Positions 1 to 64,000 of a stretch of DNA of 64,000 nucleotides are shown here, one piece after another. The stretch comes from Bifidobacterium sp. ESL0704 (GTDB lineage: Bacteria; Actinomycetota; Actinomycetes; Actinomycetales; Bifidobacteriaceae), in contig NZ_CP113929.1 in the NCBI RefSeq assembly GCF_029392075.1, forward strand, positions 1,054,001-1,118,000, given 5' to 3'. The translations under genes and the position numbers were made by a program. The notes beneath the pieces were generated by a model. That model searched no databases, was not told the DNA's origin, and was given only the letters and a program-made list of their open reading frames with translations. The stretch's first letter is position 1; the number at the start of each line of letters is the position of its first letter.

Positions 1-176
1 AGTCCTTCGGCGATGCATTGGAACATATCGATGTCCTCCCGTTCCACCAGCTCGGCCGTCCGAAGTGGCATGAGCTGCACTACGACTATCCGCTCGAGAC
101 CAAGGAGGGCCCTTCCAAAGAGCTGAAAAAGCGTGTCCGCGACCAGTTCAAGGCCCACGGCTTCGAGGTCTTCTAA
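1..176 (+). CDS. pflA: Pyruvate formate-lyase activating enzyme, C-terminal end (partial)
   Basis: Only the last 57 codons are in the window, read in frame from base 3 to the TAA at 174-176. The translated tail contains LPFHQLGRPKWHEL and ends KAHGFEVF, which resembles the C-terminus of the radical-SAM enzyme that installs the glycyl radical on pyruvate formate-lyase. The catalytic CxxxCxxC cluster motif lies outside the window and cannot be checked. The assignment rests on the tail motif alone. The gene runs in the same direction as ileS but is separated from it by the T-box leader. Confidence 0.75.
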   Translation, partial: SFGDALEHIDVLPFHQLGRPKWHELHYDYPLETKEGPSKELKKRVRDQFKAHGFEVF

Positions 177-247
177 AGAGGCTGAAAGTCGTATATATTT
201 ATTGTTCATGCACCGGACAGAGCGATTTCACAATCCTCGTCCGGTGT

Positions 248-553
248 TATAGTATGCACCATAAGCGCTGATCCGTTATCGGCGGGGAGCTTTCGGAAGA
301 ACGGTTGCGTCACATGTGTGTGGCCGGCTTATTAGAACCGACGGGGTGGCCCGAAACAGCCTGTTTCAAGCGGTCGTATAACGTTGCGATCTCGGGAATC
401 AAGGTGTCGATTACATCGATGGCCTAATTGCCCGGGTGGCGATTGAATATGACAAGCGGGGTGGTACCGCGGTGTGCGGGTGTCGCGTCAATGACGCGGT
501 GAAGCTGCATCGTCCTCGCAGGACATGGCAATGAAACCTGCAAGCGAGGAGAG
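248..553 (+). promoter_or_regulatory. T-box riboswitch leader of ileS (translational type)
   Basis: The leader holds the T-box signature GGTGGTACCGCGG at 460-472, which pairs with the free CCA end of uncharged tRNA. Upstream is a stem I region (about 265-345) containing GGGAGCTTTCGGAAGAACGG, typical of actinobacterial ileS leaders. Candidate isoleucine specifier codons ATC lie at 271-273 and 278-280. A -10-like TATAGT is at 248-253. Near the gene, CCTCGCAGG (514-522) can pair with the CCTGC and GCGAGG parts of 537-549, burying the Shine-Dalgarno GAGGAG (546-551). No T-rich terminator is seen, so control is probably at translation: uncharged tRNA-Ile would free the ribosome site. Confidence 0.9.
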
Positions 554-557
554 TGCG

Positions 558-3500
558 GTGAGCGAAACCACCAATTCACATGTGTACCCCAAAGCGTCCG
601 TAGGCGAGCAGAGCGCGCACGTCGCGCCGAACCCGAGCTTCCCGAAGATGGAAGAATCGGTGCTCGACTATTGGGACAAGGATGATACCTTCAACAAATC
701 CGTCGAGCGTAACCCCAGCGGCGACCACAGTGACAACGAATTCGTCTTCTTCGACGGTCCGCCGTTCGCCAACGGCCTGCCGCACTACGGCCACCTGTTG
801 ACCGGCTACGCCAAGGACGTCATTCCGCGCTATCAGACCATGAAGGGCCGCAAGGTCAACCGCGTTTTCGGCTGGGATACCCACGGTCTGCCGGCCGAAC
901 TCGAAGCGCAGAAGGAGCTCGGCATCGAATCGGTCGACCAGATTGAGGAGATGGGCATCGAGAAGTTCAACGCCGCCTGCCGCACCTCCGTCCTCAAATA
1001 CACCAACGAGTGGAAGGACTACGTCCACCGCCAGGCCCGCTGGGTCGATTTCGAGCACGGCTACAAGACCCTGAATACCACCTACATGGAGTCGGTGATG
1101 TGGGCCTTCAAGACGCTCTACGACAAGGGTCTGGCCTACAAGGGCTATCGCGTGTTGCCGTACTGCCCGAAGGACCGCACCCCGCTTTCCGCACACGAGC
1201 TGCGCATGGACGCCGACGTCTATCAGGACCGTCAGGACACCACCGTCTCCGTCGCCGTCAAGATGCGCGATGAGGATGACGCTTACGCCGTTTTCTGGAC
1301 CACGACGCCCTGGACCACGCCCACCAACTTCCTGATCGTTGTGGGCAACGACATCGATTACGTCGAGGTGAAGCCCACCGAGGGCAAATTCGCCGGCAAG
1401 AAGTTCTACCTGGGCAAGCCGTTGCTGGGTTCGTACGCCAAGGAACTCGGCGAGAACTACGAGGTCGTTCGTGAGCTGAAAGGCAAAGAACTGGTCGGCC
1501 GCCGCTACTGGCCGGTCTTCCCGTACTTCGCAGGTGACGAGGCCGAGTCCGAGGGCCATGTCCCCGGCCCGAACGCCTACCAGATCCTCGCCGCCGACTA
1601 CGTCGACACCGTCGAGGGCACCGGCCTGGTCCATCAGGCACCTTATGGCGAAGACGATATGAACACGCTGAACGCCGCCGGTGTCAACTCCATCGACGTG
1701 CTCGATGCCAGCTGCACCTTTACCTCAGCCTGCCCTGATTATGAGGGCATGTACGTCTTCGACGCCAACCTGCCGATCCTGCGCAACCTGCGCGCCGGCG
1801 ACGGCCCGTTGGCACGCGTTCCCGAGGAACACCGCGCCCTGCTCTTCCAGGAGAAGAGCTACGTGCACTCCTACCCGCACTGCTGGCGCTGCGGCACCCC
1901 GCTGATCTACAAGCCGGTCTCCTCCTGGTTCGTCTCCGTGACCAAGGTCAAGGACCGTCTGCTGGAAAACAACCAGAAGATCAACTGGATTCCCGAGAAC
2001 GTCAAGGACGGCCAGTTCGGCAAGTGGCTGCAGAACGCCCGAGACTGGTCGATTTCCCGCAACCGCTTCTGGGGTTCGCCGATCCCGGTGTGGGTCTCCG
2101 ACGATCCGAAATACCCGCGCGTCGACGTCTATGGCTCGCTTGAGCAACTCAAGGCCGATTTCGGCGACTACCCGCGTGACGGCGAGGGCAACGTCAACAT
2201 GCACCGGCCCTACATCGACAACCTCACGCGCGTCAACCCCGACGATCCGACCGGCAAGTCGCATATGCACCGCATCTCCGACGTGCTCGACTGCTGGTTC
2301 GAGTCCGGCTCGATGCCCTTCGCGCAGTTCCATTACCCCTTCGAGAACAAGGAGTACTTCGAGCAGCATTTTCCGGCCGACTATGTGGTCGAATACATTG
2401 GCCAGACCCGTGGCTGGTTCTACGTCTTGCACGTCATGGCCACGGCCTTGTTTGATAAGCCCGCCTTCAAGAACGTCATCTGCCACGGCATCGTGCTCGG
2501 CGACGACGGCCAGAAGATGAGCAAGCACCTGCGCAATTACCCGGACGTCAACGGCGTGTTCAACGACTACGGCTCCGACGCGATGCGCTGGTTCCTCATG
2601 TCCTCGCCGATCCTGCGAGGCGGCAACCTCATCGTCACCGCCGACGGCATCCGCGACACGGTGCGTCAGGTGCTGCTGCCGGTGTGGAGCTCGTACTACT
2701 TCTTCACGCTCTACGCCAACGCTGCCAACGGCGGCAAAGGCTACAACGCTCGTGCGCTGCGTGCCGACGAGGTGGCCGCTCTGCCGAACATGGATCGTTA
2801 TCTGCTGGCCCGCACTCGTCGTCTGGTGGTCTCGGTGGAGCACGCGCTCGACACCTTCGCCATCTCCGAGGCGTGCGCCACGGTGCAGGACTTCATCGAC
2901 ATGCTCACCAACTGGTACATCCGCAACAACCGCGAACGTTTCTGGAACGAGGACGAGAGCGCCTTCAACACGCTCTACACCGTGCTCGAAGTGCTGATGC
3001 GCGTCATGGCGCCGCTCGCCCCGATGGAGTCCGAGTCGATCTGGCGTGGCCTGACCGGTGGGGAATCGGTGCATCTGACGCAATGGCCGTTCGTCACGCT
3101 CGCCGACGAGCAGTCCCACGATGTCGGTGCGAACGCCGAATCGACAAGCGAACTCAACCAAGGCAAGGAAACCGAGCTGGGACGTGTCCTGGTCGATGAG
3201 CCGGCGTTGGTTTCGGCCATGGAACAGGTGCGCGAGGTCGTTTCCGGCACGCTTTCGTTGCGTAAGTCCTGCCAGATTCGCGTGCGCCAGCCGCTTGCCA
3301 AGCTCACCGTTCTGGTGGACGATCCCGATGCCGTCGCCGCCTACGACGATATCCTCAAGACCGAGCTCAACGTCAAGGACGTGGAATTCTCCACCATCGC
3401 AGACGCCGGCAAACACGGCTTGAAGATCGTGCACGACCTGAAGGTCAACGCCCGCAAGGCCGGCCCGAGACTGGGCAAGCAGGTGCAGTTCGCCATCAAG

Positions 3501-3938
3501 GCATCCAAGTCCGGGGCCTGGCATGTCGACGAAACGGGTGCGCCTGTGGTCGAAACGCCGAATGGTGATCTGAAACTCGAGGAAGGCGAATACACACTGA
3601 TCAACCAGGTCGATGAAATCGGTGCGGCTGACCGGGCCAACGACGTTTCCGCGGTGCTTGACGGCGGCGGTTTCGTCATTCTCGACACCGCGTTGAGCGA
3701 TGACCTCATCGCCGAAGGCTACGCGCGTGACGTCATCCGTGCCGTGCAGGACGCCCGTAAGGAAGCCGATCTCGACATTGCCGATCGCATCAGTCTGAAG
3801 CTTGATGTGCCGGCGGCCGATGCGCCGAAGGCCGAGCAGTTCCGTGAGCTGATTGCTCACGAAACGTTGGCCACGACCCTCGACATCAACGCCGACGCGT
3901 CCGCCGACGAGCTGAAGGTCACCGTAGCTAAGGAGTAA
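558..3938 (+). CDS. ileS: Isoleucyl-tRNA synthetase
   Basis: This cytoplasmic class I aminoacyl-tRNA synthetase charges tRNA-Ile. The HIGH-type motif appears as HYGH in PPFANGLPHYGHLLTGY, and the KMSKS-type motif as KMSKHLRNYP. A WCWRCGTPL-like cysteine pair and a long anticodon-binding C-terminal half fit the eukaryote-like IleS found in actinobacteria, at about 1,126 residues. I chose GTG at 558, which begins SETTNSHVYP, because AGGAG at 547-551 stands 6 nt upstream and the T-box hairpin covers exactly this site. An ATG at 525 in the same frame would place the start inside the sequestering hairpin and has no good ribosome site. Expression is controlled by the T-box leader. Confidence 0.95.
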   Translation: MSETTNSHVYPKASVGEQSAHVAPNPSFPKMEESVLDYWDKDDTFNKSVERNPSGDHSDNEFVFFDGPPFANGLPHYGHLLTGYAKDVIPRYQTMKGRKVNRVFGWDTHGLPAELEAQKELGIESVDQIEEMGIEKFNAACRTSVLKYTNEWKDYVHRQARWVDFEHGYKTLNTTYMESVMWAFKTLYDKGLAYKGYRVLPYCPKDRTPLSAHELRMDADVYQDRQDTTVSVAVKMRDEDDAYAVFWTTTPWTTPTNFLIVVGNDIDYVEVKPTEGKFAGKKFYLGKPLLGSYAKELGENYEVVRELKGKELVGRRYWPVFPYFAGDEAESEGHVPGPNAYQILAADYVDTVEGTGLVHQAPYGEDDMNTLNAAGVNSIDVLDASCTFTSACPDYEGMYVFDANLPILRNLRAGDGPLARVPEEHRALLFQEKSYVHSYPHCWRCGTPLIYKPVSSWFVSVTKVKDRLLENNQKINWIPENVKDGQFGKWLQNARDWSISRNRFWGSPIPVWVSDDPKYPRVDVYGSLEQLKADFGDYPRDGEGNVNMHRPYIDNLTRVNPDDPTGKSHMHRISDVLDCWFESGSMPFAQFHYPFENKEYFEQHFPADYVVEYIGQTRGWFYVLHVMATALFDKPAFKNVICHGIVLGDDGQKMSKHLRNYPDVNGVFNDYGSDAMRWFLMSSPILRGGNLIVTADGIRDTVRQVLLPVWSSYYFFTLYANAANGGKGYNARALRADEVAALPNMDRYLLARTRRLVVSVEHALDTFAISEACATVQDFIDMLTNWYIRNNRERFWNEDESAFNTLYTVLEVLMRVMAPLAPMESESIWRGLTGGESVHLTQWPFVTLADEQSHDVGANAESTSELNQGKETELGRVLVDEPALVSAMEQVREVVSGTLSLRKSCQIRVRQPLAKLTVLVDDPDAVAAYDDILKTELNVKDVEFSTIADAGKHGLKIVHDLKVNARKAGPRLGKQVQFAIKASKSGAWHVDETGAPVVETPNGDLKLEEGEYTLINQVDEIGAADRANDVSAVLDGGGFVILDTALSDDLIAEGYARDVIRAVQDARKEADLDIADRISLKLDVPAADAPKAEQFRELIAHETLATTLDINADASADELKVTVAKE

Positions 3939-3997
3939 TGCTCACGGCCGCCGTCGCCGCCAATCCGTAAAGGGCAGCGAACCATAAAACATGAGAC

Positions 3998-4041
3998 GGG
4001 TCACGGACCGACCGGCAATCGTATCGGTCGGTCCGTGACCC
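3998..4041. terminator. Bidirectional hairpin between ileS and the DsbA-like gene
   Basis: A perfect 17-bp stem (3998-4014 with 4025-4041) closes a 10-nt loop between two convergent genes. There is no long T-run on either side, so it is a strong hairpin but not a textbook intrinsic terminator. Confidence 0.7.
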
Positions 4042-4107
4042 ATCTTTGATAGCGCCGGTTTTCCGGCCTTTCCGCTTGCCTGAATTGTTCATCCGGCAAG
4101 GACGGTT

Positions 4108-5085
4108 TCATTGCGAGTCTTGCTCTGCAGTGTCAGCGCCGCTTGACGGCAACACGCTTGCAATTCCGGCATCCAATGGGTTCAGTCCCAGATTGGCCAT
4201 GAACCGCTGGATGATTTTACCGTCGTTGTCGGAGGTATTGAGCTTCGATATGGTGCCGTTGATGCGAATTGTCGGCGGGAAGAACCCCTTCGAGCCGTGC
4301 ATGTTGGTGAACAGCTCTTTCCGCTTTGAGTCATAGACCGTCACCTTGTTGATGAACGACGAGTACGGCGCCTTGACCGCGGCTTCGGCCACAGTACGGC
4401 TCACCCCGGCTTTTTCTGCCTGTGCGGCGATCTGTGCGTCGCTGACTTCCTTATAGTGAATGGCATCGGGCTGGAAGCCTTTTTCGAACAACGCGCCCAC
4501 GAATGCCGTTACATGTTCCGGATCGTGTTCGGACACATATGCCACCGCGTTGGCTGCCCTGGTGGCGTATCGGTTTGTGGAAGGAGTGTCGTACAAGTTG
4601 ACGATATGGAATTCAAGATTCACCTGCTGGGCGTCCTGCAGTTTTTTGAGGGTCGGGGTAAGCGCGCGGGTCAGGTCGCCGCAGTAGGGGCAGAGGAAGT
4701 CCTCATAGATCTCCACGGTCGGTGCGTCAGGATTGCGATCGGTTTGTCGGTATGCAGGCAAACCACCCTCCTCGGTGGAGTTGGCCGGCTTGTTTTTGAC
4801 CCTTTGCAGTTCGTCGTATGCCTGGGCCTGCGTTTCGGGAAGTTCTTGATTCGACTTCCTGCCCTGATTGATGCCGATGGAAAAACCGATGACCAGAATC
4901 AGCGCCATGACGATGATCATCGTAATGGCACCGACAATCAACTGGTTGCGACTGAGGCCACCGCCCCCGCGTTTCATCTGGGGGACGTCTGCATCAGGGC
5001 TTTCCGGGGGAGTGGATGTCAGAAGAGGCGGATTCTTCCGTCTTCTCGGAGTGTGTGATCGGGAATGTTTGCCGATTCTATCCAT
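4108..5085 (-). CDS. Membrane-anchored DsbA-like thioredoxin-fold protein (CPYC)
   Basis: This 325-residue protein has a basic, proline-rich cytoplasmic head, one membrane segment at about residues 49-71, and an extracytoplasmic thioredoxin-like domain. The redox motif is CPYC at residues 132-135 in YEDFLCPYCGD, followed by the helical insert typical of DsbA and by a cis-Pro-like FFPPTIRING stretch. It probably forms or shuffles disulfides in exported proteins. Its partner could be a VKOR- or DsbB-like membrane protein, but none is in the window. It is a paralogue of the gene at 5847-6935 and of the fragment at 5378-5554. The start is uncertain: a downstream ATG before KRGGGG is possible, though the longer form keeps the basic head. 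Confidence 0.8.
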   Translation of the reverse strand: MDRIGKHSRSHTPRRRKNPPLLTSTPPESPDADVPQMKRGGGGLSRNQLIVGAITMIIVMALILVIGFSIGINQGRKSNQELPETQAQAYDELQRVKNKPANSTEEGGLPAYRQTDRNPDAPTVEIYEDFLCPYCGDLTRALTPTLKKLQDAQQVNLEFHIVNLYDTPSTNRYATRAANAVAYVSEHDPEHVTAFVGALFEKGFQPDAIHYKEVSDAQIAAQAEKAGVSRTVAEAAVKAPYSSFINKVTVYDSKRKELFTNMHGSKGFFPPTIRINGTISKLNTSDNDGKIIQRFMANLGLNPLDAGIASVLPSSGADTAEQDSQ

Positions 5086-5377
5086 TTCCTGATCACCCTT
5101 TCCCTCTGCGCGTCTTTCCGGAAGTTATCGAATTGTCAATTACGTCACTATTTTTTAGATTTTATCCCTTTGTTGAGATAATCGGGCGTTCGCTTTGAAT
5201 AAAACCGTTGACGATTCACGTATGTATGGCGTTCGACGAGCGTATAGCAGAATCGACAATAATGGGGGATTGCCGTTGGCAAGGTCGCATTCATATGTGC
5301 TTTTCATCTCCCAAAAGGCACAAGCATCCGTGACACCGGTGCAAGTGGGAGACCAGCGCTTCGGCGCCGTGAATGTG

Positions 5378-5554
5378 TCAGACTCTTTTCGGTTCTTTGG
5401 CTGCACCGATTGCCGGCAGGATCGCGGGGTTGCCGACGTCGCGGGATTTGATGCCGATGCTGTGTTCGAACTGAGCGACGAGGTCGTCGTAATTAGTGCC
5501 TTTCAACGACCATATGCAACGGTTGACGCGAATCAGCGGGGTGCCGAAGGTACC
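5378..5554 (-). pseudogene. C-terminal remnant of a third DsbA-like gene
   Basis: Reading the minus strand from 5554 to the TGA at 5378-5380 gives 58 codons starting GTFGTPLIRVNRCIW and ending GNPAILPAIGAAKEPKRV. This lines up with the C-terminus of the neighbouring DsbA-like protein (STPTICINGTMW ... GNAKIMPSIGPDGQ), including the cis-Pro loop. No CxxC domain or start codon can be joined to it: the frame meets a stop a few codons upstream of 5554. The most likely reading is a duplicated gene whose 5' part was lost. A sequencing frameshift cannot restore a full domain because too little DNA remains before 5847. Confidence 0.6.
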
Positions 5555-5846
5555 GCCTCGGCTTCGCGCCTCTGCCGGGCCGCAGCTACATGTGTTGTGT
5601 GCTTGGATGCAGCATGTCCATTACCGTGTTTTCGTGGCATCTTGCCTTGCCTCCTGTGTCGCTTCGTTGCGGTTTTATTCACTGCAGAGTGTAGTGGACG
5701 AAACCTTGTCCCGGACAAAATTATACAAGCAGAGGCAAAATTCTCACCGTCAGGATTGCTTTCCTGATCAGGCATGTTCTATGAGGATGAAGCCGGTAAA
5801 CGAATATGGAATGACGCTCGTGCAATATGTTGTCGCCGCGGATTGC
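5555..5846. other. Gene-poor interval beside the DsbA-like remnant
   Basis: About 290 bp with no gene I can support. Short open frames run through on both strands but have no recognisable motif or ribosome site, and it probably holds unrecognisable remains of the decayed paralogue. Confidence 0.4.
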
Positions 5847-6935
5847 CTAAGACAAATACTTCTGCTGTATCGGCAACGCCTGCCCATCCGGTCCTATCGA
5901 AGGCATGATCTTGGCGTTGCCTACCTGTTGGCGATGAAGGCCCAATGAGTGAATAAGGGTGGGCTCGATATCCTGCAGGACGTGGAGTCGCCGATAGTGC
6001 CACATCGTTCCGTTGATGCAGATGGTGGGGGTGGAGAAACGGAACTCTTCCTGCATGTGGACATAGAGCTCCTTGCGTCTGATGGTGTATTTGGTCGCCG
6101 TGTCGACGTAGTCCGAATAGGTGCCTTTGACCGCTTGCCGGGCGACCGTTTTGCTGACCCCCGCCTTGAGCGCCTGCCTAACGATCTCTTTGTTGCTGAC
6201 CTTGCGATTGTTGCCTTTGTTCGGTTGATAGTCTTTGTCGAAAAGTCTGGTGGAGAAATCAAGCGCCTTGTCGGGTTCATGCGAGGATACATATGCAAAG
6301 GCGCTGGCGGCGCGGGTCGAATATTTGTTTCGGCTGTATGAATCAAGGAAATTGACGGGGTGGATGTAAAGATTGACCTGCTTGGCCTTCTGCATGAGCT
6401 TGAGCGGCTTGGAGATTCTGTGCTCTATGTTCGCGCAGCCGGGGCAGAAGAAATCGACATAAAGGTCGAGGTCCGGGGCCTTCGGGTTGTAGTCGCTGGC
6501 CTTGAACGTGGGCAGACCACCTTGCTCGGTCATGCCTATGGGCTTTTGCGCAAGGCTTTGCAATTGTTGGTAATCGCGTTTTTCCCCATGCTTGTGGTCC
6601 CAATAGCCGTATGTTCCGGCCACGATGATGATGACGGCCAGCACTGCGGCGATGATGGTCCCTACAAGGAATATCCCGCGTCCTTGATGGCTTTGACGGG
6701 CGTCAACTGTTGCCGCCTCGGTGAGAGACCGGGTTTCGGCGTTGCCGTCGAAAGGATACGCAACGTTTTGTGCGATGTCTGTTTCGCTTGGGGATTGGTC
6801 GCTGGTATCGGATGTGTTCTTTGCTGTTTGCGGAGAGTCATCGCTTTTTGACGTTTTTGCCGTTTGAGATTTGTCGGGCGTTTGGGGCGGTATCGATTGA
6901 CTGCTGTCGTCATTCTGATCGTTTCCCACTGCCAT
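5847..6935 (-). CDS. Membrane-anchored DsbA-like thioredoxin-fold protein (CPGC)
   Basis: This 362-residue protein is the second intact paralogue. It has a Ser/Thr/Asp/Gln-rich N-terminal region of about 80 residues, one membrane segment at about 88-111, and an outer thioredoxin-like domain. The active-site pair is CPGC at residues 164-167 in YVDFFCPGCAN, where the sister protein has CPYC. The change between the cysteines is expected to alter redox potential. The cis-Pro loop reads FSTPTICING. The two genes share orientation and are separated by the decayed copy, which points to tandem duplication. Substrates are unknown. Confidence 0.78.
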   Translation of the reverse strand: MAVGNDQNDDSSQSIPPQTPDKSQTAKTSKSDDSPQTAKNTSDTSDQSPSETDIAQNVAYPFDGNAETRSLTEAATVDARQSHQGRGIFLVGTIIAAVLAVIIIVAGTYGYWDHKHGEKRDYQQLQSLAQKPIGMTEQGGLPTFKASDYNPKAPDLDLYVDFFCPGCANIEHRISKPLKLMQKAKQVNLYIHPVNFLDSYSRNKYSTRAASAFAYVSSHEPDKALDFSTRLFDKDYQPNKGNNRKVSNKEIVRQALKAGVSKTVARQAVKGTYSDYVDTATKYTIRRKELYVHMQEEFRFSTPTICINGTMWHYRRLHVLQDIEPTLIHSLGLHRQQVGNAKIMPSIGPDGQALPIQQKYLS

Positions 6936-7333
6936 GGCGTTTCTTTCTCTGTTGTGTCATCTCATCGTGATGAGAATCTTATTCGTCCCTTTTGCTATTC
7001 TACTAGTTTTCTCGCTTAAACGCCAATGGCACTACAGAATAAGCCAATATTTGAAAGTTGAAGTTTCGACATACCTCGACATGCAGTGAGCGTCGAATGT
7101 CGACGTGTATTGCGGTGAAAACTACATATCATTTAACGTTCTGCTCTAGGGCATAGGAATGTATTTTGCATAGGTCTGATGTCAAGCAGGACAGATAGCT
7201 GTTTTCTCATTTAAACATTTCATGGTCAAAAAAATCTTGATTGTTTAACGATTCAAACAAGAATATTTTGTTTTTCTTTATGCGGTTGGTACTCTTCGAA
7301 ATACATAGAGAATTGAGATTACAGTGAGGTGAT
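6936..7333. other. AT-rich intergenic region at the edge of the defence island
   Basis: About 400 bp without a supportable gene. Base composition drops from GC-rich to AT-rich here. A weak promoter for the toxin-antitoxin genes may be TTGTTT near 7269 with TACTCT near 7291, 16 nt apart. I see no repeats, tRNA or integrase remnant. Confidence 0.4.
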
Positions 7334-7684
7334 TTGTTTGGGCATATGGAATGTCAAATATTTAGAAGAAGTGAAAAAGACATCAAAAACCTGGGGGAGC
7401 CTCGAACCAGTCACGTTCATAAAGCGATTCATCGCATCTCGGTCAACCTTTGGCCTTTTACCGAAGACGGATATGGCAAACTTCTTGGCAACAAAGGTGG
7501 TAATAACTTGACCGGATTGCTGAAAGCTACATTAAAACACAACGATATAAGAATCGTCTACTCTCTTGAAAGAACCCAGGAATCGATGACGATAATCATT
7601 GTAGGAATTCGAGATGACCAGACCATTTATCAAGAAGCAGCAAGGAGATTGGAAAAAGTACTTAATATTAGTATACTTATATGA
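7334..7684 (+). CDS. RelE/ParE-family toxin
   Basis: A protein of about 115 residues with the RelE/ParE fold signature: an early KDIKNLG helix, then GLLKATLKHNDIRIVYSLE and a TIIIVGIRDDQTIYQEAARR ending, as in plasmid-type toxins that either cleave mRNA on the ribosome or poison gyrase. Sequence alone does not say which. The start is unsure: TTG at 7334 is close behind GAGGTG (7325-7330), and ATG at 7346 is the alternative. The toxin precedes its antitoxin, the reverse of the usual order. An AT-rich stretch with two TATAAT-like boxes (7682-7705) could give the antitoxin its own promoter. Confidence 0.75.
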   Translation: MFGHMECQIFRRSEKDIKNLGEPRTSHVHKAIHRISVNLWPFTEDGYGKLLGNKGGNNLTGLLKATLKHNDIRIVYSLERTQESMTIIIVGIRDDQTIYQEAARRLEKVLNISILI

Positions 7685-7717
7685 TATATAATATGGATTA
7701 TAATTTGTAAGGTTGTT

Positions 7718-8023
7718 ATGGGAAGTTCAGAGCTTTTAGATAATCTGGTCTCGGTGAGCGAATTCAACCACGGCAAGGCAAGTCAGACGTTCAAACGCGT
7801 ACGTGATGATAATCCGGTTGTGGTCCTGAAAAACAACAAGCCCACTGCCGTTATCGTCAGTCCCAATGATTATCGACGGCTGACGGAAGCCGAAGAGAAT
7901 TTTGTGCTGTATCAGGAAGCCATGGAACGGTTGAAGGATGATAGCGTCAGACGCCTGACTGAGGAGGAAGTGTTCGGCAAAGAGCCAAAACTCGACGACG
8001 GCCACGAGCCCGAGTTCGAATGA
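7718..8023 (+). CDS. Phd/YefM-family antitoxin
   Basis: This 101-residue acidic protein begins with a DNA-binding domain: SVSEFNHGKASQTFKRVRDDNPVVVLKNNKPTAVIVSPNDYRRL is the Phd/YefM pattern (split here: SVSEFNHGKASQTFKRV then PVVVLKNNKPTAVIVSP). The C-terminal part is charged and probably disordered until it binds and neutralises the toxin encoded 33 nt upstream. Antitoxins of this family normally repress their own promoter with the toxin as co-repressor. The stop codon lies 44 nt before the cas3 ATG in the same direction, so the pair and cas3 are probably on one transcript. Confidence 0.82.
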   Translation: MGSSELLDNLVSVSEFNHGKASQTFKRVRDDNPVVVLKNNKPTAVIVSPNDYRRLTEAEENFVLYQEAMERLKDDSVRRLTEEEVFGKEPKLDDGHEPEFE

Positions 8024-8067
8024 GATAATCGGTTTACTATAAGTCCGGTAAGAAAGTGGGAAATACG

Positions 8068-10395
8068 ATGATGTATTATGCAAGAACAAGTGATCACGGT
8101 TATGAGACATGCGTAGAACATTTGGTGATGGCAGGGACATTGGCCGGAGCGTTCGCTAGCCAATTCAATAATCTTAATCAGGGAATGATTGCTGGCCTTT
8201 TCCATGATATCGGTAAATATTCTGCTGAATTTCAACAGATGATTAGAAATCCTGAAAAGCCGGCTCATGTGGATCATTCCAGTGCAGGAATGAAACTTGC
8301 CCAAGATAATAACAACCTTTCGATAGCGTTTGCCATAGGTGGACATCACGCTGGATTGCCTGACGGAGGCAGTCCAGTAGATGAAATCGATTTTGGCACC
8401 TTGTATGCAAGATTAAAACGACACATTCCCGATTTCAGTGGTTACGGGCAACAATTCGGAGAGATTGAATGGCCGAAACAAGAGTTTTACAAAGACCCAT
8501 ATTCTTTAATGATGTCAATTAGGATGCTTTTCTCAACGTTGATTGACGCGGACCGGTTAGATGCTGAATTCTTCACCAAGAATAGTGATCGGGCGGAGCG
8601 TAGCTTGCTGGTTTCAATCAAACATTCTTATGGAGACTGCTTGGCAGCCGAAGAAATGCCTGATATCTCGTCAATATTCAAGCAGTGTGAAAACGCGGCT
8701 GCTGTTATAAAAGAGCAGAACGATAAAATTCTGGTGACTCTTAATAAAATCAGTGAAAATAAAGCCCAGAAATTTTTTCAGAATAAAGATAAGTCCTTTT
8801 TGGATGAAAAGCGTTGTAAACTGCTACATGATTGCATTGATGCCGGGAAAGATGAGCATAAAGGCGATGGCATATACACCCTTACGGCGCCGACTGGTAG
8901 CGGTAAAACGAATGCTTCTATAAGCTTCGCTTTAGAGCATGCAGTTACGTATCATAAAAGCCGAATTATTTATGTAATCCCGTATACATCGATTATTGAT
9001 CAGACGGTTGATACGTTTGAAAAAGAATTTGGTGAGGAGAACGTTCTGCCGCATTATGCTGAAGCCTCATACCAATTGAAAGATGAAGATGAGAGGTCGG
9101 AAAGTGATGTTCAGCGAAATCTTGCTTCAGAAAATTGGAACTCTCCGATTGTAGTGACTACCGCCGTTCAATTTTTTGAAAGTCTTTATTCGAACAAAAC
9201 GTCAAAATGTCGGAAGCTGCATAACATTGCTAATTCGGTCATCGTTTTTGACGAGGCGCAGACTCTTCCTGTTTCGTATCTGAAGCCTTGTATTCAGGCG
9301 ATTTCGGAACTGACGCAACGTTATCATGTCAGTGCGGTGCTGTGCACTGCGACCCAGCCCGCGTTGGAATCATTGTTCTGTGAGGCATTTGGCAAAGATG
9401 ATTATAAGATACCTGAAATATCGCCGATGAATGAGAATGAATATCTAGCTTTTACGAGAAATCATATAGAGCTGAACGTCGATTCTACGATTACGCTTGA
9501 TGATCTTGCAGAAGAGTTGAATTCATATGAAGAGGTGCTTTGTGTGGTGAACACTCGCAAAGAGGCGCAATATCTATATTCGAAAATGGCTAAGACGGCG
9601 GGTGGCTATGAAAATGGGTATTTCTGCTTAACGACATTGCTCTGTGCGGTTGATCGCGTGAAACTCTTGGATGAGATACGAACACGTTTGCGCAATGACC
9701 TGCGATGCGTTGTGGTGTCTACTTCGCTGATAGAAGCCGGGGTTGATGTCGACTTTCCTGTTGCTTACCGAGAAGAAGCCGGGTTGGATTCAATATTGCA
9801 AACCGCTGGACGGTGCAATCGTGAGGGTAAGAGGCCTGTTGACGAAAGTGTCGTAAAGGTTTTTTCTACTAAAGAAGGCCGCACATCTCTGTTGTCTCAA
9901 AATGTTCAGGTTCTGCATTCTGTTATCGGCAAATTTGAGAATTTGGCTACACCAAATGCAATATATGAGTATTTTCGACAGCTGTTCAATGATAAAGGTC
10001 AAGATGCTCTTGACACCAAGAAAATACTCAAGGCACATCGAGAAGGTGTCAAAGGGAGAAGATGTCCTTTTGAAATAATCGCCAAGCGTTTCAAACTCAT
10101 TGATACGCCGACCATTCCTGTCTATATTCCTCTGCCGGGAGAGGGCGAAAATCTGTGTCGGCAGCTTATTAATGGAGAATACAGTAGAACGCTTTTTAGA
10201 AAACTAGGGAAGTATTCTGTCAATATTTGGCCGAAGCGTTTGCAAGAGCTACAAGAAGGTGGTGTCGTGATTGAGTATGGGGATGAGCTGCATCCAGAGG
10301 ATTCCTATTTTGTGTTAAGGAATTTAAATAATTACGACAGGTGCAGAGGACTATATTTTGAAAACTCAGCCATAACGGATGGAATTTTCATTTAA
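8068..10395 (+). CDS. cas3: CRISPR-associated nuclease-helicase Cas3 (type I-C)
   Basis: Cas3 is recruited by target-bound Cascade and degrades the displaced strand. The N-terminal HD nuclease shows FHDIGKY with H46-D47, plus HVDHSSAG and GGHHAG histidines. The superfamily 2 helicase has Walker A TGSGKT near residue 277, DEAQ near residue 395, and SLIEAGVDVDFP and QTAGRCNREG in the second RecA lobe. About 775 residues is normal for a fused HD-helicase of subtype I-C. I chose the ATG at 8068 after GTGGGAA; a GTG at 8056 in frame is the alternative. It follows the antitoxin by 44 nt, and 239 nt plus a crRNA-like unit separate it from cas5c. Confidence 0.97.
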   Translation: MMYYARTSDHGYETCVEHLVMAGTLAGAFASQFNNLNQGMIAGLFHDIGKYSAEFQQMIRNPEKPAHVDHSSAGMKLAQDNNNLSIAFAIGGHHAGLPDGGSPVDEIDFGTLYARLKRHIPDFSGYGQQFGEIEWPKQEFYKDPYSLMMSIRMLFSTLIDADRLDAEFFTKNSDRAERSLLVSIKHSYGDCLAAEEMPDISSIFKQCENAAAVIKEQNDKILVTLNKISENKAQKFFQNKDKSFLDEKRCKLLHDCIDAGKDEHKGDGIYTLTAPTGSGKTNASISFALEHAVTYHKSRIIYVIPYTSIIDQTVDTFEKEFGEENVLPHYAEASYQLKDEDERSESDVQRNLASENWNSPIVVTTAVQFFESLYSNKTSKCRKLHNIANSVIVFDEAQTLPVSYLKPCIQAISELTQRYHVSAVLCTATQPALESLFCEAFGKDDYKIPEISPMNENEYLAFTRNHIELNVDSTITLDDLAEELNSYEEVLCVVNTRKEAQYLYSKMAKTAGGYENGYFCLTTLLCAVDRVKLLDEIRTRLRNDLRCVVVSTSLIEAGVDVDFPVAYREEAGLDSILQTAGRCNREGKRPVDESVVKVFSTKEGRTSLLSQNVQVLHSVIGKFENLATPNAIYEYFRQLFNDKGQDALDTKKILKAHREGVKGRRCPFEIIAKRFKLIDTPTIPVYIPLPGEGENLCRQLINGEYSRTLFRKLGKYSVNIWPKRLQELQEGGVVIEYGDELHPEDSYFVLRNLNNYDRCRGLYFENSAITDGIFI

Positions 10396-10435
10396 ACGGT
10401 GGCTGTAAGATACAAGTTGTTTCTTCTGAACGGAT

Positions 10436-10501
10436 AAAAGGGTTCTCCGCTTTTGCAGAGAACCCGACTTAGTTCTATATAAATGTACCTATTTCAATCC
10501 T
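10436..10501 (-). ncRNA. crRNA-like RNA between cas3 and cas5c (CreR-like candidate)
   Basis: On the minus strand, TATGAT (10512-10507) is a good -10 box, with a weak -35 TTGAAG (10537-10532). Transcription should start near 10500-10501. The RNA then begins with GGATTGAAAT (10500-10491), identical to the last 10 nt of the CRISPR repeat and so to most of the type I-C crRNA 5' handle. A 25-nt spacer-like stretch follows (10490-10466), then a stem of 11 pairs with one G-T pair and an AAAA loop (10465-10440) and TTTT (10439-10436). The unit is about 66 nt, the same as one repeat-spacer unit. The hairpin can act as terminator and stand in for the repeat hairpin. Function is inferred by analogy with Cas-regulating RNAs. 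Confidence 0.65.
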
Positions 10502-10568
10502 CGTCCATCATATTTTGAATAATGAACGACTCTTCAACAATAGAAGAGACATGCTACAGAAGCAAGAA

Positions 10569-10598
10569 TTGTAAATATACCTGAAACTGTGATATACT
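10569..10598 (+). promoter_or_regulatory. Promoter of the cas5c-cas2 operon
   Basis: A -35 box TTGTAA (10569-10574) and a -10 box TATACT (10593-10598) are 18 nt apart, 36 nt upstream of the cas5c ATG. It would give the Cascade and adaptation genes a transcript separate from cas3. Confidence 0.6.
10570..10585 (-). promoter_or_regulatory. Predicted Cascade target of the crRNA-like RNA in the cas5c promoter
   Basis: On the minus strand a TTC PAM (10585-10583) is followed by AGGTATATTTACA (10582-10570). The spacer-like stretch of the RNA at 10490 begins AGGTACATTTATA. Eleven of 13 positions agree and the two mismatches are positions 6 and 12, which are flipped out in Cascade-bound guides; similarity ends at position 14. 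The site covers part of the -35 box and the spacer of the cas5c promoter. A short seed match of this kind would allow binding and repression without cleavage. Confidence 0.6.
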
Positions 10599-10634
10599 TT
10601 TAGAAAATTCAATGACGATTTGAGAGGAATGGCG

Positions 10635-11285
10635 ATGGCGATACAACTTGAAGTTTGGGGAAGCGGCGCATTGTTCACGCGTCCGGAAATGTCAGTGGAG
10701 CGAGTCTCTTACGATGTGATGACCCCTTCGGCTGCACGCGGTATTTTGGAAGCCATATATTGGCACCCTGGGATGAGATGGGTAGTTGACAAGATCACTG
10801 TGATGAATCCGATTAAGTTCGATAATATCAGGCGCAATGAAGTTTCCAGCGTGCTGAGTGCCAGAACTGCTCACTCGATGATGGAGGGAAAGGGAGGTGA
10901 AGTCATTTATACCTCGGATACTATTCAGCAACGGGCTTCGACTTTTCTGAGAGATGTTCACTACGTCATCGAAGCGCATTTTGATATGACCGATCGAGCG
11001 TCTAAAGAGGATTCTCCGGCAAAGTTCATCAGCATTTTCAACCGTCGTGTTGCAAAAGGTCAGTGTTTCCATCATCCTTATTTCGGGTGCAGAGAATTTC
11101 CTGTCGATTTCAAGTCTTGGGAAGACAAACAAAGTCCCAAGGGGTTCGAACAAGGCAAGCGGGATTTAGGATACATGCTATATGACATGGATTATCGTGA
11201 TCCTGAAAATATCAAGCCGTTGTTTTTCCGTGCCGAATTGAACGATGGGGTTATGAATCTCGAGAACGCGAGGGTAGTGTCATGA
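10635..11285 (+). CDS. cas5c: Cas5c (Cas5d) pre-crRNA endonuclease and Cascade subunit
   Basis: In subtype I-C there is no Cas6, and Cas5c both cuts pre-crRNA at the repeat hairpin and stays on the 5' handle in Cascade. The protein starts MAIQLEVWGSGALFTRPEMS, typical of the family, followed by VSYDVMTPSAARGILEAIYW and WVVDKI. I chose ATG 10635 because AGAGG (10623-10627) lies 7 nt upstream; TTG 10620 and ATG 10629 are in frame but too close to or ahead of that site. Length is 216 residues. Its stop overlaps the cas8c ATG (ATGA at 11282-11285), indicating translational coupling. Confidence 0.96.
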   Translation: MAIQLEVWGSGALFTRPEMSVERVSYDVMTPSAARGILEAIYWHPGMRWVVDKITVMNPIKFDNIRRNEVSSVLSARTAHSMMEGKGGEVIYTSDTIQQRASTFLRDVHYVIEAHFDMTDRASKEDSPAKFISIFNRRVAKGQCFHHPYFGCREFPVDFKSWEDKQSPKGFEQGKRDLGYMLYDMDYRDPENIKPLFFRAELNDGVMNLENARVVS

Positions 11286-13051
11286 TTGAAAATTTGATTC
11301 ACCTCTACGATGATCTTGATGCGAAACACAAAATACCTCAATATGGTTTAATTCCGCAGAATGTTTTGTATGGGCTCGATATTGACGATTCGGGCAAAAT
11401 CCTGAATATTCGAAAGCTTGGGGATTGGTCGCAAAAGCGTCCGGTCCACATGGTTTCCGTGCCTGCACGAGTGACTAGGTCTTCGGGAGTCAAAGCTAAT
11501 TTCCTGTGTGATACGCCGCAATATTTGTTGGCGGATGACACTAACGCAAGGAACGGCCGAGAGAAGAAAGCCTTTAAAGCCGCTGCGGAATTGCATTTGC
11601 GATTGCTTTCAGGAATCGATGATTCAACGGCAAAGGCGATATGTGCATTTTTCGCACGGTCCCCACAGGTGTCAGAAGCCAAGAATCTTCTGACTGCTGA
11701 TGAGTGGAAACATGCGTCCACTGCCAATTTTGTCTTTTACCACAATGACCGTTGCGTGATGGAAGACGAACGAATTGTGCATGCGTGGCTTGAAGATTTC
11801 TCCGAATCGGGAACCGATGGTGAGGTCTTGGAAAGTATCGTGGACGGTTCTGAAGTTCAACCGGCTGCGATTCATCCTAAAATCAAAGGGGTGTGGGGCG
11901 CGCAATCGAGTGGTGGTGCTTTGATTTCCTTTAATAAGGAATCTTTCAATTCATACGGGAAATCTCAGAACGCCAATGCTCCGATGAGCGAGGAACAAGC
12001 CTATAAATACACCGCTGCATTGAACTATCTTTTGGCTGATAATGACCATGTTGCTCATGTTGGTGATACGACTATCGTGTATTGGGCGGAATCCGGGAGT
12101 GTCGAATATCAGGACTTCTTTAGCATGGCTTCTGACTTTGGAGGCGGTTCATCGTCTGATGGTGATTTAGAAGCCAACTTGGGAACTGCCATCAACGCGC
12201 TCGCTGCAGGTAGAGTTTTTGACGTAGGCAATTTTCAGCTGAATCCCGATGAACATTTCTATGTGCTGGGTTTGTCTCCAAATTCGGCGCGTATTTCGGT
12301 ACGGTTCTTTCTCAAAGACACCTTCGGTGCATTCTTGCAGAATATCGTCAAGCATTACTCGGATTTGAGTATTCAAAGACCTATTTTTGATAAGAATCCC
12401 CGTATGCCTTTGTGGCGTTTGCTGAATCAAACCACCAATCAGGCAATAAAGGCCGACGTGCCGAGTGTGCTGGTAGGCGGCGTGCTGCGTTCGGTTCTTT
12501 TAGGTGTTCCATATCCGGCGTCGTTGCTTTCAAACGTCGAATTACGCATCAGATCCGAGAAAGACATCAATGCGGATAAAGCCGCCATTATTAAAGCCTA
12601 TTACTTAAGACAACCTAATTCTGAATGCCCCAAGGAGGTATTGCAAATGAGTATCAATGAGGAGAGTGAGAATGTTCCTTATGTGCTGGGAAGAATGTTC
12701 TCGTTGTATGAGCAGATTCAGCAAGCGGCGAATCCTGGCATCAATACTACGATTAAAGACAAGTATTTCAACAGCGCCTCTACGACACCTTCGCTGATAT
12801 TCCCGATTCTGGGAAATCTGGCGGAAAAACATCTTCGGAAGCTGGGCAGGTCGGAGCCTGGGCGAAAGGTCAATCTCAGCAAGGCTTTACAACGTCTCTC
12901 TTTGAGACTCGGAGACCAATATCCCGCCAGGCTTTCTTTGCCTCAGCAGGGCGCTTTCCAACTTGGCTATTACTTCGAGACTCAGAAGCATTACGAGAAT
13001 AAAACGGTAAAGCAGGAGAATTCCAACAAACAAGGAGAGAACAATGAGTGA
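11282..13051 (+). CDS. cas8c: Cas8c (Csd1), large subunit of type I-C Cascade
   Basis: This 589-residue protein starts MIENLIHLYDDLDAKHKIPQ, and contains motifs of the Csd1 family such as LNYLLADNDHVAHVGDTTIVYWAE (in parts: LNYLLADNDH, TTIVYWAE) and FYVLGLSPNSARISVRFF. In Cascade it recognises the PAM and helps recruit Cas3. It overlaps cas5c by 4 nt and cas7c by 8 nt. The last 134 codons also form an internal reading unit with its own ribosome site (see cas11c). No sign of damage is seen. Confidence 0.96.
   Translation: MIENLIHLYDDLDAKHKIPQYGLIPQNVLYGLDIDDSGKILNIRKLGDWSQKRPVHMVSVPARVTRSSGVKANFLCDTPQYLLADDTNARNGREKKAFKAAAELHLRLLSGIDDSTAKAICAFFARSPQVSEAKNLLTADEWKHASTANFVFYHNDRCVMEDERIVHAWLEDFSESGTDGEVLESIVDGSEVQPAAIHPKIKGVWGAQSSGGALISFNKESFNSYGKSQNANAPMSEEQAYKYTAALNYLLADNDHVAHVGDTTIVYWAESGSVEYQDFFSMASDFGGGSSSDGDLEANLGTAINALAAGRVFDVGNFQLNPDEHFYVLGLSPNSARISVRFFLKDTFGAFLQNIVKHYSDLSIQRPIFDKNPRMPLWRLLNQTTNQAIKADVPSVLVGGVLRSVLLGVPYPASLLSNVELRIRSEKDINADKAAIIKAYYLRQPNSECPKEVLQMSINEESENVPYVLGRMFSLYEQIQQAANPGINTTIKDKYFNSASTTPSLIFPILGNLAEKHLRKLGRSEPGRKVNLSKALQRLSLRLGDQYPARLSLPQQGAFQLGYYFETQKHYENKTVKQENSNKQGENNE
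12647..13051 (+). CDS. cas11c: Cas11c small subunit from an internal start within cas8c
   Basis: Within cas8c and in the same frame, AAGGAGG at 12632-12638 stands 8 nt before ATG at 12647. It is one of the best Shine-Dalgarno sequences in the operon and has no other obvious use. Translation from here gives 134 residues starting MSINEESENVPYVLGRMFSL, largely helical in appearance, equal to the C-terminus of Cas8c. In other type I-C systems a separate small subunit, Cas11c, is made in just this way and is needed to assemble Cascade. I infer the same here. Confidence 0.75.
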   Translation: MSINEESENVPYVLGRMFSLYEQIQQAANPGINTTIKDKYFNSASTTPSLIFPILGNLAEKHLRKLGRSEPGRKVNLSKALQRLSLRLGDQYPARLSLPQQGAFQLGYYFETQKHYENKTVKQENSNKQGENNE

Positions 13052-13979
13052 AATTACCAATGACGCGATCAAGAACCGCTATGATTTCTCGATTCTGTTC
13101 GACGTCGAAAACGGTAATCCGAACGGTGATCCCGATTCGGGGAACATGCCAAGGATTGATACGGAAACTGGTTTGGGACTGGTGACGGATGTGTGCCTGA
13201 AGCGCAAGATTCGTAACTACGTTCAATTGGTTGACGGAGATAAGGCTCCTAACCGTATCTATATTCAGCAGCGTGTTCCACTGAACAGGCTTGATGATGA
13301 GGCTTTGGACTCTGTCGGAGTTGATACGGACGCAGCCAATGCGGAAAAGGATATCAAGAGGGTCAAGAAGGACGACCCGGATTTGGACAGGAAGATTCGT
13401 GACTATATGTGCTCGAACTTCTTTGATATCCGAACGTTCGGTGCCGTGATGACTACTTTTGTTAAAGGTAGCCTGTCTTCCGGCCAAGTACGTGGGCCGG
13501 TTCAGCTTGGTTTTTCACGTTCTATTGATCCCGTCATCCCTCAGGAAATCACTATTACGCGAGTGGCGATTACCACTGAAGCGGATGCGGAAAAGAAAAA
13601 CAATGAGATAGGAAGGAAATACATTATTCCTTACGGTTTGTACCGTGCGAATGGGTATATTTCTGCGAAGTTGGCTGAGCAGACTACAGGTTTTTCGGAT
13701 GCAGATTTGGAACTGCTTTGGAACGCAATCCTAAATATGTTCGAATTCGATCGGTCGGCTGCGAGAGGCAATATGGCGGTTCGGAAGCTGTACGTGTTTA
13801 AGCACAGCAATGATTTAGGCGATGCTCCTTCATATAAGTTGTTCGACAGTGTCAAGGTGAATCGTAAACCAGAAGTATCGGCGCCACGGACTTTTAACGA
13901 TTACGACGTGAAATACGATGCGACAAGCGTTCCAGATTCCGTACAGGTTACCGAAAAAGTAGATGGTATCACGCTGTGA
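13044..13979 (+). CDS. cas7c: Cas7c (Csd2), crRNA-coating backbone subunit of Cascade
   Basis: The 311-residue protein begins with the family hallmark FSILFDVENGNPNGDPDSGN and contains FDIRTFGAVMTT and RGPVQLGFSRSIDPV, the RAMP-type features of Csd2. Several copies wrap the crRNA spacer and impose the kink at every sixth base. The start ATG lies within the last codons of cas8c, preceded by AAGGAGAG. The stop overlaps the GTG start of cas4. Confidence 0.97.
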   Translation: MSEITNDAIKNRYDFSILFDVENGNPNGDPDSGNMPRIDTETGLGLVTDVCLKRKIRNYVQLVDGDKAPNRIYIQQRVPLNRLDDEALDSVGVDTDAANAEKDIKRVKKDDPDLDRKIRDYMCSNFFDIRTFGAVMTTFVKGSLSSGQVRGPVQLGFSRSIDPVIPQEITITRVAITTEADAEKKNNEIGRKYIIPYGLYRANGYISAKLAEQTTGFSDADLELLWNAILNMFEFDRSAARGNMAVRKLYVFKHSNDLGDAPSYKLFDSVKVNRKPEVSAPRTFNDYDVKYDATSVPDSVQVTEKVDGITL

Positions 13980-14683
13980 ATTCCACATCTTCTACCTATC
14001 GTGAGCTGCTGAATGGGTCTACCGATTATCCTGAGGATGATTGGTTGGCCCTTTCGGGCATTCAGCATTATGCCTTTTGCAAGCGGCAATGGGCGTTGAT
14101 TCATATCGAACAGCTTTGGCAGGAAAATGCACGTACGACTGCAGGTCAGCTGGAGCATGCACGTGTAGACGATTACGGCCAGTCCGAGACTCGGGGCGAT
14201 CTGCTGATCTTGCGCAGTCTGAGAGTGTTCTCACGAAAACTGGGCATCACGGGGATCTGCGATGTGGTGGAGTTCCACCGTGACCATGACGGCGTTGAGC
14301 TCAATGGTCGTGAAGGGAAGTGGTCGGCGTATCCGATCGAGTACAAGCACGGTCATGCCAAAGCAAAAGACGAAGACCGGCTTCAGCTTTGTGCCGAAGT
14401 GATGTGCCTGGAAGAAATGCTTGCATGTGATATTCCGCAGGCGGCATTGTTTTATCGGGAAACAAAGCGTCGGGAAATCGTCGAGCTTGATGACGCCTTA
14501 CGGGACACCGTGGTCGGTGTTACCCGGCAAATGCATGATCTTTATAGTCGCGGGTATACGCCGAAAGTCAAGCGCACGAAATCATGTAACGCTTGTTCTC
14601 TAAAAGATTTGTGTCTTCCGGAACTGAGCAAGACTCCATCCGCGAGGAAATATATCAACGAACATCTAGCTGTGGTTGAGTGA
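13976..14683 (+). CDS. cas4: Cas4 exonuclease of the adaptation module
   Basis: Cas4 trims prespacers and selects for the PAM together with Cas1-Cas2. The 235-residue protein shows HYAFCKRQWALIHIEQ, with the first iron-sulfur cysteine, a RecB-like nuclease core including GICDVVEFH and YPIEYKHGHAK, and the C-terminal cluster SCNACSLKDLC with three more cysteines. All four cluster ligands are present. The start is GTG at 13976, overlapping the cas7c stop by 4 nt. Confidence 0.95.
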   Translation: MNSTSSTYRELLNGSTDYPEDDWLALSGIQHYAFCKRQWALIHIEQLWQENARTTAGQLEHARVDDYGQSETRGDLLILRSLRVFSRKLGITGICDVVEFHRDHDGVELNGREGKWSAYPIEYKHGHAKAKDEDRLQLCAEVMCLEEMLACDIPQAALFYRETKRREIVELDDALRDTVVGVTRQMHDLYSRGYTPKVKRTKSCNACSLKDLCLPELSKTPSARKYINEHLAVVE

Positions 14684-14713
14684 ATAATGAATAGTGATAA
14701 TGGAGGAGGAACA

Positions 14714-15745
14714 GTGAGGCGATTACTCAATACGTTGTTTGTACTTAGCGAGGACGCTTATTTGTCCCTTAAGGACGACAACGTCGTCGTTCAGATCAAA
14801 GATGCACGTTTGGCTTCAATCCCTCTGCGATCCATAGAGGGAATTCTGTGCTTTAGCTACAAGGGTGCGTCGCCGGCGTTGATGGGCAGATGTGCGGAGT
14901 TCGGGGTGTCGGTTTCGTTCTTTTCTCCGCGTGGACGTTATTATTGTTCGATTCTTGGTGAGAAAAATCGTAATGTGCTGTTACGAAGAGAGCAATTCAG
15001 GGTCGCCGATGACGAAAGCCGGAGCTTGCCAATTGCCAAGTCTTTTATTTTTGGGAAAGTGTTTAATTGCCGCTGGGTATTGGAAAGAGTCAGACGCGAC
15101 CACTCCATGCGCGTAAATGCGGAGCGGCTTTCTTCTCAAAGTGCTTTATTGAAAACTGCTCTTAATGAAATAAATGCTTGTTCAACGCTGGATGAGCTGC
15201 GCGGAGTGGAGGGGAACGCGGCCAAAGACTATTTTGGTGCCTATGACGATTTGATTCTTCATTCGAAAGACGATTTCTATTTTGAAGGCCGAAGCCGCAG
15301 ACCCCCGATGGACCGGCTCAATGCGCTGATGTCTTTCATATACACACTTTTGACAGGAGATTGCACGGCGGCATTGCAAGGTGTAGGGCTTGATCCATAT
15401 GTCGGATTTATGCACGTCGATAGGCCTGGCCGGGTCTCGCTGGCTTTGGATCTGATGGAAGAATTTCGACCGATAATTGGCGATCGGTTCGTTTTGAGTC
15501 TTGTCAATACCGGTGCGATTAAGCCGAAAGATTTTGAAGAACGGGAAAACGGCGGCATTTTTCTCAATGATCAGGGACGAAAAATCGTCTTAGCCGCGTG
15601 GCAGAAACGTAAGCAGGAACAAATGACACATCCGTTCCTCAATGAGAAGATATCGTGGGGTCTTGTCCCTTACGTGCAGGCATTGCTCTTAGTGCGAGCA
15701 TTGCGTGGGGATTTAGACGCATATCCACCATTACTATGGAAATGA
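14714..15745 (+). CDS. cas1: Cas1 integrase
   Basis: Cas1 inserts new spacers at the leader end of the array. I chose GTG at 14714 because GGAGGAGGA (14702-14710) immediately precedes it and translation gives MRRLLNTLFVLSEDAYLSL, the usual Cas1c start; an ATG at 14687 adds nine residues without a ribosome site. The 343-residue protein contains the metal ligands in LRGVEGNAAKDYF (Glu) and YVGFMHVDRPGRVSLALDL (His and the following acidic residues in MEEF). The stop TGA overlaps an ATG of cas2. Confidence 0.96.
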   Translation: MRRLLNTLFVLSEDAYLSLKDDNVVVQIKDARLASIPLRSIEGILCFSYKGASPALMGRCAEFGVSVSFFSPRGRYYCSILGEKNRNVLLRREQFRVADDESRSLPIAKSFIFGKVFNCRWVLERVRRDHSMRVNAERLSSQSALLKTALNEINACSTLDELRGVEGNAAKDYFGAYDDLILHSKDDFYFEGRSRRPPMDRLNALMSFIYTLLTGDCTAALQGVGLDPYVGFMHVDRPGRVSLALDLMEEFRPIIGDRFVLSLVNTGAIKPKDFEERENGGIFLNDQGRKIVLAAWQKRKQEQMTHPFLNEKISWGLVPYVQALLLVRALRGDLDAYPPLLWK

Positions 15746-16044
15746 GATGGATGATGATGGTAGTTGTTGCATACGATGTTAATACGCAGACGCCTCAGGG
15801 ACGTCGTAGATTACGCCGGGTTGCAAAAGCTTGTACGAAATACGGGCAGCGTGTTCAAAACAGTGTTTTCGAGTGTGAGGTGACTCCCTCGGACTTGTTG
15901 GTTTTGAAACATGATTTGGCTGGAATCATTGACTTGAATTGCGACAGTCTTCGATTTTATAATTTAGGTGCTAAGTATTCGAATCGTATTGAGCATATCG
16001 GTGTGCAACATCATCTTCCTACTGATGGTCTCTTGATGGTTTAG
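15742..16044 (+). CDS. cas2: Cas2, structural partner of Cas1
   Basis: About 96-100 residues, with the ferredoxin-like start MMVVVAYDVNTQTPQGRRRL, the arginine-rich helix, GQRVQNSVFECEV, and LRFYNLG near the end. Cas2 bridges the two Cas1 dimers. The start is uncertain: the ATG at 15742 overlaps the cas1 stop (ATGA), but ATGs at 15751, 15754 and 15757 are also in frame and give the more usual length. The gene ends 217 nt before the first CRISPR repeat. Confidence 0.95.
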   Translation: MRWMMMVVVAYDVNTQTPQGRRRLRRVAKACTKYGQRVQNSVFECEVTPSDLLVLKHDLAGIIDLNCDSLRFYNLGAKYSNRIEHIGVQHHLPTDGLLMV

Positions 16045-16261
16045 TGCGAGAGCTAAGCGCTCATTGTTTGTTTGGAGGTTCGCACCAATTATTTTTCAAG
16101 ATTTTTCAAGATGTTGGATTTTTAATCATCTTTGATTGATGTTTGATAACTTAAAAGCGATTTTGCGTTCCAAAATTGTTTTGAATCCATTTTCAGCTGG
16201 TTTCGGCTGTATTTTTGCTATTATTGAGTCCACATAGTGGATTTTTGTGTCCATTTATGCT
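16045..16261 (+). promoter_or_regulatory. CRISPR leader
   Basis: This AT-rich 217-nt stretch lies between cas2 and the first repeat. It contains a short direct repeat TTTTTCAAGA (within 16091-16112) and T-rich runs, as leaders do. Its position next to cas2, and the degenerate repeat at the opposite end, fix the array orientation: transcription and new spacers start here. A precise promoter was not identified. Confidence 0.75.
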
Positions 16262-19200
16262 GTCGCTCCCTTCGCGGGAGCGTGGATTGAAATCTGCTCC
16301 ATCAGGTCGAGATAGCCTGTCAGTCGGGTCGCTCCCTTCGCGGGAGCGTGGATTGAAATAAGTTCGTGCCCAACGTGGCCGGTTCCCTCGGTTGTCGCTC
16401 CCTTCGCGGGAGCGTGGATTGAAATCTTCATCGACCCGGAATCGGTGACCATGTGGGAGGGTCGCTCCCTTCGCGGGAGCGTGGATTGAAATTTGTGGGT
16501 CTTGAGCGTGGCGGTGTCGATACTGGTCGCTCCCTTCGCGGGAGCGTGGATTGAAATTCGGGACACCACCCGGCGCTACAGCCGAAAGGCCCGTCGCTCC
16601 CTTCGCGGGAGCGTGGATTGAAATCAGTTCGCCGCTTTTACGTCTTCGATTAGTTCGGGTCGCTCCCTTCGCGGGAGCGTGGATTGAAATATATCTCAAG
16701 CAGCTCGACAAACTGAGCGCGGCAAGTCGCTCCCTTCGCGGGAGCGTGGATTGAAATTGGATGTGGATTGAGTCGCCGTTGTTGGTGTCGATGTCGCTCC
16801 CTTCGCGGGAGCGTGGATTGAAATTTGCAAATCGTGCAATCCGTCGTCAATGTCATACGTCGCTCCCTTCGCGGGAGCGTGGATTGAAATTAAACGTATT
16901 ACGCGAATGCGATAAGATGGACAGTCGCTCCCTTCGCGGGAGCGTGGATTGAAATCGGTTCCATCGGCGATGCTATCGGTGTCGACAAGCGTCGCTCCCT
17001 TCGCGGGAGCGTGGATTGAAATTGTAAGGGCGGCAAGGTGTATTTCACTATGTCGGGTCGCTCCCTTCGCGGGAGCGTGGATTGAAATATGATGTCCCTG
17101 AGCATCTGCATTGAATCAGCCGGTCGCTCCCTTCGCGGGAGCGTGGATTGAAATTTCGTCCCGAACGTGCTTCGCGCCCATTCCAGCAGTCGCTCCCTTC
17201 GCGGGAGCGTGGATTGAAATGTTCCGTAGGGCAGGTTCTTCTGAAGGTGGATGGTCGCTCCCTTCGCGGGAGCGTGGATTGAAATTTATCCAGCCGCGTG
17301 ATGTCAGTTTTTGGGACATGTCGCTCCCTTCGCGGGAGCGTGGATTGAAATAAGGGTATATAAGGGGACAATAACGTCCATAGAGGGTCGCTCCCTTCGC
17401 GGGAGCGTGGATTGAAATTTCCATTGGTTTTTATTCGCAACCCCCGCATGGCGTCGCTCCCTTCGCGGGAGCGTGGATTGAAATTTGGGACATGTTGCCT
17501 GTGTATGTCGCTGAACCTGGTCGCTCCCTTCGCGGGAGCGTGGATTGAAATTTGACCACGCTTGGCATGTGCGCCGCGTTGTACGTCGCTCCCTTCGCGG
17601 GAGCGTGGATTGAAATCTCTACACCAGACTCCAATCGCGACGCAAAACCGTCGCTCCCTTCGCGGGAGCGTGGATTGAAATCCTTCAATATCCGGACTGC
17701 AATCCGGAAGTGGTCAGTCGCTCCCTTCGCGGGAGCGTGGATTGAAATACATTGAGGCTCCATTGGTGGTCGACGATCTCCGGGTCGCTCCCTTCGCGGG
17801 AGCGTGGATTGAAATCATGTCGCGGCCGAGCTCGGAGCCTGTCTTGCGTGTCGCTCCCTTCGCGGGAGCGTGGATTGAAATAAGGATTCATCGGCTCAGA
17901 TGCTTCAATGGTCCAGTCGCTCCCTTCGCGGGAGCGTGGATTGAAATTTTGCCCAGGACATGAAGGGGTCAGTGGTCGTGCGTCGCTCCCTTCGCGGGAG
18001 CGTGGATTGAAATTGGACCACGGGGGTGACGATTGGCAGCAGTTGCTGGTCGCTCCCTTCGCGGGAGCGTGGATTGAAATATTTCCTGCCACCGAGCCAA
18101 CCGACCAACACCGTCAGTCGCTCCCTTCGCGGGAGCGTGGATTGAAATGTCTCGAATGCAAAACGATACGCCATGATGATACGTCGCTCCCTTCGCGGGA
18201 GCGTGGATTGAAATAATGCCGTTGATGAGGCCCTGGATGATGTTCTGTGTCGCTCCCTTCGCGGGAGCGTGGATTGAAATATCCCCAAACGCAAAGATCA
18301 GCGCTACTGCTCGCGTCGCTCCCTTCGCGGGAGCGTGGATTGAAATGACTCGATTTGCTTTCGTGTCTCCTCGGGCATGGTCGCTCCCTTCGCGGGAGCG
18401 TGGATTGAAATTGCATGATGCTGGCAAGTCGTGGCTTCGCCTATTCGTCGCTCCCTTCGCGGGAGCGTGGATTGAAATCGGTGATGTCCTCACAGCCGAT
18501 GGTCACCACGTGGTCGCTCCCTTCGCGGGAGCGTGGATTGAAATTATTTCGATACCGGCATCTTCAACGGAGGCAGCGTGTCGCTCCCTTCGCGGGAGCG
18601 TGGATTGAAATCTATAGGCCAGGAAATGGAGTTCGTCTATGACAGGTCGCTCCCTTCGCGGGAGCGTGGATTGAAATAGGTTATCGGTCTCATGCCATTT
18701 GTTGACGTTCGGTCGCTCCCTTCGCGGGAGCGTGGATTGAAATAGGTTATCGGTCTCATGCCATTTGTTGACGTTCGGTCGCTCCCTTCGCGGGAGCGTG
18801 GATTGAAATTCCATGCATCCCGGCTGTTTCCCGTTCCTGCAGGAGTCGCTCCCTTCGCGGGAGCGTGGATTGAAATTCGTTGGCGAACGAGGTGACGGTG
18901 AACGTGAGCTTGTCGCTCCCTTCGCGGGAGCGTGGATTGAAATACGCACTACGCGCTTCCAGCAGACGGGCTCGTTGGTCGCTCCCTTCGCGGGAGCGTG
19001 GATTGAAATCCATGCACCCGAGTCCGTTAGGAACAATGAGAGGGTCGCTCCCTTCGCGGGAGCGTGGATTGAAATTTTTTTGTATGCTTAAGCAGGTCCA
19101 TGGGGTTTAGTCGCTCCCTTCGCGGGAGCGTGGATTGAAATTGGACCACGGGGGTGACGATTGGCAGCAGTTGCTGGTCGCTCCCTTCGCGGGAGCGTGG

Positions 19201-22200
19201 ATTGAAATCGAACTTTATCGTTGAGGGTGCGTTGGCGAATGTGTCGCTCCCTTCGCGGGAGCGTGGATTGAAATCCATGCACTCGAGTCCGTTAGGAACA
19301 ATGAGAGGTCGCTCCCTTCGCGGGAGCGTGGATTGAAATACCCCGTGGCGACGCTGGATTGCACCCCGTCCGGTCGCTCCCTTCGCGGGAGCGTGGATTG
19401 AAATCACTACTCGCGTCAGCCCTCACCGAAGGTGTACGTCGCTCCCTTCGCGGGAGCGTGGATTGAAATTTGAGCTGGGAGCCGATGAGGGTGGCCATTT
19501 CGTTGTCGCTCCCTTCGCGGGAGCGTGGATTGAAATCCGGACGGCATCATCGCGGTCAAGGGCAACGCAGGGTCGCTCCCTTCGCGGGAGCGTGGATTGA
19601 AATTCTTTCGCCGCGACCAACGTCGATAAAGGACCGGTCGCTCCCTTCGCGGGAGCGTGGATTGAAATGGAACGGTCAAAATCATCAATCAGTTAGGGCA
19701 GGTCGCTCCCTTCGCGGGAGCGTGGATTGAAATCATACGGCCTTGGAGGGCTATACCCGCCTTGGTGGTCGCTCCCTTCGCGGGAGCGTGGATTGAAATC
19801 TGCTCACAAACCAGTCCCCCTCAGTGGGATCGCGTCGCTCCCTTCGCGGGAGCGTGGATTGAAATGAGCTCAGCAAGTCAATCTCCATCAGCGAGACCGG
19901 TCGCTCCCTTCGCGGGAGCGTGGATTGAAATTTCTACCATGTCACCGGCATCAACAAACTGGCTGGTCGCTCCCTTCGCGGGAGCGTGGATTGAAATACG
20001 TCGATGCCGTCGCTGGCCGCCACGCCGTTGCCGTCGCTCCCTTCGCGGGAGCGTGGATTGAAATCCATCGGCAACATTCGCCAACGCACCCTCAACGAGT
20101 CGCTCCCTTCGCGGGAGCGTGGATTGAAATACGGACGGAATCAGGGACTCAACACTCGCCCATGTCGCTCCCTTCGCGGGAGCGTGGATTGAAATACACC
20201 GGCACGCTTGCAGGCGCTGTCGAACCATGTCGCTCCCTTCGCGGGAGCGTGGATTGAAATTTCAACGGCGACGTTGACACAGACCCGAAATCCTTGTCGC
20301 TCCCTTCGCGGGAGCGTGGATTGAAATTTTGCCGGCAACACTGCGGGCTATCTGCATAAGGTCGCTCCCTTCGCGGGAGCGTGGATTGAAATAGCAAAAG
20401 TGGGACTCATACGCCAACGTGAACAAGTCGCTCCCTTCGCGGGAGCGTGGATTGAAATTTGACTGGTACGATAAACTGGTTGCACTCTACCCGTCGCTCC
20501 CTTCGCGGGAGCGTGGATTGAAATTCTGAGGATGAAGGCAAAACCATCCTCGCAGGCGTGTCGCTCCCTTCGCGGGAGCGTGGATTGAAATCTAGCGGAC
20601 TCGGGTGCATGGGAAAAGGTGGCTGTCGCTCCCTTCGCGGGAGCGTGGATTGAAATATCGACGAGTCCGCGAGCGCCGTCACCGTGGGTGGTCGCTCCCT
20701 TCGCGGGAGCGTGGATTGAAATGTCATCGACCGTACAAAAGTACCGGTAGGCCATGTCGCTCCCTTCGCGGGAGCGTGGATTGAAATATGGCCCGAATGT
20801 CAGCCTACAAGGATAGGCTTGTCGCTCCCTTCGCGGGAGCGTGGATTGAAATACGGTCTGATGAAGCATCCCAGCCCGTTGCCGGGTCGCTCCCTTCGCG
20901 GGAGCGTGGATTGAAATACTGCCGACGTTCTTCACTGCCTCGCGGCTCTTGTCGCTCCCTTCGCGGGAGCGTGGATTGAAATGCATTGTATGGCAGTCAG
21001 GTGAACACCGATGACGGGTCGCTCCCTTCGCGGGAGCGTGGATTGAAATGCTGTCGTGTCAACAAATCAGGTCATGGCTGACGGTCGCTCCCTTCGCGGG
21101 AGCGTGGATTGAAATTGGAAGGCTTCGCCGAAAACAGCAGGATCCTTGCGGTCGCTCCCTTCGCGGGAGCGTGGATTGAAATTGGGGCTTCCATCTGGAG
21201 GGCTTCGTGCTAGGCGTCGCTCCCTTCGCGGGAGCGTGGATTGAAATCTGACTGTGGAAGGATACTGCAACATCAAGGCCGAGTCGCTCCCTTCGCGGGA
21301 GCGTGGATTGAAATCATTCGTATTGGGGTGCGTTGCAGGCCGGCGCGGAGTCGCTCCCTTCGCGGGAGCGTGGATTGAAATCGGATCACGGAACCGTGCA
21401 GGCAGGGTGGCGCGGGCGTCGCTCCCTTCGCGGGAGCGTGGATTGAAATACCGCCGACGTGACGACCTGCATGGACATGGCCGTCGCTCCCTTCGCGGGA
21501 GCGTGGATTGAAATACCGTAGCCGAGGACAACGAGCTCGTACGCCGCATGTCGCTCCCTTCGCGGGAGCGTGGATTGAAATCTCTTATTGGCGTTACCAG
21601 GCAGGGGAAATCCTGGTCGCTCCCTTCGCGGGAGCGTGGATTGAAATTTCGCCAGGTCGTTCCATGCCGAACAGCGCATGAGTCGCTCCCTTCGCGGGAG
21701 CGTGGATTGAAATTTTTTAACCGACAATTAAATAATAACACAGTCGAGTCGCTCCCTTCGCGGGAGCGTGGATTGAAATTGACACCATGCCATGGCAGTA
21801 TTACAACGGCGTGGTCGCTCCCTTCGCGGGAGCGTGGATTGAAATCTCGATCCCCAAGGATTGCAAAGCTAGCACCCTAGTCGCTCCCTTCGCGGGAGCG
21901 TGGATTGAAATTAAACCTCTTGAGGCGTATGCAAAGAAGAACGGGTCGCTCCCTTCGCGGGAGCGTGGATTGAAATATCGTGCTCTTCTTCAACTCGATG
22001 CCGACCGGGGTCGCTCCCTTCGCGGGAGCGTGGATTGAAATCATATTACAATGAGCTGTATGCTAAAAATAACCAGTCGCTCCCTTCGCGGGAGCGTGGA
22101 TTGAAATCAATCAGCAAGACTTTACATGGGCGAGACAAGCAAGTCGCTCCCTTCGCGGGAGCGTGGATTGAAATCCCTCCAGATAGCGCTGAATACGGTT

Positions 22201-23432
22201 TGAGCCATGTCGCTCCCTTCGCGGGAGCGTGGATTGAAATATGTTCTTGGACACCGGCAACGGGTGGAGGTCGGGTCGCTCCCTTCGCGGGAGCGTGGAT
22301 TGAAATAAGACAGCACTCCACGACTTCATCGAAGCCATCGGTCGCTCCCTTCGCGGGAGCGTGGATTGAAATTGACATGGAAACGCGAACAATCCCAAGG
22401 GCCTACGGTCGCTCCCTTCGCGGGAGCGTGGATTGAAATTGTGCACGCTGCGTCAGAGCTTCGAGCGGCTTGCGTCGCTCCCTTCGCGGGAGCGTGGATT
22501 GAAATTGGAACGCGTGAAGCATACGATCAGCGTGCTGGGGTCGCTCCCTTCGCGGGAGCGTGGATTGAAATCGATTCGCAAATAACGGACAGTCTGGAAG
22601 ATTCGGTCGCTCCCTTCGCGGGAGCGTGGATTGAAATTTCAATCGAATATTATAGAATCTTATTTTTGCATGTCGCTCCCTTCGCGGGAGCGTGGATTGA
22701 AATAATATGATACATATTTTGAGGGCGTGAAAGTCCGGGTCGCTCCCTTCGCGGGAGCGTGGATTGAAATAAATATGCGGGTATTACCTCTGTATCGCGT
22801 CCAGGTCGCTCCCTTCGCGGGAGCGTGGATTGAAATAAAATATAATATGATGAGAAAGGGCTTTCGCTTTAGGTCGCTCCCTTCGCGGGAGCGTGGATTG
22901 AAATTGGAAGGCGCCGTTATCGTCGCCGACGTTGATAGTCGCTCCCTTCGCGGGAGCGTGGATTGAAATATGCTTCCCGCTCCCTGTCTTGCTGACACCA
23001 CCTGTCGCTCCCTTCGCGGGAGCGTGGATTGAAATATGCTTCCCGCTCCCTGTCTTGCTGACACCACCTGTCGCTCCCTTCGCGGGAGCGTGGATTGAAA
23101 TATGCTTCCCGCTCCCTGTCTTGCTGACACCACCTGTCGCTCCCTTCGCGGGAGCGTGGATTGAAATTTCCCCGACAAGACGGCGTAGGCCGTGCCAAGC
23201 AAGTCGCTCCCTTCGCGGGAGCGTGGATTGAAATAACATGACGTGGTAGTGGGGCTTCTTGTGTTCGCGTCGCTCCCTTCGCGGGAGCGTGGATTGAAAT
23301 TCGCTGGAAGCGGTGAGCTTCTCCGGTCGCAGGCGTCGCTCCCTTCGCGGGAGCGTGGATTGAAATCTGGACGCGAGCACCTATTACCGGAGATTGTGGC
23401 TGTCGCTCCCTTCGTGGGGCGTGGATTGTGAT
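16262..23432 (+). CRISPR. Type I-C CRISPR array, 109 repeats and 108 spacers
   Basis: Counted repeat by repeat: 108 identical 32-nt repeats and one degenerate 31-nt final copy at 23402-23432. The repeat starts GTCGCTCCCTTCG and ends GCGTGGATTGAAAT. CGCTCCC and GGGAGCG form the hairpin cut by Cas5c, leaving a handle that ends GGATTGAAAT. Spacers are 33-36 nt. Spacers 37 and 38 are identical; 102, 103 and 104 are identical; 27 and 44 are identical although far apart. Spacers 42 and 46 differ by one base and one nt in length, and spacer 66 overlaps them on the other strand. Spacers 45 and 58 also overlap on opposite strands. All open frames in this interval are repeat artefacts. Confidence 0.99.
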
Positions 23433-23921
23433 GGCTGGCTATTGGCGATTATTTTATAATGTATACATTTTTTACCGTAGGAGCAGAACTGCAATCGTGC
23501 AGTTGCCTTTGATGGCAGAAATTATGTATTAGAACCATATGATTCACGGGTTATCAACTGTGAGGAAAAGTCGATTGCCGAGGCAAATTTTAGTGAGTAA
23601 ACCTTATTAGGTACCTTAATTATTTATAAACAGGAACTGTAGCTATGTGGGTAAGGGACTTAGCGATTCGCGTTTACAGATTTTGTCGACTGTGATGAAT
23701 TGGCATGGTAACTTTAAGTATTTTTGATGTTGGGCAGAGGCTGTAATCAGGCACTTATGTTTTAAGTGTGTTTTGTTTGGAAGTTTTAGACTGTAATATC
23801 AATAAAGTTTATTGAAGGTGATGAAAACTAGTTTAATGAAAAGGTGAGTTGCGGGAAACGAAGATATAGTGTTGTCGCACTAAAATAGCCTCAAGGTGTT
23901 TTTCAACTGAAAGGAACCAAA
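23433..23921. other. Intergenic region after the array
   Basis: About 490 bp of AT-rich DNA with no gene I can support. It contains a palindrome CAATAAAGTTTATTG near 23801 and A/T runs before luxS. The luxS ribosome site GAAAGGAACC is at its right end. No further repeat copies were seen. Confidence 0.5.
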
Positions 23922-24410
23922 ATGGCAGAAGAAAACAAACCGCAGCCGGAGAGCTTCCAGCTCGACCATACCAAGGTGAAGGCGCCGTATGTGCGCTTTA
24001 TCGACACCGAGACCGGCGAGAAGGGCGACGTCATCTCCAATTATGACCTGCGTCTGGTGCAGCCTAACGAGAACGCCATCCCGACCGGCGGCCTGCACAC
24101 CATCGAGCACACCATCGCGGTGCTGCTGCGCGAGCGCATCCCGGGCTACATCGACTGCTCGCCGTTCGGCTGCCGCACCGGCTTCCACCTGCTGACCTGG
24201 GGCGAGCACAGCACTGAGGACGTGGCGAAGGCCCTGAAGGAATCGCTCGAGTTCATCGCCTACAAGGCGACCTGGGACGACGTGCCGGCCACGGACATCA
24301 AGAGCTGCGGCAACTACCGCGACCACAGCCTGTTCACCGCCAAGGAATGGTGCAAGAAGATCCTCGACGAAGGCATCAGCTCCGATCCCTACGTGCGCAA
24401 GGTGGTCTGA
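23922..24410 (+). CDS. luxS: S-ribosylhomocysteine lyase
   Basis: LuxS splits S-ribosylhomocysteine into homocysteine and the AI-2 precursor DPD, closing the activated methyl cycle. The 162-residue protein has the metal site HTIEH (H59, H63) and the third ligand in SCGNYRDH (C129). The catalytic cysteine C84 is in FGCRTGF. The start ATG follows AAAGGAACC closely. It stands alone, with an AT-rich upstream region and a terminator behind it, and its GC-rich codon use matches the chromosome and not the CRISPR island. Confidence 0.97.
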
Positions 24411-24454
24411 TTGCGGCGTCGGCTTTGCGAAAGCGGGCTGAAACGTGACTGAAG

Positions 24455-24489
24455 GCGGCATCTGACGATTGGCGTCGATGCCGCTTTTT
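24455..24489 (+). terminator. Intrinsic terminator of luxS
   Basis: GCGGCATC (24455-24462) pairs with GATGCCGC (24477-24484), followed by TTTTT (24485-24489). Confidence 0.85.
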
Positions 24490-24712
24490 CATGCCATCAT
24501 GTTTGCCTGCCATCGTTTTGTTGAGACTATAGACAAAACTTCAATCGCATACAACGCTTTTGACTGGTAATCCCGTTGTTGTATTTTGCGTCCTTGCTCT
24601 CGGTTGCGGATCTTTCATCGTGATAATCGCCTGTGGTGGTGTTAGTTTGGTACGGGAATAAAAGCGGTTGACAGGTATGCGGCTGCGTGGTTTCAAAGCG
24701 GGAGATGGAAGT

Positions 24713-25327
24713 ATGGCTGACGGGAAGACGATGGAAGATAAGAACGAAACCGGTAAAGCTACGGGAATGGCGAAAACAGCGGGAACGGCAGGGGTACTGA
24801 CCGGTTCCATGCGCGTGCGCCGGGCGAGCGAAGCCGATTTCGAAGCGATCATGCGTATCTTCGAGCGGGCCCGCGAGCTGATGCGCAATACCGGCAATCC
24901 GAACCAGTGGGGCAAGAGCTGGCCGCCGGCCGAACTCATCCATGAGGATATCCGTCTGGGCAGAGGCATGTTGCTGGTCGATACCGAAGGCGAGGGCGGC
25001 GCCGAGCGGCTGCTGGCCTATTTCGCGATGTGCCTCGGGGCTGAACCGACTTATGCGCACCTGACCGAAGGCGCCTGGCTTGACGACGACGAATACGTCA
25101 CCATGCATCGTCTGGCCTCTTCCGGGCTCAAAGGCCATAGCGGGGGAGCATGCATGCAATGGGCGGCACAGACATATAAGAACGTGCGCTGCGACACCCA
25201 TCCGGACAACCTGGCGATGCAGCATGTCTTCGAAAAGTCCGGATATCGGCGTTGCGGAATCATTACGGTCAGCGATATGGGCGATCGCGGCAACACGCGT
25301 ATCGTTTATCAGCGTCACGACAGGTGA
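24713..25327 (+). CDS. GNAT-family N-acetyltransferase
   Basis: A GNAT domain starts at MRVRRASEADFEAIMRIFERA and continues to MHRLASSGLKGHSGGACMQW, the acetyl-CoA pyrophosphate-binding stretch, and then NLAMQHVFEKSGYRRCG near the end. About 30 polar, low-complexity residues precede the domain. The substrate is unknown. The start is unsure: ATG 24713 follows GGGAGATGG, and another in-frame ATG at 24809 would begin exactly at the domain. It lies upstream of alr in the same direction with a gap of about 107 nt. Confidence 0.75.
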   Translation: MADGKTMEDKNETGKATGMAKTAGTAGVLTGSMRVRRASEADFEAIMRIFERARELMRNTGNPNQWGKSWPPAELIHEDIRLGRGMLLVDTEGEGGAERLLAYFAMCLGAEPTYAHLTEGAWLDDDEYVTMHRLASSGLKGHSGGACMQWAAQTYKNVRCDTHPDNLAMQHVFEKSGYRRCGIITVSDMGDRGNTRIVYQRHDR

Positions 25328-25434
25328 GGCGGGCCGGGCCGGCTTGTGGCAGTCGGCAGGCAACCCGCGTCTTCATGTGATTGTTCCGTATCGCCTGTTT
25401 GCCATCATCACGTTCACGCGCGAGAATATGAACT

Positions 25435-26793
25435 ATGACTTTGAACGCATTGCCTGATTGGCCATTCTCTTCAGCGCTTGGGAAATCGAACTATGCCGCC
25501 GCTCTGCGGCGCTACCCAGGGCAGGCCATTGTCGACCTCAAGGCGATGCGCGACAACATGCGGCATCTGGTCGAGGTCGTCGGCGGGCCGAAATCCGGCA
25601 CGGCCGTGATGGGTGTGGTGAAGGCCGACGGATACGGGCATGGGCTGATTCCCTCCGCGTTGGCGGCGCTCGCGGGTGGTGCGACGTGGCTGGGAACCGC
25701 GCAGCCGCGTGAGGCGTTGCTGCTGCGCATGGCCGGCATCGATTCCAGCCGTTGCCATATTCTCACATGGATGTACAACGGGCGCAACGCCCCGCTGATC
25801 GAGCTCATCGCCAGCGACATCGACATTTCGGTGGGTTCGCTTGACGGCATCGACGCCGTGGCCACCGCCGCGCGCAAGCTCGGCATGCCGGCACGGGTGC
25901 ATGTCAAGGTCGACACCGGCTTCGGCCGCAACGGTTTCACCGCCGAGGGTTTTCAGGCCGCGCTCGACAAACTGGTGCCGTTGGCCCGCGAAGGCGTGCT
26001 TGACATCGTGGGGCAGTGGAGCCATTTTTCCGTGGCCGACGCTCCTGACGTCCCCGAATTCGTGGAGGCGACCGACCAGCAGCTTGAGAGCTTCAAGCAG
26101 TTCACCGCACGGATGGAAAAAGCCGGCATCGCGCCGCGCATCCGCCACATCGCCAACACCGCGGCCACGCTTTCGCGTCCGGAGGCCCGTTTCGAGCTGA
26201 CACGGCCAGGCATCGGGCTTTACGGTTATGAAGCCGACCCGGCGATGGGCACACCGTCACGATACGGTCTGAAACCGGCGATGACCCTGCAGGCGCAACT
26301 GGCCACCGTCAAGGGCGTCGAGGCGGGACATGGAATTTCGTACGGACGCACCTACATCACCGACGAGGAGACCAGCACGGCCATCGTGCCGTTGGGATAC
26401 GCCGATGGCATTCACCGTTCGGCTTCAGGATTCGACGAGGCCGGTGCAAAACGCACGCGCAAGCCGGGCGGGCCGGTACGTGTGATGACCGCCGAGGGAC
26501 CCAAGCTGATGCGGGTTTCGGGGCGTGTGTGCATGGACCAGTTCATCATGGATCTGCACGGCGATTTCGAAAAGCTTGGCGTGCATGAAGGCGACACCGT
26601 CGAACTCTTCGGACCGGGTCGTGGCGAGCAATACGCGGAGCCGACCGCCGATGATTGGGCCCGTGCCGCCGACACCATCAGCTATGAGATCTTCACCTGC
26701 CTGCGCACCCGCATCCCGCGGCTTTACCTGCATGCTCAGGATGTGCTCGATGCGCAGGATATGAGCAAGCTCAGCGCGAAGACATTGCTGTGA
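25435..26793 (+). CDS. alr: Alanine racemase
   Basis: This PLP enzyme makes D-alanine for the cell wall. The cofactor lysine is K63 in VMGVVKADGYGHG, and the second catalytic base is Y303 in HGISYGRTY. VDTGFGRNGF, the PLP phosphate-side RPGIGLYGY and RVCMDQFIMDL are also present. At 452 residues it is longer than the usual 370-390: about 25 extra residues precede the barrel, and a short tail after RIPRLYL extends it. The ATG at 25435 has only a weak ribosome site. Confidence 0.95.
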   Translation: MTLNALPDWPFSSALGKSNYAAALRRYPGQAIVDLKAMRDNMRHLVEVVGGPKSGTAVMGVVKADGYGHGLIPSALAALAGGATWLGTAQPREALLLRMAGIDSSRCHILTWMYNGRNAPLIELIASDIDISVGSLDGIDAVATAARKLGMPARVHVKVDTGFGRNGFTAEGFQAALDKLVPLAREGVLDIVGQWSHFSVADAPDVPEFVEATDQQLESFKQFTARMEKAGIAPRIRHIANTAATLSRPEARFELTRPGIGLYGYEADPAMGTPSRYGLKPAMTLQAQLATVKGVEAGHGISYGRTYITDEETSTAIVPLGYADGIHRSASGFDEAGAKRTRKPGGPVRVMTAEGPKLMRVSGRVCMDQFIMDLHGDFEKLGVHEGDTVELFGPGRGEQYAEPTADDWARAADTISYEIFTCLRTRIPRLYLHAQDVLDAQDMSKLSAKTLL

Positions 26794-26867
26794 GGATATA
26801 GGGGAGTCTTCCGAACGCGTTTGGTCGGGCGGTTGCCGCGGTTTGCGGTGACCGCCCGATTCTTGTC

Positions 26868-26970
26868 ATGGTGGTGGTGCGCGAGGTGGTGGCGTGCGAG
26901 GTGGTGGCGTGCGAGGCGGTGGTGCACGGTGCCGTGGTGCGCGGAGCGGTAGTGCGCGAGGCGGTGGAGG
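26868..26970. repeat. Degenerate 15-nt tandem repeat downstream of alr
   Basis: About seven imperfect copies of a GC-rich 15-nt unit (best copies GTGGTGGCGTGCGAG, repeated back to back near 26886-26916). It lies in a stretch of about 540 nt between alr and the NCS1 permease without a convincing gene. An open frame runs through it, but its pentapeptide repeats resemble no protein I know. Confidence 0.6.
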
Positions 26971-27113
26971 CCGTGCGCAAGGATTCGTCATTGCCGCTGT
27001 ATCGTTGGGTTTCGGGCTCGGCGGTGAAGGCGGGGCGGCCCGAGCTTTCGCTGGACCAGCCCGAAAACGATGGAATGCGCCATCCGTATTCGGGGTTGCA
27101 TTTGGATATCGGT

Positions 27114-27138
27114 AGTTATAGTTTTAATGACTATAAGT
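27114..27138. promoter_or_regulatory. Inverted repeat, possible operator of the permease operon
   Basis: AGTTATAGT and ACTATAAGT face each other across a 7-nt centre in the otherwise GC-rich region upstream of the NCS1 permease, about 200 nt before its start. It has the size of a LacI- or TetR-type operator; no regulator gene is adjacent. Confidence 0.35.
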
Positions 27139-27336
27139 TGAAAACGAATATTTCTCGGTGTCTGGATAGCCGAAGAAAGAGGAGGGAAGGCTATGGGTCC
27201 CATCGCGGCTGTGTACGGCCGTTTTTCGCCCCGTCGTCTTTCCCGTCCGGCATTCGTTTCACAGGAATGCTTCTGTGCAATCGCAAGCGTTCATCGTCCG
27301 GCGGTTGCCGGGCGAAAAGAGACAGGAAGGTGAATG

Positions 27337-28779
27337 ATGAGTGATGAAGCGAAGGGGTCGTCGCTGAGTGTCGAGGCGCAAGGCATCGATGTCATCGACG
27401 AATCGGAACGTAAGGGCAAGCCCTCGAGCCTGTTCTGGCCCTGGTTCGCGGCCAACATCTCGGTGCTGGCCATGTCGTACGGGGCGTGGGCGCTCGGTTT
27501 CGGGATTTCGTTCTGGCAGGCGGGGCTGACCACCATCATCGGCGTCGTGGTCTCGTTCCTGCTGGTGGGCATCGTCTCCATCGCGGGCAAGCGCGGCAAC
27601 GCGCCGACCATGGTGATCACGCGCGCCATCTTCGGCGTCAAAGGCGCGAAGGTCCCTGCGGCCATGTCGTGGATAGCGACGTTGGGCTGGGAGATTTCGT
27701 TGACGGTCACGGCCGTGCTCGCTATGTCCTCCACGCTGCAAAAACTCGGTATGGGTTCCGGCGCGAGCGCCAAGATCATCTCGACGGTCGTGGTCGTCGG
27801 GCTGGTGGTGGTGGCCGGCATCTTCGGCTATGACCTCATCATGAAATGCCAGCAGGTCATCACCATCGTCACCGGAATCGTGACCATCGGCTTCTTCATC
27901 CTGGGCTGGGGCAACATCGATTTTTCGCGAGTCGGTTCCGCCCATGCCGGCGGCCTGCCGGCGATGCTGGGATGCTGCCTGTTCGTCATGACCGGCTTCG
28001 GGCTGGGATGGGTCAACGTCGCCGCCGACTATTCGCGCTACCTGCCGCGCAAATCATCCAACGCCGGCATCGTGGCCTGGACCACGTTCGGCGCTTCGAT
28101 CGCCAACGTGCTGCTGATCGTCTACGGTCTGCTGCTGGCGGTCTCCAACGCCGATCTCGACAAGCAGGTCGGCCTGGACCCGGTCGGTGCCATGGCCTCG
28201 ATTCTGCCTACGTGGTATCTGGTGCCGTTCACGCTGGTGGCGGTGCTCGGGCTGATGAGCGGCGCGATCATGGACAACTATTCCAACGGTCTCGATCTGC
28301 TGTCCTTCGGTATCAAACTGCCGCGCACGTTGGCGGCCGCGCTGACCGCCGTGCTCACGGTCATCGGCGTCATCTACGTCACCTTCTTCTCCGACACCTT
28401 CATCGGTCCGTTCCAAGGCTTCCTTATCACGCTTGGCGTGCCCATGGCGGTGTGGACCGGCATGTTCGTGGCGGATGTGCTGCTGCGCAAGCGTGATTAC
28501 GACAGCGCGGACCTCTATGATCCTGCGGGACGCTACGGCGCGTGGAACGTCAAGGCGCTGGTGATCCTCGTGGTAGGCACCGTGCTCGGCTGGGGGCTCG
28601 TGGTCAATTCGGCGGCGAGCTGGCTGAACTGGCAGGGCTATCTGCTTGGCCTGTTCGGCGGCAAGGACGGGATGTGGGCGCAAGCCAATCTCGGCGTGTT
28701 CGTGGCGCTGGTGGTCGGACTGCTCGGCACTTTGATTTTCCAACGCAGTGACATCAAACGACAGGAAGGAGCCAACTGA
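27337..28779 (+). CDS. NCS1-family nucleobase/cation symporter
   Basis: A polytopic membrane protein of about 480 residues with roughly 12 hydrophobic segments. FWPWFAANISVLAMSYGAW, TLGWEISLTV and GWVNVAADYSRYLPR fit the NCS1 family, which imports cytosine, purines, allantoin, hydantoins or thiamine-like compounds with H+ or Na+. The exact substrate cannot be read. AGGAAGG (27324-27330) favours the second of two adjacent ATGs (27337) as start. The stop overlaps the ATG of the following hydrolase, so the two are co-translated and probably act on the same compound. Confidence 0.85.
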   Translation: MSDEAKGSSLSVEAQGIDVIDESERKGKPSSLFWPWFAANISVLAMSYGAWALGFGISFWQAGLTTIIGVVVSFLLVGIVSIAGKRGNAPTMVITRAIFGVKGAKVPAAMSWIATLGWEISLTVTAVLAMSSTLQKLGMGSGASAKIISTVVVVGLVVVAGIFGYDLIMKCQQVITIVTGIVTIGFFILGWGNIDFSRVGSAHAGGLPAMLGCCLFVMTGFGLGWVNVAADYSRYLPRKSSNAGIVAWTTFGASIANVLLIVYGLLLAVSNADLDKQVGLDPVGAMASILPTWYLVPFTLVAVLGLMSGAIMDNYSNGLDLLSFGIKLPRTLAAALTAVLTVIGVIYVTFFSDTFIGPFQGFLITLGVPMAVWTGMFVADVLLRKRDYDSADLYDPAGRYGAWNVKALVILVVGTVLGWGLVVNSAASWLNWQGYLLGLFGGKDGMWAQANLGVFVALVVGLLGTLIFQRSDIKRQEGAN

Positions 28780-29339
28780 TGGTTGACAAGGATGAATGGC
28801 TGGTGGTCGTGGACCGCCAGAAGGTGTTCGCACAAAGCGATTGGTCGACCTGGGCCTGTGCGGACGGCTCGTATTATGCCACGGACGAGCCTTTCAAGCA
28901 CCTGGCGAACGCCTACGGCGATCGGGTGGCCTACACCCGCTACATCGCGCCGGACAAGCCGCGGGACGCGTGGGTCGACTACTTCAAGGACTGGCCGCAG
29001 TTCCTCGTTCCACCGGATGACCCGATGTACGACTTCACCGACGAGACGGCCGAGCTTGCCAAAGGCCATCCTGTAGTGAGCAGGACGACGTTCGGCAAGT
29101 GGGGCGATGAGCTGAAAAAGGCCGTGCAAGGTGCCAGGAAGATCGCGGTGTGCGGGGTGGCCACCGATTGCTGTGTGCTCCAAACTGCATTGGCGGCGGC
29201 CGATGACGGCGTCGCCGTTCGGCTGATTGAGGATGCGTGCGCGGGCAGTACGCCTGAAAACCAGAAGCTGGCCATCGAGACGATGAAGCTGTTCACGCCG
29301 TTGATCACCGTGACCAATACCAAGGAATTGCTGGGCTGA
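28779..29339 (+). CDS. Isochorismatase-family cysteine hydrolase
   Basis: A 186-residue hydrolase with the family triad: Asp in LVVVDRQKVF, Lys in TTFGKWGDE, and the nucleophile Cys in CGVATDCCVLQTAL. The Asp-x-His-x-His metal site of nicotinamidases is not visible (YTRYIAPDKPRDAW stands in that region), so PncA activity is unlikely. Amidase, carbamoyl or ureido hydrolysis in nucleobase or ureide breakdown are candidates. The ATG overlaps the permease stop (TGATG), which ties its job to the imported substrate. Confidence 0.85.
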   Translation: MVDKDEWLVVVDRQKVFAQSDWSTWACADGSYYATDEPFKHLANAYGDRVAYTRYIAPDKPRDAWVDYFKDWPQFLVPPDDPMYDFTDETAELAKGHPVVSRTTFGKWGDELKKAVQGARKIAVCGVATDCCVLQTALAAADDGVAVRLIEDACAGSTPENQKLAIETMKLFTPLITVTNTKELLG

Positions 29340-29647
29340 TTATCTGCTTGTTCATCGTGCTGGGAACAGCAGGATTCAGGATTCTTTTCTTGGTTGTAAA
29401 AGGCTCAAGGAAACCGTCCCGAATTCTCGTTTGATGTGATTGGTGTGATGCAACAAGTCGCTTGTCGTCTATGCGATGGCAGGCGGCTTGCTGCGTTTCG
29501 CAGTGGGCCGGTCCGATTCTGTCATCGCTATTGGCTGGCCAGGCGATGTGGGCTATCATCGGTTACACAGTGTCAGGTCCGATCGGCAATGTCCGCGATT
29601 GGCATGACGGTTTGAATTGACGGCCTGGTGACGGATTGAGGTGTGCG
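29340..29647. other. Intergenic region before dgt
   Basis: About 310 bp with no supportable gene or clear terminator. A few short inverted repeats are present but none stands out. Confidence 0.4.
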
Positions 29648-30931
29648 ATGGAAACTGCAGATGGTGAGCAAGTGCTTCAGGACGAGGGCTATGATGCGTT
29701 CGACGAGGAGCGTTGGGCGCCCGAACCGCCGAAATCCCAATCCCGCACCGCCTTCCAGCGCGACCGCGCCCGTCTCATCCATTCCTCGGCCCTACGCAGG
29801 CTCGGAGCCAAGAGCCAGATTCTGGTGGCCGGAACCGACGATTTCGCCCGCACGCGCCTGACGCATACCTTGGAAGTCGCGCAGATCGGCCGGCAGATCG
29901 GCTCGATGCTGGGCTGCGACCCGGATGTCGTCGACTGCGCCTGCCTCGCCCACGACCTGGGACACCCGCCCTTCGGACACAACGGGGAGCGCGTGCTGGC
30001 CGATATCGCCTCCGGCATCGGAGGTTTTGAAGGCAATGCGCAGACCTTGCGCTTGCTGACGAGGCTCGAGCCGAAGGTCTTTCATGCCGACGGACGTTCT
30101 GCGGGGGTCAATCTCACGCGCGCCTCGCTCGATGCCGCGGTGAAATACCCTTGGACCCTGGACGAGGCTGCAGCGCACCCGAAAGGGGAACGAAGCCTGA
30201 AATTCTGCGTCTACCCGGATGATGTCGACGTCTTCAACTGGCTCAAGGCCGGAGCGCCGAAAGATGCCAAGCCGATGGAATGCCAGGTCATGGACCTTTC
30301 CGACGACATCGCCTACAGCGTCCACGACGTGGAGGACGCCATCGCCACCGGCACCTTCAACCCGCTGGCCCTGGCCGACCCACGCGTGCTCGACGGCGTG
30401 GTGGAGATGACCCGCGAATGGTACGGGCGGCAATGGGACCCCGACCAACTGCTCGAGGCCTTGCACCGCCTGATGAAGAGGCATATGTTCCCCTCGCATT
30501 TCAACGGTTCACGCCAGGCGCTGGCGCAGTTGAAGAACATCACCAGCTCGCTGATCGGCCGGTTCGCCGGTTCCGTCGAGCAGGCGACGCGCGAGAAGTA
30601 CGGGCAGGGGAGACTGACCCGTTACAGCGCCAACGTCGTCATTCCCGACGAGACCAATTACGAAATCGTGGCGCTCAAGGGCATCGCCGTCTACTTCGTC
30701 ATGGCACCGCGTGAACGCGAGCCCCTGCACGATCAGGAGCAGCAGATCGTCGCCGACTTGGTCGACGTGCTGATGGCGGATTCCCCGCGTCCCTCCGACG
30801 CGCTGGAAACCGTGTTTCTCGAGGACTGGAACGAATCCACCAACGATGACGAGCGGCTGCGCGTGGCCATCGACCAGGTGGCGAGCCTCACCGACGGCTC
30901 GGCGATGACCCTGCATTCCCTGATCTGCTGA
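29648..30931 (+). CDS. dgt: dGTP triphosphohydrolase-like HD protein
   Basis: This 427-residue HD-domain enzyme hydrolyses dNTPs to deoxynucleosides and triphosphate. The order is RLIHSSALRRLGAKSQ, then RTRLTHTLEVAQIGR (first His), LAHDLGHPPFGHNGE (HD pair) and DLSDDIAYSVHDVEDA (last Asp). This is the short dGTPase-like form usual in actinobacteria. I chose ATG at 29648 after GAGGTG; an upstream TTG at 29636 is in frame. It lies just upstream of dnaG in the same direction, a pairing common in related genomes. Confidence 0.93.
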   Translation: METADGEQVLQDEGYDAFDEERWAPEPPKSQSRTAFQRDRARLIHSSALRRLGAKSQILVAGTDDFARTRLTHTLEVAQIGRQIGSMLGCDPDVVDCACLAHDLGHPPFGHNGERVLADIASGIGGFEGNAQTLRLLTRLEPKVFHADGRSAGVNLTRASLDAAVKYPWTLDEAAAHPKGERSLKFCVYPDDVDVFNWLKAGAPKDAKPMECQVMDLSDDIAYSVHDVEDAIATGTFNPLALADPRVLDGVVEMTREWYGRQWDPDQLLEALHRLMKRHMFPSHFNGSRQALAQLKNITSSLIGRFAGSVEQATREKYGQGRLTRYSANVVIPDETNYEIVALKGIAVYFVMAPREREPLHDQEQQIVADLVDVLMADSPRPSDALETVFLEDWNESTNDDERLRVAIDQVASLTDGSAMTLHSLIC

Positions 30932-31103
30932 GTCCGCGCATCGTCGTCTTGCGCGATGAACGCCGGAAGACGCGGGCCCGCACATCTGGTCGTTCGAGAA
31001 TCGGCGTCGTTGCGTTGCCCTGGAATCAAGAAATCTTGATTTCCGGTCTGGGCGTATACGTTTTGATTGCCCTCATGCACGGCATACGGTAAGGTGGGCA
31101 ATT

Positions 31104-33221
31104 ATGGCTGGAATGATTCTCAAAACGGACGTGGAGAAGGTGCGTGCCACGGCGGACCTCTACGATATCGTCTCCTCGACGGTGACGCTCAAGGCCGCGG
31201 GCACCGGTACTTTTATGGGATTGTGCCCCTTCCATGACGAGAAGACGCCGAGTTTCAGCGTACGGCCCTCACTGGGTGTCTGGCATTGCTTCGGCTGCGG
31301 GCTCGGCGGGGACGTCTTCGCCTACGTCGAACACCGTGAGAACATCGATTTCCGCGAGGCCGTCGAGCTTCTGGCCGACAAATACCATATAGAACTGCAT
31401 TACGAGAAAAGCGACGGAAACCGTGAGGAGCACCATGGCTCCAAACGCGCCCGCCTGCTCGAGGCCAACGAGGAGGCGCAGCGCTTCTTCGTCTCCCAGA
31501 TCATGAGCCCCGAGGCGTTGGCGGCGAGGAAGTTGCTTGGCGGCCGCAACTTCAGCCAGGCGGATTGCCAGCGTTTCGGCTGCGGCTATGCCCCGCAGGG
31601 GTGGGACAATCTCGTCCGGCACCTGGCCGGCAAAGGCTTCACCCAGCAGGAGATGCTGGATGCCGGGCTGGCGCGACAAGGTCAGCGCGGCATCTACGAC
31701 TATTTCCGCGGCCGTGCCACCTGGCCCATCCGGGACTCCACGGGGCGCACGCTCGGTTTCGGCGCCCGAAAACTCTATGACGACGACACCATCAACGCCA
31801 AATACATCAACACTCCCGACACCCAGCTCTACCGCAAGACCCAGGTGCTTTACGGCATCGACCTGGCCAAATCCAGCATCGTCAAGAAGCGTCAGGCCGT
31901 CATCGTCGAGGGCTACACGGACGTGATGGCGTGCCATCTGGCCGGTATCGACACCGCCGTGGCCACTTGCGGCACCGCGTTCGGCGAAGAACACGCCAAA
32001 ATCATCCGCAGGCTGATCTCCGACGATTCCCTGGGCGCCGTCCAGCTCGTCGGACCGCTGAAGGTCGAAGGCCAATCCCTGAGTTCGCGTATCGTCTTCA
32101 CCTTCGACGGAGACGCGGCGGGTCAGAAGGCCGCCATCCACGCCTTCGGTCTGGATTCGGCGTTCCTTTCCCAGACGTTCGTGGCCGTCGCCGACAACAA
32201 TCTCGACCCATGCGACCTGCGCATCCAACAGGGAGATGAGGCGGTTCGTTCACTGATCAACGACCATGCAAGGCCGTTGTATGATTTCGTCATCGACACC
32301 GCCATCAACCGGTTCGACACGTCGTATACCACCGGCCAGATGGGCGCGGTGAAGGCCGTCGCGCCTTTGATCGCGCAGATTCGTGACCGTTCTCTGCTCG
32401 ACATCTACACCCGTAAGGCGACCCGCCGCATCGGCGTGGATCTTGACATCGTCAGGCGCGAGGTCAACGCCGCCAGACGAAGGCTGCATGTGCGCGACGA
32501 CGACGCCTATGCGCCCAAACGCCGGGGCGGCAACGGCTTCGGCCTTCATAGGGACGATAACGATGGGAACAGCTATGCGAACCCTGCAGCGCGCAAGGCC
32601 CTGCAACATCGAGATGCCGCCGACCAGACGTATTTCCGCGTGGACGATGCGGTGTTCATCTGCGAACAACAGTTCATGGCTGTGCTCATCCAGGTGCCGC
32701 GCGCCATCAACGTCAATGCGTTTGCGCGTCTGACGCTTGCCGATTTCATGACCCCGGTGTTCCGCACATTGTTCCAGGCGATCGCAGCGGCAGGCGGTTT
32801 GCCGGATAACGGCACGCCGCAAGGTCTGTGGATGCACAACCTCACCAAAGCAGGCGGTCCGATGCTCGAGCAGGTCATCAACGAGCTGGCCGTTATGCCG
32901 CTTCCGTTGCCCGGAGGCGATGGCCAGAACGGCAATGCCCGTGATGCGAACGTCGCAGGTGCGGGCATCAATGGCGACGAAACGTCGAATTCCGCCGCCG
33001 CGCAGCTTCGTGCGCCCACCGCGGAAGAGCAGCGTTACGCCGCGGAACTGACCGCAAGACTGCTGGACGTCGGCTATATGCGTCGCATCGGTGCCGCAAA
33101 ACGTAAAATGGCACAGATACCGGACGGTGAGGAGAAAATCAGGATTTTGGGGGAAGTCACCAACATGGAGGCCGCCAGGAAGGATCTGCAGGCGCAGGTT
33201 TACGGCAATGCCGTCGCCTGA
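31104..33221 (+). CDS. dnaG: DNA primase
   Basis: The enzyme makes RNA primers at the replication fork. The N-terminal zinc finger reads CPFHDEKTPSF ... WHCFGCGLGGD (ligands C, H, C, C). The catalytic core follows with a TOPRIM domain shown by VIVEGYTDVMA and TFDGDAAG. The C-terminal third is variable and would bind the replicative helicase; at 705 residues it is somewhat longer than the E. coli protein. AAGGTGGG stands before the ATG. The hydrophilic stretch around residues 460-500 (RDDDAYAPKRRGG) is probably a linker. Confidence 0.96.
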   Translation: MAGMILKTDVEKVRATADLYDIVSSTVTLKAAGTGTFMGLCPFHDEKTPSFSVRPSLGVWHCFGCGLGGDVFAYVEHRENIDFREAVELLADKYHIELHYEKSDGNREEHHGSKRARLLEANEEAQRFFVSQIMSPEALAARKLLGGRNFSQADCQRFGCGYAPQGWDNLVRHLAGKGFTQQEMLDAGLARQGQRGIYDYFRGRATWPIRDSTGRTLGFGARKLYDDDTINAKYINTPDTQLYRKTQVLYGIDLAKSSIVKKRQAVIVEGYTDVMACHLAGIDTAVATCGTAFGEEHAKIIRRLISDDSLGAVQLVGPLKVEGQSLSSRIVFTFDGDAAGQKAAIHAFGLDSAFLSQTFVAVADNNLDPCDLRIQQGDEAVRSLINDHARPLYDFVIDTAINRFDTSYTTGQMGAVKAVAPLIAQIRDRSLLDIYTRKATRRIGVDLDIVRREVNAARRRLHVRDDDAYAPKRRGGNGFGLHRDDNDGNSYANPAARKALQHRDAADQTYFRVDDAVFICEQQFMAVLIQVPRAINVNAFARLTLADFMTPVFRTLFQAIAAAGGLPDNGTPQGLWMHNLTKAGGPMLEQVINELAVMPLPLPGGDGQNGNARDANVAGAGINGDETSNSAAAQLRAPTAEEQRYAAELTARLLDVGYMRRIGAAKRKMAQIPDGEEKIRILGEVTNMEAARKDLQAQVYGNAVA

Positions 33222-33634
33222 GTGCGCTGTTGTCGAAAACACGGCAGGCCGCAATCGATTTCCAAAAAAATTTTATGAATTTTGGTCGCTTTGGTACACC
33301 CCAAAAAAGTCAATAAAATCTTGGATTTTTCCCGTGTTTTCCTGTCATTCAAATGAAAATGGTCGCTAAATGCTCGTTTTTTCGTACTTTTCCGCTCTCG
33401 AATACCCATACAATAAGAAGTAAGAGAACGAATACACGCATTGCTGTGGAGTCTAGATACGTACTGGAATGTGTTTTCGTCGGCCGTTGCATCGGCTTTG
33501 TGATGGATGGGGAAACTGGATGATTGTGACGTTTGGGTGTGCCGTGCGGGCATGGCTCTTTCCGATTGGACTGCAGCGATGAGAGGCGGTCATGATGTCG
33601 GATATTTCCGTTTGATGGTTTGGCTGGTGTTTTG
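33222..33634. other. AT-rich intergenic region downstream of dnaG
   Basis: About 410 bp with runs of A and T, unlike the flanking genes. No gene or RNA is supported. It probably holds the dnaG terminator region and the promoter of the permease; clear consensus boxes were not assigned. Confidence 0.4.
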
Positions 33635-34828
33635 ATGCGCAAGTGGATCGTCAAAGAACTGAAAAACGACACCATTCTGGTGGTGGCGACGATACTCGCC
33701 ATCATTTCCTGTTTTATCGTTCCCCCGGATCGTCAGTACCTCGGCTACATCCACATGAACACCATTTCGCAGCTTGTCTGTCTTATGCTGGTGGTCTGCG
33801 GTTTCCAGCGCATCGGGGTTTTCCACATCATCGGCACCAAGCTGCTCGAGCATGTGCATACCGAAGGCGCGTTGGTGATCGCACTCGTCTCCCTGACGTT
33901 TTTCTCCGCGATTTTCATCACCAATGACGTTTCCCTGGTCACGTTCATTCCTTTTGCGATTTCCGTATTGGTTATGGCGAACATGGAAGACAAGGCCGTT
34001 CTGGTGGCGACATTGATGACCATCGGCGCCAACACCGGAAGCATGCTCACACCGGTCGGCAACGCCCACAATCTTTACCTCAAATCCGTCTCCAAGATGC
34101 CGACCTCCGAATTTCTGGAGGTCATGGGGCCGTTCTCCGTTGCTTCCGCGATTATGCTGCTTGCCGTCATCCTGATCGTATTCCGCCGTCGCAACAGTCA
34201 GGCGGACTTCGCGGGGCTGGGACGCAAGGGCATTGAGCAGTCGCTTTTCGCGCCGCAAAGCGAGGGGCAGCCCGACGAGGTCCGTGTCCTCGGTTATGGC
34301 GCAGGCTATGGCGGCTGGCGTGCGATTGTCTACATCGTGTTGTTCCTCATCTGCATCTTCGCTGTGGGCGGTTGGATTCCGCTGTGGCTGATGTGCGTTT
34401 TGGTGTTCGGCATGTTCCTGATCTGCGATCGTCGCGCGTTCCTCAAGGTCGACTGGAGCCTGCCGCTCACCTTCGTCATGTTCTTCATTTTCATCGGCAA
34501 TATGCGTCGCGTGCCGGAATTCTCGAATTTCGTGGCCTCGATAGTCAACCAGCATCCGATGGAGGTCGCCGTCGCGTCGAGCCAGATCATCAGCAACGTG
34601 CCCACTTCCATTCTGCTTTCCGGTTTCTGCAACCAATGGCGCGAGCTGATCATCGGCACCAATCTCGGTGGGCTCGGCACGCTGATCGCCTCGATGGCCT
34701 CGCTGATCTCCTATCAGCAGATCGCGCGCAAATACCCGGACAAGAAGGGCCGCTATCTGCTGGTCTATACGTTTGTCAATGTCCTGTTCTTGGCGGTGCT
34801 GCTTGCTCTGGCTTTGATCATCAACTGA
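33635..34828 (+). CDS. SLC13/ArsB-type anion permease family protein
   Basis: A polytopic membrane protein of 397 residues with about 10 hydrophobic segments. It has ITNDVSLVTFIPFAI, TPVGNAHNLYLKSV and SQIISNVPTSILLSGF, the paired NxxP-like loops of the ion transporter superfamily that includes ArsB, NhaD and the SLC13 dicarboxylate carriers. The substrate cannot be given; citrate, arsenite or Na+/H+ exchange are all family members' roles. ATG 33635 begins MRKWIVKELKNDT and was chosen over an upstream TTG. It is a single gene. Confidence 0.75.
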   Translation: MRKWIVKELKNDTILVVATILAIISCFIVPPDRQYLGYIHMNTISQLVCLMLVVCGFQRIGVFHIIGTKLLEHVHTEGALVIALVSLTFFSAIFITNDVSLVTFIPFAISVLVMANMEDKAVLVATLMTIGANTGSMLTPVGNAHNLYLKSVSKMPTSEFLEVMGPFSVASAIMLLAVILIVFRRRNSQADFAGLGRKGIEQSLFAPQSEGQPDEVRVLGYGAGYGGWRAIVYIVLFLICIFAVGGWIPLWLMCVLVFGMFLICDRRAFLKVDWSLPLTFVMFFIFIGNMRRVPEFSNFVASIVNQHPMEVAVASSQIISNVPTSILLSGFCNQWRELIIGTNLGGLGTLIASMASLISYQQIARKYPDKKGRYLLVYTFVNVLFLAVLLALALIIN

Positions 34829-34983
34829 CTGATGGTATGCCACGGCGACGCTGAATCATGGGTGCTTGGCTTTCGACCCGTCTGTTTCCAGCATTGCGCT
34901 GCCGGCTCTATGGCTTGGTTGTGCCAGTCGCCTTGGCTTGGGCCAGCGCAGGCAGCTGTGACAGCCAGTCCTTGAAGTCCCTC

Positions 34984-36243
34984 TTAGTAAGGCAACGAGT
35001 ATTTTGTGGTTCCTGCCGAGGTGATGCTTTGCAGCTTGCCTGTATTCGTAAGACCTTCGAGCGCATTGGTGATTGCCCCGGAATCGGTGCCCAATTGGGT
35101 CTGGATCTCCTTGAGGCTCATCGCCGTCTTCCGCTTTGAGAGCAGATGCATGGTGATTTCCTCAAGAGCGCTGATTTGCCATTGATTCGTAGTTTGGCCG
35201 TCCGCCCATGCTCGCCATTCGGTTTTGACGCTGTCCGGCAACGAGTCCAATGCTTTGGGGCCATAGTCGCCATTGAGAAGCTTCCAGGCTTTCTCGCCGG
35301 CAAAGACAACGGACGGGAGAGGTGTCACATCCAGCACGCGGCTTCCGGTGAGCGCTTCGGCCGGACGGGTGGTGAACAGATGTGTGCCGCCCAACGGGAA
35401 CGTGTAGCGTTTCGCCCTGCCCGTCCCTGTTGCGCAATCGTGATCGTTGTCATCGCGCGTCCCGTTTTCGGCGTTTCCGGTATTTTCGCCGTCCGTCTGT
35501 GGCGCCGGCCATGCGCAGTCGAGTACCGGTTTGGGCAGGATCATCGCCACCGATCCCGGTCCGACACGAAGTTGCGGGCTGGCGAGACTTTGCGAGTAGG
35601 CATCGAGGATACGCTGCACGCCGGTGCCGTAGTTTTCGCTCAGGTGCAGGGCTTCGAACACGTCGGCAAGCCATGCGTTGCGTGATTCGCTGACCCCGTT
35701 CAACAGGTCGTTGACCTCGAAGCCGTCCACCAGGCCGCCGGGGGAGACGATTTCGATGCTCGAGTCGAAAACGCTGATCAGAATCGGCCCGCTCTTGTCG
35801 TAATCACGGTGCAGGACGGCGTTGATCAGGGACTCGCGCAGAGCGGTTTCGGGCCATGTGTTTTCGGGATTGTGGCGGTTGAAGAACATCATCGTGGCGT
35901 CGATCTGCTTCATGAGCGAACCGGAAACGTTCTGCCGTTGCACGAGTTTTGCCTTGGTCTCACCTTCGAATACCGCGCATTTGACGAGGTAAGGGCATTG
36001 CTCGGAGAGCAGAAGGGCTACATTGGTGGTTTGCTGTTCGGCGTCGAAAAGATGCAGCCGTTCGAGGCTGGCATCGCACCATTCGATTCCTGCCGAAGCG
36101 AATGCCGACTTTGCGTATGCAAAGGTCAGGTTCTGATTCGCGCTCGAACGATGGTCGAAGGGGAGTGCCGCGGAAAACGAACCGGCGACCTGCCGGTTTC
36201 CATCGTGTTCAGCGCCATGGGGCATTCCCTCGTCCGTATCCAT
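34984..36243 (-). CDS. ATP-binding transcriptional-regulator-like protein lacking the AlbA_2 domain
   Basis: The 419-residue protein matches the middle and end of the AlbA_2/HATPase_c_4 regulator family. LTFAYAKSAFASAGIEW and NVALLLSEQCPYLVKCAVF come first, then ATP-site residues ALRESLINAVLHRDY, and finally a winged-helix-like end (MSLKEIQTQLGTDSGAITNALE, in parts). Full-length members have an N-terminal AlbA_2 domain of about 110 residues. Here only about 25 unrelated residues precede the conserved part, and stop codons lie just upstream in frame. The 5' part therefore seems to be lost. Whether the shortened protein works is unknown. Confidence 0.65.
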   Translation of the reverse strand: MDTDEGMPHGAEHDGNRQVAGSFSAALPFDHRSSANQNLTFAYAKSAFASAGIEWCDASLERLHLFDAEQQTTNVALLLSEQCPYLVKCAVFEGETKAKLVQRQNVSGSLMKQIDATMMFFNRHNPENTWPETALRESLINAVLHRDYDKSGPILISVFDSSIEIVSPGGLVDGFEVNDLLNGVSESRNAWLADVFEALHLSENYGTGVQRILDAYSQSLASPQLRVGPGSVAMILPKPVLDCAWPAPQTDGENTGNAENGTRDDNDHDCATGTGRAKRYTFPLGGTHLFTTRPAEALTGSRVLDVTPLPSVVFAGEKAWKLLNGDYGPKALDSLPDSVKTEWRAWADGQTTNQWQISALEEITMHLLSKRKTAMSLKEIQTQLGTDSGAITNALEGLTNTGKLQSITSAGTTKYSLPY

Positions 36244-36518
36244 GACTCGAGTTTATCGTCACTTTGCGACACGAATAGCACGTTTCCATTGCAATTCCGC
36301 CATGTTCCGGCACTCGCGCGGTTCCGGGTCCTCTGGCAGGGTCGTCTCCATGTTTCCGATTGATATGTCGGCCATCGGCGGTTTTCAACCCGATCATGGC
36401 GCCATGATTAGGGGAAAACAGTGACTTTCGGCACCGGGCACGGCATCGTCGGACGTGTGACGACGGGAGCATGAACACACAACGCACAGCAATGTACCCG
36501 GCATCCACTTCGACGCCT
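36244..36518. other. Scar region between two truncated genes
   Basis: This lies between the 5'-truncated regulator and the 3'-truncated histidine kinase, both on the minus strand. I can support no gene in it and found no AlbA_2 or kinase remnant in the frames I checked. Confidence 0.45.
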
Positions 36519-36608
36519 ACAGATCAAACAGATGAAACAGATGAAACAGATGAAACAGATGAAACAGATGAAACAGATGAAACAGATGAAACAGATGAAA
36601 CAGATCAA
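36519..36608. repeat. Ten-copy 9-nt microsatellite
   Basis: Eight copies of ACAGATGAA are flanked by one ACAGATCAA on each side. The period is a multiple of three, so any frame through it stays open (Phe-His-Leu on minus, Thr-Asp-Glu on plus). Copy number is likely to vary between isolates. It directly follows the broken end of the kinase remnant. Confidence 0.95.
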
Positions 36609-36614
36609 ACCGGC

Positions 36615-37262
36615 TCATTGGCTCCCGCGGTACAAGCCGATGGAATCGTGCATTTCGCTGGCCATGCTGGCGCGCTCGCGGGACAGCGTCAACGATTCGA
36701 TGGTGTCGACGTCGTGTTCCAACCGGTCGTTGGCTTTCTGCAATTTCGTTGCTTGGGCGGTATAGACCATGAAAAGAATGCCGGCGAAGAGCATATACAG
36801 TGACATCACCAAAAAATAAATGTTGTGATAGCCGGAGCGGTCGTTCAGGACCGGTGCCAGTGCCCACATCAACGGCGCCGACACCATGATGGCGGCATAA
36901 CCGAAAACCGGGCCGAAAAGCAGCGACGACGCTTCGGCCTCGACGATATAGGCCAGCAGCTGCCCGCCGTGACGCATAAACGGTGATGCTCAGATGCACA
37001 TGGAGATCAAAGCCAACGCCGCCACGCGTTGCCAAGCCAGGCGAGGAACTTTGAGCATGGCGATATACAACAACACGATGAGAGTCGGCTGCAGCCACAT
37101 CAGCAGTTGGTGTCCGACATACGCTGAATCAGGAATCTGAAAGACAAATCCGAGACTAAAAATCAATGCCGAATACTTGGGAAACCCACGTTTGGAGACG
37201 TCTCGGTCAATGATGGGAGTCAATTGTCCACCTGTCGATTGGTCTTTGCCGTTTCCGGTCAT
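36615..37262 (-). pseudogene. Broken sensor histidine kinase (membrane and start of dimerisation region)
   Basis: Read on the minus strand, one continuous frame runs from MTGNGKDQS through several hydrophobic segments, is cut by an in-frame TGA at 36992-36990 (ALISMCI, stop, ASPFMRHGG), and resumes with more membrane segments. It ends in LTLSRERASMASEMHDSIG, the start of a HisKA_3 box with the phospho-His. After that the homology stops at GLYRGSQ and the microsatellite follows. The ATPase domain is absent and no response regulator is nearby. Both the internal stop and the missing kinase domain argue for a dead gene. Confidence 0.7.
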
Positions 37263-37297
37263 CCGACTCCTTCGACACATTGATGGAGTGTAATAGG

Positions 37298-37371
37298 TGA
37301 CCCCGGCGAGATTCGAACTCGCGACCTACAGATTAGAAGTCAGTTGCTCTATCCAACTGAGCTACGGGGCC
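37298..37371 (-). tRNA. tRNA-Arg (anticodon TCT)
   Basis: A full cloverleaf on the minus strand: acceptor GGCCCCG with CGGGGTC, D arm GCTC...GAGC, anticodon loop CTTCTAA with anticodon TCT, and T arm GCGAG-TTCGAAT-CTCGC. The anticodon stem has one T-T mismatch. No CCA is encoded. Confidence 0.95.
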
Positions 37372-37414
37372 AAACAACAATGCTTTATTGTATCAGCACG
37401 TCTGACTCAGAAAC

Positions 37415-37459
37415 GGGAGGGGACGTCGCCGTTGGTATTGTTTGGCGACGTCCCCTCCC
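37415..37459. terminator. Strong hairpin between gldA and tRNA-Arg
   Basis: A perfect 16-bp GC-rich stem (37415-37430 with 37444-37459) lies downstream of gldA on the minus strand; TTT follows it on that strand. Confidence 0.8.
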
Positions 37460-37484
37460 AATCGAAAAGAAAAACCGTTTCGAT

Positions 37485-38570
37485 TTAGTAGATGGCGGAC
37501 ACCTCGGTGGCTGCTCGTAGCGCAATCGCCACGTCTTCGGGTGTCACTTCGAAGGGCATGTTGGACATGGTGTCGTCATCGCTGCAGGCGAGTTCACCGA
37601 CTTTCAGCAGGTCTTCGTCCGTAGCGTCCCCGATGCCGATTTCCGTGAGTGTGGTAGGCAGTCCGACCTTGCGGAAGAAGCCGTAAGCTTCACGCAGATC
37701 CTCTTCGGGGCGGTTCTCGAGCACGAACTGTGTGAGTGTGCCGTACGCCACTTTTTCGCCATGCAGATACTGATGTGTGCCGGGCAACACGGTGAGCGCG
37801 TCGTGGATGGCGTGCGCCGCGGCGAGGCCGCTGGATTCGAAGCCGAGGCCGCTGAGGAGCGTGTTGGCCTCGATCACGTTTTCGACCGCCGGGCTGCACA
37901 GGCCTTTACGCACTGCGGCGACGGCCTTCGGACCGTCGGAGATCAGCAGGTCATGGCACAGCTTGGCCAATGCGATGGCCGCGTTGGTGGAATGGCCGCC
38001 AGTCATGGTGATGGCGTTGGATTGTTTGCAGGCCAGTGCTTCGAAATAGGTTGCATAAGCGTCGCCAAGGCCGGAAATCAGGAAGCGCACCGGTGCGTTC
38101 GAGATGATGGTGGTGTCCATGATGACCATATCCGGATTTTTGGGCAGCGGCAGGTAATGATCGAATTCTCCGTTGTCGGTGTAGACCACGGAAAGGCGCG
38201 AGCAGGGGGCGTCGGAGGACGCTGCGGTCGGAGAGATGATCACCGGACGCTTGCCAAAATGGGCCACGGCTTTCGAGGTGTCCAGAGTCTTTCCTCCGCC
38301 GATGCCGATGACGGCGTCATTGGAACCAAGGGCAGCGACATGTTTGTTGATTTCGTTGTCGGAGCATTCGCCGTCGAATACGACGAGTTGGTAAGGAGTA
38401 TTGCTGCTTTCGAAGCTTGAGACGATCTGGTCGTGATAGGTTTTCTCGATGAATGGGTCGACGATAATGTAAGCGCCTTTGCTGCCGAGGGTGCGGTATT
38501 GGTCGGCAAGCTCGTTGATGGCGTTTGGTTCTTGGATGTAACTGCCGGGGGAGCATAGAATTTTCTTCAT
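37485..38570 (-). CDS. gldA: Glycerol dehydrogenase family protein
   Basis: An iron/zinc-type NAD-dependent alcohol dehydrogenase of 361 residues that oxidises glycerol to dihydroxyacetone or runs in reverse. It has the NAD-binding GIGGGKTLDTSKAVA, ISPTAASSDAPCS, and metal ligands in SGLGDAYATYFE (Asp), AAHAIHDALTVL (His) and LHGEKVAYGTL (His). The length and motif order fit GldA well. Between this gene and yhbY is a shared divergent promoter region of about 250 nt. It ends next to a strong terminator hairpin. Confidence 0.92.
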   Translation of the reverse strand: MKKILCSPGSYIQEPNAINELADQYRTLGSKGAYIIVDPFIEKTYHDQIVSSFESSNTPYQLVVFDGECSDNEINKHVAALGSNDAVIGIGGGKTLDTSKAVAHFGKRPVIISPTAASSDAPCSRLSVVYTDNGEFDHYLPLPKNPDMVIMDTTIISNAPVRFLISGLGDAYATYFEALACKQSNAITMTGGHSTNAAIALAKLCHDLLISDGPKAVAAVRKGLCSPAVENVIEANTLLSGLGFESSGLAAAHAIHDALTVLPGTHQYLHGEKVAYGTLTQFVLENRPEEDLREAYGFFRKVGLPTTLTEIGIGDATDEDLLKVGELACSDDDTMSNMPFEVTPEDVAIALRAATEVSAIY

Positions 38571-38817
38571 GGTGTCTTTCTTTGATGTCGATGAATGTAA
38601 AAGTGATGTACATCACGTTTAATATTCATTGTATGGGTTATTCGGTTACACATGCCGTAGTAATGTGAGCGTTAACAATCTCATGTTTTCGTCATAAGAA
38701 TATCGGACAAGCCTTTAGGCTAGGGTGTATTCGGTACACGTAGGATATTGCCGCTTTGTCTGAAAGCGCAGGAAACGGTTTGAGGCGATTGGCAATTACA
38801 AAGGAACGGAATCGCAG

Positions 38818-39126
38818 ATGGCAACGAAACTGAACAAGCGGCAGATCAAGCAGCTCAAGGCGCTGGCAAGCAAGCTTTCGCCGTTGCTGTGGATCGGCAA
38901 GAACGGGGTCACCGATGCCGCGGTCAAGCAGGCCTCGGAGACGCTCGAGTCCCATGAGTTGCTGAAAGTCGTGGTACAGGATGGTTGCCCGGTTGACGAG
39001 CGTGAGGTCGGCGAGACCCTGGCCGGACAGATTGGTGCTCAGCTGGTGCAGGTCATCGGCCATCGCTTCGTGCTCTACCGTCCCTCGAAGAAGCCGGGCA
39101 TCAAGAAGATTGAACTCGTTCGCTGA
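38818..39126 (+). CDS. yhbY: CRM-domain RNA-binding protein (YhbY family)
   Basis: A 102-residue basic protein with the CRM fold: LNKRQIKQLKALASKLSPL, then LLWIGKNGVTDAAVKQASE with the conserved GxxG-like loop, HELLKVVVQDG and VIGHRFVLYRPSKK. YhbY proteins bind the large-subunit ribosome precursor. GGAACGG precedes the ATG. Two repeated hairpins follow it before purE. Confidence 0.93.
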   Translation: MATKLNKRQIKQLKALASKLSPLLWIGKNGVTDAAVKQASETLESHELLKVVVQDGCPVDEREVGETLAGQIGAQLVQVIGHRFVLYRPSKKPGIKKIELVR

Positions 39127-39142
39127 TGACTGACCTACGCCG

Positions 39143-39263
39143 GTGCTGGTAAACGGCATCGCAACGGTGTCAAGAGTCCGTTTCCCAGCACTTAGGTGCG
39201 TGGTGATGCGTGTGCTGCTGGTGAACGGCATCGCAACGGTGCTAAGAGTCCGTTTCCCAGCAG
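39143..39263 (+). repeat. Two near-identical hairpin elements between yhbY and purE
   Basis: Copy one (39143-39191) and copy two (39215-39263) are 49 nt each and nearly identical, sharing CGGCATCGCAACGGTG and AAGAGTCCGTTTCCCAGCA. In each, the ends pair: GCTGG and AACGG face CCGTT and CCCAGC, leaving a loop of about 20 nt. The spacer between copies is 23 nt. They do not end in T-runs, so they are not ordinary terminators. Confidence 0.8.
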
Positions 39264-39405
39264 TAAATAGGTGAGCTGCCTGTAGGGGCTTCGCGTGTCG
39301 TGGGATTTCCGGGAATCGGGATATCGGACAATGGGGGATGCCATGTTTTCGTAGCCGCTGCGTAGAGTGGGAACCGGGTTTGTCCCCAAAGGTACCGGAG
39401 GTATC

Positions 39406-39903
39406 ATGGCAACTGAAACGCCACAAGTAGCAGTGATAATGGGTTCGGCAAGCGATTGGGAGACGATGCGTCACGCCTGCCTTACCCTCGACCAGTTCAA
39501 TGTCTCCTATTCCAAACAAGTCATTTCGGCCCACCGAACGCCCGAGCTGATGGCGGATTTCGCGCACAATGCCCGCAAGAACGGCATCAGGGTCATCATC
39601 GCGGGAGCCGGGGGAGCCGCGCACCTTCCTGGTATGGTCGCCGCGCAGACCACGTTGCCGGTCATCGGCGTGCCTGTCAAGTCGCACGCGCTTTCCGGCG
39701 TGGATTCCCTGCTTTCCATCGTCCAGATGCCCGGCGGCGTACCGGTGGCGACCATGGCCATCGGCAATTCCGGGGCCACGAACGCCGGCCTGTTGGCCGT
39801 GAGCATCCTGAGTGTCAATGACGAGAAGTTGGCACAGGCACTTGATGATTATCGTGAGCAGTCGAAGGGAAAGGTGGAGGCGTCCAATGCCGAGCTTGTC
39901 TGA
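39406..39903 (+). CDS. purE: N5-carboxyaminoimidazole ribonucleotide mutase
   Basis: PurE converts N5-CAIR to CAIR in purine synthesis. The 165-residue protein has [12 protein letters not shown], the catalytic SAHRTPE and [11 protein letters not shown], then [15 protein letters not shown] 39406 is preceded by CCGGAGG; an upstream in-frame start at 39367 has no ribosome site. It overlaps purK by 17 nt, so the two steps are co-expressed. It lies 14 kb from the main pur cluster of this window. Confidence 0.96.
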
Positions 39904-41059
39904 GGAAACCCGAGGGAAAATCAAGCAATTGATGCCGGGGGCGACCATCGGCATCATCGGCGGCGGACAGCTAGGACGCATGATGGCGCTTTCCGCGCGA
40001 TATCACGGCTTCCGCATCGGCGTGCTCGATCCGACGCCGGACTGCCCGGTCGCCCAGGTCGCCGATTTCCAGGTCACGGCCGACTACGACGACAAGGCCG
40101 CCATCCGCGAACTGGCGGAACGCAGCGACGTGCTCACCTACGAATTCGAGAACGTGGATGCCGACGCCATCGACGAGGTTCGTGGCAGTGTGGCCGTGCC
40201 GCAAGGCACCGATCTGTTGCGCGTCACGCAGGACCGTGTCTTCGAGAAGCAGTTCATCAACGATCACGGCACGGCCACCGCACCTTGGAAGCAGGTCGAT
40301 GACCTCGCCGGGCTCGACGAGGCCATCGCGGAAATCGGCTATCCTGCGGTACTGAAAACTCGTCGCGGCGGCTATGACGGCCACGGCCAGGTGGTGCTGC
40401 ACGGCCCCGACGATCTGGCGAAGGTCCACGAACGCGACGAGAAGCAAGGCACGTTCCCGCCATCCGTCTTGGAAGGATTCGTTGATTTCGCCTTCGAGGC
40501 TTCGATCTTGATTTCGGGCAACGGCCAGGATTTCGTCACGTTCCCCATCGTGCGCAACGAACACCGCCACAATATTCTGCACCTGACCATCGCGCCCGCG
40601 CAGGTCAGCGACGAGATCGCCGAGGAAGCCAAGGCACTCGCGCTGCGGCTGGCGAAGGGCTTCGAGCTGGCGGGCACGCTGGCCATCGAGCTGTTCATCA
40701 CCAAGGACGGCCGTGTGGTGGTCAACGAGCTGGCCCCGCGCCCCCATAATTCCGGCCATTACACCATCGAGGCCTGCTCCATCGACCAGTTCGATGCCCA
40801 CATCCGCGGCATCGCCGGATGGCCGTTGCCGCAGCCGAAGCTCCTGAGCCCGGCCGTGATGGCCAACGTTCTAGGCCAGCACGTCGCACCGACTCGCGCG
40901 CTTATCGCCAAGCATCCGGAGTGGTGTGTCCACGACTACGGCAAGGCGGAAGTGCGTCAAGACCGCAAAATGGGCCATATCACGGTGCTCACCGATGATA
41001 CCCGACGTACGGTCGACGAGCTTGAAGCCACCGGCTGCTGGGACGATTTGCGGCAATAG
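39887..41059 (+). CDS. purK: N5-carboxyaminoimidazole ribonucleotide synthase
   Basis: An ATP-grasp enzyme of 390 residues that carboxylates AIR using ATP and bicarbonate. It has the nucleotide-binding start [17 protein letters not shown], the grasp loop [14 protein letters not shown], and the metal-binding [18 protein letters not shown] 39887 lies inside the end of purE behind GGTGGAGG; a longer open frame upstream is only an overlap. It is followed by a terminator hairpin. Confidence 0.96.
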
Positions 41060-41109
41060 ATGGCACCGACCTTCCCTATGGCTGAGGCCATAAAAGGGAT
41101 GACCGCCGT

Positions 41110-41163
41110 ATTACGCCACTGGAATCGGTTCATGACGGATTTCCGTGGCGTAATCGCCCTTTT
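41110..41163 (+). terminator. Terminator of purE-purK
   Basis: ATTACGCCAC (41110-41119) pairs with GTGGCGTAAT (41145-41154), with further pairs inside, followed by CGCCCTTTT. Confidence 0.75.
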
Positions 41164-41275
41164 CAATTCGGGTGAATACGAGTAAGATGCATGGTGCCTT
41201 CGATGAGGCATCCGGTTGTTGTCAACGCGGATTACCGCGAGCGTTATGCGGCGATTATGAAAGAGGTTTTGAACA

Positions 41276-41752
41276 GTGGCAGCCAACGAGCAACATGACG
41301 GGGAACGTTCCGTGCGCCGAATGCTCTCCCACAACGGCAGGCGTGGCAGCCAGCACACTTGGCAGAAGGATGCCGTGCTGAAGGCGCTCAGCGCTTGCGA
41401 CGATTTCGTTTCCGCCCAGGACCTTTATCGGATTCTCAGCGAGGATGGCCAGGGAATCGGCCTTTCCACCGTTTATCGGCAGCTCAACGCGCTGGCGGAT
41501 GACGGCAGGGCCGACACCATCCATTTGAACGATCAGCAGATGTTCCGCATCTGCAAGGACGGCGAGCACCACCATCATCTGGTCTGCGAGAATTGCGGGA
41601 AGACTGTGGAAATCGAACCTCCCGAGCAGTGGGTCCGCAAGATCGCCGAAGAGCACGGTTTCACCGTCAATTCGCACACGCTTGAGGTGTTCGGGCTGTG
41701 CCCGGATTGCCAGCGCCTGGAAAGCGCGGAAGGCAACGAACAACGAGCTTGA
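41276..41752 (+). CDS. zur: Fur-family metalloregulator, probably Zur
   Basis: The 158-residue repressor has a winged helix (TWQKDAVLKALSACDDFVS, then GLSTVYRQLNAL as recognition helix). The metal-sensing half follows with HHHHLVCENCGK and CPDCQ, the two CxxC pairs of the structural zinc site. The long His run HHHH precedes the first pair. Zinc sensing is likeliest, but Fur or PerR roles cannot be excluded from sequence. GTG start at 41276 follows AAGAGG. No metal transporter gene is adjacent. Confidence 0.85.
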   Translation: MAANEQHDGERSVRRMLSHNGRRGSQHTWQKDAVLKALSACDDFVSAQDLYRILSEDGQGIGLSTVYRQLNALADDGRADTIHLNDQQMFRICKDGEHHHHLVCENCGKTVEIEPPEQWVRKIAEEHGFTVNSHTLEVFGLCPDCQRLESAEGNEQRA

Positions 41753-41793
41753 ACCCGAAATCTTTCAACATTGCCGAATGCGAATCGTTGAAT

Positions 41794-41843
41794 GCAAAAG
41801 GGACGTCGGCCGGTCGATGATAACCGGTTAGCGTCCCTTTTGC
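41794..41843. terminator. Bidirectional terminator between zur and the MprF-like gene
   Basis: GCAAAAGGGACG (41794-41805) pairs with CGTCCCTTTTGC (41832-41843), with a second inner stem CCGGT/ACCGG. It serves both convergent genes. Confidence 0.88.
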
Positions 41844-41866
41844 GTTGTCCAGGATTTCGGCGGCAC

Positions 41867-44800
41867 TTATTTCCTGTCGCTCTTATCCGGCGAAGTCATG
41901 GATCTCACGATTTCCACGACCTGCTTGGGCTTGAGTTCAGGCACATAGGCGCTGACCACGGTGATGCCGATCTGGGCCAGCTTGGCCGAATCCGGATAGC
42001 AGATATAGACCGGAGCCGGGCTGGGCTGGAACTTCTTCTTGAAGAAGAACAGTGACTTGAAACCGTAGGCCGGCTCAAGCACATCGGCCGCGATCTGCAG
42101 TGCGTGTTCGATGATTGCCGTGCCGCTGGGCGAAGTCTGTTTCGGCTTGCCGTCTTTGACGGAGCCGGTTTCTGCCTTTCCGTCCTTGCCCGGTGTCGCA
42201 GATCCGTCCGTCTTGGTCGTCGACTTGGCGGTATTGGCCGTTGCCCTCTTCGCTTTGTCATCGGCGCTTTGAACCGGAGCAACCCCGGTCTCGTCGTTGG
42301 CGGTTTTGGCCTCGGCCTTGCCGTTATCAGGATTCCCTGATTTTCCGGTTCCGGACGGATTCTTTGCCTTGCCGGCCGCATCACCCTCGACCGCCTTGTC
42401 GGCGGCAACGGCGGCTTTCTCACCCATCCCGGCCAGGGGAGCCGCGGAAAGGCTCATGAACTCAATGGCCTCGGCCGGGTCGTTCAGGCCTTGGTCGCGC
42501 AGGCGTTCGGCCATGCGGGCGATCAAAAACTCCATGATGCCGTTCGGGCTGTCGGTGCGATGACGCATGAAATCAAGGGTCCATCCGATCACCCGTCCGT
42601 TGCGATAGGTGGGCAGCCAGCTGGTGACGCCGAGAACCGTACCTTGCGCGTCGATGGCATAGAGCAGCGCCACGCGGTCATCCCTGAGCTCTTCGATGCC
42701 GCCGAGCGTGAACTTCATTTCCGGAAGCGCCTTGAGCTGGGCCCATTGCTCCGAGATGTCCACGATCTGCTGGTCGATGGCGAAACCGGCCTGGTTATAG
42801 GTGGTGAGCACGTCGGTGATGCCGTCGCGTTTGGCCTTGTTGATGGCGGTGCGGATGTCCTGCCATTTCTTGCCGCGCGTCTGCCAAAGGTTGGGATTAA
42901 GGACCATTTCGGTACCTACCTGGATGGATGACCAGCCCATGGATTCAAGCTCCTCACGCTGATCGTCATGGACGGCGTAGAAGGAAGGCGACCAGCCTTT
43001 TGCGTCGCAGAACTTGGTGAATTCGCGCAGATCCTGCGTGTATTCGCTCGGGTCGCCGAAAGGACCGGTGACGCTGAGGGCGATGCCGTGCAGAACGCGG
43101 TAGGCGATGGCGGAGCGGCCGGTGGAGGAGAACCAATAGTGGTTGCCTTCCCAAGTGGTCATGAAACTCATGGATTCGCCGCCAAGGGTGACCAGTGCTT
43201 CGGCCTTCTTGCGGTCGCGCTCGTCCGGGGTGACATTGTCGCGGAACCAGAGGATGAAGACGATGAGTACCGTCAGCCAGAACACGACGGTGAGGCCCTC
43301 ACTCACCAATGTCGCCAACTCTGTTTGCGGCGCGATCAGCGTGGTGCGCTTGCGGCCGCCGAATCCGGTGGGCAGAAGCCGGCGAAGCATGTCTATCATC
43401 AGCAGCTTGACGGTCGGGCGGGGCTTGAAGTCCTCGGGAGCCGACACGGCAAAGCCGATATAGACGCAGCTGGTGATCAGCAGCATGCCGATTATGGCGA
43501 CAATGCCGCCACGAACCCGGGACGAGCCGGTCGAAACGCTGAAATGCGGCAGTTCACGAATCATCAGGACGATCACCACCAGAGGCGGCAGGGCAGTGGT
43601 GATGAAAGCCGGCATGAAGTTGTAGCGGCTGGCCATGCTCGGGGTCATCGGCGTGATGGTCAAGGGAAAGACAACATAGTAGACCACGGCAAATACGACG
43701 GCGGCACCATTGAGCACGATGCTCACCCACGCCGCCAACCGGCGCCCGTGGTAAAGCCCCCATGCCACCAAGGCGAGGGCCGCTATAGGCAACAGCATGT
43801 GCAGCCACAGGCCGGCTATCGCCAGATGCTGTCGTGTTGCCACCAAGCGCAGGCAGCTCGTCACCGACCGATTGACGCTGCAGGAGGTGAGCAGCGAGGA
43901 ATCGCCCCAGATGGAGGAAGTGAAGAGGCCGAACGTGGTCAAGGGTCCCAGATGCGAGGTGGAGGTCAGCGCCAGCAGAGGGCCGATTGCCAGCACCAGC
44001 TGGGCGAACGCAAAAAGACGGCGGGTCTCATAATCGGTGCTGTTGGTCCATTGAATATGGTCCTTGACTGGGCCGTGCATCACTAGGCCCACGAGCTGGC
44101 CTACAAGCGCGGCGCCGAGCGTGCAATAGTCGCCGGGGTTGCCGCTGAAGAGCAGCAGCGTGCCGATGACCGTATAGCCAAGCAGCAGAATGCGCCGCCG
44201 CCAGAGCACGGATTCATAGGCGCTTTCCGCCATCAGCGCCCCGATGACGATGGTCAAGGGGGAGAGCAGAACGGGCAGACGCTCCATGCTTTGCCAGTCG
44301 TGCATGGCCATGTCGACCAACACGCAGACCAAGATTCCAAGTGTCGACCCGGCGACTGCGCTGAACAGTGCGGCAAACGTCGTCTTCAGCGCGCCAAGCC
44401 GTGATTGTGCCACGGAAAGGATGACGACAATAAGCAAGGTATAGACGATGAGCATCAGAGAGCTGCGCACGAACACCGCGGAACGCAGGATGTTCGTCAG
44501 CCAAGGAATGATGTCCTGGCTGTGCAGCGGCTGTTGGAAGGGATCGTGCGGCCTTCCTCCTCCCGGTCTGCGTCCGAAGAGGATTTCGGTGAGACTCAGA
44601 GTCCGTCCGTAGGCAGGGGCGTGCAGATGCCGTATGGCCGAAGAGACCATGCCAAAGATATTGACCACGAGGAACACTGCGGCGACGATGATGGCGAAAA
44701 GATGGCCGTACATCCAGCTCAGGATGTCATGGCCCAGCACGCTCCAGCTTGAAGGTCTGCGTTTCTTGGCTTTGGGCGGAATACCAGGGTTCTTGCCGCG

Positions 44801-45028
44801 TTGAGGAGTCTTGCGGGTTTGGCCGGTCGAATTGGCCTGGCCTTTATCGGATGTGCCGCTGCCTTTAGCTGGTGTGCCGCTGCCTTGCCCGGGGTCCGGT
44901 CTGGTCCCGTCTTCAGGCTTTGCTGAAGTGTTCGCAACCGTGGCCGGCGCCGCCGAATTCGGTGCGGCAGGTGCTGATGGACGTTGCGTCGGTTTGCTGT
45001 TGATATCTTCGTCTGTTTTCATCTTCAT
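41867..45028 (-). CDS. MprF-like lipid aminoacyltransferase (DUF2156) with a C-terminal insertion
   Basis: The 1,053-residue protein starts with about 90 residues rich in Pro, Ala and Lys, then has many membrane segments, and ends in a cytoplasmic DUF2156 domain. That domain has the signature DREFTKFCDAKGW-like region, GWTLDFMRHR and FMSLSAAPLAGMG. MprF enzymes transfer Lys or Ala from tRNA to phosphatidylglycerol or another lipid, lowering surface charge and raising resistance to cationic peptides. Residues of about 870-967 are a low-complexity Lys/Ala/Gly/Thr-rich insertion that splits the conserved C-terminus, which resumes at YGFKSLFFFKKKFQP. The esterase gene upstream is in the same direction. 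Confidence 0.85.
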   Translation of the reverse strand: MKMKTDEDINSKPTQRPSAPAAPNSAAPATVANTSAKPEDGTRPDPGQGSGTPAKGSGTSDKGQANSTGQTRKTPQRGKNPGIPPKAKKRRPSSWSVLGHDILSWMYGHLFAIIVAAVFLVVNIFGMVSSAIRHLHAPAYGRTLSLTEILFGRRPGGGRPHDPFQQPLHSQDIIPWLTNILRSAVFVRSSLMLIVYTLLIVVILSVAQSRLGALKTTFAALFSAVAGSTLGILVCVLVDMAMHDWQSMERLPVLLSPLTIVIGALMAESAYESVLWRRRILLLGYTVIGTLLLFSGNPGDYCTLGAALVGQLVGLVMHGPVKDHIQWTNSTDYETRRLFAFAQLVLAIGPLLALTSTSHLGPLTTFGLFTSSIWGDSSLLTSCSVNRSVTSCLRLVATRQHLAIAGLWLHMLLPIAALALVAWGLYHGRRLAAWVSIVLNGAAVVFAVVYYVVFPLTITPMTPSMASRYNFMPAFITTALPPLVVIVLMIRELPHFSVSTGSSRVRGGIVAIIGMLLITSCVYIGFAVSAPEDFKPRPTVKLLMIDMLRRLLPTGFGGRKRTTLIAPQTELATLVSEGLTVVFWLTVLIVFILWFRDNVTPDERDRKKAEALVTLGGESMSFMTTWEGNHYWFSSTGRSAIAYRVLHGIALSVTGPFGDPSEYTQDLREFTKFCDAKGWSPSFYAVHDDQREELESMGWSSIQVGTEMVLNPNLWQTRGKKWQDIRTAINKAKRDGITDVLTTYNQAGFAIDQQIVDISEQWAQLKALPEMKFTLGGIEELRDDRVALLYAIDAQGTVLGVTSWLPTYRNGRVIGWTLDFMRHRTDSPNGIMEFLIARMAERLRDQGLNDPAEAIEFMSLSAAPLAGMGEKAAVAADKAVEGDAAGKAKNPSGTGKSGNPDNGKAEAKTANDETGVAPVQSADDKAKRATANTAKSTTKTDGSATPGKDGKAETGSVKDGKPKQTSPSGTAIIEHALQIAADVLEPAYGFKSLFFFKKKFQPSPAPVYICYPDSAKLAQIGITVVSAYVPELKPKQVVEIVRSMTSPDKSDRK

Positions 45029-45118
45029 GGCTCTCGTTCTTGAATGGTAAGGCCTGCTACCTCTTGCTGAATGCTGTTGTGTGTCAGTGATCGTGCGATT
45101 GCATCGGGGCGTCGGCCG

Positions 45119-46510
45119 CTAGTCGCTTTCGCGGTTGGTGTTCGCACTCACCACTTGAAGATTCGGATAAGACGAAATTTGCCTGCCGGTTTTCCCCAGT
45201 CCCGTTTCGGTTCCGAACAGGTCGATCTGAGCGGTCATTCCTGCATTGACGGTATGCCAGTCATGGGCAGTGCCTTTGACGATCACCGTGGTCACCGACA
45301 TCCCGGCTTTCATTGCTTGCGCGGAAATGGCTTTCTGGTTCCTCTGCGATTTGGAATCGAGCTCGCCGGCGGCTGAGAACCATGTCTGCTTTGAGGGGGC
45401 ATGATTTCTGATGAGCGTAATCGGGACGTGCTTGTCGAATTCCTTTTCGCTGCCGTTGAAGAAACGCTTCACCGTGGACCGGTGCGAGCCGGCGGTGGGT
45501 TCGATTTCGCCGCCGGCACTGTAGATGTGCCCGTACAGATCGGGGTGGGCGGCGCCAAGTTGCGTGGCGCATGTGCCACCCTGCGAATAGCCGCCGATCA
45601 GCCATTTGTCCGCTGAGGTCTCAACGGGCAGCGTCTTTTTTATCCAGTTGTTCACATCGCGGGTCAGATACGTCTCCGCGTTGCCGAAGACCGGGGTGTC
45701 GGCACACAGCGAATTGTGGGTGATGCTTCCGTTCTGGTCGGGGGAGACGGCGATGGGGGCCAGACCGTAATGTTTGGCGGCATAGCTGTCCAGTTTATCG
45801 CCAAGCACGCCTGCGCTGAAGAAACGGTCCGGAGTGCCCGGCTGCCCCGCCATCACGATCATGACCGGAAGTCTCGGAGGGTTTTTGCTCAAAGCCGCAG
45901 GGGGAAGATAGACGTTCGCCGTACGCGCCTTGAAATGGGAAAGGGTCGCGGGAATATTGACCGAGCGGACGATGCCTTTCTTGGGCATTGCCGGCAGCTT
46001 GTTTTCCTCTCCGAGCTTTCTCCATTCCTTTACGGTGTCGGTTTGCGTCGCCGAGGCCTTGTGCACGTTTTCCGCTTCCAGCGCCGAGAACTGGTTATGG
46101 CCGAAGAGCGAGCCTACTGTCGAAAATTCGCCATAGATGATATCGACGCGAAGCGCGAAGGTGAGGAGGGTGAGTACGGCAGTGATGATGGCGAGGGTCT
46201 TGCGCAGAGTCCCCGAATCGAAGCACATGGACACCAATACCGCAATGAAGCCGATGCCGAACGCGATGTTGAATTCGATGACCCGCCCGAGGCTGACCCC
46301 GAAGACCATGAAAACGTCGGAAAGCAACCAGACCACCATATAGCCGATGACGGTGCCGATGAAACCCCAACCGAACTGTTTGAGCAGGGGGGAGAACCAG
46401 CCGTCTTTCGATTTCAGCACGATGACGGCGATGAAACCGAGCAGCGTCAGTATTTTTAAAGTGGTGGGCAGCCATCCCTCGAGCAGGTTGATTTTGTAAA
46501 ACCAGTCCAT
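45119..46510 (-). CDS. Membrane-anchored esterase (alpha/beta hydrolase)
   Basis: A 463-residue protein with four or so N-terminal membrane segments (WLPTTLKILTLLGFIAVIVL and others) and an outer esterase-D-like domain. The nucleophile elbow is GGYSQGG, an oxyanion-side MIVMAGQPG lies upstream, and the last His is in GTAHDWHTV. ATG 46510 follows GAGGGG; a longer frame upstream lacks a ribosome site. It precedes the MprF-like gene by 90 nt. In other Gram-positive bacteria, hydrolases next to aminoacyl-lipid synthases remove the amino acid again, and this may be its job. Confidence 0.75.
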   Translation of the reverse strand: MDWFYKINLLEGWLPTTLKILTLLGFIAVIVLKSKDGWFSPLLKQFGWGFIGTVIGYMVVWLLSDVFMVFGVSLGRVIEFNIAFGIGFIAVLVSMCFDSGTLRKTLAIITAVLTLLTFALRVDIIYGEFSTVGSLFGHNQFSALEAENVHKASATQTDTVKEWRKLGEENKLPAMPKKGIVRSVNIPATLSHFKARTANVYLPPAALSKNPPRLPVMIVMAGQPGTPDRFFSAGVLGDKLDSYAAKHYGLAPIAVSPDQNGSITHNSLCADTPVFGNAETYLTRDVNNWIKKTLPVETSADKWLIGGYSQGGTCATQLGAAHPDLYGHIYSAGGEIEPTAGSHRSTVKRFFNGSEKEFDKHVPITLIRNHAPSKQTWFSAAGELDSKSQRNQKAISAQAMKAGMSVTTVIVKGTAHDWHTVNAGMTAQIDLFGTETGLGKTGRQISSYPNLQVVSANTNRESD

Positions 46511-46746
46511 GTTTCCCCTCGCCGTATCAAGCGCAATATTACTCAGTGATTCTAGACGTATGCATTCAGCCGCGTCCATCAGTCGGAAGAATGATTCCGT
46601 TCCGACGCAATTGTGTGCGGTGGGTATAATAGTATCCCGTTATGATTGTTATCGTAGAAATTGGGGAATTGGAAACGAACCTACAGTTTTCATACAGACT
46701 AACGTGATAGGGGTTTAACCATCAACATTCGTTGGGTTGACACAAG

Positions 46747-49011
46747 ATGACAATACAGGATATGCGAAATTCTAAGGCAAAGGAACGCAACGGTATGAAC
46801 GAGGTCGAGCAGCAGGACTTGGGTGAAGCCGAATCGGTGGATGGGGCCACGCAAGCCGCTTCCGGCAACGAGGGCAAACTTCAGCAGAACGCACGAAAGA
46901 CGGGTCCGGCCCCCCGACATCGCATGCATGTTCGCGGATGGGTCTATGCCCTGCTGTTTGTGCTGTTCGACATCATCATGACCGTCATTTTGCAGAAGGG
47001 TGTTACGCAAAACGACACCCGTGTGAAACTGTCCAGTCCTCTTACCGGCGTATGGGGCATGGTCTCCAAGATGTGGCGGGAATGCAATTTCGTCTTCGTG
47101 CTGAACCTGCTTTTGGTGGGGTTCATCTATCTTGCCGTGCTCATGTTGTTCAACCGTTTCTGGATCGCCACGCCCGTCATGCTTGTATTGGTGATTCTGA
47201 TTGCGCTTGTCGAGCATTTCAAGGTCAGTGTTCGCTATGAGACGATTCTTCCCTCCGATGTGAGCTTCGTCTCCAACGGTGACGCAGGATCGCTGTTCAG
47301 CTTCATCCCTTCCGGTTCGGGCGGCTTGATCGCGGCCGTTGTGGTGGCGATGGTTCTGGTCGTCGTGCTGTTCGTAGCGCTGAATCATTTTGATATGCGG
47401 CATGGCAAGATGATTGATTTTGTGGGTCATCGCGCCGGTGATGCCGTTGGCGTTGTGCGTCACGAAACCGACGGTCAGGCGAATGAGAGCGAGAGCAAGG
47501 GCGGCAATAGGGCAGACGGCGGCAGGAGAGCCGGCAAAAGCCTCGGTGCCGCACTGCGTATCGTGTGTATCGCGGTGCCTCTGCTTCTGGTGCTCGGATT
47601 CAGCTATCAGGTCGGCCAGATCAATACGTTTACCAATGCTTTCGCCAAGGCCATGGGCTATATCCCCTCGATGTGGGATTCCGTCTATGACGCCCAACGC
47701 AACGGCCCGCTGGTCTCCTTCCTGGGCCAGGCTCATCCCAAGGTGATGGACCAGCCGAGCGACTACAGCGAGGCGACGATGAAGCAGGTCGCCAAGCGCT
47801 ATTCCGCCGAAGCCGCCAAGATCAACAAGACCCGCACCGCCAAGATGAGCGACAGCAGCGTGGTCTTCATCCTTTCCGAATCGTATTCCGATCCGTCGCG
47901 CGTGCCGGGGATCAAACTCAATCATGACCCGATTCCCAATACCCGCGAAATCAGGAAGCACACGACCGGAGGCTACATGCTTTCCTCGGGCTATGGCGGC
48001 GGTACCGCGAACCTCGAATACATGAGCCTGACGGGCATGTCGATGGCCAATTTCGATCCGTCGCTGACCAGCCCGTACCAGCAGCTCATCCCCGGCGAGA
48101 AGTGGACGCCGACCATCAACCAGCTGTGGGGAAGCAAGGAACATTCCGTGGCCTTCCACCCCTACGAGCCCTCGATGTATCTGCGTGCGAACAACTACAA
48201 GAAGTTCGGTTTCTCGCATTTCTATTCGCTGGAGCCCCCGGAGGTGATCGCGCATCGTGCCAAGATTGATTCCTCTCCCTATGTTTCCGATGCCTCGTCC
48301 TATCAGAGCGTGTACGAATCGATGAAGAAGAACCCACAGAACGAATTCGTCCAGCTGGCCACGATGCAGAACCACATGCCGTATCAAAACTGGTACAAGG
48401 GCAATGATTTCAAGGCCCGTTCGACCGATCCCTCGCAGCCGCTCGGTGCCGATGAGAACGAGTCGATCAACACCTACGCCAAGGGCGCGAACATCACGGA
48501 TGCGGCCACTGCCAAATTCCTGCGTCAGATGGACTCGTTGAAGAAGCCCGTCACCGTCGTTTTCTACGGCGACCACCTGCCGGGCATCTACAAGACCGCC
48601 TCCGCCGACCAGAAGAATTCGCTGGCGCTGCACACCACCGATTACTTCATCTGGTCGAACAAGGCAAGCGGGCGGCAGGGGTACAAGAGTCCGGACGGGC
48701 AGTATTCCTCGCCGAACTTCTTCATGGCGCAGGCCGCCGAACAGACCAATTCGAAGGTCACGCCGTTCCTGGCCTTCCTCACGCGTCTGCATGGCAAGGT
48801 CTCCGCGATGGAACCGCCGGTGGTCAACCAGATCCAGGGATGGTCTCGCATCCCCGAGGGCCAGCCGATCTACCTCGACGCCAAGGGCCAGCCGATGGCC
48901 GCGAGCGACTTCGATGCGCAGACCAAGCAGCTGATGCACGACTACAAGCTCATCCAGTATGACGTCACCGCCGGCAAGGGGTATCTCAAGGACGCAGGTT
49001 TCATGGACTGA
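46747..49011 (+). CDS. LtaS-like phosphoglycerol transferase (sulfatase superfamily)
   Basis: A membrane enzyme of up to 754 residues: a polar head of about 55 residues, about five membrane segments (with a polar loop near residues 240-265), and an outer sulfatase-fold domain. The nucleophile threonine should be in GYGGGTANLEYMSLTGM, metal ligands in FILSESYSDP and FYGDHLPG. This pattern fits polymerases that build polyglycerolphosphate lipoteichoic acid from phosphatidylglycerol. The start is unsure; ATG 46747, 46762 and 46795 are in frame, the last behind AAAGGAACG. It is divergent from the esterase and MprF-like genes, all of which act on surface lipids. Confidence 0.85.
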   Translation: MTIQDMRNSKAKERNGMNEVEQQDLGEAESVDGATQAASGNEGKLQQNARKTGPAPRHRMHVRGWVYALLFVLFDIIMTVILQKGVTQNDTRVKLSSPLTGVWGMVSKMWRECNFVFVLNLLLVGFIYLAVLMLFNRFWIATPVMLVLVILIALVEHFKVSVRYETILPSDVSFVSNGDAGSLFSFIPSGSGGLIAAVVVAMVLVVVLFVALNHFDMRHGKMIDFVGHRAGDAVGVVRHETDGQANESESKGGNRADGGRRAGKSLGAALRIVCIAVPLLLVLGFSYQVGQINTFTNAFAKAMGYIPSMWDSVYDAQRNGPLVSFLGQAHPKVMDQPSDYSEATMKQVAKRYSAEAAKINKTRTAKMSDSSVVFILSESYSDPSRVPGIKLNHDPIPNTREIRKHTTGGYMLSSGYGGGTANLEYMSLTGMSMANFDPSLTSPYQQLIPGEKWTPTINQLWGSKEHSVAFHPYEPSMYLRANNYKKFGFSHFYSLEPPEVIAHRAKIDSSPYVSDASSYQSVYESMKKNPQNEFVQLATMQNHMPYQNWYKGNDFKARSTDPSQPLGADENESINTYAKGANITDAATAKFLRQMDSLKKPVTVVFYGDHLPGIYKTASADQKNSLALHTTDYFIWSNKASGRQGYKSPDGQYSSPNFFMAQAAEQTNSKVTPFLAFLTRLHGKVSAMEPPVVNQIQGWSRIPEGQPIYLDAKGQPMAASDFDAQTKQLMHDYKLIQYDVTAGKGYLKDAGFMD

Positions 49012-49107
49012 ATGTTGATTGATCTGATAACGCAGGTAGCAAGAGTTAAATCTGTATGTATTAGATTTTGGATAAGTAATTTTTAAAATTACTGTATTCG
49101 GTTGGTC

Positions 49108-49192
49108 GTTGGAGGCTGGGATAAACTCTCACGGGACACTCGAGTCCGTTCGGGCAAGGTTACGCCCGAGAAAGTTGATTCCAACCTCCAAC
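49108..49192. ncRNA. Y-shaped structured element between convergent genes
   Basis: A 23-position stem (49108-49130 with 49170-49192; 20 pairs and three mismatches) opens without any unpaired base into two side-by-side hairpins: 49131-49149 and 49150-49169. The second is a clean 6-bp stem TCGGGC/GCCCGA with an 8-nt loop. The whole is 85 nt and lies between the ends of the LtaS-like gene and the ABC permease gene. It has no T-run. The fold was derived by eye. It could be a small RNA, a complex terminator or a mobile palindromic element; strand is unknown. Confidence 0.5.
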
Positions 49193-49236
49193 TCATGAAA
49201 CGTCTTTACAACATGACATCGTCACATTTTCATCGA

Positions 49237-50724
49237 TCATTCCTGATTCTTGATGGCGTCGAGGGCGGGGATGCGCACGGCCTTGTTGGCCGGGCCGAAG
49301 CCGAAGATCAGGCCGATGACGGCGCAGAAGACCAGTGCCGAGCAATACAGCCACCAGGGGATGATGGAGATGTTCGTGGCCTCCTGACCCATCGTCGCGG
49401 CCGAATTGGTGACGCTGTTGGCGACGGCGTTGATGCCGAACGATGCCAGAGCGCTCAGCACGCATCCGATCAGTCCGCCGAGCAGACCGAGCGCCGCTGC
49501 CTCCGTGAGGAACATGAGGCGGATGTCGCGCACCCTGCAGCCCAATGCCTTCATGATGCCGATCTCGCGGGTGCGCTCGGTGACCGACATGACCATCGTG
49601 TTGGCGATGCCGATGGCGGCGACGAGGAACGCCACCGCGCCGATACCGCCCAATGCCAATTGCACGAGGTTGGAGTCCTTCTGCATCTCCTTGCGCATAT
49701 CCTCGCTGGAGCTGGCTTGATAGCCCAGTGATTGGATATGTTTCTGGACTTCGGCGACCTTCGAAAGGTCGTCGACTTTGACCAGCACCGTCGAATAGTC
49801 GCTGGGCGTCTGCGCCGTCGGATCGATGGCCTTGCGCATTTTTTGAAGGTCGTCAAGGCTCATCAAAAAGCCGTTGTGGGTGGACTCTCCGGCGTTTTGA
49901 TTGGCTTTCAACGTGCCGACCGCGTTGAACTTGAACGTTCCGCCAGCGTTGCTGGCGTTGCCGGTCTGCGAGGCTTGTGGCCCACCCTGTGTGATCTGGG
50001 CTCCCGTGTTTGCGTCGACGCCACCGCCGTGTTCGCCGTCGTCCTCGGCGGCTTTCGAAGCCGTGTAGGTCATGTTCAGCTGGTCGAAGAAGGGTGGTTT
50101 GTCGCTGGTCTCGCAGGTATTGGTGTCTGGGTTCCATTGGCATGATCCCGAGTCCGGGGCGTATCGCATGGAATCCTCGTCGGAGCGGAAGCTGTCGCCG
50201 AAGGAATAGGCGGTGTTCTTGCCCGCGAGCACTTCGCCTTGACGCAACGGAACACGTCCCTTGACGACCTCGAATCCCATCGCTTTCAACTGGGTCATAT
50301 CGATGCCCTGGATCACCAGATTGCTGTATTGGTCAGCGTTGTATCGGCCTCCGGCACCTGCCGCCACATCGACGGTGGTGTTCAAGGTTTCCATCGGGGT
50401 GACGGCTTTGACGTTTTCGAGATTGCGGAAGGTGGTCAATGAATTTTTGTCAAGCTTTTTATTGGAATTGCCGCCGTTTCCGGTTTCTGTTCCCGAAGCG
50501 GCCATCATCGGGCCGCCACCGTTGCCGCCGTTGACGGTGATTAGGGTCAGGTCGCCCATCTGCCTCAACATCGCCTCGTTGGCCGCGCTCATGCCTTGCC
50601 CCAGCGAGATCATGATGAGGATCGAGCAGGAGCCGACGATGACGCCCAGCACGGTGAGCACGGTGCGCGACTTGCGCCGTCGTAGGTTCTGGAACGCGAG
50701 CCGTATGATATCGCCGAATCTCAT
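49237..50724 (-). CDS. MacB/FtsX-type ABC transporter permease
   Basis: The 495-residue protein has one membrane segment at the start (KSRTVLTVLGVIVGSCSIL), a large outer domain rich in Gly, Asn and Asp, and three membrane segments at the end, preceded by MVMSVTERTREIGIMKALG, the typical FtsX/MacB coupling motif. Such permeases form mechanotransmission systems that export or extract lipids, peptides or antibiotics, and do not form a plain channel. Its ATG overlaps the stop of the CARDB-like gene by 4 nt, and the ATPase gene lies upstream, so the three form one operon. Confidence 0.88.
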   Translation of the reverse strand: MRFGDIIRLAFQNLRRRKSRTVLTVLGVIVGSCSILIMISLGQGMSAANEAMLRQMGDLTLITVNGGNGGGPMMAASGTETGNGGNSNKKLDKNSLTTFRNLENVKAVTPMETLNTTVDVAAGAGGRYNADQYSNLVIQGIDMTQLKAMGFEVVKGRVPLRQGEVLAGKNTAYSFGDSFRSDEDSMRYAPDSGSCQWNPDTNTCETSDKPPFFDQLNMTYTASKAAEDDGEHGGGVDANTGAQITQGGPQASQTGNASNAGGTFKFNAVGTLKANQNAGESTHNGFLMSLDDLQKMRKAIDPTAQTPSDYSTVLVKVDDLSKVAEVQKHIQSLGYQASSSEDMRKEMQKDSNLVQLALGGIGAVAFLVAAIGIANTMVMSVTERTREIGIMKALGCRVRDIRLMFLTEAAALGLLGGLIGCVLSALASFGINAVANSVTNSAATMGQEATNISIIPWWLYCSALVFCAVIGLIFGFGPANKAVRIPALDAIKNQE

Positions 50725-52172
50725 GAGCGGCCCTCATTGGAGGTCTGGCCGGTGCCGATGATGTCTCCTTCAGGGGAGTTCGTCTTGAAACGATCGTCGT
50801 CTTGACTTGACGAATCATCGGTTCCGGTTCGGCTGGGGAATGCCGAAGAATTCTGGTATGGGGAGTCTATTTTCGGCAATACCGCGGTGGCTGCCATATT
50901 GCTGTTTGCTGCGGCAATGTTCTGTGAGATGCCGTTCTGTCCGTAAGACGGTGCAGGACTCCCGCCATCAAGGGCACTGACATGGTCATCGTTGATATCG
51001 TCGATATCGTCGTCCCAATCGTCGTCGTCATCCTCCTGTGCGTCCTGCTTCGCCTTTTTCTTCTTGCGGTGGCGACGCACCAGCACCACGATCAGCGCGA
51101 TGACAAGGATCAGCACCAGAATGCCGATGATGAGGTAAGGCAGGGGATTGGGAGCGGAGGTCTCCTCCGAAACGGTCATTTCCGCGGGTTCGGCTTTCCG
51201 GCCCACATCGATACTGATCGGGTATTCCTTGGTTTGCGCCTTGCCGTCCGAATCCTCGTACGAGACCTTGAACTTGGCATCGAGCTTGCCGGCTTTCTGC
51301 GGGGTGAACAGGTAGCCGATGCTACCGCTGGCGCCGCTGGCCACATTGCCGAGGTACTGGGTGGGCACACTCGCCTTGAACCCGTCGCCTTCCAAGGTGG
51401 CTTCGAGATTGGCGATGTCACCCTTGCCTTTGTTGACATAGGCGAGCGTGATGGTGGCCTCCTCGCCGGCCCGGGCTTTCTCAGGGGTCACCGGATCGTT
51501 CAACTGCAGGCGTGTGGGCTGGCTCAAGGGCACCGAAACCTTGATGTCGGCCGAGGCAGAGGAACGCTGGTTGTTCTGCACGTATTCGTAGGCGAAGTGA
51601 ATGGTGACGCCTTGCGCCCCGCCTTTCGCGTCCGCCAGCGCCTGCATCGGTACGCTCTGGCTCAGTGCGCGCCCTGCGCCAAGCGAGGCGACATAGAAGG
51701 TGTTGGTCCCTCCCGAGATGGCGAGCATATCGCCGCCGTCCACGGTGATCACCATGTTTTGTATGGCTACTTGTCCCTTGTTCTGATAGGTGAAGACGAG
51801 GTTGAAATCGCTGCCGATCGCCACCGCCCCGTTGCCGTAGTTGAAGTTGGTGATGATGACGTTGGGTACGGGGCCGGTGATCGGTTCGTTGGCAGGTGCG
51901 CCACCACTGCCGCCGGAGGAGCTGGTTGTGCTGGACTGCGCGGTGGGGGCCGTTGCCGCGGCGTCTTCTGCATAGGCGGGATGCGGGGTCAGTGCCGTCG
52001 GCATCCAGAGCAAGGCGCATGCGGTGGCGGCCGCCAGCGCTGTGGTCAACGCACGACGGCGAAGTCCAGTTCGCGGATTCGCTGAATCTGCCTGCACTGC
52101 GTTTTCGGCTAGAGCATTGACGGCGGATTCATGTCTCGGCTTGCCTGATGTCGTTTCAAATATGTGGTTCAT
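50721..52172 (-). CDS. Exported CARDB-like protein of the ABC operon
   Basis: The 483-residue protein has a signal-like segment at about residues 38-68 ending in HPAYAED, then repeated beta-sandwich stretches typical of CARDB-type adhesion modules (VIITNFNYGNGAVAIGSDF; TITLAYVNKGKGDIANLEA). Near the end is one membrane segment PYLIIGILVLILVIALIVV followed by a basic and then strongly acidic cytoplasmic tail. ATG 52172 follows GAAGGAG; a longer frame is unlikely. It sits between ATPase and permease genes, in the place where MacA-type adaptors are found in Gram-negative bacteria. It may bring substrate or peptidoglycan to the transporter. Confidence 0.75.
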   Translation of the reverse strand: MNHIFETTSGKPRHESAVNALAENAVQADSANPRTGLRRRALTTALAAATACALLWMPTALTPHPAYAEDAAATAPTAQSSTTSSSGGSGGAPANEPITGPVPNVIITNFNYGNGAVAIGSDFNLVFTYQNKGQVAIQNMVITVDGGDMLAISGGTNTFYVASLGAGRALSQSVPMQALADAKGGAQGVTIHFAYEYVQNNQRSSASADIKVSVPLSQPTRLQLNDPVTPEKARAGEEATITLAYVNKGKGDIANLEATLEGDGFKASVPTQYLGNVASGASGSIGYLFTPQKAGKLDAKFKVSYEDSDGKAQTKEYPISIDVGRKAEPAEMTVSEETSAPNPLPYLIIGILVLILVIALIVVLVRRHRKKKKAKQDAQEDDDDDWDDDIDDINDDHVSALDGGSPAPSYGQNGISQNIAAANSNMAATAVLPKIDSPYQNSSAFPSRTGTDDSSSQDDDRFKTNSPEGDIIGTGQTSNEGRS

Positions 52173-52182
52173 GCGTGCTCCT

Positions 52183-53010
<828 letters not shown>

Positions 53011-53277
53011 CTTCAATGATTGCCGTTTTCCAACATCGGATATTTCAATAATATATTGGAATTCCACTAATTGTGCAATCATTCCTAAGGATGACTGAGC
53101 AGCCTTTTCTCTGCCTTCATGCTTTGATTTGGTTATCACGGTACCGCGCTGGTATTCTTAGATTTCCAACGATAATGGCGTGGCCGCCTGTAGTCCTATT
53201 GGCGGGACGGTAGAGAGATGTAGGGTCGATTGCCGCGCCTGATGTTGTTTTGTCTACGGACCAGGAGAGCGGCTGAT

Positions 53278-53766
53278 ATGAAGGATACGACCGACTCTTC
53301 CGATGACAAGCTCGGTGTTTCCGGCGTCATCGGGCTGGGATTCTTCTTCGTCGTGTTCGTGGTGGCAACTGCTGTTCCGTTTGTCGCAGGCGGCTATCTG
53401 ATCAGGCGTTTCTTTGTTTTCGGGCAGGTCCGGGATTGGGCACAGGGCTGGAGATTTTTGCTTGGCATGGTGGTTGCGTTCCTGCTCTGGTTTTTCCTGA
53501 CCTATCTGACGGATAAGTTGGTCTACACATTCTGCCCCAGAGCCAGACATAAGGTGCTCAATGAAGTCTTCAGCACGATAGCTGATTTTGGAGTTGGCTG
53601 GGTTTTGATGGCCGTCATGTTCATTGATGCCAGAGGCTCGTTCATGGCCACGCTGTTATCGGTCGGTTTGTCGTGGGTGATTGGCCTGATACTCGATCGC
53701 GTGCTACCGGATGGATTCGAAGAGGAAAAGAAGCCGGAAACAATGCAAGAAAAGCAACCCGGCTGA
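53278..53766 (+). CDS. Small integral membrane protein, function unknown
   Basis: A 162-residue protein with about four membrane segments (GVIGLGFFFVVFVVATAVPF; FLLGMVVAFLLWFFLTYL; two more after RHKVLNEVFSTIADFG) and a polar tail ending EEKKPETMQEKQPG. I recognise no family. ATG 53278 was chosen because GGAGAG lies upstream, though at a long distance. It is divergent from the ABC operon and convergent with purD, so context offers no clue. Confidence 0.6.
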   Translation: MKDTTDSSDDKLGVSGVIGLGFFFVVFVVATAVPFVAGGYLIRRFFVFGQVRDWAQGWRFLLGMVVAFLLWFFLTYLTDKLVYTFCPRARHKVLNEVFSTIADFGVGWVLMAVMFIDARGSFMATLLSVGLSWVIGLILDRVLPDGFEEEKKPETMQEKQPG

Positions 53767-53896
53767 TACAGCAGCTCAGAACAATGAACATTCCAGATAG
53801 GCAATGGTGCCCTTGATAGATGATGGCAAGTCCCGATGGCTGTGGCATGGCCAAGCCGCATTGCCAAGTGACTGAGCCATACCACCATGACGGATA

Positions 53897-55234
53897 TTAT
53901 TGATTGTCTCTGTTGTCCGGAACTACGGCTTCAAGAGCCTTGGCGCCGATGTCGTGGCGGTAGAAGAAACCGGTGGTGTCCAAGGCGTCCAAGGTGTCGT
54001 AGATTTTGGTTTGGGCGGCCTTGAGGTTTGGGGCGAGCGTTTCGTAGACCAGAACACGGCCGGAGGAGGAGACCAAGCTGGTTGTTGGCGAGGTCGAATC
54101 GGCGGATTCGACGGTTTCGTGATGTTTGGACGCTTTCACGCCGGCGTAATAGATGTGGGAATCTGCGTCGGTGTCGATAGCCGGAACCGGGGTGCCTTTC
54201 TTGGGATTGCCGGGGTAGCCGTCGGAGGCCAAGACCACGCCAAGCGCCGTGGCGTCCGTACGCCAGGTGAATGTCGGTTGTTCATCGTTCAGGATCGCGT
54301 TGATGCCCTCACCGAGATCGCTGGTCAAAAGTGGCAAGACGGCTTCCGTCTCGGGGTCGCCGAAGCGGGCGTTGAACTCGATGACTTTCGGCCCTTCCTC
54401 GGTGGCAATGAGTCCGGCGTAGAGAATGCCGGTGAATGGTGTGCCCTCTTCGGCCAGCGCTTTGACGGTAGGACGAACAATGGTGTCGATGGCGGTCTTC
54501 ACGGTTTCGTCGCTGATTTGCGGGACGGGACTGTAGGCCCCCATGCCGCCGGTGTTCGGACCTTTGTCGCCGTCGTAGGCGCGTTTATGATCCTGTGAAA
54601 TCGGCATGGGCCAGAACTCGGTGCCGTTGACGAAACTCATCAGCGAAAACTCCTGGCCTTCCAGGAAGTCCTCGAGCACGACCTTGAGATCGGCGTTGCC
54701 GAAACGGTGTTCGACGAAGATGTCTTCCAACGCCTTGAGCGCCGTCTGGGTGTCGAGCGCCACAGTCACGCCTTTGCCTGCGGCCAGTCCGTCGGCCTTG
54801 ACGACGATGGGTGCCCCGTGTTCCATAACGTATGCGGCCGCGGCCTCGTAGTCGGTGAAAGCGCGGTAGGCTGCGGTCGGAATGTCATGGCGGGCCATGA
54901 GCTGCTTGGCGAAATCCTTGGAACCTTCGACCTGGGCCGCAGCACGGGTGGGGCCGAACGCTTTGAGACCGACTTCACGGAAATCGTCGACGATGCCGTG
55001 CATCAGCGGGACTTCGGGGCCGACCAGCGCCCAGTCATAGTTGCTGGACTGCATGAACTCGATCAGGGCCGCATGGTTGGATGGGTCAATGCGGGTGGTG
55101 CGGATACCGTCGAGCTCCATGCCGGGATTGCCGGGAGCGACGGTGACCTCATCGACGCTTGCGCCTTTGAGCAGCGTGGCGGCGATGACGTGCTCGCGCG
55201 CTCCCGATCCGATGACCAAAACCTTCATACCCAT
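53897..55234 (-). CDS. purD: Phosphoribosylamine-glycine ligase (GAR synthetase)
   Basis: This ATP-grasp enzyme of 445 residues joins phosphoribosylamine and glycine. It starts MGMKVLVIGSGAREHVIA, and has VGPEVPLMHGIVDDF, VVKADGLAAGKGV, GPNTGGMGAYSP and the metal-binding EFNARFGDPETE. ATG 55234 lies 7 nt behind AGGAAAGG. Residues around 365-395 (VESADSTSPTTSLVSSSGR) form a short polar insert in the C-terminal domain. It lies downstream of purM in the same direction, with two palindromes between. Confidence 0.96.
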   Translation of the reverse strand: MGMKVLVIGSGAREHVIAATLLKGASVDEVTVAPGNPGMELDGIRTTRIDPSNHAALIEFMQSSNYDWALVGPEVPLMHGIVDDFREVGLKAFGPTRAAAQVEGSKDFAKQLMARHDIPTAAYRAFTDYEAAAAYVMEHGAPIVVKADGLAAGKGVTVALDTQTALKALEDIFVEHRFGNADLKVVLEDFLEGQEFSLMSFVNGTEFWPMPISQDHKRAYDGDKGPNTGGMGAYSPVPQISDETVKTAIDTIVRPTVKALAEEGTPFTGILYAGLIATEEGPKVIEFNARFGDPETEAVLPLLTSDLGEGINAILNDEQPTFTWRTDATALGVVLASDGYPGNPKKGTPVPAIDTDADSHIYYAGVKASKHHETVESADSTSPTTSLVSSSGRVLVYETLAPNLKAAQTKIYDTLDALDTTGFFYRHDIGAKALEAVVPDNRDNQ

Positions 55235-55352
55235 TTCATGTCCTTTCCTATGCCGCTGAGAGATATAACGCATGATCTGCTCTTGTGTCTGATACCGTTT
55301 TGAGCCCGCAATTTCATACTAAACCTCAAATCCATGTTGTGGGACTCTCTTG

Positions 55353-55460
55353 TCATGGGTTTGTAGCTTTTAATCTTCATGAAGCCACAAACCCATGATG
55401 AGGAGCTTCTTTATCATGGGTTTGTAGCCGCAAAGACGTGATAAGCCACAAACCCATGAT
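55353..55460. repeat. Two palindromes built on one inverted motif between purM and purD
   Basis: The motif TCATGGGTTTGTAGC and its near inverse GCCACAAACCCATGA alternate: 55353-55367 with 55384-55398, and 55413-55428 with 55445-55460. This gives two hairpins with 15- or 16-nt arms, one A-C mismatch each, and 16-nt loops. All four copies share ATGGGTTTGT. No T-run follows. Confidence 0.8.
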
Positions 55461-55513
55461 TTGGCTGGCTGGTGGTCTTGTTTCGCTGGTTTGCCGGTGA
55501 CGGTCGGAACGGT

Positions 55514-56593
55514 TCAGATGAAAACCACCCGTTTTCTCTCGTCGGACGTGACGATAGAGCCGATGATATGGCCGGTTTCGCCTGTCGATTCAAGCGTTGC
55601 GAGCGTCTGTTCCGCTTTCGCCGGGTCGACGGCCAAGACCATGCCGATGCCCATGTTGAATACGTTGAACATCTCGGTGTGATCGATGCTGCCGGCGCGT
55701 TCGATGACCTCGAAAATCGGCGGAATGTTCCACGTGCCGACTTTGATCGAGGCGGCGAGGCCGTCAGGAATCATACGTGGGATGTTTTCGATGAATCCGC
55801 CGCCGGTGATGTGCGCGACACCTTTGACAAGACCGGCCGCGAACAGCGGCTTCAACGCATGGACGTAGATTTTCGTCGGGGTGAGCAGGACGTCACCAAG
55901 CGTTGTCGCATGGTCATCATCGGCGTGTCCGTTCTCGGAGTCCTTGAATTCCGGAAGGGCGGCAAGAGAGGTGTCGACGCCATAGCCAGCTTCGTTGAAG
56001 AGGGCCTCGCGCACCAGCGAGAATCCGTTGGAATGGACTCCCGAGGATTCCAGACCGATCAGCGTGTCACCTTCACGGATGCCCGAGCCGTCGACGATAG
56101 CGGATTTCTCGGCGACACCCACCGCGAATCCGGCCAGGTCGTATTCGTCGGGTGCATACATTCCCGGCATTTCCGCTGTTTCGCCGCCGATCAGCGCCGA
56201 ATCCGCCTGAACGCAGCCATCGGCCACGCCGGAGACGACCTGCTCCAGAAGCGCAGGATCGTTCTTGCCGCAGGCGATATAGTCGAGGAAGAAGAGCGGC
56301 TGCGCGCCCTGGGCGGCGATGTCGTTGACACACATCGCCACGCAGTCGATGCCGATGGTGTCGTGCTTGCCGGCCATTTTGGCGACCATGAGCTTGGTGC
56401 CTACGCCGTCGGTACCGCTGACCAGCATCGGTTCCTTGTATCCGAGGCTTGCCAGATCGAAAAGCCCGCCGAACCCGCCGATGCCACCGACCACACCAGG
56501 CCGGTTGGTCCGTGCGACGTGCGATTTGATGCGACGGACGACCTCGTAACCGGCCTCGACGCTGACTCCCGCTTGTTCGTATGCTTTCGGCAT
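55514..56593 (-). CDS. purM: Phosphoribosylformylglycinamidine cyclo-ligase (AIR synthetase)
   Basis: The 359-residue enzyme closes the imidazole ring with ATP. It starts [19 protein letters not shown] and has [41 protein letters not shown] and [11 protein letters not shown], all classical PurM motifs. The insert [16 protein letters not shown] near residue 220 is polar. Its start follows the purF stop by 1 nt, with AAGGAGG just upstream inside purF, so translation is coupled. Confidence 0.97.
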
Positions 56594-56594
56594 G

Positions 56595-58151
56595 CTATGC
56601 CCTCCTTGTGGTGCTGGCTGTGGTGGCGCTGGTAGACCGATCGTGTCGTGATGATTCTGCGTGGCGGTATTCGTTGTTCCTGTATCGGCTTTCGTATTTG
56701 GCGAAATGCGGCAGGCGCTCGCGTTCCTCAGGTTTGAGCGAGGCCAGGAATTCGTCTTCGTAATCGTCCAGAGCGGTGGGGTAGTCGCCGTTGAAGTAGG
56801 CGACGCACAGGCCTCCGTATGGCGCGTCGGCGTTGAGCCCTATGGATTTGATAAGGCCATCAAGGCTGAGGAATTGCAGGGAATCCGCGCCGATATACTT
56901 GCGGATTCCCTCGACGCTCATGCGTGCGGCGATGAGCTCGCGGGTCGTGGAGATGTCGATACCGTAGAAGCACGGGTATTTCAGTGGCGGCGAGCTGATG
57001 CGCATGTGCACTTCCGCCGCTCCCGCCTCGCGCAACAGCTGGACGATGCGCTTGGAGGTGGTGCCGCGCACAATGGAATCGTCGATGACGATGATTCGCT
57101 TGCCTTTCACCACGCCACGGACGGCCGAAAGCTTCATGCGCACACCCTGTTCGCGTAGTTCCTGCGTCGGTTGGATGAACGTGCGGGCGATATATTGGTT
57201 CTTGATCAGTCCCATTTCGTTGGGCAGGCCGCTGGCTTCAGCATAACCTGATGCTGCGGAAAGCGAGGAGTTCGGCACGCCGATGACCATGTCCGCGTCC
57301 ACAGCCGTTTCGCGGGCAAGACGAGCGCCCATACGTTTGCGGGCGGAATGGACGTTGACGCCGTAGATGTTGGAATCCGGACGGGCGAAATAGATGAACT
57401 CCATCGAGCAGATCGCCAGCTGGGTCGTGTCGGTGTAAGTGTCGATGCGGTAGCCGTTGTCGTCCACCACGACGATTTCGCCGGGCTTGATGTCACGGAC
57501 CAGTTCGGCACCCACCGTGTCCAGCGCACAGGTCTCGCTGGCCAACACGTAGGCCCCGTTGCTCATGCGTCCCAATGAAAGCGGACGGAAGCCGTTCGGG
57601 TCGAGCGCCCCGATCATCGCGTTCTTGGTCATCAGCAGATAGGCGAAACCGCCATGAACGATGTTCAGCGCTTCTTTGAGTTTTTCGACGAACGTCGGCT
57701 TGCTCGAACGGCGGATCAGGTGCATCAGCACTTCGGTGTCCGAATTGGAGTGGAAAATGGCGCCTTCGTTCTCAAGCTGGGTGCGCAGCGCGATGCAGTT
57801 GGTGAGGTTGCCGTTGTGGGCCAACGCGATGTCGCCGTCATGGAATGAGAAGATGAACGGTTGGATGTTGTCGATGCCGCCGGTGCCGCTGGTGGCGTAA
57901 CGGACGTGGCCGATGGCGCGATCGCCGGTGAGTCGTTCGATCTCGTGCTCGTCATGGAACACTTCGGTCAGCAATCCCAACCCTCGGTGGCCGATGAGCC
58001 TGCCGTGATCGTTCGAGACCATGCCGGCGCCTTCTTGCCCACGGTGCTGCAGCGCGTGCAAGCCGAAGTAGGTAAGGCGCGCCGCATCGGGGTGGCCCCA
58101 GACGCCGAATAGACCGCATTCCTCGTGAACGTCTTCCAGTTCGAATGACAT
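56595..58151 (-). CDS. purF: Amidophosphoribosyltransferase
   Basis: PurF makes phosphoribosylamine, the committed step. The glutaminase nucleophile is C12 in [11 protein letters not shown], so an 11-residue propeptide ([11 protein letters not shown]) must be removed. [10 protein letters not shown] and GNLTNC follow, and the PRPP site reads [17 protein letters not shown]. The open frame extends upstream, but ATG 58151 with AGGAAGG in front is the real start. It begins 1 nt after the purL stop. Length 518 residues; the final Ser/Thr/Arg-rich tail is extra. Confidence 0.97.
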
Positions 58152-58152
58152 T

Positions 58153-61100
58153 TCAGGCCTTCCTTTCGTCTGTCGTATCGGCGCTCTTGCCGGTGAAATA
58201 CCGCACACCCGCTTCGAAAATCGGCTGGAACTCGTGGCCGGGGACATTGAGATACAAACCATTCCCGCGGCGTTCGGAATGCCCCATCTTGCCGAGCACA
58301 CGGCCGTCCGGGCTGGTCAGTGCCTCGAGTGCGGCTATAGAACCATTGGGATTGTCGGCCAGATCCATACTCGCGTTGCCGTTTTCGTCTACGTATTGTG
58401 TGGCGATCTGTCCGGTATCGGCAAGCTGTCTGATTTGTTCAGGCGTGGCGACGAACCGTCCTTCGCCGTGGGAGATCGGAATGGTGTAGACATCGCCGAC
58501 CTTGCTGCCGGACATCCACGGTGACAAATCGCTGGAGATGCGGGTGCGTACCAGACGGCTTTGATGACGGCCGATGGTGTTGAACGTCAGCGTCGGCTGG
58601 TTTTCGTTGGGATCGACGATGTCGCCGTAAGGCACGAGACCAAGCTTGATCAGCGCCTGGAATCCGTTGCAGATGCCAAGCATCAGGCCGTCGCGGTTGT
58701 TCAGCAGATCACGCACGGCATCGGCGACGGCGGGGGCGCGGAAAAACGCGGTTATGAATTTCGCCGATCCGTCCGGTTCGTCGCCGCCGGAGAATCCGCC
58801 GGGAATCATGATGATTTGGCTGGCTTTGATTTCCTCGGCCAGCTTTCGTGAGGATTGCGCCACGGCCTCGGGGGAGAGGTTGTTGACGATCAGCGTATGA
58901 GGGTCGGCACCTGCCGCCGCGAACGCCGCCGCAGCGTCATACTCGCAATTGTTGCCGGGGAAGACCGGAATGAGCACGCGCGGTTTGGCCTTCAACGGAT
59001 TGCCGGCATAAAAAGCCTGCCGTCCCTTGCGGTAACTGATGGTTTCCGTTTCGCTCTGTGTTCCGGTTTCGCTTGCATGTCGACTTGCCTTGCTGCGATA
59101 GGGGAAGATTTCCTCCATCGCGGATTCCCAGACGTCCTGCAAACCGTCGAGATCGACGGTCTCGCCTGCGGCTGCGAATTCGTAGGCATCGGTTGTCGTG
59201 CCGATAACGCTGACATTCACATGGGCGTTGCCTTCCGGCACTTCGGCGTCTTCGGACAGTTCCACGATAAAGGAGCCATATGCGGGCTCGAACAAGGCAT
59301 CCAGACTGAAGGCATCATCGAGCTTGACGCCGATTCGGTTGCCCAGCGTCATCTTGAACAATGCTTCCGCGCTTGCGCCATAACCGGGCGTCGAAACTGC
59401 GAGGGTCTGGTCGGCGGTGGTCAGACCCTCGACCAATGCGATCGTTTCCAGCAGATCGCCGGGGTCGGCAATGAGACGGTAAGCGTTCTCGGCATCGTTG
59501 GTGTTGTCGCCAGCTTTTCCATATCCGTATCGTTTCGGCGCGATGCGGACGATGCGATGCCCTGCAGCCTTGAATTCCGGCGATATGGTGCCGTTCATGT
59601 TCCCGGTCGACACGGCAAAGGAAACCAACGTGGGTGGTACATCCATCTCCTGGCCATCCTGCTCGAAGCTGCCACTCATCGAATCCTTGCCGCCGATGGC
59701 CCCGACCTTCAAGTCGAGCTGTGCGCTCAATGCGCCGAGCAGCGCCGCTGTCGGTTTGCCCCAGCGTTTCGGGTCATCGTGCAGCTTGCCGAAATACTCC
59801 TGGAAGCTGAGGTAGGCGTTCTCTCGGGTGAAGCCGGTCGCCACAAGTTTGCATACCGATTCGACCACGGCCAGATAGGCTCCGGCGAACTGGTTGCGCT
59901 CGGTGATATACGGGTTGAATCCCCACGCCATGGCGCTGGCGGTGGTGGTCTTGCCTCCCGGCACGGGAAGTTTGGCGACCATGGCCTGACTCGGCGTCAG
60001 CTGTTCGCGCCCACCGAACGGCATCAGCACGGTGCCGGCGCCGATGGTGGAGTCGAAACGTTCGGCAAGGCCCTTGTTGCCGGCGACGTTGATGTCGCTG
60101 ACCAACGAGGTCAGGCGTTGCTTGAGGTCTCCGGATTTCCAGTCTTCGGGAACCGTATAATTCCCAGCCGGCAGCACACGCACATTCTGATGCTTCGCGG
60201 CACCGTTCGAGGCAAGGAACTTGCGGGAGAGGTCGACGATGCGCTTGCCGCGCCAATCCATGGTCATCCTTGGCTCGGCGGTGACGGTGGCGATGACCGT
60301 GGCTTCAAGGTTCTCTTCGCGTGCATACCGCAAGAACTCGTCCACATCCGTGTCCGCCACGTCGACGGCCATGCGCTCCTGCGACTCGGAAATCGCCAGT
60401 TCGGTGCCGTCCAAGCCTTCGTATTTCTTGGGGACCTTGTCGAGATTGATCTTGAGGCCATCCGCGATTTCGCCGGTCGCAACGGATACGCCGCCCGCTC
60501 CGAAATCGTTGCAGCGTTTGATGAGCACGCTGGCATCGTGACGGCGGAAAAGCCGTTGCAGCTTGCGCTCGACGGTGGCGTTGCCTTTTTGCACCTCGGC
60601 TCCCGATTCGGTGAGGCTTTCGGTGTCTTGCGCCTTGGAAGCTCCTGTGGCGCCGCCGATGCCGTCGCGCCCGGTACGTCCGCCCAAAAGGATGATCTTG
60701 TCGCCGGGTGCCGGCGTTTCACGGCGCACGTTGATGGCAGGTGCTGCGCCCACCACGGCCCCGACCTCCATGCGCTTGGCGATATAGCCGGGATGATAGA
60801 TTTCATTGACCTGCCCGGTAGCCAGCCCGATCTGGTTGCCGTATGAGGAATATCCTTGAGCGGCGGTGGTGACGAGCTTGCGCTGCGGCAGTTTGCCTTC
60901 CAATGTTTGCGAAACCGGGACTCGCGGATCGCCGGCACCGGTGACGCGCATGGCCTGATAGACGTAGGCGCGGCCGCTCAAGGGATCGCGGATGCAGCCG
61001 CCGATGCAGGTGGCGGCCCCGCCGAACGGCTCGATTTCCGTGGGATGGTTATGCGTCTCGTTTTTGAAGAGGAAGAGCCAGTCTTCCGGTTTGCCGTCAA

Positions 61101-62013
61101 CATCGACCTTGATCTTGACGGTGCAGGCGTTGATTTCCTCGGATTTGTCGAGTCCGGTCAGTTCGCCGTTGGCTTCCAGCGATTTGGCGCCGATGGTGCC
61201 CATATCCATCAAAGTCACCGGTCTGGCGCTGCGTCCCAGATCCTGCCGGACCTTGAGATAACGCTCGAACGCGGCTTTGACCACGGTGTCGTCGATGTCG
61301 ACCTGCGTCAGCTCGGTGCCGAAGGTGGTGTGGCGGCAATGATCGGACCAATAGGTGTCGATGACCTTGATTTCGGTGATCGTCGGTTCGCGGTGCTCGC
61401 CGAGGAAATAGGTCTGGCAGCACTTCGCGTCGCCAAGATCCATCGCCAGTCCGCGCTCGGCGATGAAACGTTGCAATCCGGCGTCGTCGAGTTCGTTGAA
61501 TCCGTCGATCACTTCGACATCCGCCGGAACCTTGACCTCGGTTTGCAGCGTTTCACGCGTCTCCAGTCCTGTTTCATGTGCGTCGACCGGGTTAATCACG
61601 TAGCGTTTGATAGCTGAAACGTCATCAGGGGAAAGCTTGCCGTACAGCGCGTAGATTTTCGCGGTCCGTACTTCCGGCCGTGTCCCTTGGCTCAACAGCT
61701 GGATGCACTGGCTGGCCGATTCCGCACGTTGGTCGAACTGACCGGGCAGGTATTCCACGGCGAAGACCTGGGCCCCGCTTACATCGGGCAACTCCCGTGT
61801 GGCCGTGTCGACCGGCGGTTCGCTGAAAACGGTCGGGACGGCGGCATCGAAAAGCTTGGAATTCAAGCCTTGGGCGTCGTAGCGGTTGATGATGCGGACG
61901 CGAACGAGCTCGGTGAGTCCCAGCACGTCACGCAACTCGTTGGTGAGATTGGCGGCTTCTACATCAAAGCCGGGTTTCTTTTCTACATATACGCGAAAAA
62001 CTGTTGAAAGCAC
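58153..62013 (-). CDS. purL: Phosphoribosylformylglycinamidine synthase, single-chain type
   Basis: A 1,286-residue enzyme that converts FGAR to FGAM with ATP and glutamine. This is the large form that joins the PurS-like, PurL and PurQ parts. It has TDSHCRHTTF-like [42 protein letters not shown], and the C-terminal glutaminase with the nucleophile in [13 protein letters not shown] at 62013 starts [20 protein letters not shown] behind AAGGAC. It leads the tight purL-purF-purM block; a terminator separates it from purC. Confidence 0.97.
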
Positions 62014-62081
62014 TGATGGTCCTTAGCACTGCTGGCAAGAAGGGGAAAGTAAAAATGTATTGAAAACAGGAATGTGGAACA

Positions 62082-62123
62082 ACCAAAAATCGCTCGTACA
62101 CCATCCGTTGGTGTACGAGCGAT
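62082..62123 (-). terminator. Intrinsic terminator downstream of purC
   Basis: A perfect 15-bp stem (62089-62103 with 62109-62123, loop TCCGT) is followed on the minus strand by TTTTTGG. It lies directly after the purC stop, so purL needs its own promoter; TTGTTC and TACATT 17 nt apart (about 62083-62055 on the minus strand) are candidates. Confidence 0.85.
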
Positions 62124-62126
62124 ATG

Positions 62127-62876
62127 TCATTCGACCTTGACGCCACGAGCGTCGGCCAGGTTAAGCAAACGCTTGTAGATTTCCTCATATGCGGGGATGA
62201 TGTCGCCGAGATCTCTGCGGAAGAGGTCCTTGTCGAGATGTTCGACTTTGCCGGACCCGTCCTTCAGGTCCCAGAGCCTGCAGGTGTCGGGGGTGATCTC
62301 GTCGGCCAGGACGATTTCGCCGTCTTTGTTCTTGCCTTCCTCGATCTTGAAATCGACCAGTTTCACGTCGATGTCCTGGAAGATCTTGGTGAGCTTCTCG
62401 TTGATGTCACGAGTCTGCCGTGAGACTTCGGCCATGTCCTCGTCGCTGGCCAGGCCAAGGGCCACGATGCCGTCGACGTTGATGAACGGATCGTGCAGTT
62501 CGTCGGATTTGAAGCAGAATTCGAGAATCGGGCGTTTCAGTTCCGTTCCTTCCTTGACGCCATAGCGCTTGGCAAAGGAACCCGCAGCGGTGTTGCGCAT
62601 GATGATTTCAAGCGGGAACATCGTGATTTTCTCATTGAGCTGTTCGGTGTCGGAAATACGGCGGACGAAATCCGTCTTGACGCCTTCGGCTTCCAAAAGC
62701 CTGAAAAGAACCGTGGTGATGCGGTTGTTGAGGCTTCCCTTGCCTTGAATCTGGGCTTTTTTCGCGCCGTCGCCGGCAGTGGCCTGATTCATATATTCGA
62801 CCCACAGCACATCCGGGTCATTAGTTGAATAGAGTTTTTTGGCTTTGCCCTTGTAGAGCATGTCCAGTTTCTCCAT
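62127..62876 (-). CDS. purC: SAICAR synthetase
   Basis: The 249-residue enzyme joins CAIR and aspartate. It starts [20 protein letters not shown] and has [13 protein letters not shown], the substrate loop [17 protein letters not shown], and VDFKIEEG with [16 protein letters not shown] 62876 follows GGGAAGGG; the open frame upstream is non-coding. Upstream is about 290 nt of AT-rich DNA before purT. Confidence 0.97.
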
Positions 62877-63168
62877 TAAATCGCCCTTCCCGTAGAGTAA
62901 CGAGATTGATTGAATAGGTGAACTTACAACCAAAAATATAGCAATCGGTGCTAACAAATTCGAAGCCTGTTAGCAAGAAAATACGGCAATCGACGGTTCA
63001 TGTTTCCGGTCGATTTTTGGAATTCTGGCGTTTTTCCAAGCAAAAACGGCTTTGTAAATTTTCTGTTTCATGTTCGTTCATATTGCCGGGCAACATGAAA
63101 CGTCTCGAATATTGAACAGCTGAATACCGGCAATATCGAGTGAGAACCGGATCGTTCCCTGATCTCCA
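62877..63168. other. Intergenic region between purC and purT
   Basis: About 290 bp, AT-rich. CGTTTTT (63029-63035) can pair with AAAAACG (63042-63048), a weak hairpin that might end purT transcription. No gene is supported; the purC promoter should be here. Confidence 0.4.
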
Positions 63169-64000
63169 TTATTGCGTGATGGTGATGTCTAACATCGATT
63201 CCACCTGTGTCGCCTGTTGCCGTGCCTCGGTTTCGTTTTGGCCGACAGCCAAGGCGACGGCCATGCGACGGTGACTGTTGACGGTTGGCTTGCCGAAGAT
63301 GCGCAGGCCGGTATCAGGTTGCGACAGAGCCTGCGGAATATTGGAGAAAGTCACTGATCCGTTTCCGGTGACCACTACGGCATGGCTGGCTGCGATTTCG
63401 TCGTCTTTGAGGGCGAGCGCAACGCTTGATGATGTGACAGGTATTCCCAGAACCGCTCTGGCATGCAGCGCGAATTCGCTCAAACGCTGCGAGATCATCG
63501 TCACCATGCCGGTGTCGTGCGGGCGGGGAGAGACCTCGTTGAAAAGGACTTCGCCATTCTTCAGGACGAATAGTTCCACTCCGAACACGCCCCATCCGTG
63601 TTCACCGTCTTTGTGGGCGATATCGACCAGACCTTCGACCGCTTTGCCGGCGATTTTCTGCGCCTTTTCCAGAACACCGGGATCGACCTGTGCCGGTTGC
63701 CATGATTCTCGATAGTCGCCGTCCTGCTGGCGCTGTCCGATGGGGGAGCAGACCACGATGCCGGCGCTGGAGGAGACGGTGAGCATGGTCAGCTCGTAAT
63801 CAAGCGGGGCGAACGCTTCGACGATGACATGCGCGATGCCGCCGTCTTTCGCGTCCCTTCTTCCGCTTTGCGCTTCCTGCCAGGCCGCTTCGATGTCGCC
63901 GTCATCGTGAAGCACGGATTGGCCGTGGCCAGAGGAGCTCATCACCGGTTTGACCACGCACGGGTAGCCGACGGCTTCGACGCCGGCTTTCAGCTCGTCA
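63169..64000 (-). CDS. purT: Formate-dependent GAR transformylase (partial at window end)
   Basis: Only the C-terminal 277 codons are inside the window; the gene continues past base 64000. ATP-grasp features include VGYPCVVKPVMSSSGHGQS and GWGVFGVELFVLKNGEVLFN (in parts), followed by EVSPRPHDTGMVTM, the PurT/PurK metal site, and FALHARAVLGIP. The wording EVSPRPHDTGMVT distinguishes PurT from PurK. PurT adds a formyl group from free formate, which fits a cell with pyruvate formate-lyase (pflA at the other end of the window). Confidence 0.93.
   Translation of the reverse strand, partial: DELKAGVEAVGYPCVVKPVMSSSGHGQSVLHDDGDIEAAWQEAQSGRRDAKDGGIAHVIVEAFAPLDYELTMLTVSSSAGIVVCSPIGQRQQDGDYRESWQPAQVDPGVLEKAQKIAGKAVEGLVDIAHKDGEHGWGVFGVELFVLKNGEVLFNEVSPRPHDTGMVTMISQRLSEFALHARAVLGIPVTSSSVALALKDDEIAASHAVVVTGNGSVTFSNIPQALSQPDTGLRIFGKPTVNSHRRMAVALAVGQNETEARQQATQVESMLDITITQ

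Follow-up and report, generated by a model that had tools for sequence, protein, structure and literature searches.

The window, by which we mean the whole 64,000-nt stretch analyzed here from the Bifidobacterium sp. ESL0704 genome (one contig, 2.4 Mb), contains a type I-C operon in the order cas3, cas5c, cas8c, cas7, cas4 and cas1, followed by a CRISPR array (Table 1). All 108 repeats of the array are identical, and its spacers are 33–36 nt long. Three spacers recur (two of them twice, one three times). Spacer 42 is similar to part of the same array read on the opposite strand. When the array spacers were compared with the window under a rule like the guide-target rule described below, only spacer 42 matched, and only within the array. 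Upstream of the operon, an open reading frame resembling Phd/YefM-type antitoxins (7718–8023, plus strand) lies immediately 5′ of cas3; the reading frame before it (7334–7684) returned no match in the family search. A thioredoxin/DsbA-like gene pair (4108–5085 and 5847–6935, both minus strand) is found close to the CRISPR locus, and a class I tRNA synthetase occupies 525–3938. An Rfam search of the whole window at gathering thresholds returned a single tRNA and nothing else.

Table 1. Features of the type I-C locus and of the element between cas3 and cas5c, in window positions
Feature	Position	Strand	Remarks
cas3	8056..10395	+	TIGR01587 cas3_core 143 bits, TIGR01596 cas3_HD 71 bits
U tail (TTTT) of terminator	10436..10439	-	read directly
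Terminator hairpin at element end, 11 bp, loop 4	10440..10465	-	-20.8 kcal/mol, z -6.9
Guide, 25 nt	10466..10490	-	positions 1-5, 7-11 and 13 match target
Half repeat GGATTGAAAT, predicted 5′ handle	10491..10500	-	same sequence as the array repeat end
Degenerate repeat hairpin, 11 bp, loop 7, predicted Cas5c substrate	10501..10529	-	3′ arm holds TATGAT
Candidate element promoter TTGCTT-17-TATTGT	10537..10565	-	weak, 7/12; located by visual inspection and comparison with relatives, absent from the promoter-scan results
Predicted cas5c promoter TTGTAA-18-TATACT, TG before -10	10569..10598	+	consensus scan
Target (protospacer start) AGGTATATTTACA	10570..10582	-	
PAM TTC	10583..10585	-	
cas5c	10635..11285	+	TIGR01876 179 bits; alternative ATG at 10629
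cas8c	11282-13051	+	
cas7	13044-13979	+	
cas4	13976-14683	+	
cas1	14687-15745	+	
CRISPR array, 108 repeats of 32 nt	16262..23366	+	repeat GTCGCTCCCTTCGCGGGAGCGTGGATTGAAAT, repeat starts 16262 to 23335

A crRNA-like unit and its target in the cas3–cas5c gap

Between the cas3 stop and the cas5c ATG at 10635 lies a gap of 239 nt, whose minus strand reads, in order, an 11-bp hairpin, a half repeat, a 25-nt guide and a terminator with TTTT. Direct reading thus bears out the first-pass annotation, which had described a half repeat, a 25-nt spacer-like stretch and a hairpin with TTTT on this strand. The half repeat reproduces the final 10 nt of the array repeat without a mismatch. Outside the plus-strand array, the window holds 15 places that resemble it with at most one mismatch, and the exact sequence GGATTGAAA is found only at 10490 on the minus strand. 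The 99-nt element strand folds with −33.3 kcal/mol (z −5.7), and the degenerate repeat hairpin directly 5′ of the half repeat with −11.6 kcal/mol. Because the array repeat itself folds into a 7-bp hairpin with an 11-nt tail, the element resembles a repeat and guide with an altered, longer stem. A repeat-like sequence joined to a guide lies outside the array and next to cas genes, as is characteristic of the CreRs, cas-regulating RNAs reportedly described by Liu et al. (2023, Cell Host Microbe, doi 10.1016/j.chom.2023.08.005). The two-repeat form of a mini-CRISPR was not found here; a terminator, and not a second degenerate repeat, follows the guide.

The guide begins with AGGTACATTTATA, which matches the target 10582–10570 on the same strand except at positions 6 and 12, and TTC precedes the target. 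The corresponding pattern, AGGTANATTTANA, occurs twice in the 2.4-Mb genome, namely in the element and at the site 92 nt away, and its backward control pattern occurs once. Both the reading and the genome-wide count confirm an earlier claim that the guide start matches a site at the cas5c promoter with exceptions at 6 and 12 and TTC in front. In plain identity the match is ordinary (11/18, under the cut of the PAM-blind match list described below); what makes it distinctive is the PAM, the seed pattern, its position and its recurrence in relatives. With uniform base composition, a TTC together with eleven fixed bases would be expected by chance about 5 in a million times on both strands of a 740-nt stretch. 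The window's match is also the weakest among the 34 loci assembled below, with 11 of 15 scored positions, compared with 13–15 in 30 loci and 12 in three. As in CreRs, it is a partial seed match (1–5 and 7–11) with the correct PAM to a cas promoter, here a promoter called by consensus scan. Its length is likewise limited, to 13 nt, which would presumably keep Cas3 from cutting.

The consensus scan found 1 site upstream of cas5c and shuffled sequences yield an average of 1.4, so the cas5c promoter is plausible and no more. The first-pass annotation had placed the target between the −35 and −10 boxes of cas5c. Its promoter location stands; the target is not entirely between the boxes, since the predicted −35 (TTGTAA, 10569–10574) overlaps it. 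Only 30 nt separate the −10 (ending at 10598) from the alternative ATG at 10629, and the targeted promoter runs directly into cas5c with no toxin gene beneath it, again as in CreRs.

Recurrence of guide-target pairs in other type I-C loci

The survey covered 124 distinct loci, with as much as 740 nt taken about each cas5c start. Of these, 30 came from the family (189 genomes), 80 were the best of at least 582 named contigs encoding a relative (mostly Clostridia), and 14 came from 394 genomes of the class, a set from which the window's own locus was excluded to avoid a double count. Loci L024, L025, L032, L034, L035 and L036 were dropped before counting as refetches of L001–L006. Allowing no more than one mismatch to GGATTGAAA, we counted 66 candidate half repeats in 51 loci. 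A strict test, which demanded a half repeat, exact matches at positions 1–5 and 7–11, TTC and a target in the same locus, was passed by 26 of the 124 loci, with the element on the minus strand in 26/26. When each guide was compared with the other loci as a control, 10 of 8118 comparisons matched, every one of them between sister elements. Without the PAM requirement there were 29 self matches, preceded by TTC in 26, TTT in 2 and TTA in 1. A search blind to both PAM and periodicity (at least 14/18) gave a match within the home locus for 30 of the 66 candidates, and for 12 of 524 in a sample of other loci.

From this PAM-blind list, eight further loci (L012, L013, L085, L086, L088, L092, L097 and L103) were added by eye, four of them with TTT or TTA instead of TTC, for a total of 34. 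L099, the plus-strand candidate of L102, L093, L091, L049, L042 and L015 were not taken because of strand, PAM or repeat likeness. By source, elements are present in 11 of the 30 family loci, 23 of the 80 named contigs and none of the 14 class loci. The guides vary widely among lineages, yet match their own locus. In 17 of the 34 loci the target and the best-scoring predicted cas5c promoter overlap (9.7 expected, P 0.006), and in ten of the 17 others, all on named contigs, it lies 0–10 nt upstream of the top-scoring promoter. The terminator was also considered as a leftover second repeat and rejected as such: GTCG or GTCAC at guide offset 16–36 was found in 4 of 30 elements, compared with 2.0 in shuffles, and 135 of 1000 shuffles scored as high. 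(L006, L012, L013 and L059 were omitted from this comparison and from the PAM-blind match profile.)

Within the genus, 6 of 112 genomes, the window's included, encode a Cas5c close to that of the window at E 1e-20; a broader family model found 18 Cas5c. Five of the six close loci carry an element and a local target behind TTC, the repeat end being ATTGAAAA in L004. Apart from the sisters L003 and L006, the guides of these five are unrelated or much changed. In four of the five the plus strand carries the target; in the window the minus strand does. In the sixth, L005, the gap is short, and half repeat and target are both absent; only a hairpin resembling the element terminator of its relatives is retained. 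Among window-family loci lacking the element, the cas3–cas5c gap measures 22–57 nt in 17 of 19, which leaves no room for one, and 136 and 161 nt in L005 and L017. The gaps measure 239–321 nt where the element is present (L021 left out), all lengths being counted from the match start, which in loci found with the family model lies up to some 45 nt past the ATG. It is as if the element accompanied a separate cas5c promoter.

In the main test 90 of the 124 loci have no element, or 87 if three loci of family f26 are included. A closer look at 26 element-less loci, mostly with long gaps or on short contigs, gave mostly nothing, with low scores in L079, L116 and L091, the last from matches that are array repeats. 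In L096 the half repeat is exact but no target passed the cut-off used; the locus does hold a target that lacks one base within the matched stretch, perhaps part of a decaying guide-target pair. Eight plasmid-borne type I-C loci (three of them from Streptomyces) contained no pair of half repeat and target, nor did a wider look at L152. In L057, L094, L104 and L111 the target or element lies up to about 630 nt from cas5c, far enough for an unseen gene to fit in, and these four may hold CreTA-like modules.

Family f26, with large genomes, contributes 6 of the 14 class loci. Three of these (L126, L127 and L130) carry, on the plus strand, a unit whose end resembles GGATCGCAAC, a different repeat ending from that of the main set, and whose target lies 128–132 nt upstream behind TTC; the array of L130 ends in GGATCGCAAC. 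Seed matches are 10/10, 9/10 and 10/10, respectively, with little match past position 11 in L130. In all three, the self match scored above every one of 300 shuffles; cross comparisons scored at most 8. In an earlier, looser test L126 scored 12 and L127 scored 11; 2 of 258 cross-locus controls also reached 12, so for these two loci the evidence is the later shuffle test.

A shared pairing code and joint change of guide and target

Selection of the strict pairs fixed positions 1–5, 7–11 and the PAM; the remaining positions can be read freely. Across 24 strict pairs (the near-identical sisters L006 and L059 omitted), 5 match at position 6 and 8 at position 12, which is the level of chance. Positions 13–17 match in 23, 22, 20, 16 and 14 pairs and position 18 in 10, and positions 19–30 are at chance. 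In type I effectors every sixth guide base is flipped out, and the mismatches at 6 and 12 fit that geometry. The end of the match near position 17–18 likewise fits a limit that would stop Cas3. In a type I-B system with the guide cut back to 24 nt, the target was repressed to 10.80%, and neither interference nor primed adaptation occurred (PMC10989794).

Five similar pairs were taken as orthologous, judged from the likeness of guides and flanks. L002 and L033 differ by three paired changes in guide and target (positions 2, 3 and 15) and by one guide-only change at position 17, which was already unpaired. L048 and L057 show five joint changes (2, 4, 7, 10 and 14) and one target-only change at 15. 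Counter-cases exist: L011 differs from L012 and L013 by a target-only change at position 10, where the latter two carry a target mismatch, and L053 differs from L056 by a target-only change at 17. Guide differences within the first 17 nt are confined to position 6 or 12 in the pairs L003/L006 and L053/L056. The comparison of cas3–cas5c gaps called for by the first-pass annotation thus yielded recurring half repeats and, in two orthologous pairs, guides and targets that change jointly.

The repeat end of an element tracks the array variant of the locus in which it sits. Where arrays read GGGTTGAA (L055, L085, L086, L088 and L094) the elements carry GGGTTG, in 5/5; with 21 readable GGATTG arrays the elements carry GGAT; and in L021 an array reading TGAATTGAAAT is paired with an element reading TGAATTGAAAA. 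For this comparison, 6 of the 34 loci had no array in the DNA examined, and the L048 array was read in part. Nine elements depart from their own array at the final base of the repeat end (six GAAAA, three GAAAC).

Transcription, function and relation to known RNAs

Where the element's RNA begins bears on how its 5′ handle would be made. The earlier proposal of a direct start that yields the handle without Cas5c is not supported, as TATGAT sits in the 3′ arm of the 11-bp hairpin, at the position of the repeat. That proposal, in which a CreR RNA begins right at the half repeat and Cas5c is dispensable, draws on the placement of TATGAT 6 nt before GGATTGAAAT, with TTGAAG 19 nt before TATGAT; together they match 9 of 12 consensus bases, compared with 7 of 12 for the upstream alternative. 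A spacing of 19 nt exceeds the usual spacer length of sigma-70 promoters. In the window, a sigma-70 scan upstream of the hairpin found nothing convincing, the best score being 7, no better than TTGCTT-17-TATTGT. The relatives point the other way. A hairpin ending 9–11 nt before the guide can be drawn in 34/34 elements, in a search restricted to ends 9–12 nt before the guide and run without a control; when the 42 nt preceding the guide were folded freely, the repeat end was often paired too. The best promoter upstream of the hairpin scores at least 9 in 19 of 34 elements; 16 of these are among the 23 elements on named contigs (mostly Clostridia), with the −10 ending 3–14 nt before the hairpin. 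Given the recurrent hairpin and these upstream promoters, a start upstream of the hairpin followed by Cas5c trimming appears likelier than a ready-made 5′ end, which we regard as improbable. It is Cas5c that cuts crRNA in type I-C (PMC7684278).

We propose, with a probability of about 0.9, that the element is a guide RNA of CreR build in a type I-C locus, predicted from its sequence to load Cascade and to repress the operon that makes Cascade. The first-pass reading of a crRNA-like, CreR-like element aimed at its own cas promoter is thereby strongly supported: the arrangement is present in 34 of 124 loci with differing guides that match their own locus, guide and target change jointly in two pairs, and L005 has neither half. 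From these features we infer RNA production, maturation by Cas5c, loading into Cascade, repression, and relief by crRNA or anti-CRISPRs. A minus-strand RNA would start just upstream of the repeat-like hairpin; Cas5c would cut at the hairpin base and leave the GGAUUGAAAU handle, and the terminator hairpin would serve as the RNA's 3′ end. Cascade loaded with this guide would pair only at positions 1–5, 7–11 and 13, probably too few for Cas3 cutting, and on the cas5c −35 region it would act as a road-block. Ordinary crRNAs, anti-CRISPR proteins or loss of Cascade would then remove the block and raise transcription of cas5c-cas8c-cas7 and downstream genes.

Three other accounts of the element have to be weighed against autoregulation. 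It might be an antitoxin RNA like those of CreTA or CrePA, its guide repressing a toxin promoter with cas5c a mere bystander. CreA RNAs do share the build, with a TTC PAM, pairing at 1–5 and 7–11 and a degenerate repeat; the Haloarcula hispanica RNA has a terminator where a second repeat would stand (PMC8501985). An antitoxin-like Phd reading frame also precedes cas3. Against this, the 30 nt between the −10 and the ATG at 10629 leave no room for a toxin gene, and we found no toxin RNA or protein under the targeted promoter, which leads straight to cas5c. The Phd-like reading frame is 2.5 kb away, and the genome has no third AGGTANATTTANA match. We consider this account very unlikely.

Slightly less credible still, in our estimate, is that the element has no function, being either what remains of a mini-array that has decayed or a resemblance due to chance. 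The window taken singly would allow it: its match is only 11/18 raw and 11/15 scored, the lowest of the set, and single-locus statistics would be modest. That account has to contend with 34 loci whose widely differing guides show the same 6-periodic match to their own promoter region, with a control of 10/8118 consisting of sisters throughout, and with the joint guide-target changes in two orthologous pairs. We give the least credence to a host-borne decoy comparable to the phage Racrs, a solitary repeat that ties up Cas proteins and disables Cascade. Racr RNAs do mimic repeats, and a type I-C example, RacrIC1, comes from a Bifidobacterium prophage (PMC10651486). A decoy, however, has no need of a guide, and in this locus and 33 others the guide has a matching target nearby; each of these targets lies upstream of cas5c, the region that the survey covered. 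The element also lies between cas3 and cas5c, and not, as Racrs do, on viral or prophage DNA away from cas genes.

Returning to autoregulation, a wider picture seems to us to have about even odds. Gut type I-C Cascade, among the commonest effectors, may be widely self-governed by Cas5c-matured guides, with lineages re-inventing their pairs and keeping the code (up to three blocks of five bases, at 1–5, 7–11 and 13–17, behind TTC), which would be enough to park Cascade and too short for Cas3. In the window, a single bound complex would cover two −35 boxes, that of the cas5c promoter and that of the element's own divergent candidate promoter, forming a thermostat that fires when AcrIC proteins or RacrIC decoys seize Cascade. 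If autoregulation holds, many type I-C systems set their own level, and blocking Cascade with anti-CRISPR proteins or RNA decoys would raise cas expression. Some three dozen natural guide-promoter pairs would also gauge the extent of pairing that a type I-C complex needs to bind without cutting, and such a rule would be of use where native Cascades are employed for CRISPR interference. A caution follows for experiments in I-C strains, where deletion or overload of Cascade may itself alter cas expression.

SpyCas9 autorepression uses long-form tracrRNA. Like the proposed function of the element, it is a case in which an RNA-guided effector represses its own operon (PMC13131331); it differs in being type II, and its RNA and effector are unrelated to the element. 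The Racrs resemble the element as solitary repeat-like RNAs that would bind Cas proteins, with a type I-C example among them (PMC10651486), but they are virus-encoded decoys, whereas the element stands beside cas5c and has both guide and target. CreA of CreTA, in its one-repeat Haloarcula hispanica form, comes closer: it shares the TTC PAM, the seed at 1–5 and 7–11, a degenerate first repeat and a terminator in place of the second (PMC8501985; PMC9458426). For a CreA-type pair of H. hubeiense, seed changes abolish repression and matching changes rescue it (PMC8501985). CreA, however, represses a toxin promoter, whereas the element matches the predicted cas5c promoter.

The element is most like the CreRs, which are called widespread in type I and V-A systems (PMC12737573) and have been reported for types I-B, I-E and V-A (PMC13131331). 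We found no type I-C CreR in the literature searched, and the supplements of the original CreR report may list one; with that reserve, a type I-C CreR appears new, within a class already known. Shared features are a crRNA-like unit outside the array, the absence of a toxin gene and a partial match to a cas promoter (PMC13131331, PMC12737573, PMC12948488), and the element is predicted, like a CreR, to load its own effector, repress cas genes and respond to crRNA load and anti-CRISPR proteins. Unlike the CreRs of types I-B, I-E and V-A (PMC13131331), it belongs to type I-C, in which Cas5c and not Cas6 cuts crRNA. It also differs in build, as a single repeat followed by a terminator, with a match of 13 nt here and of 15–17 nt in most of its relatives.
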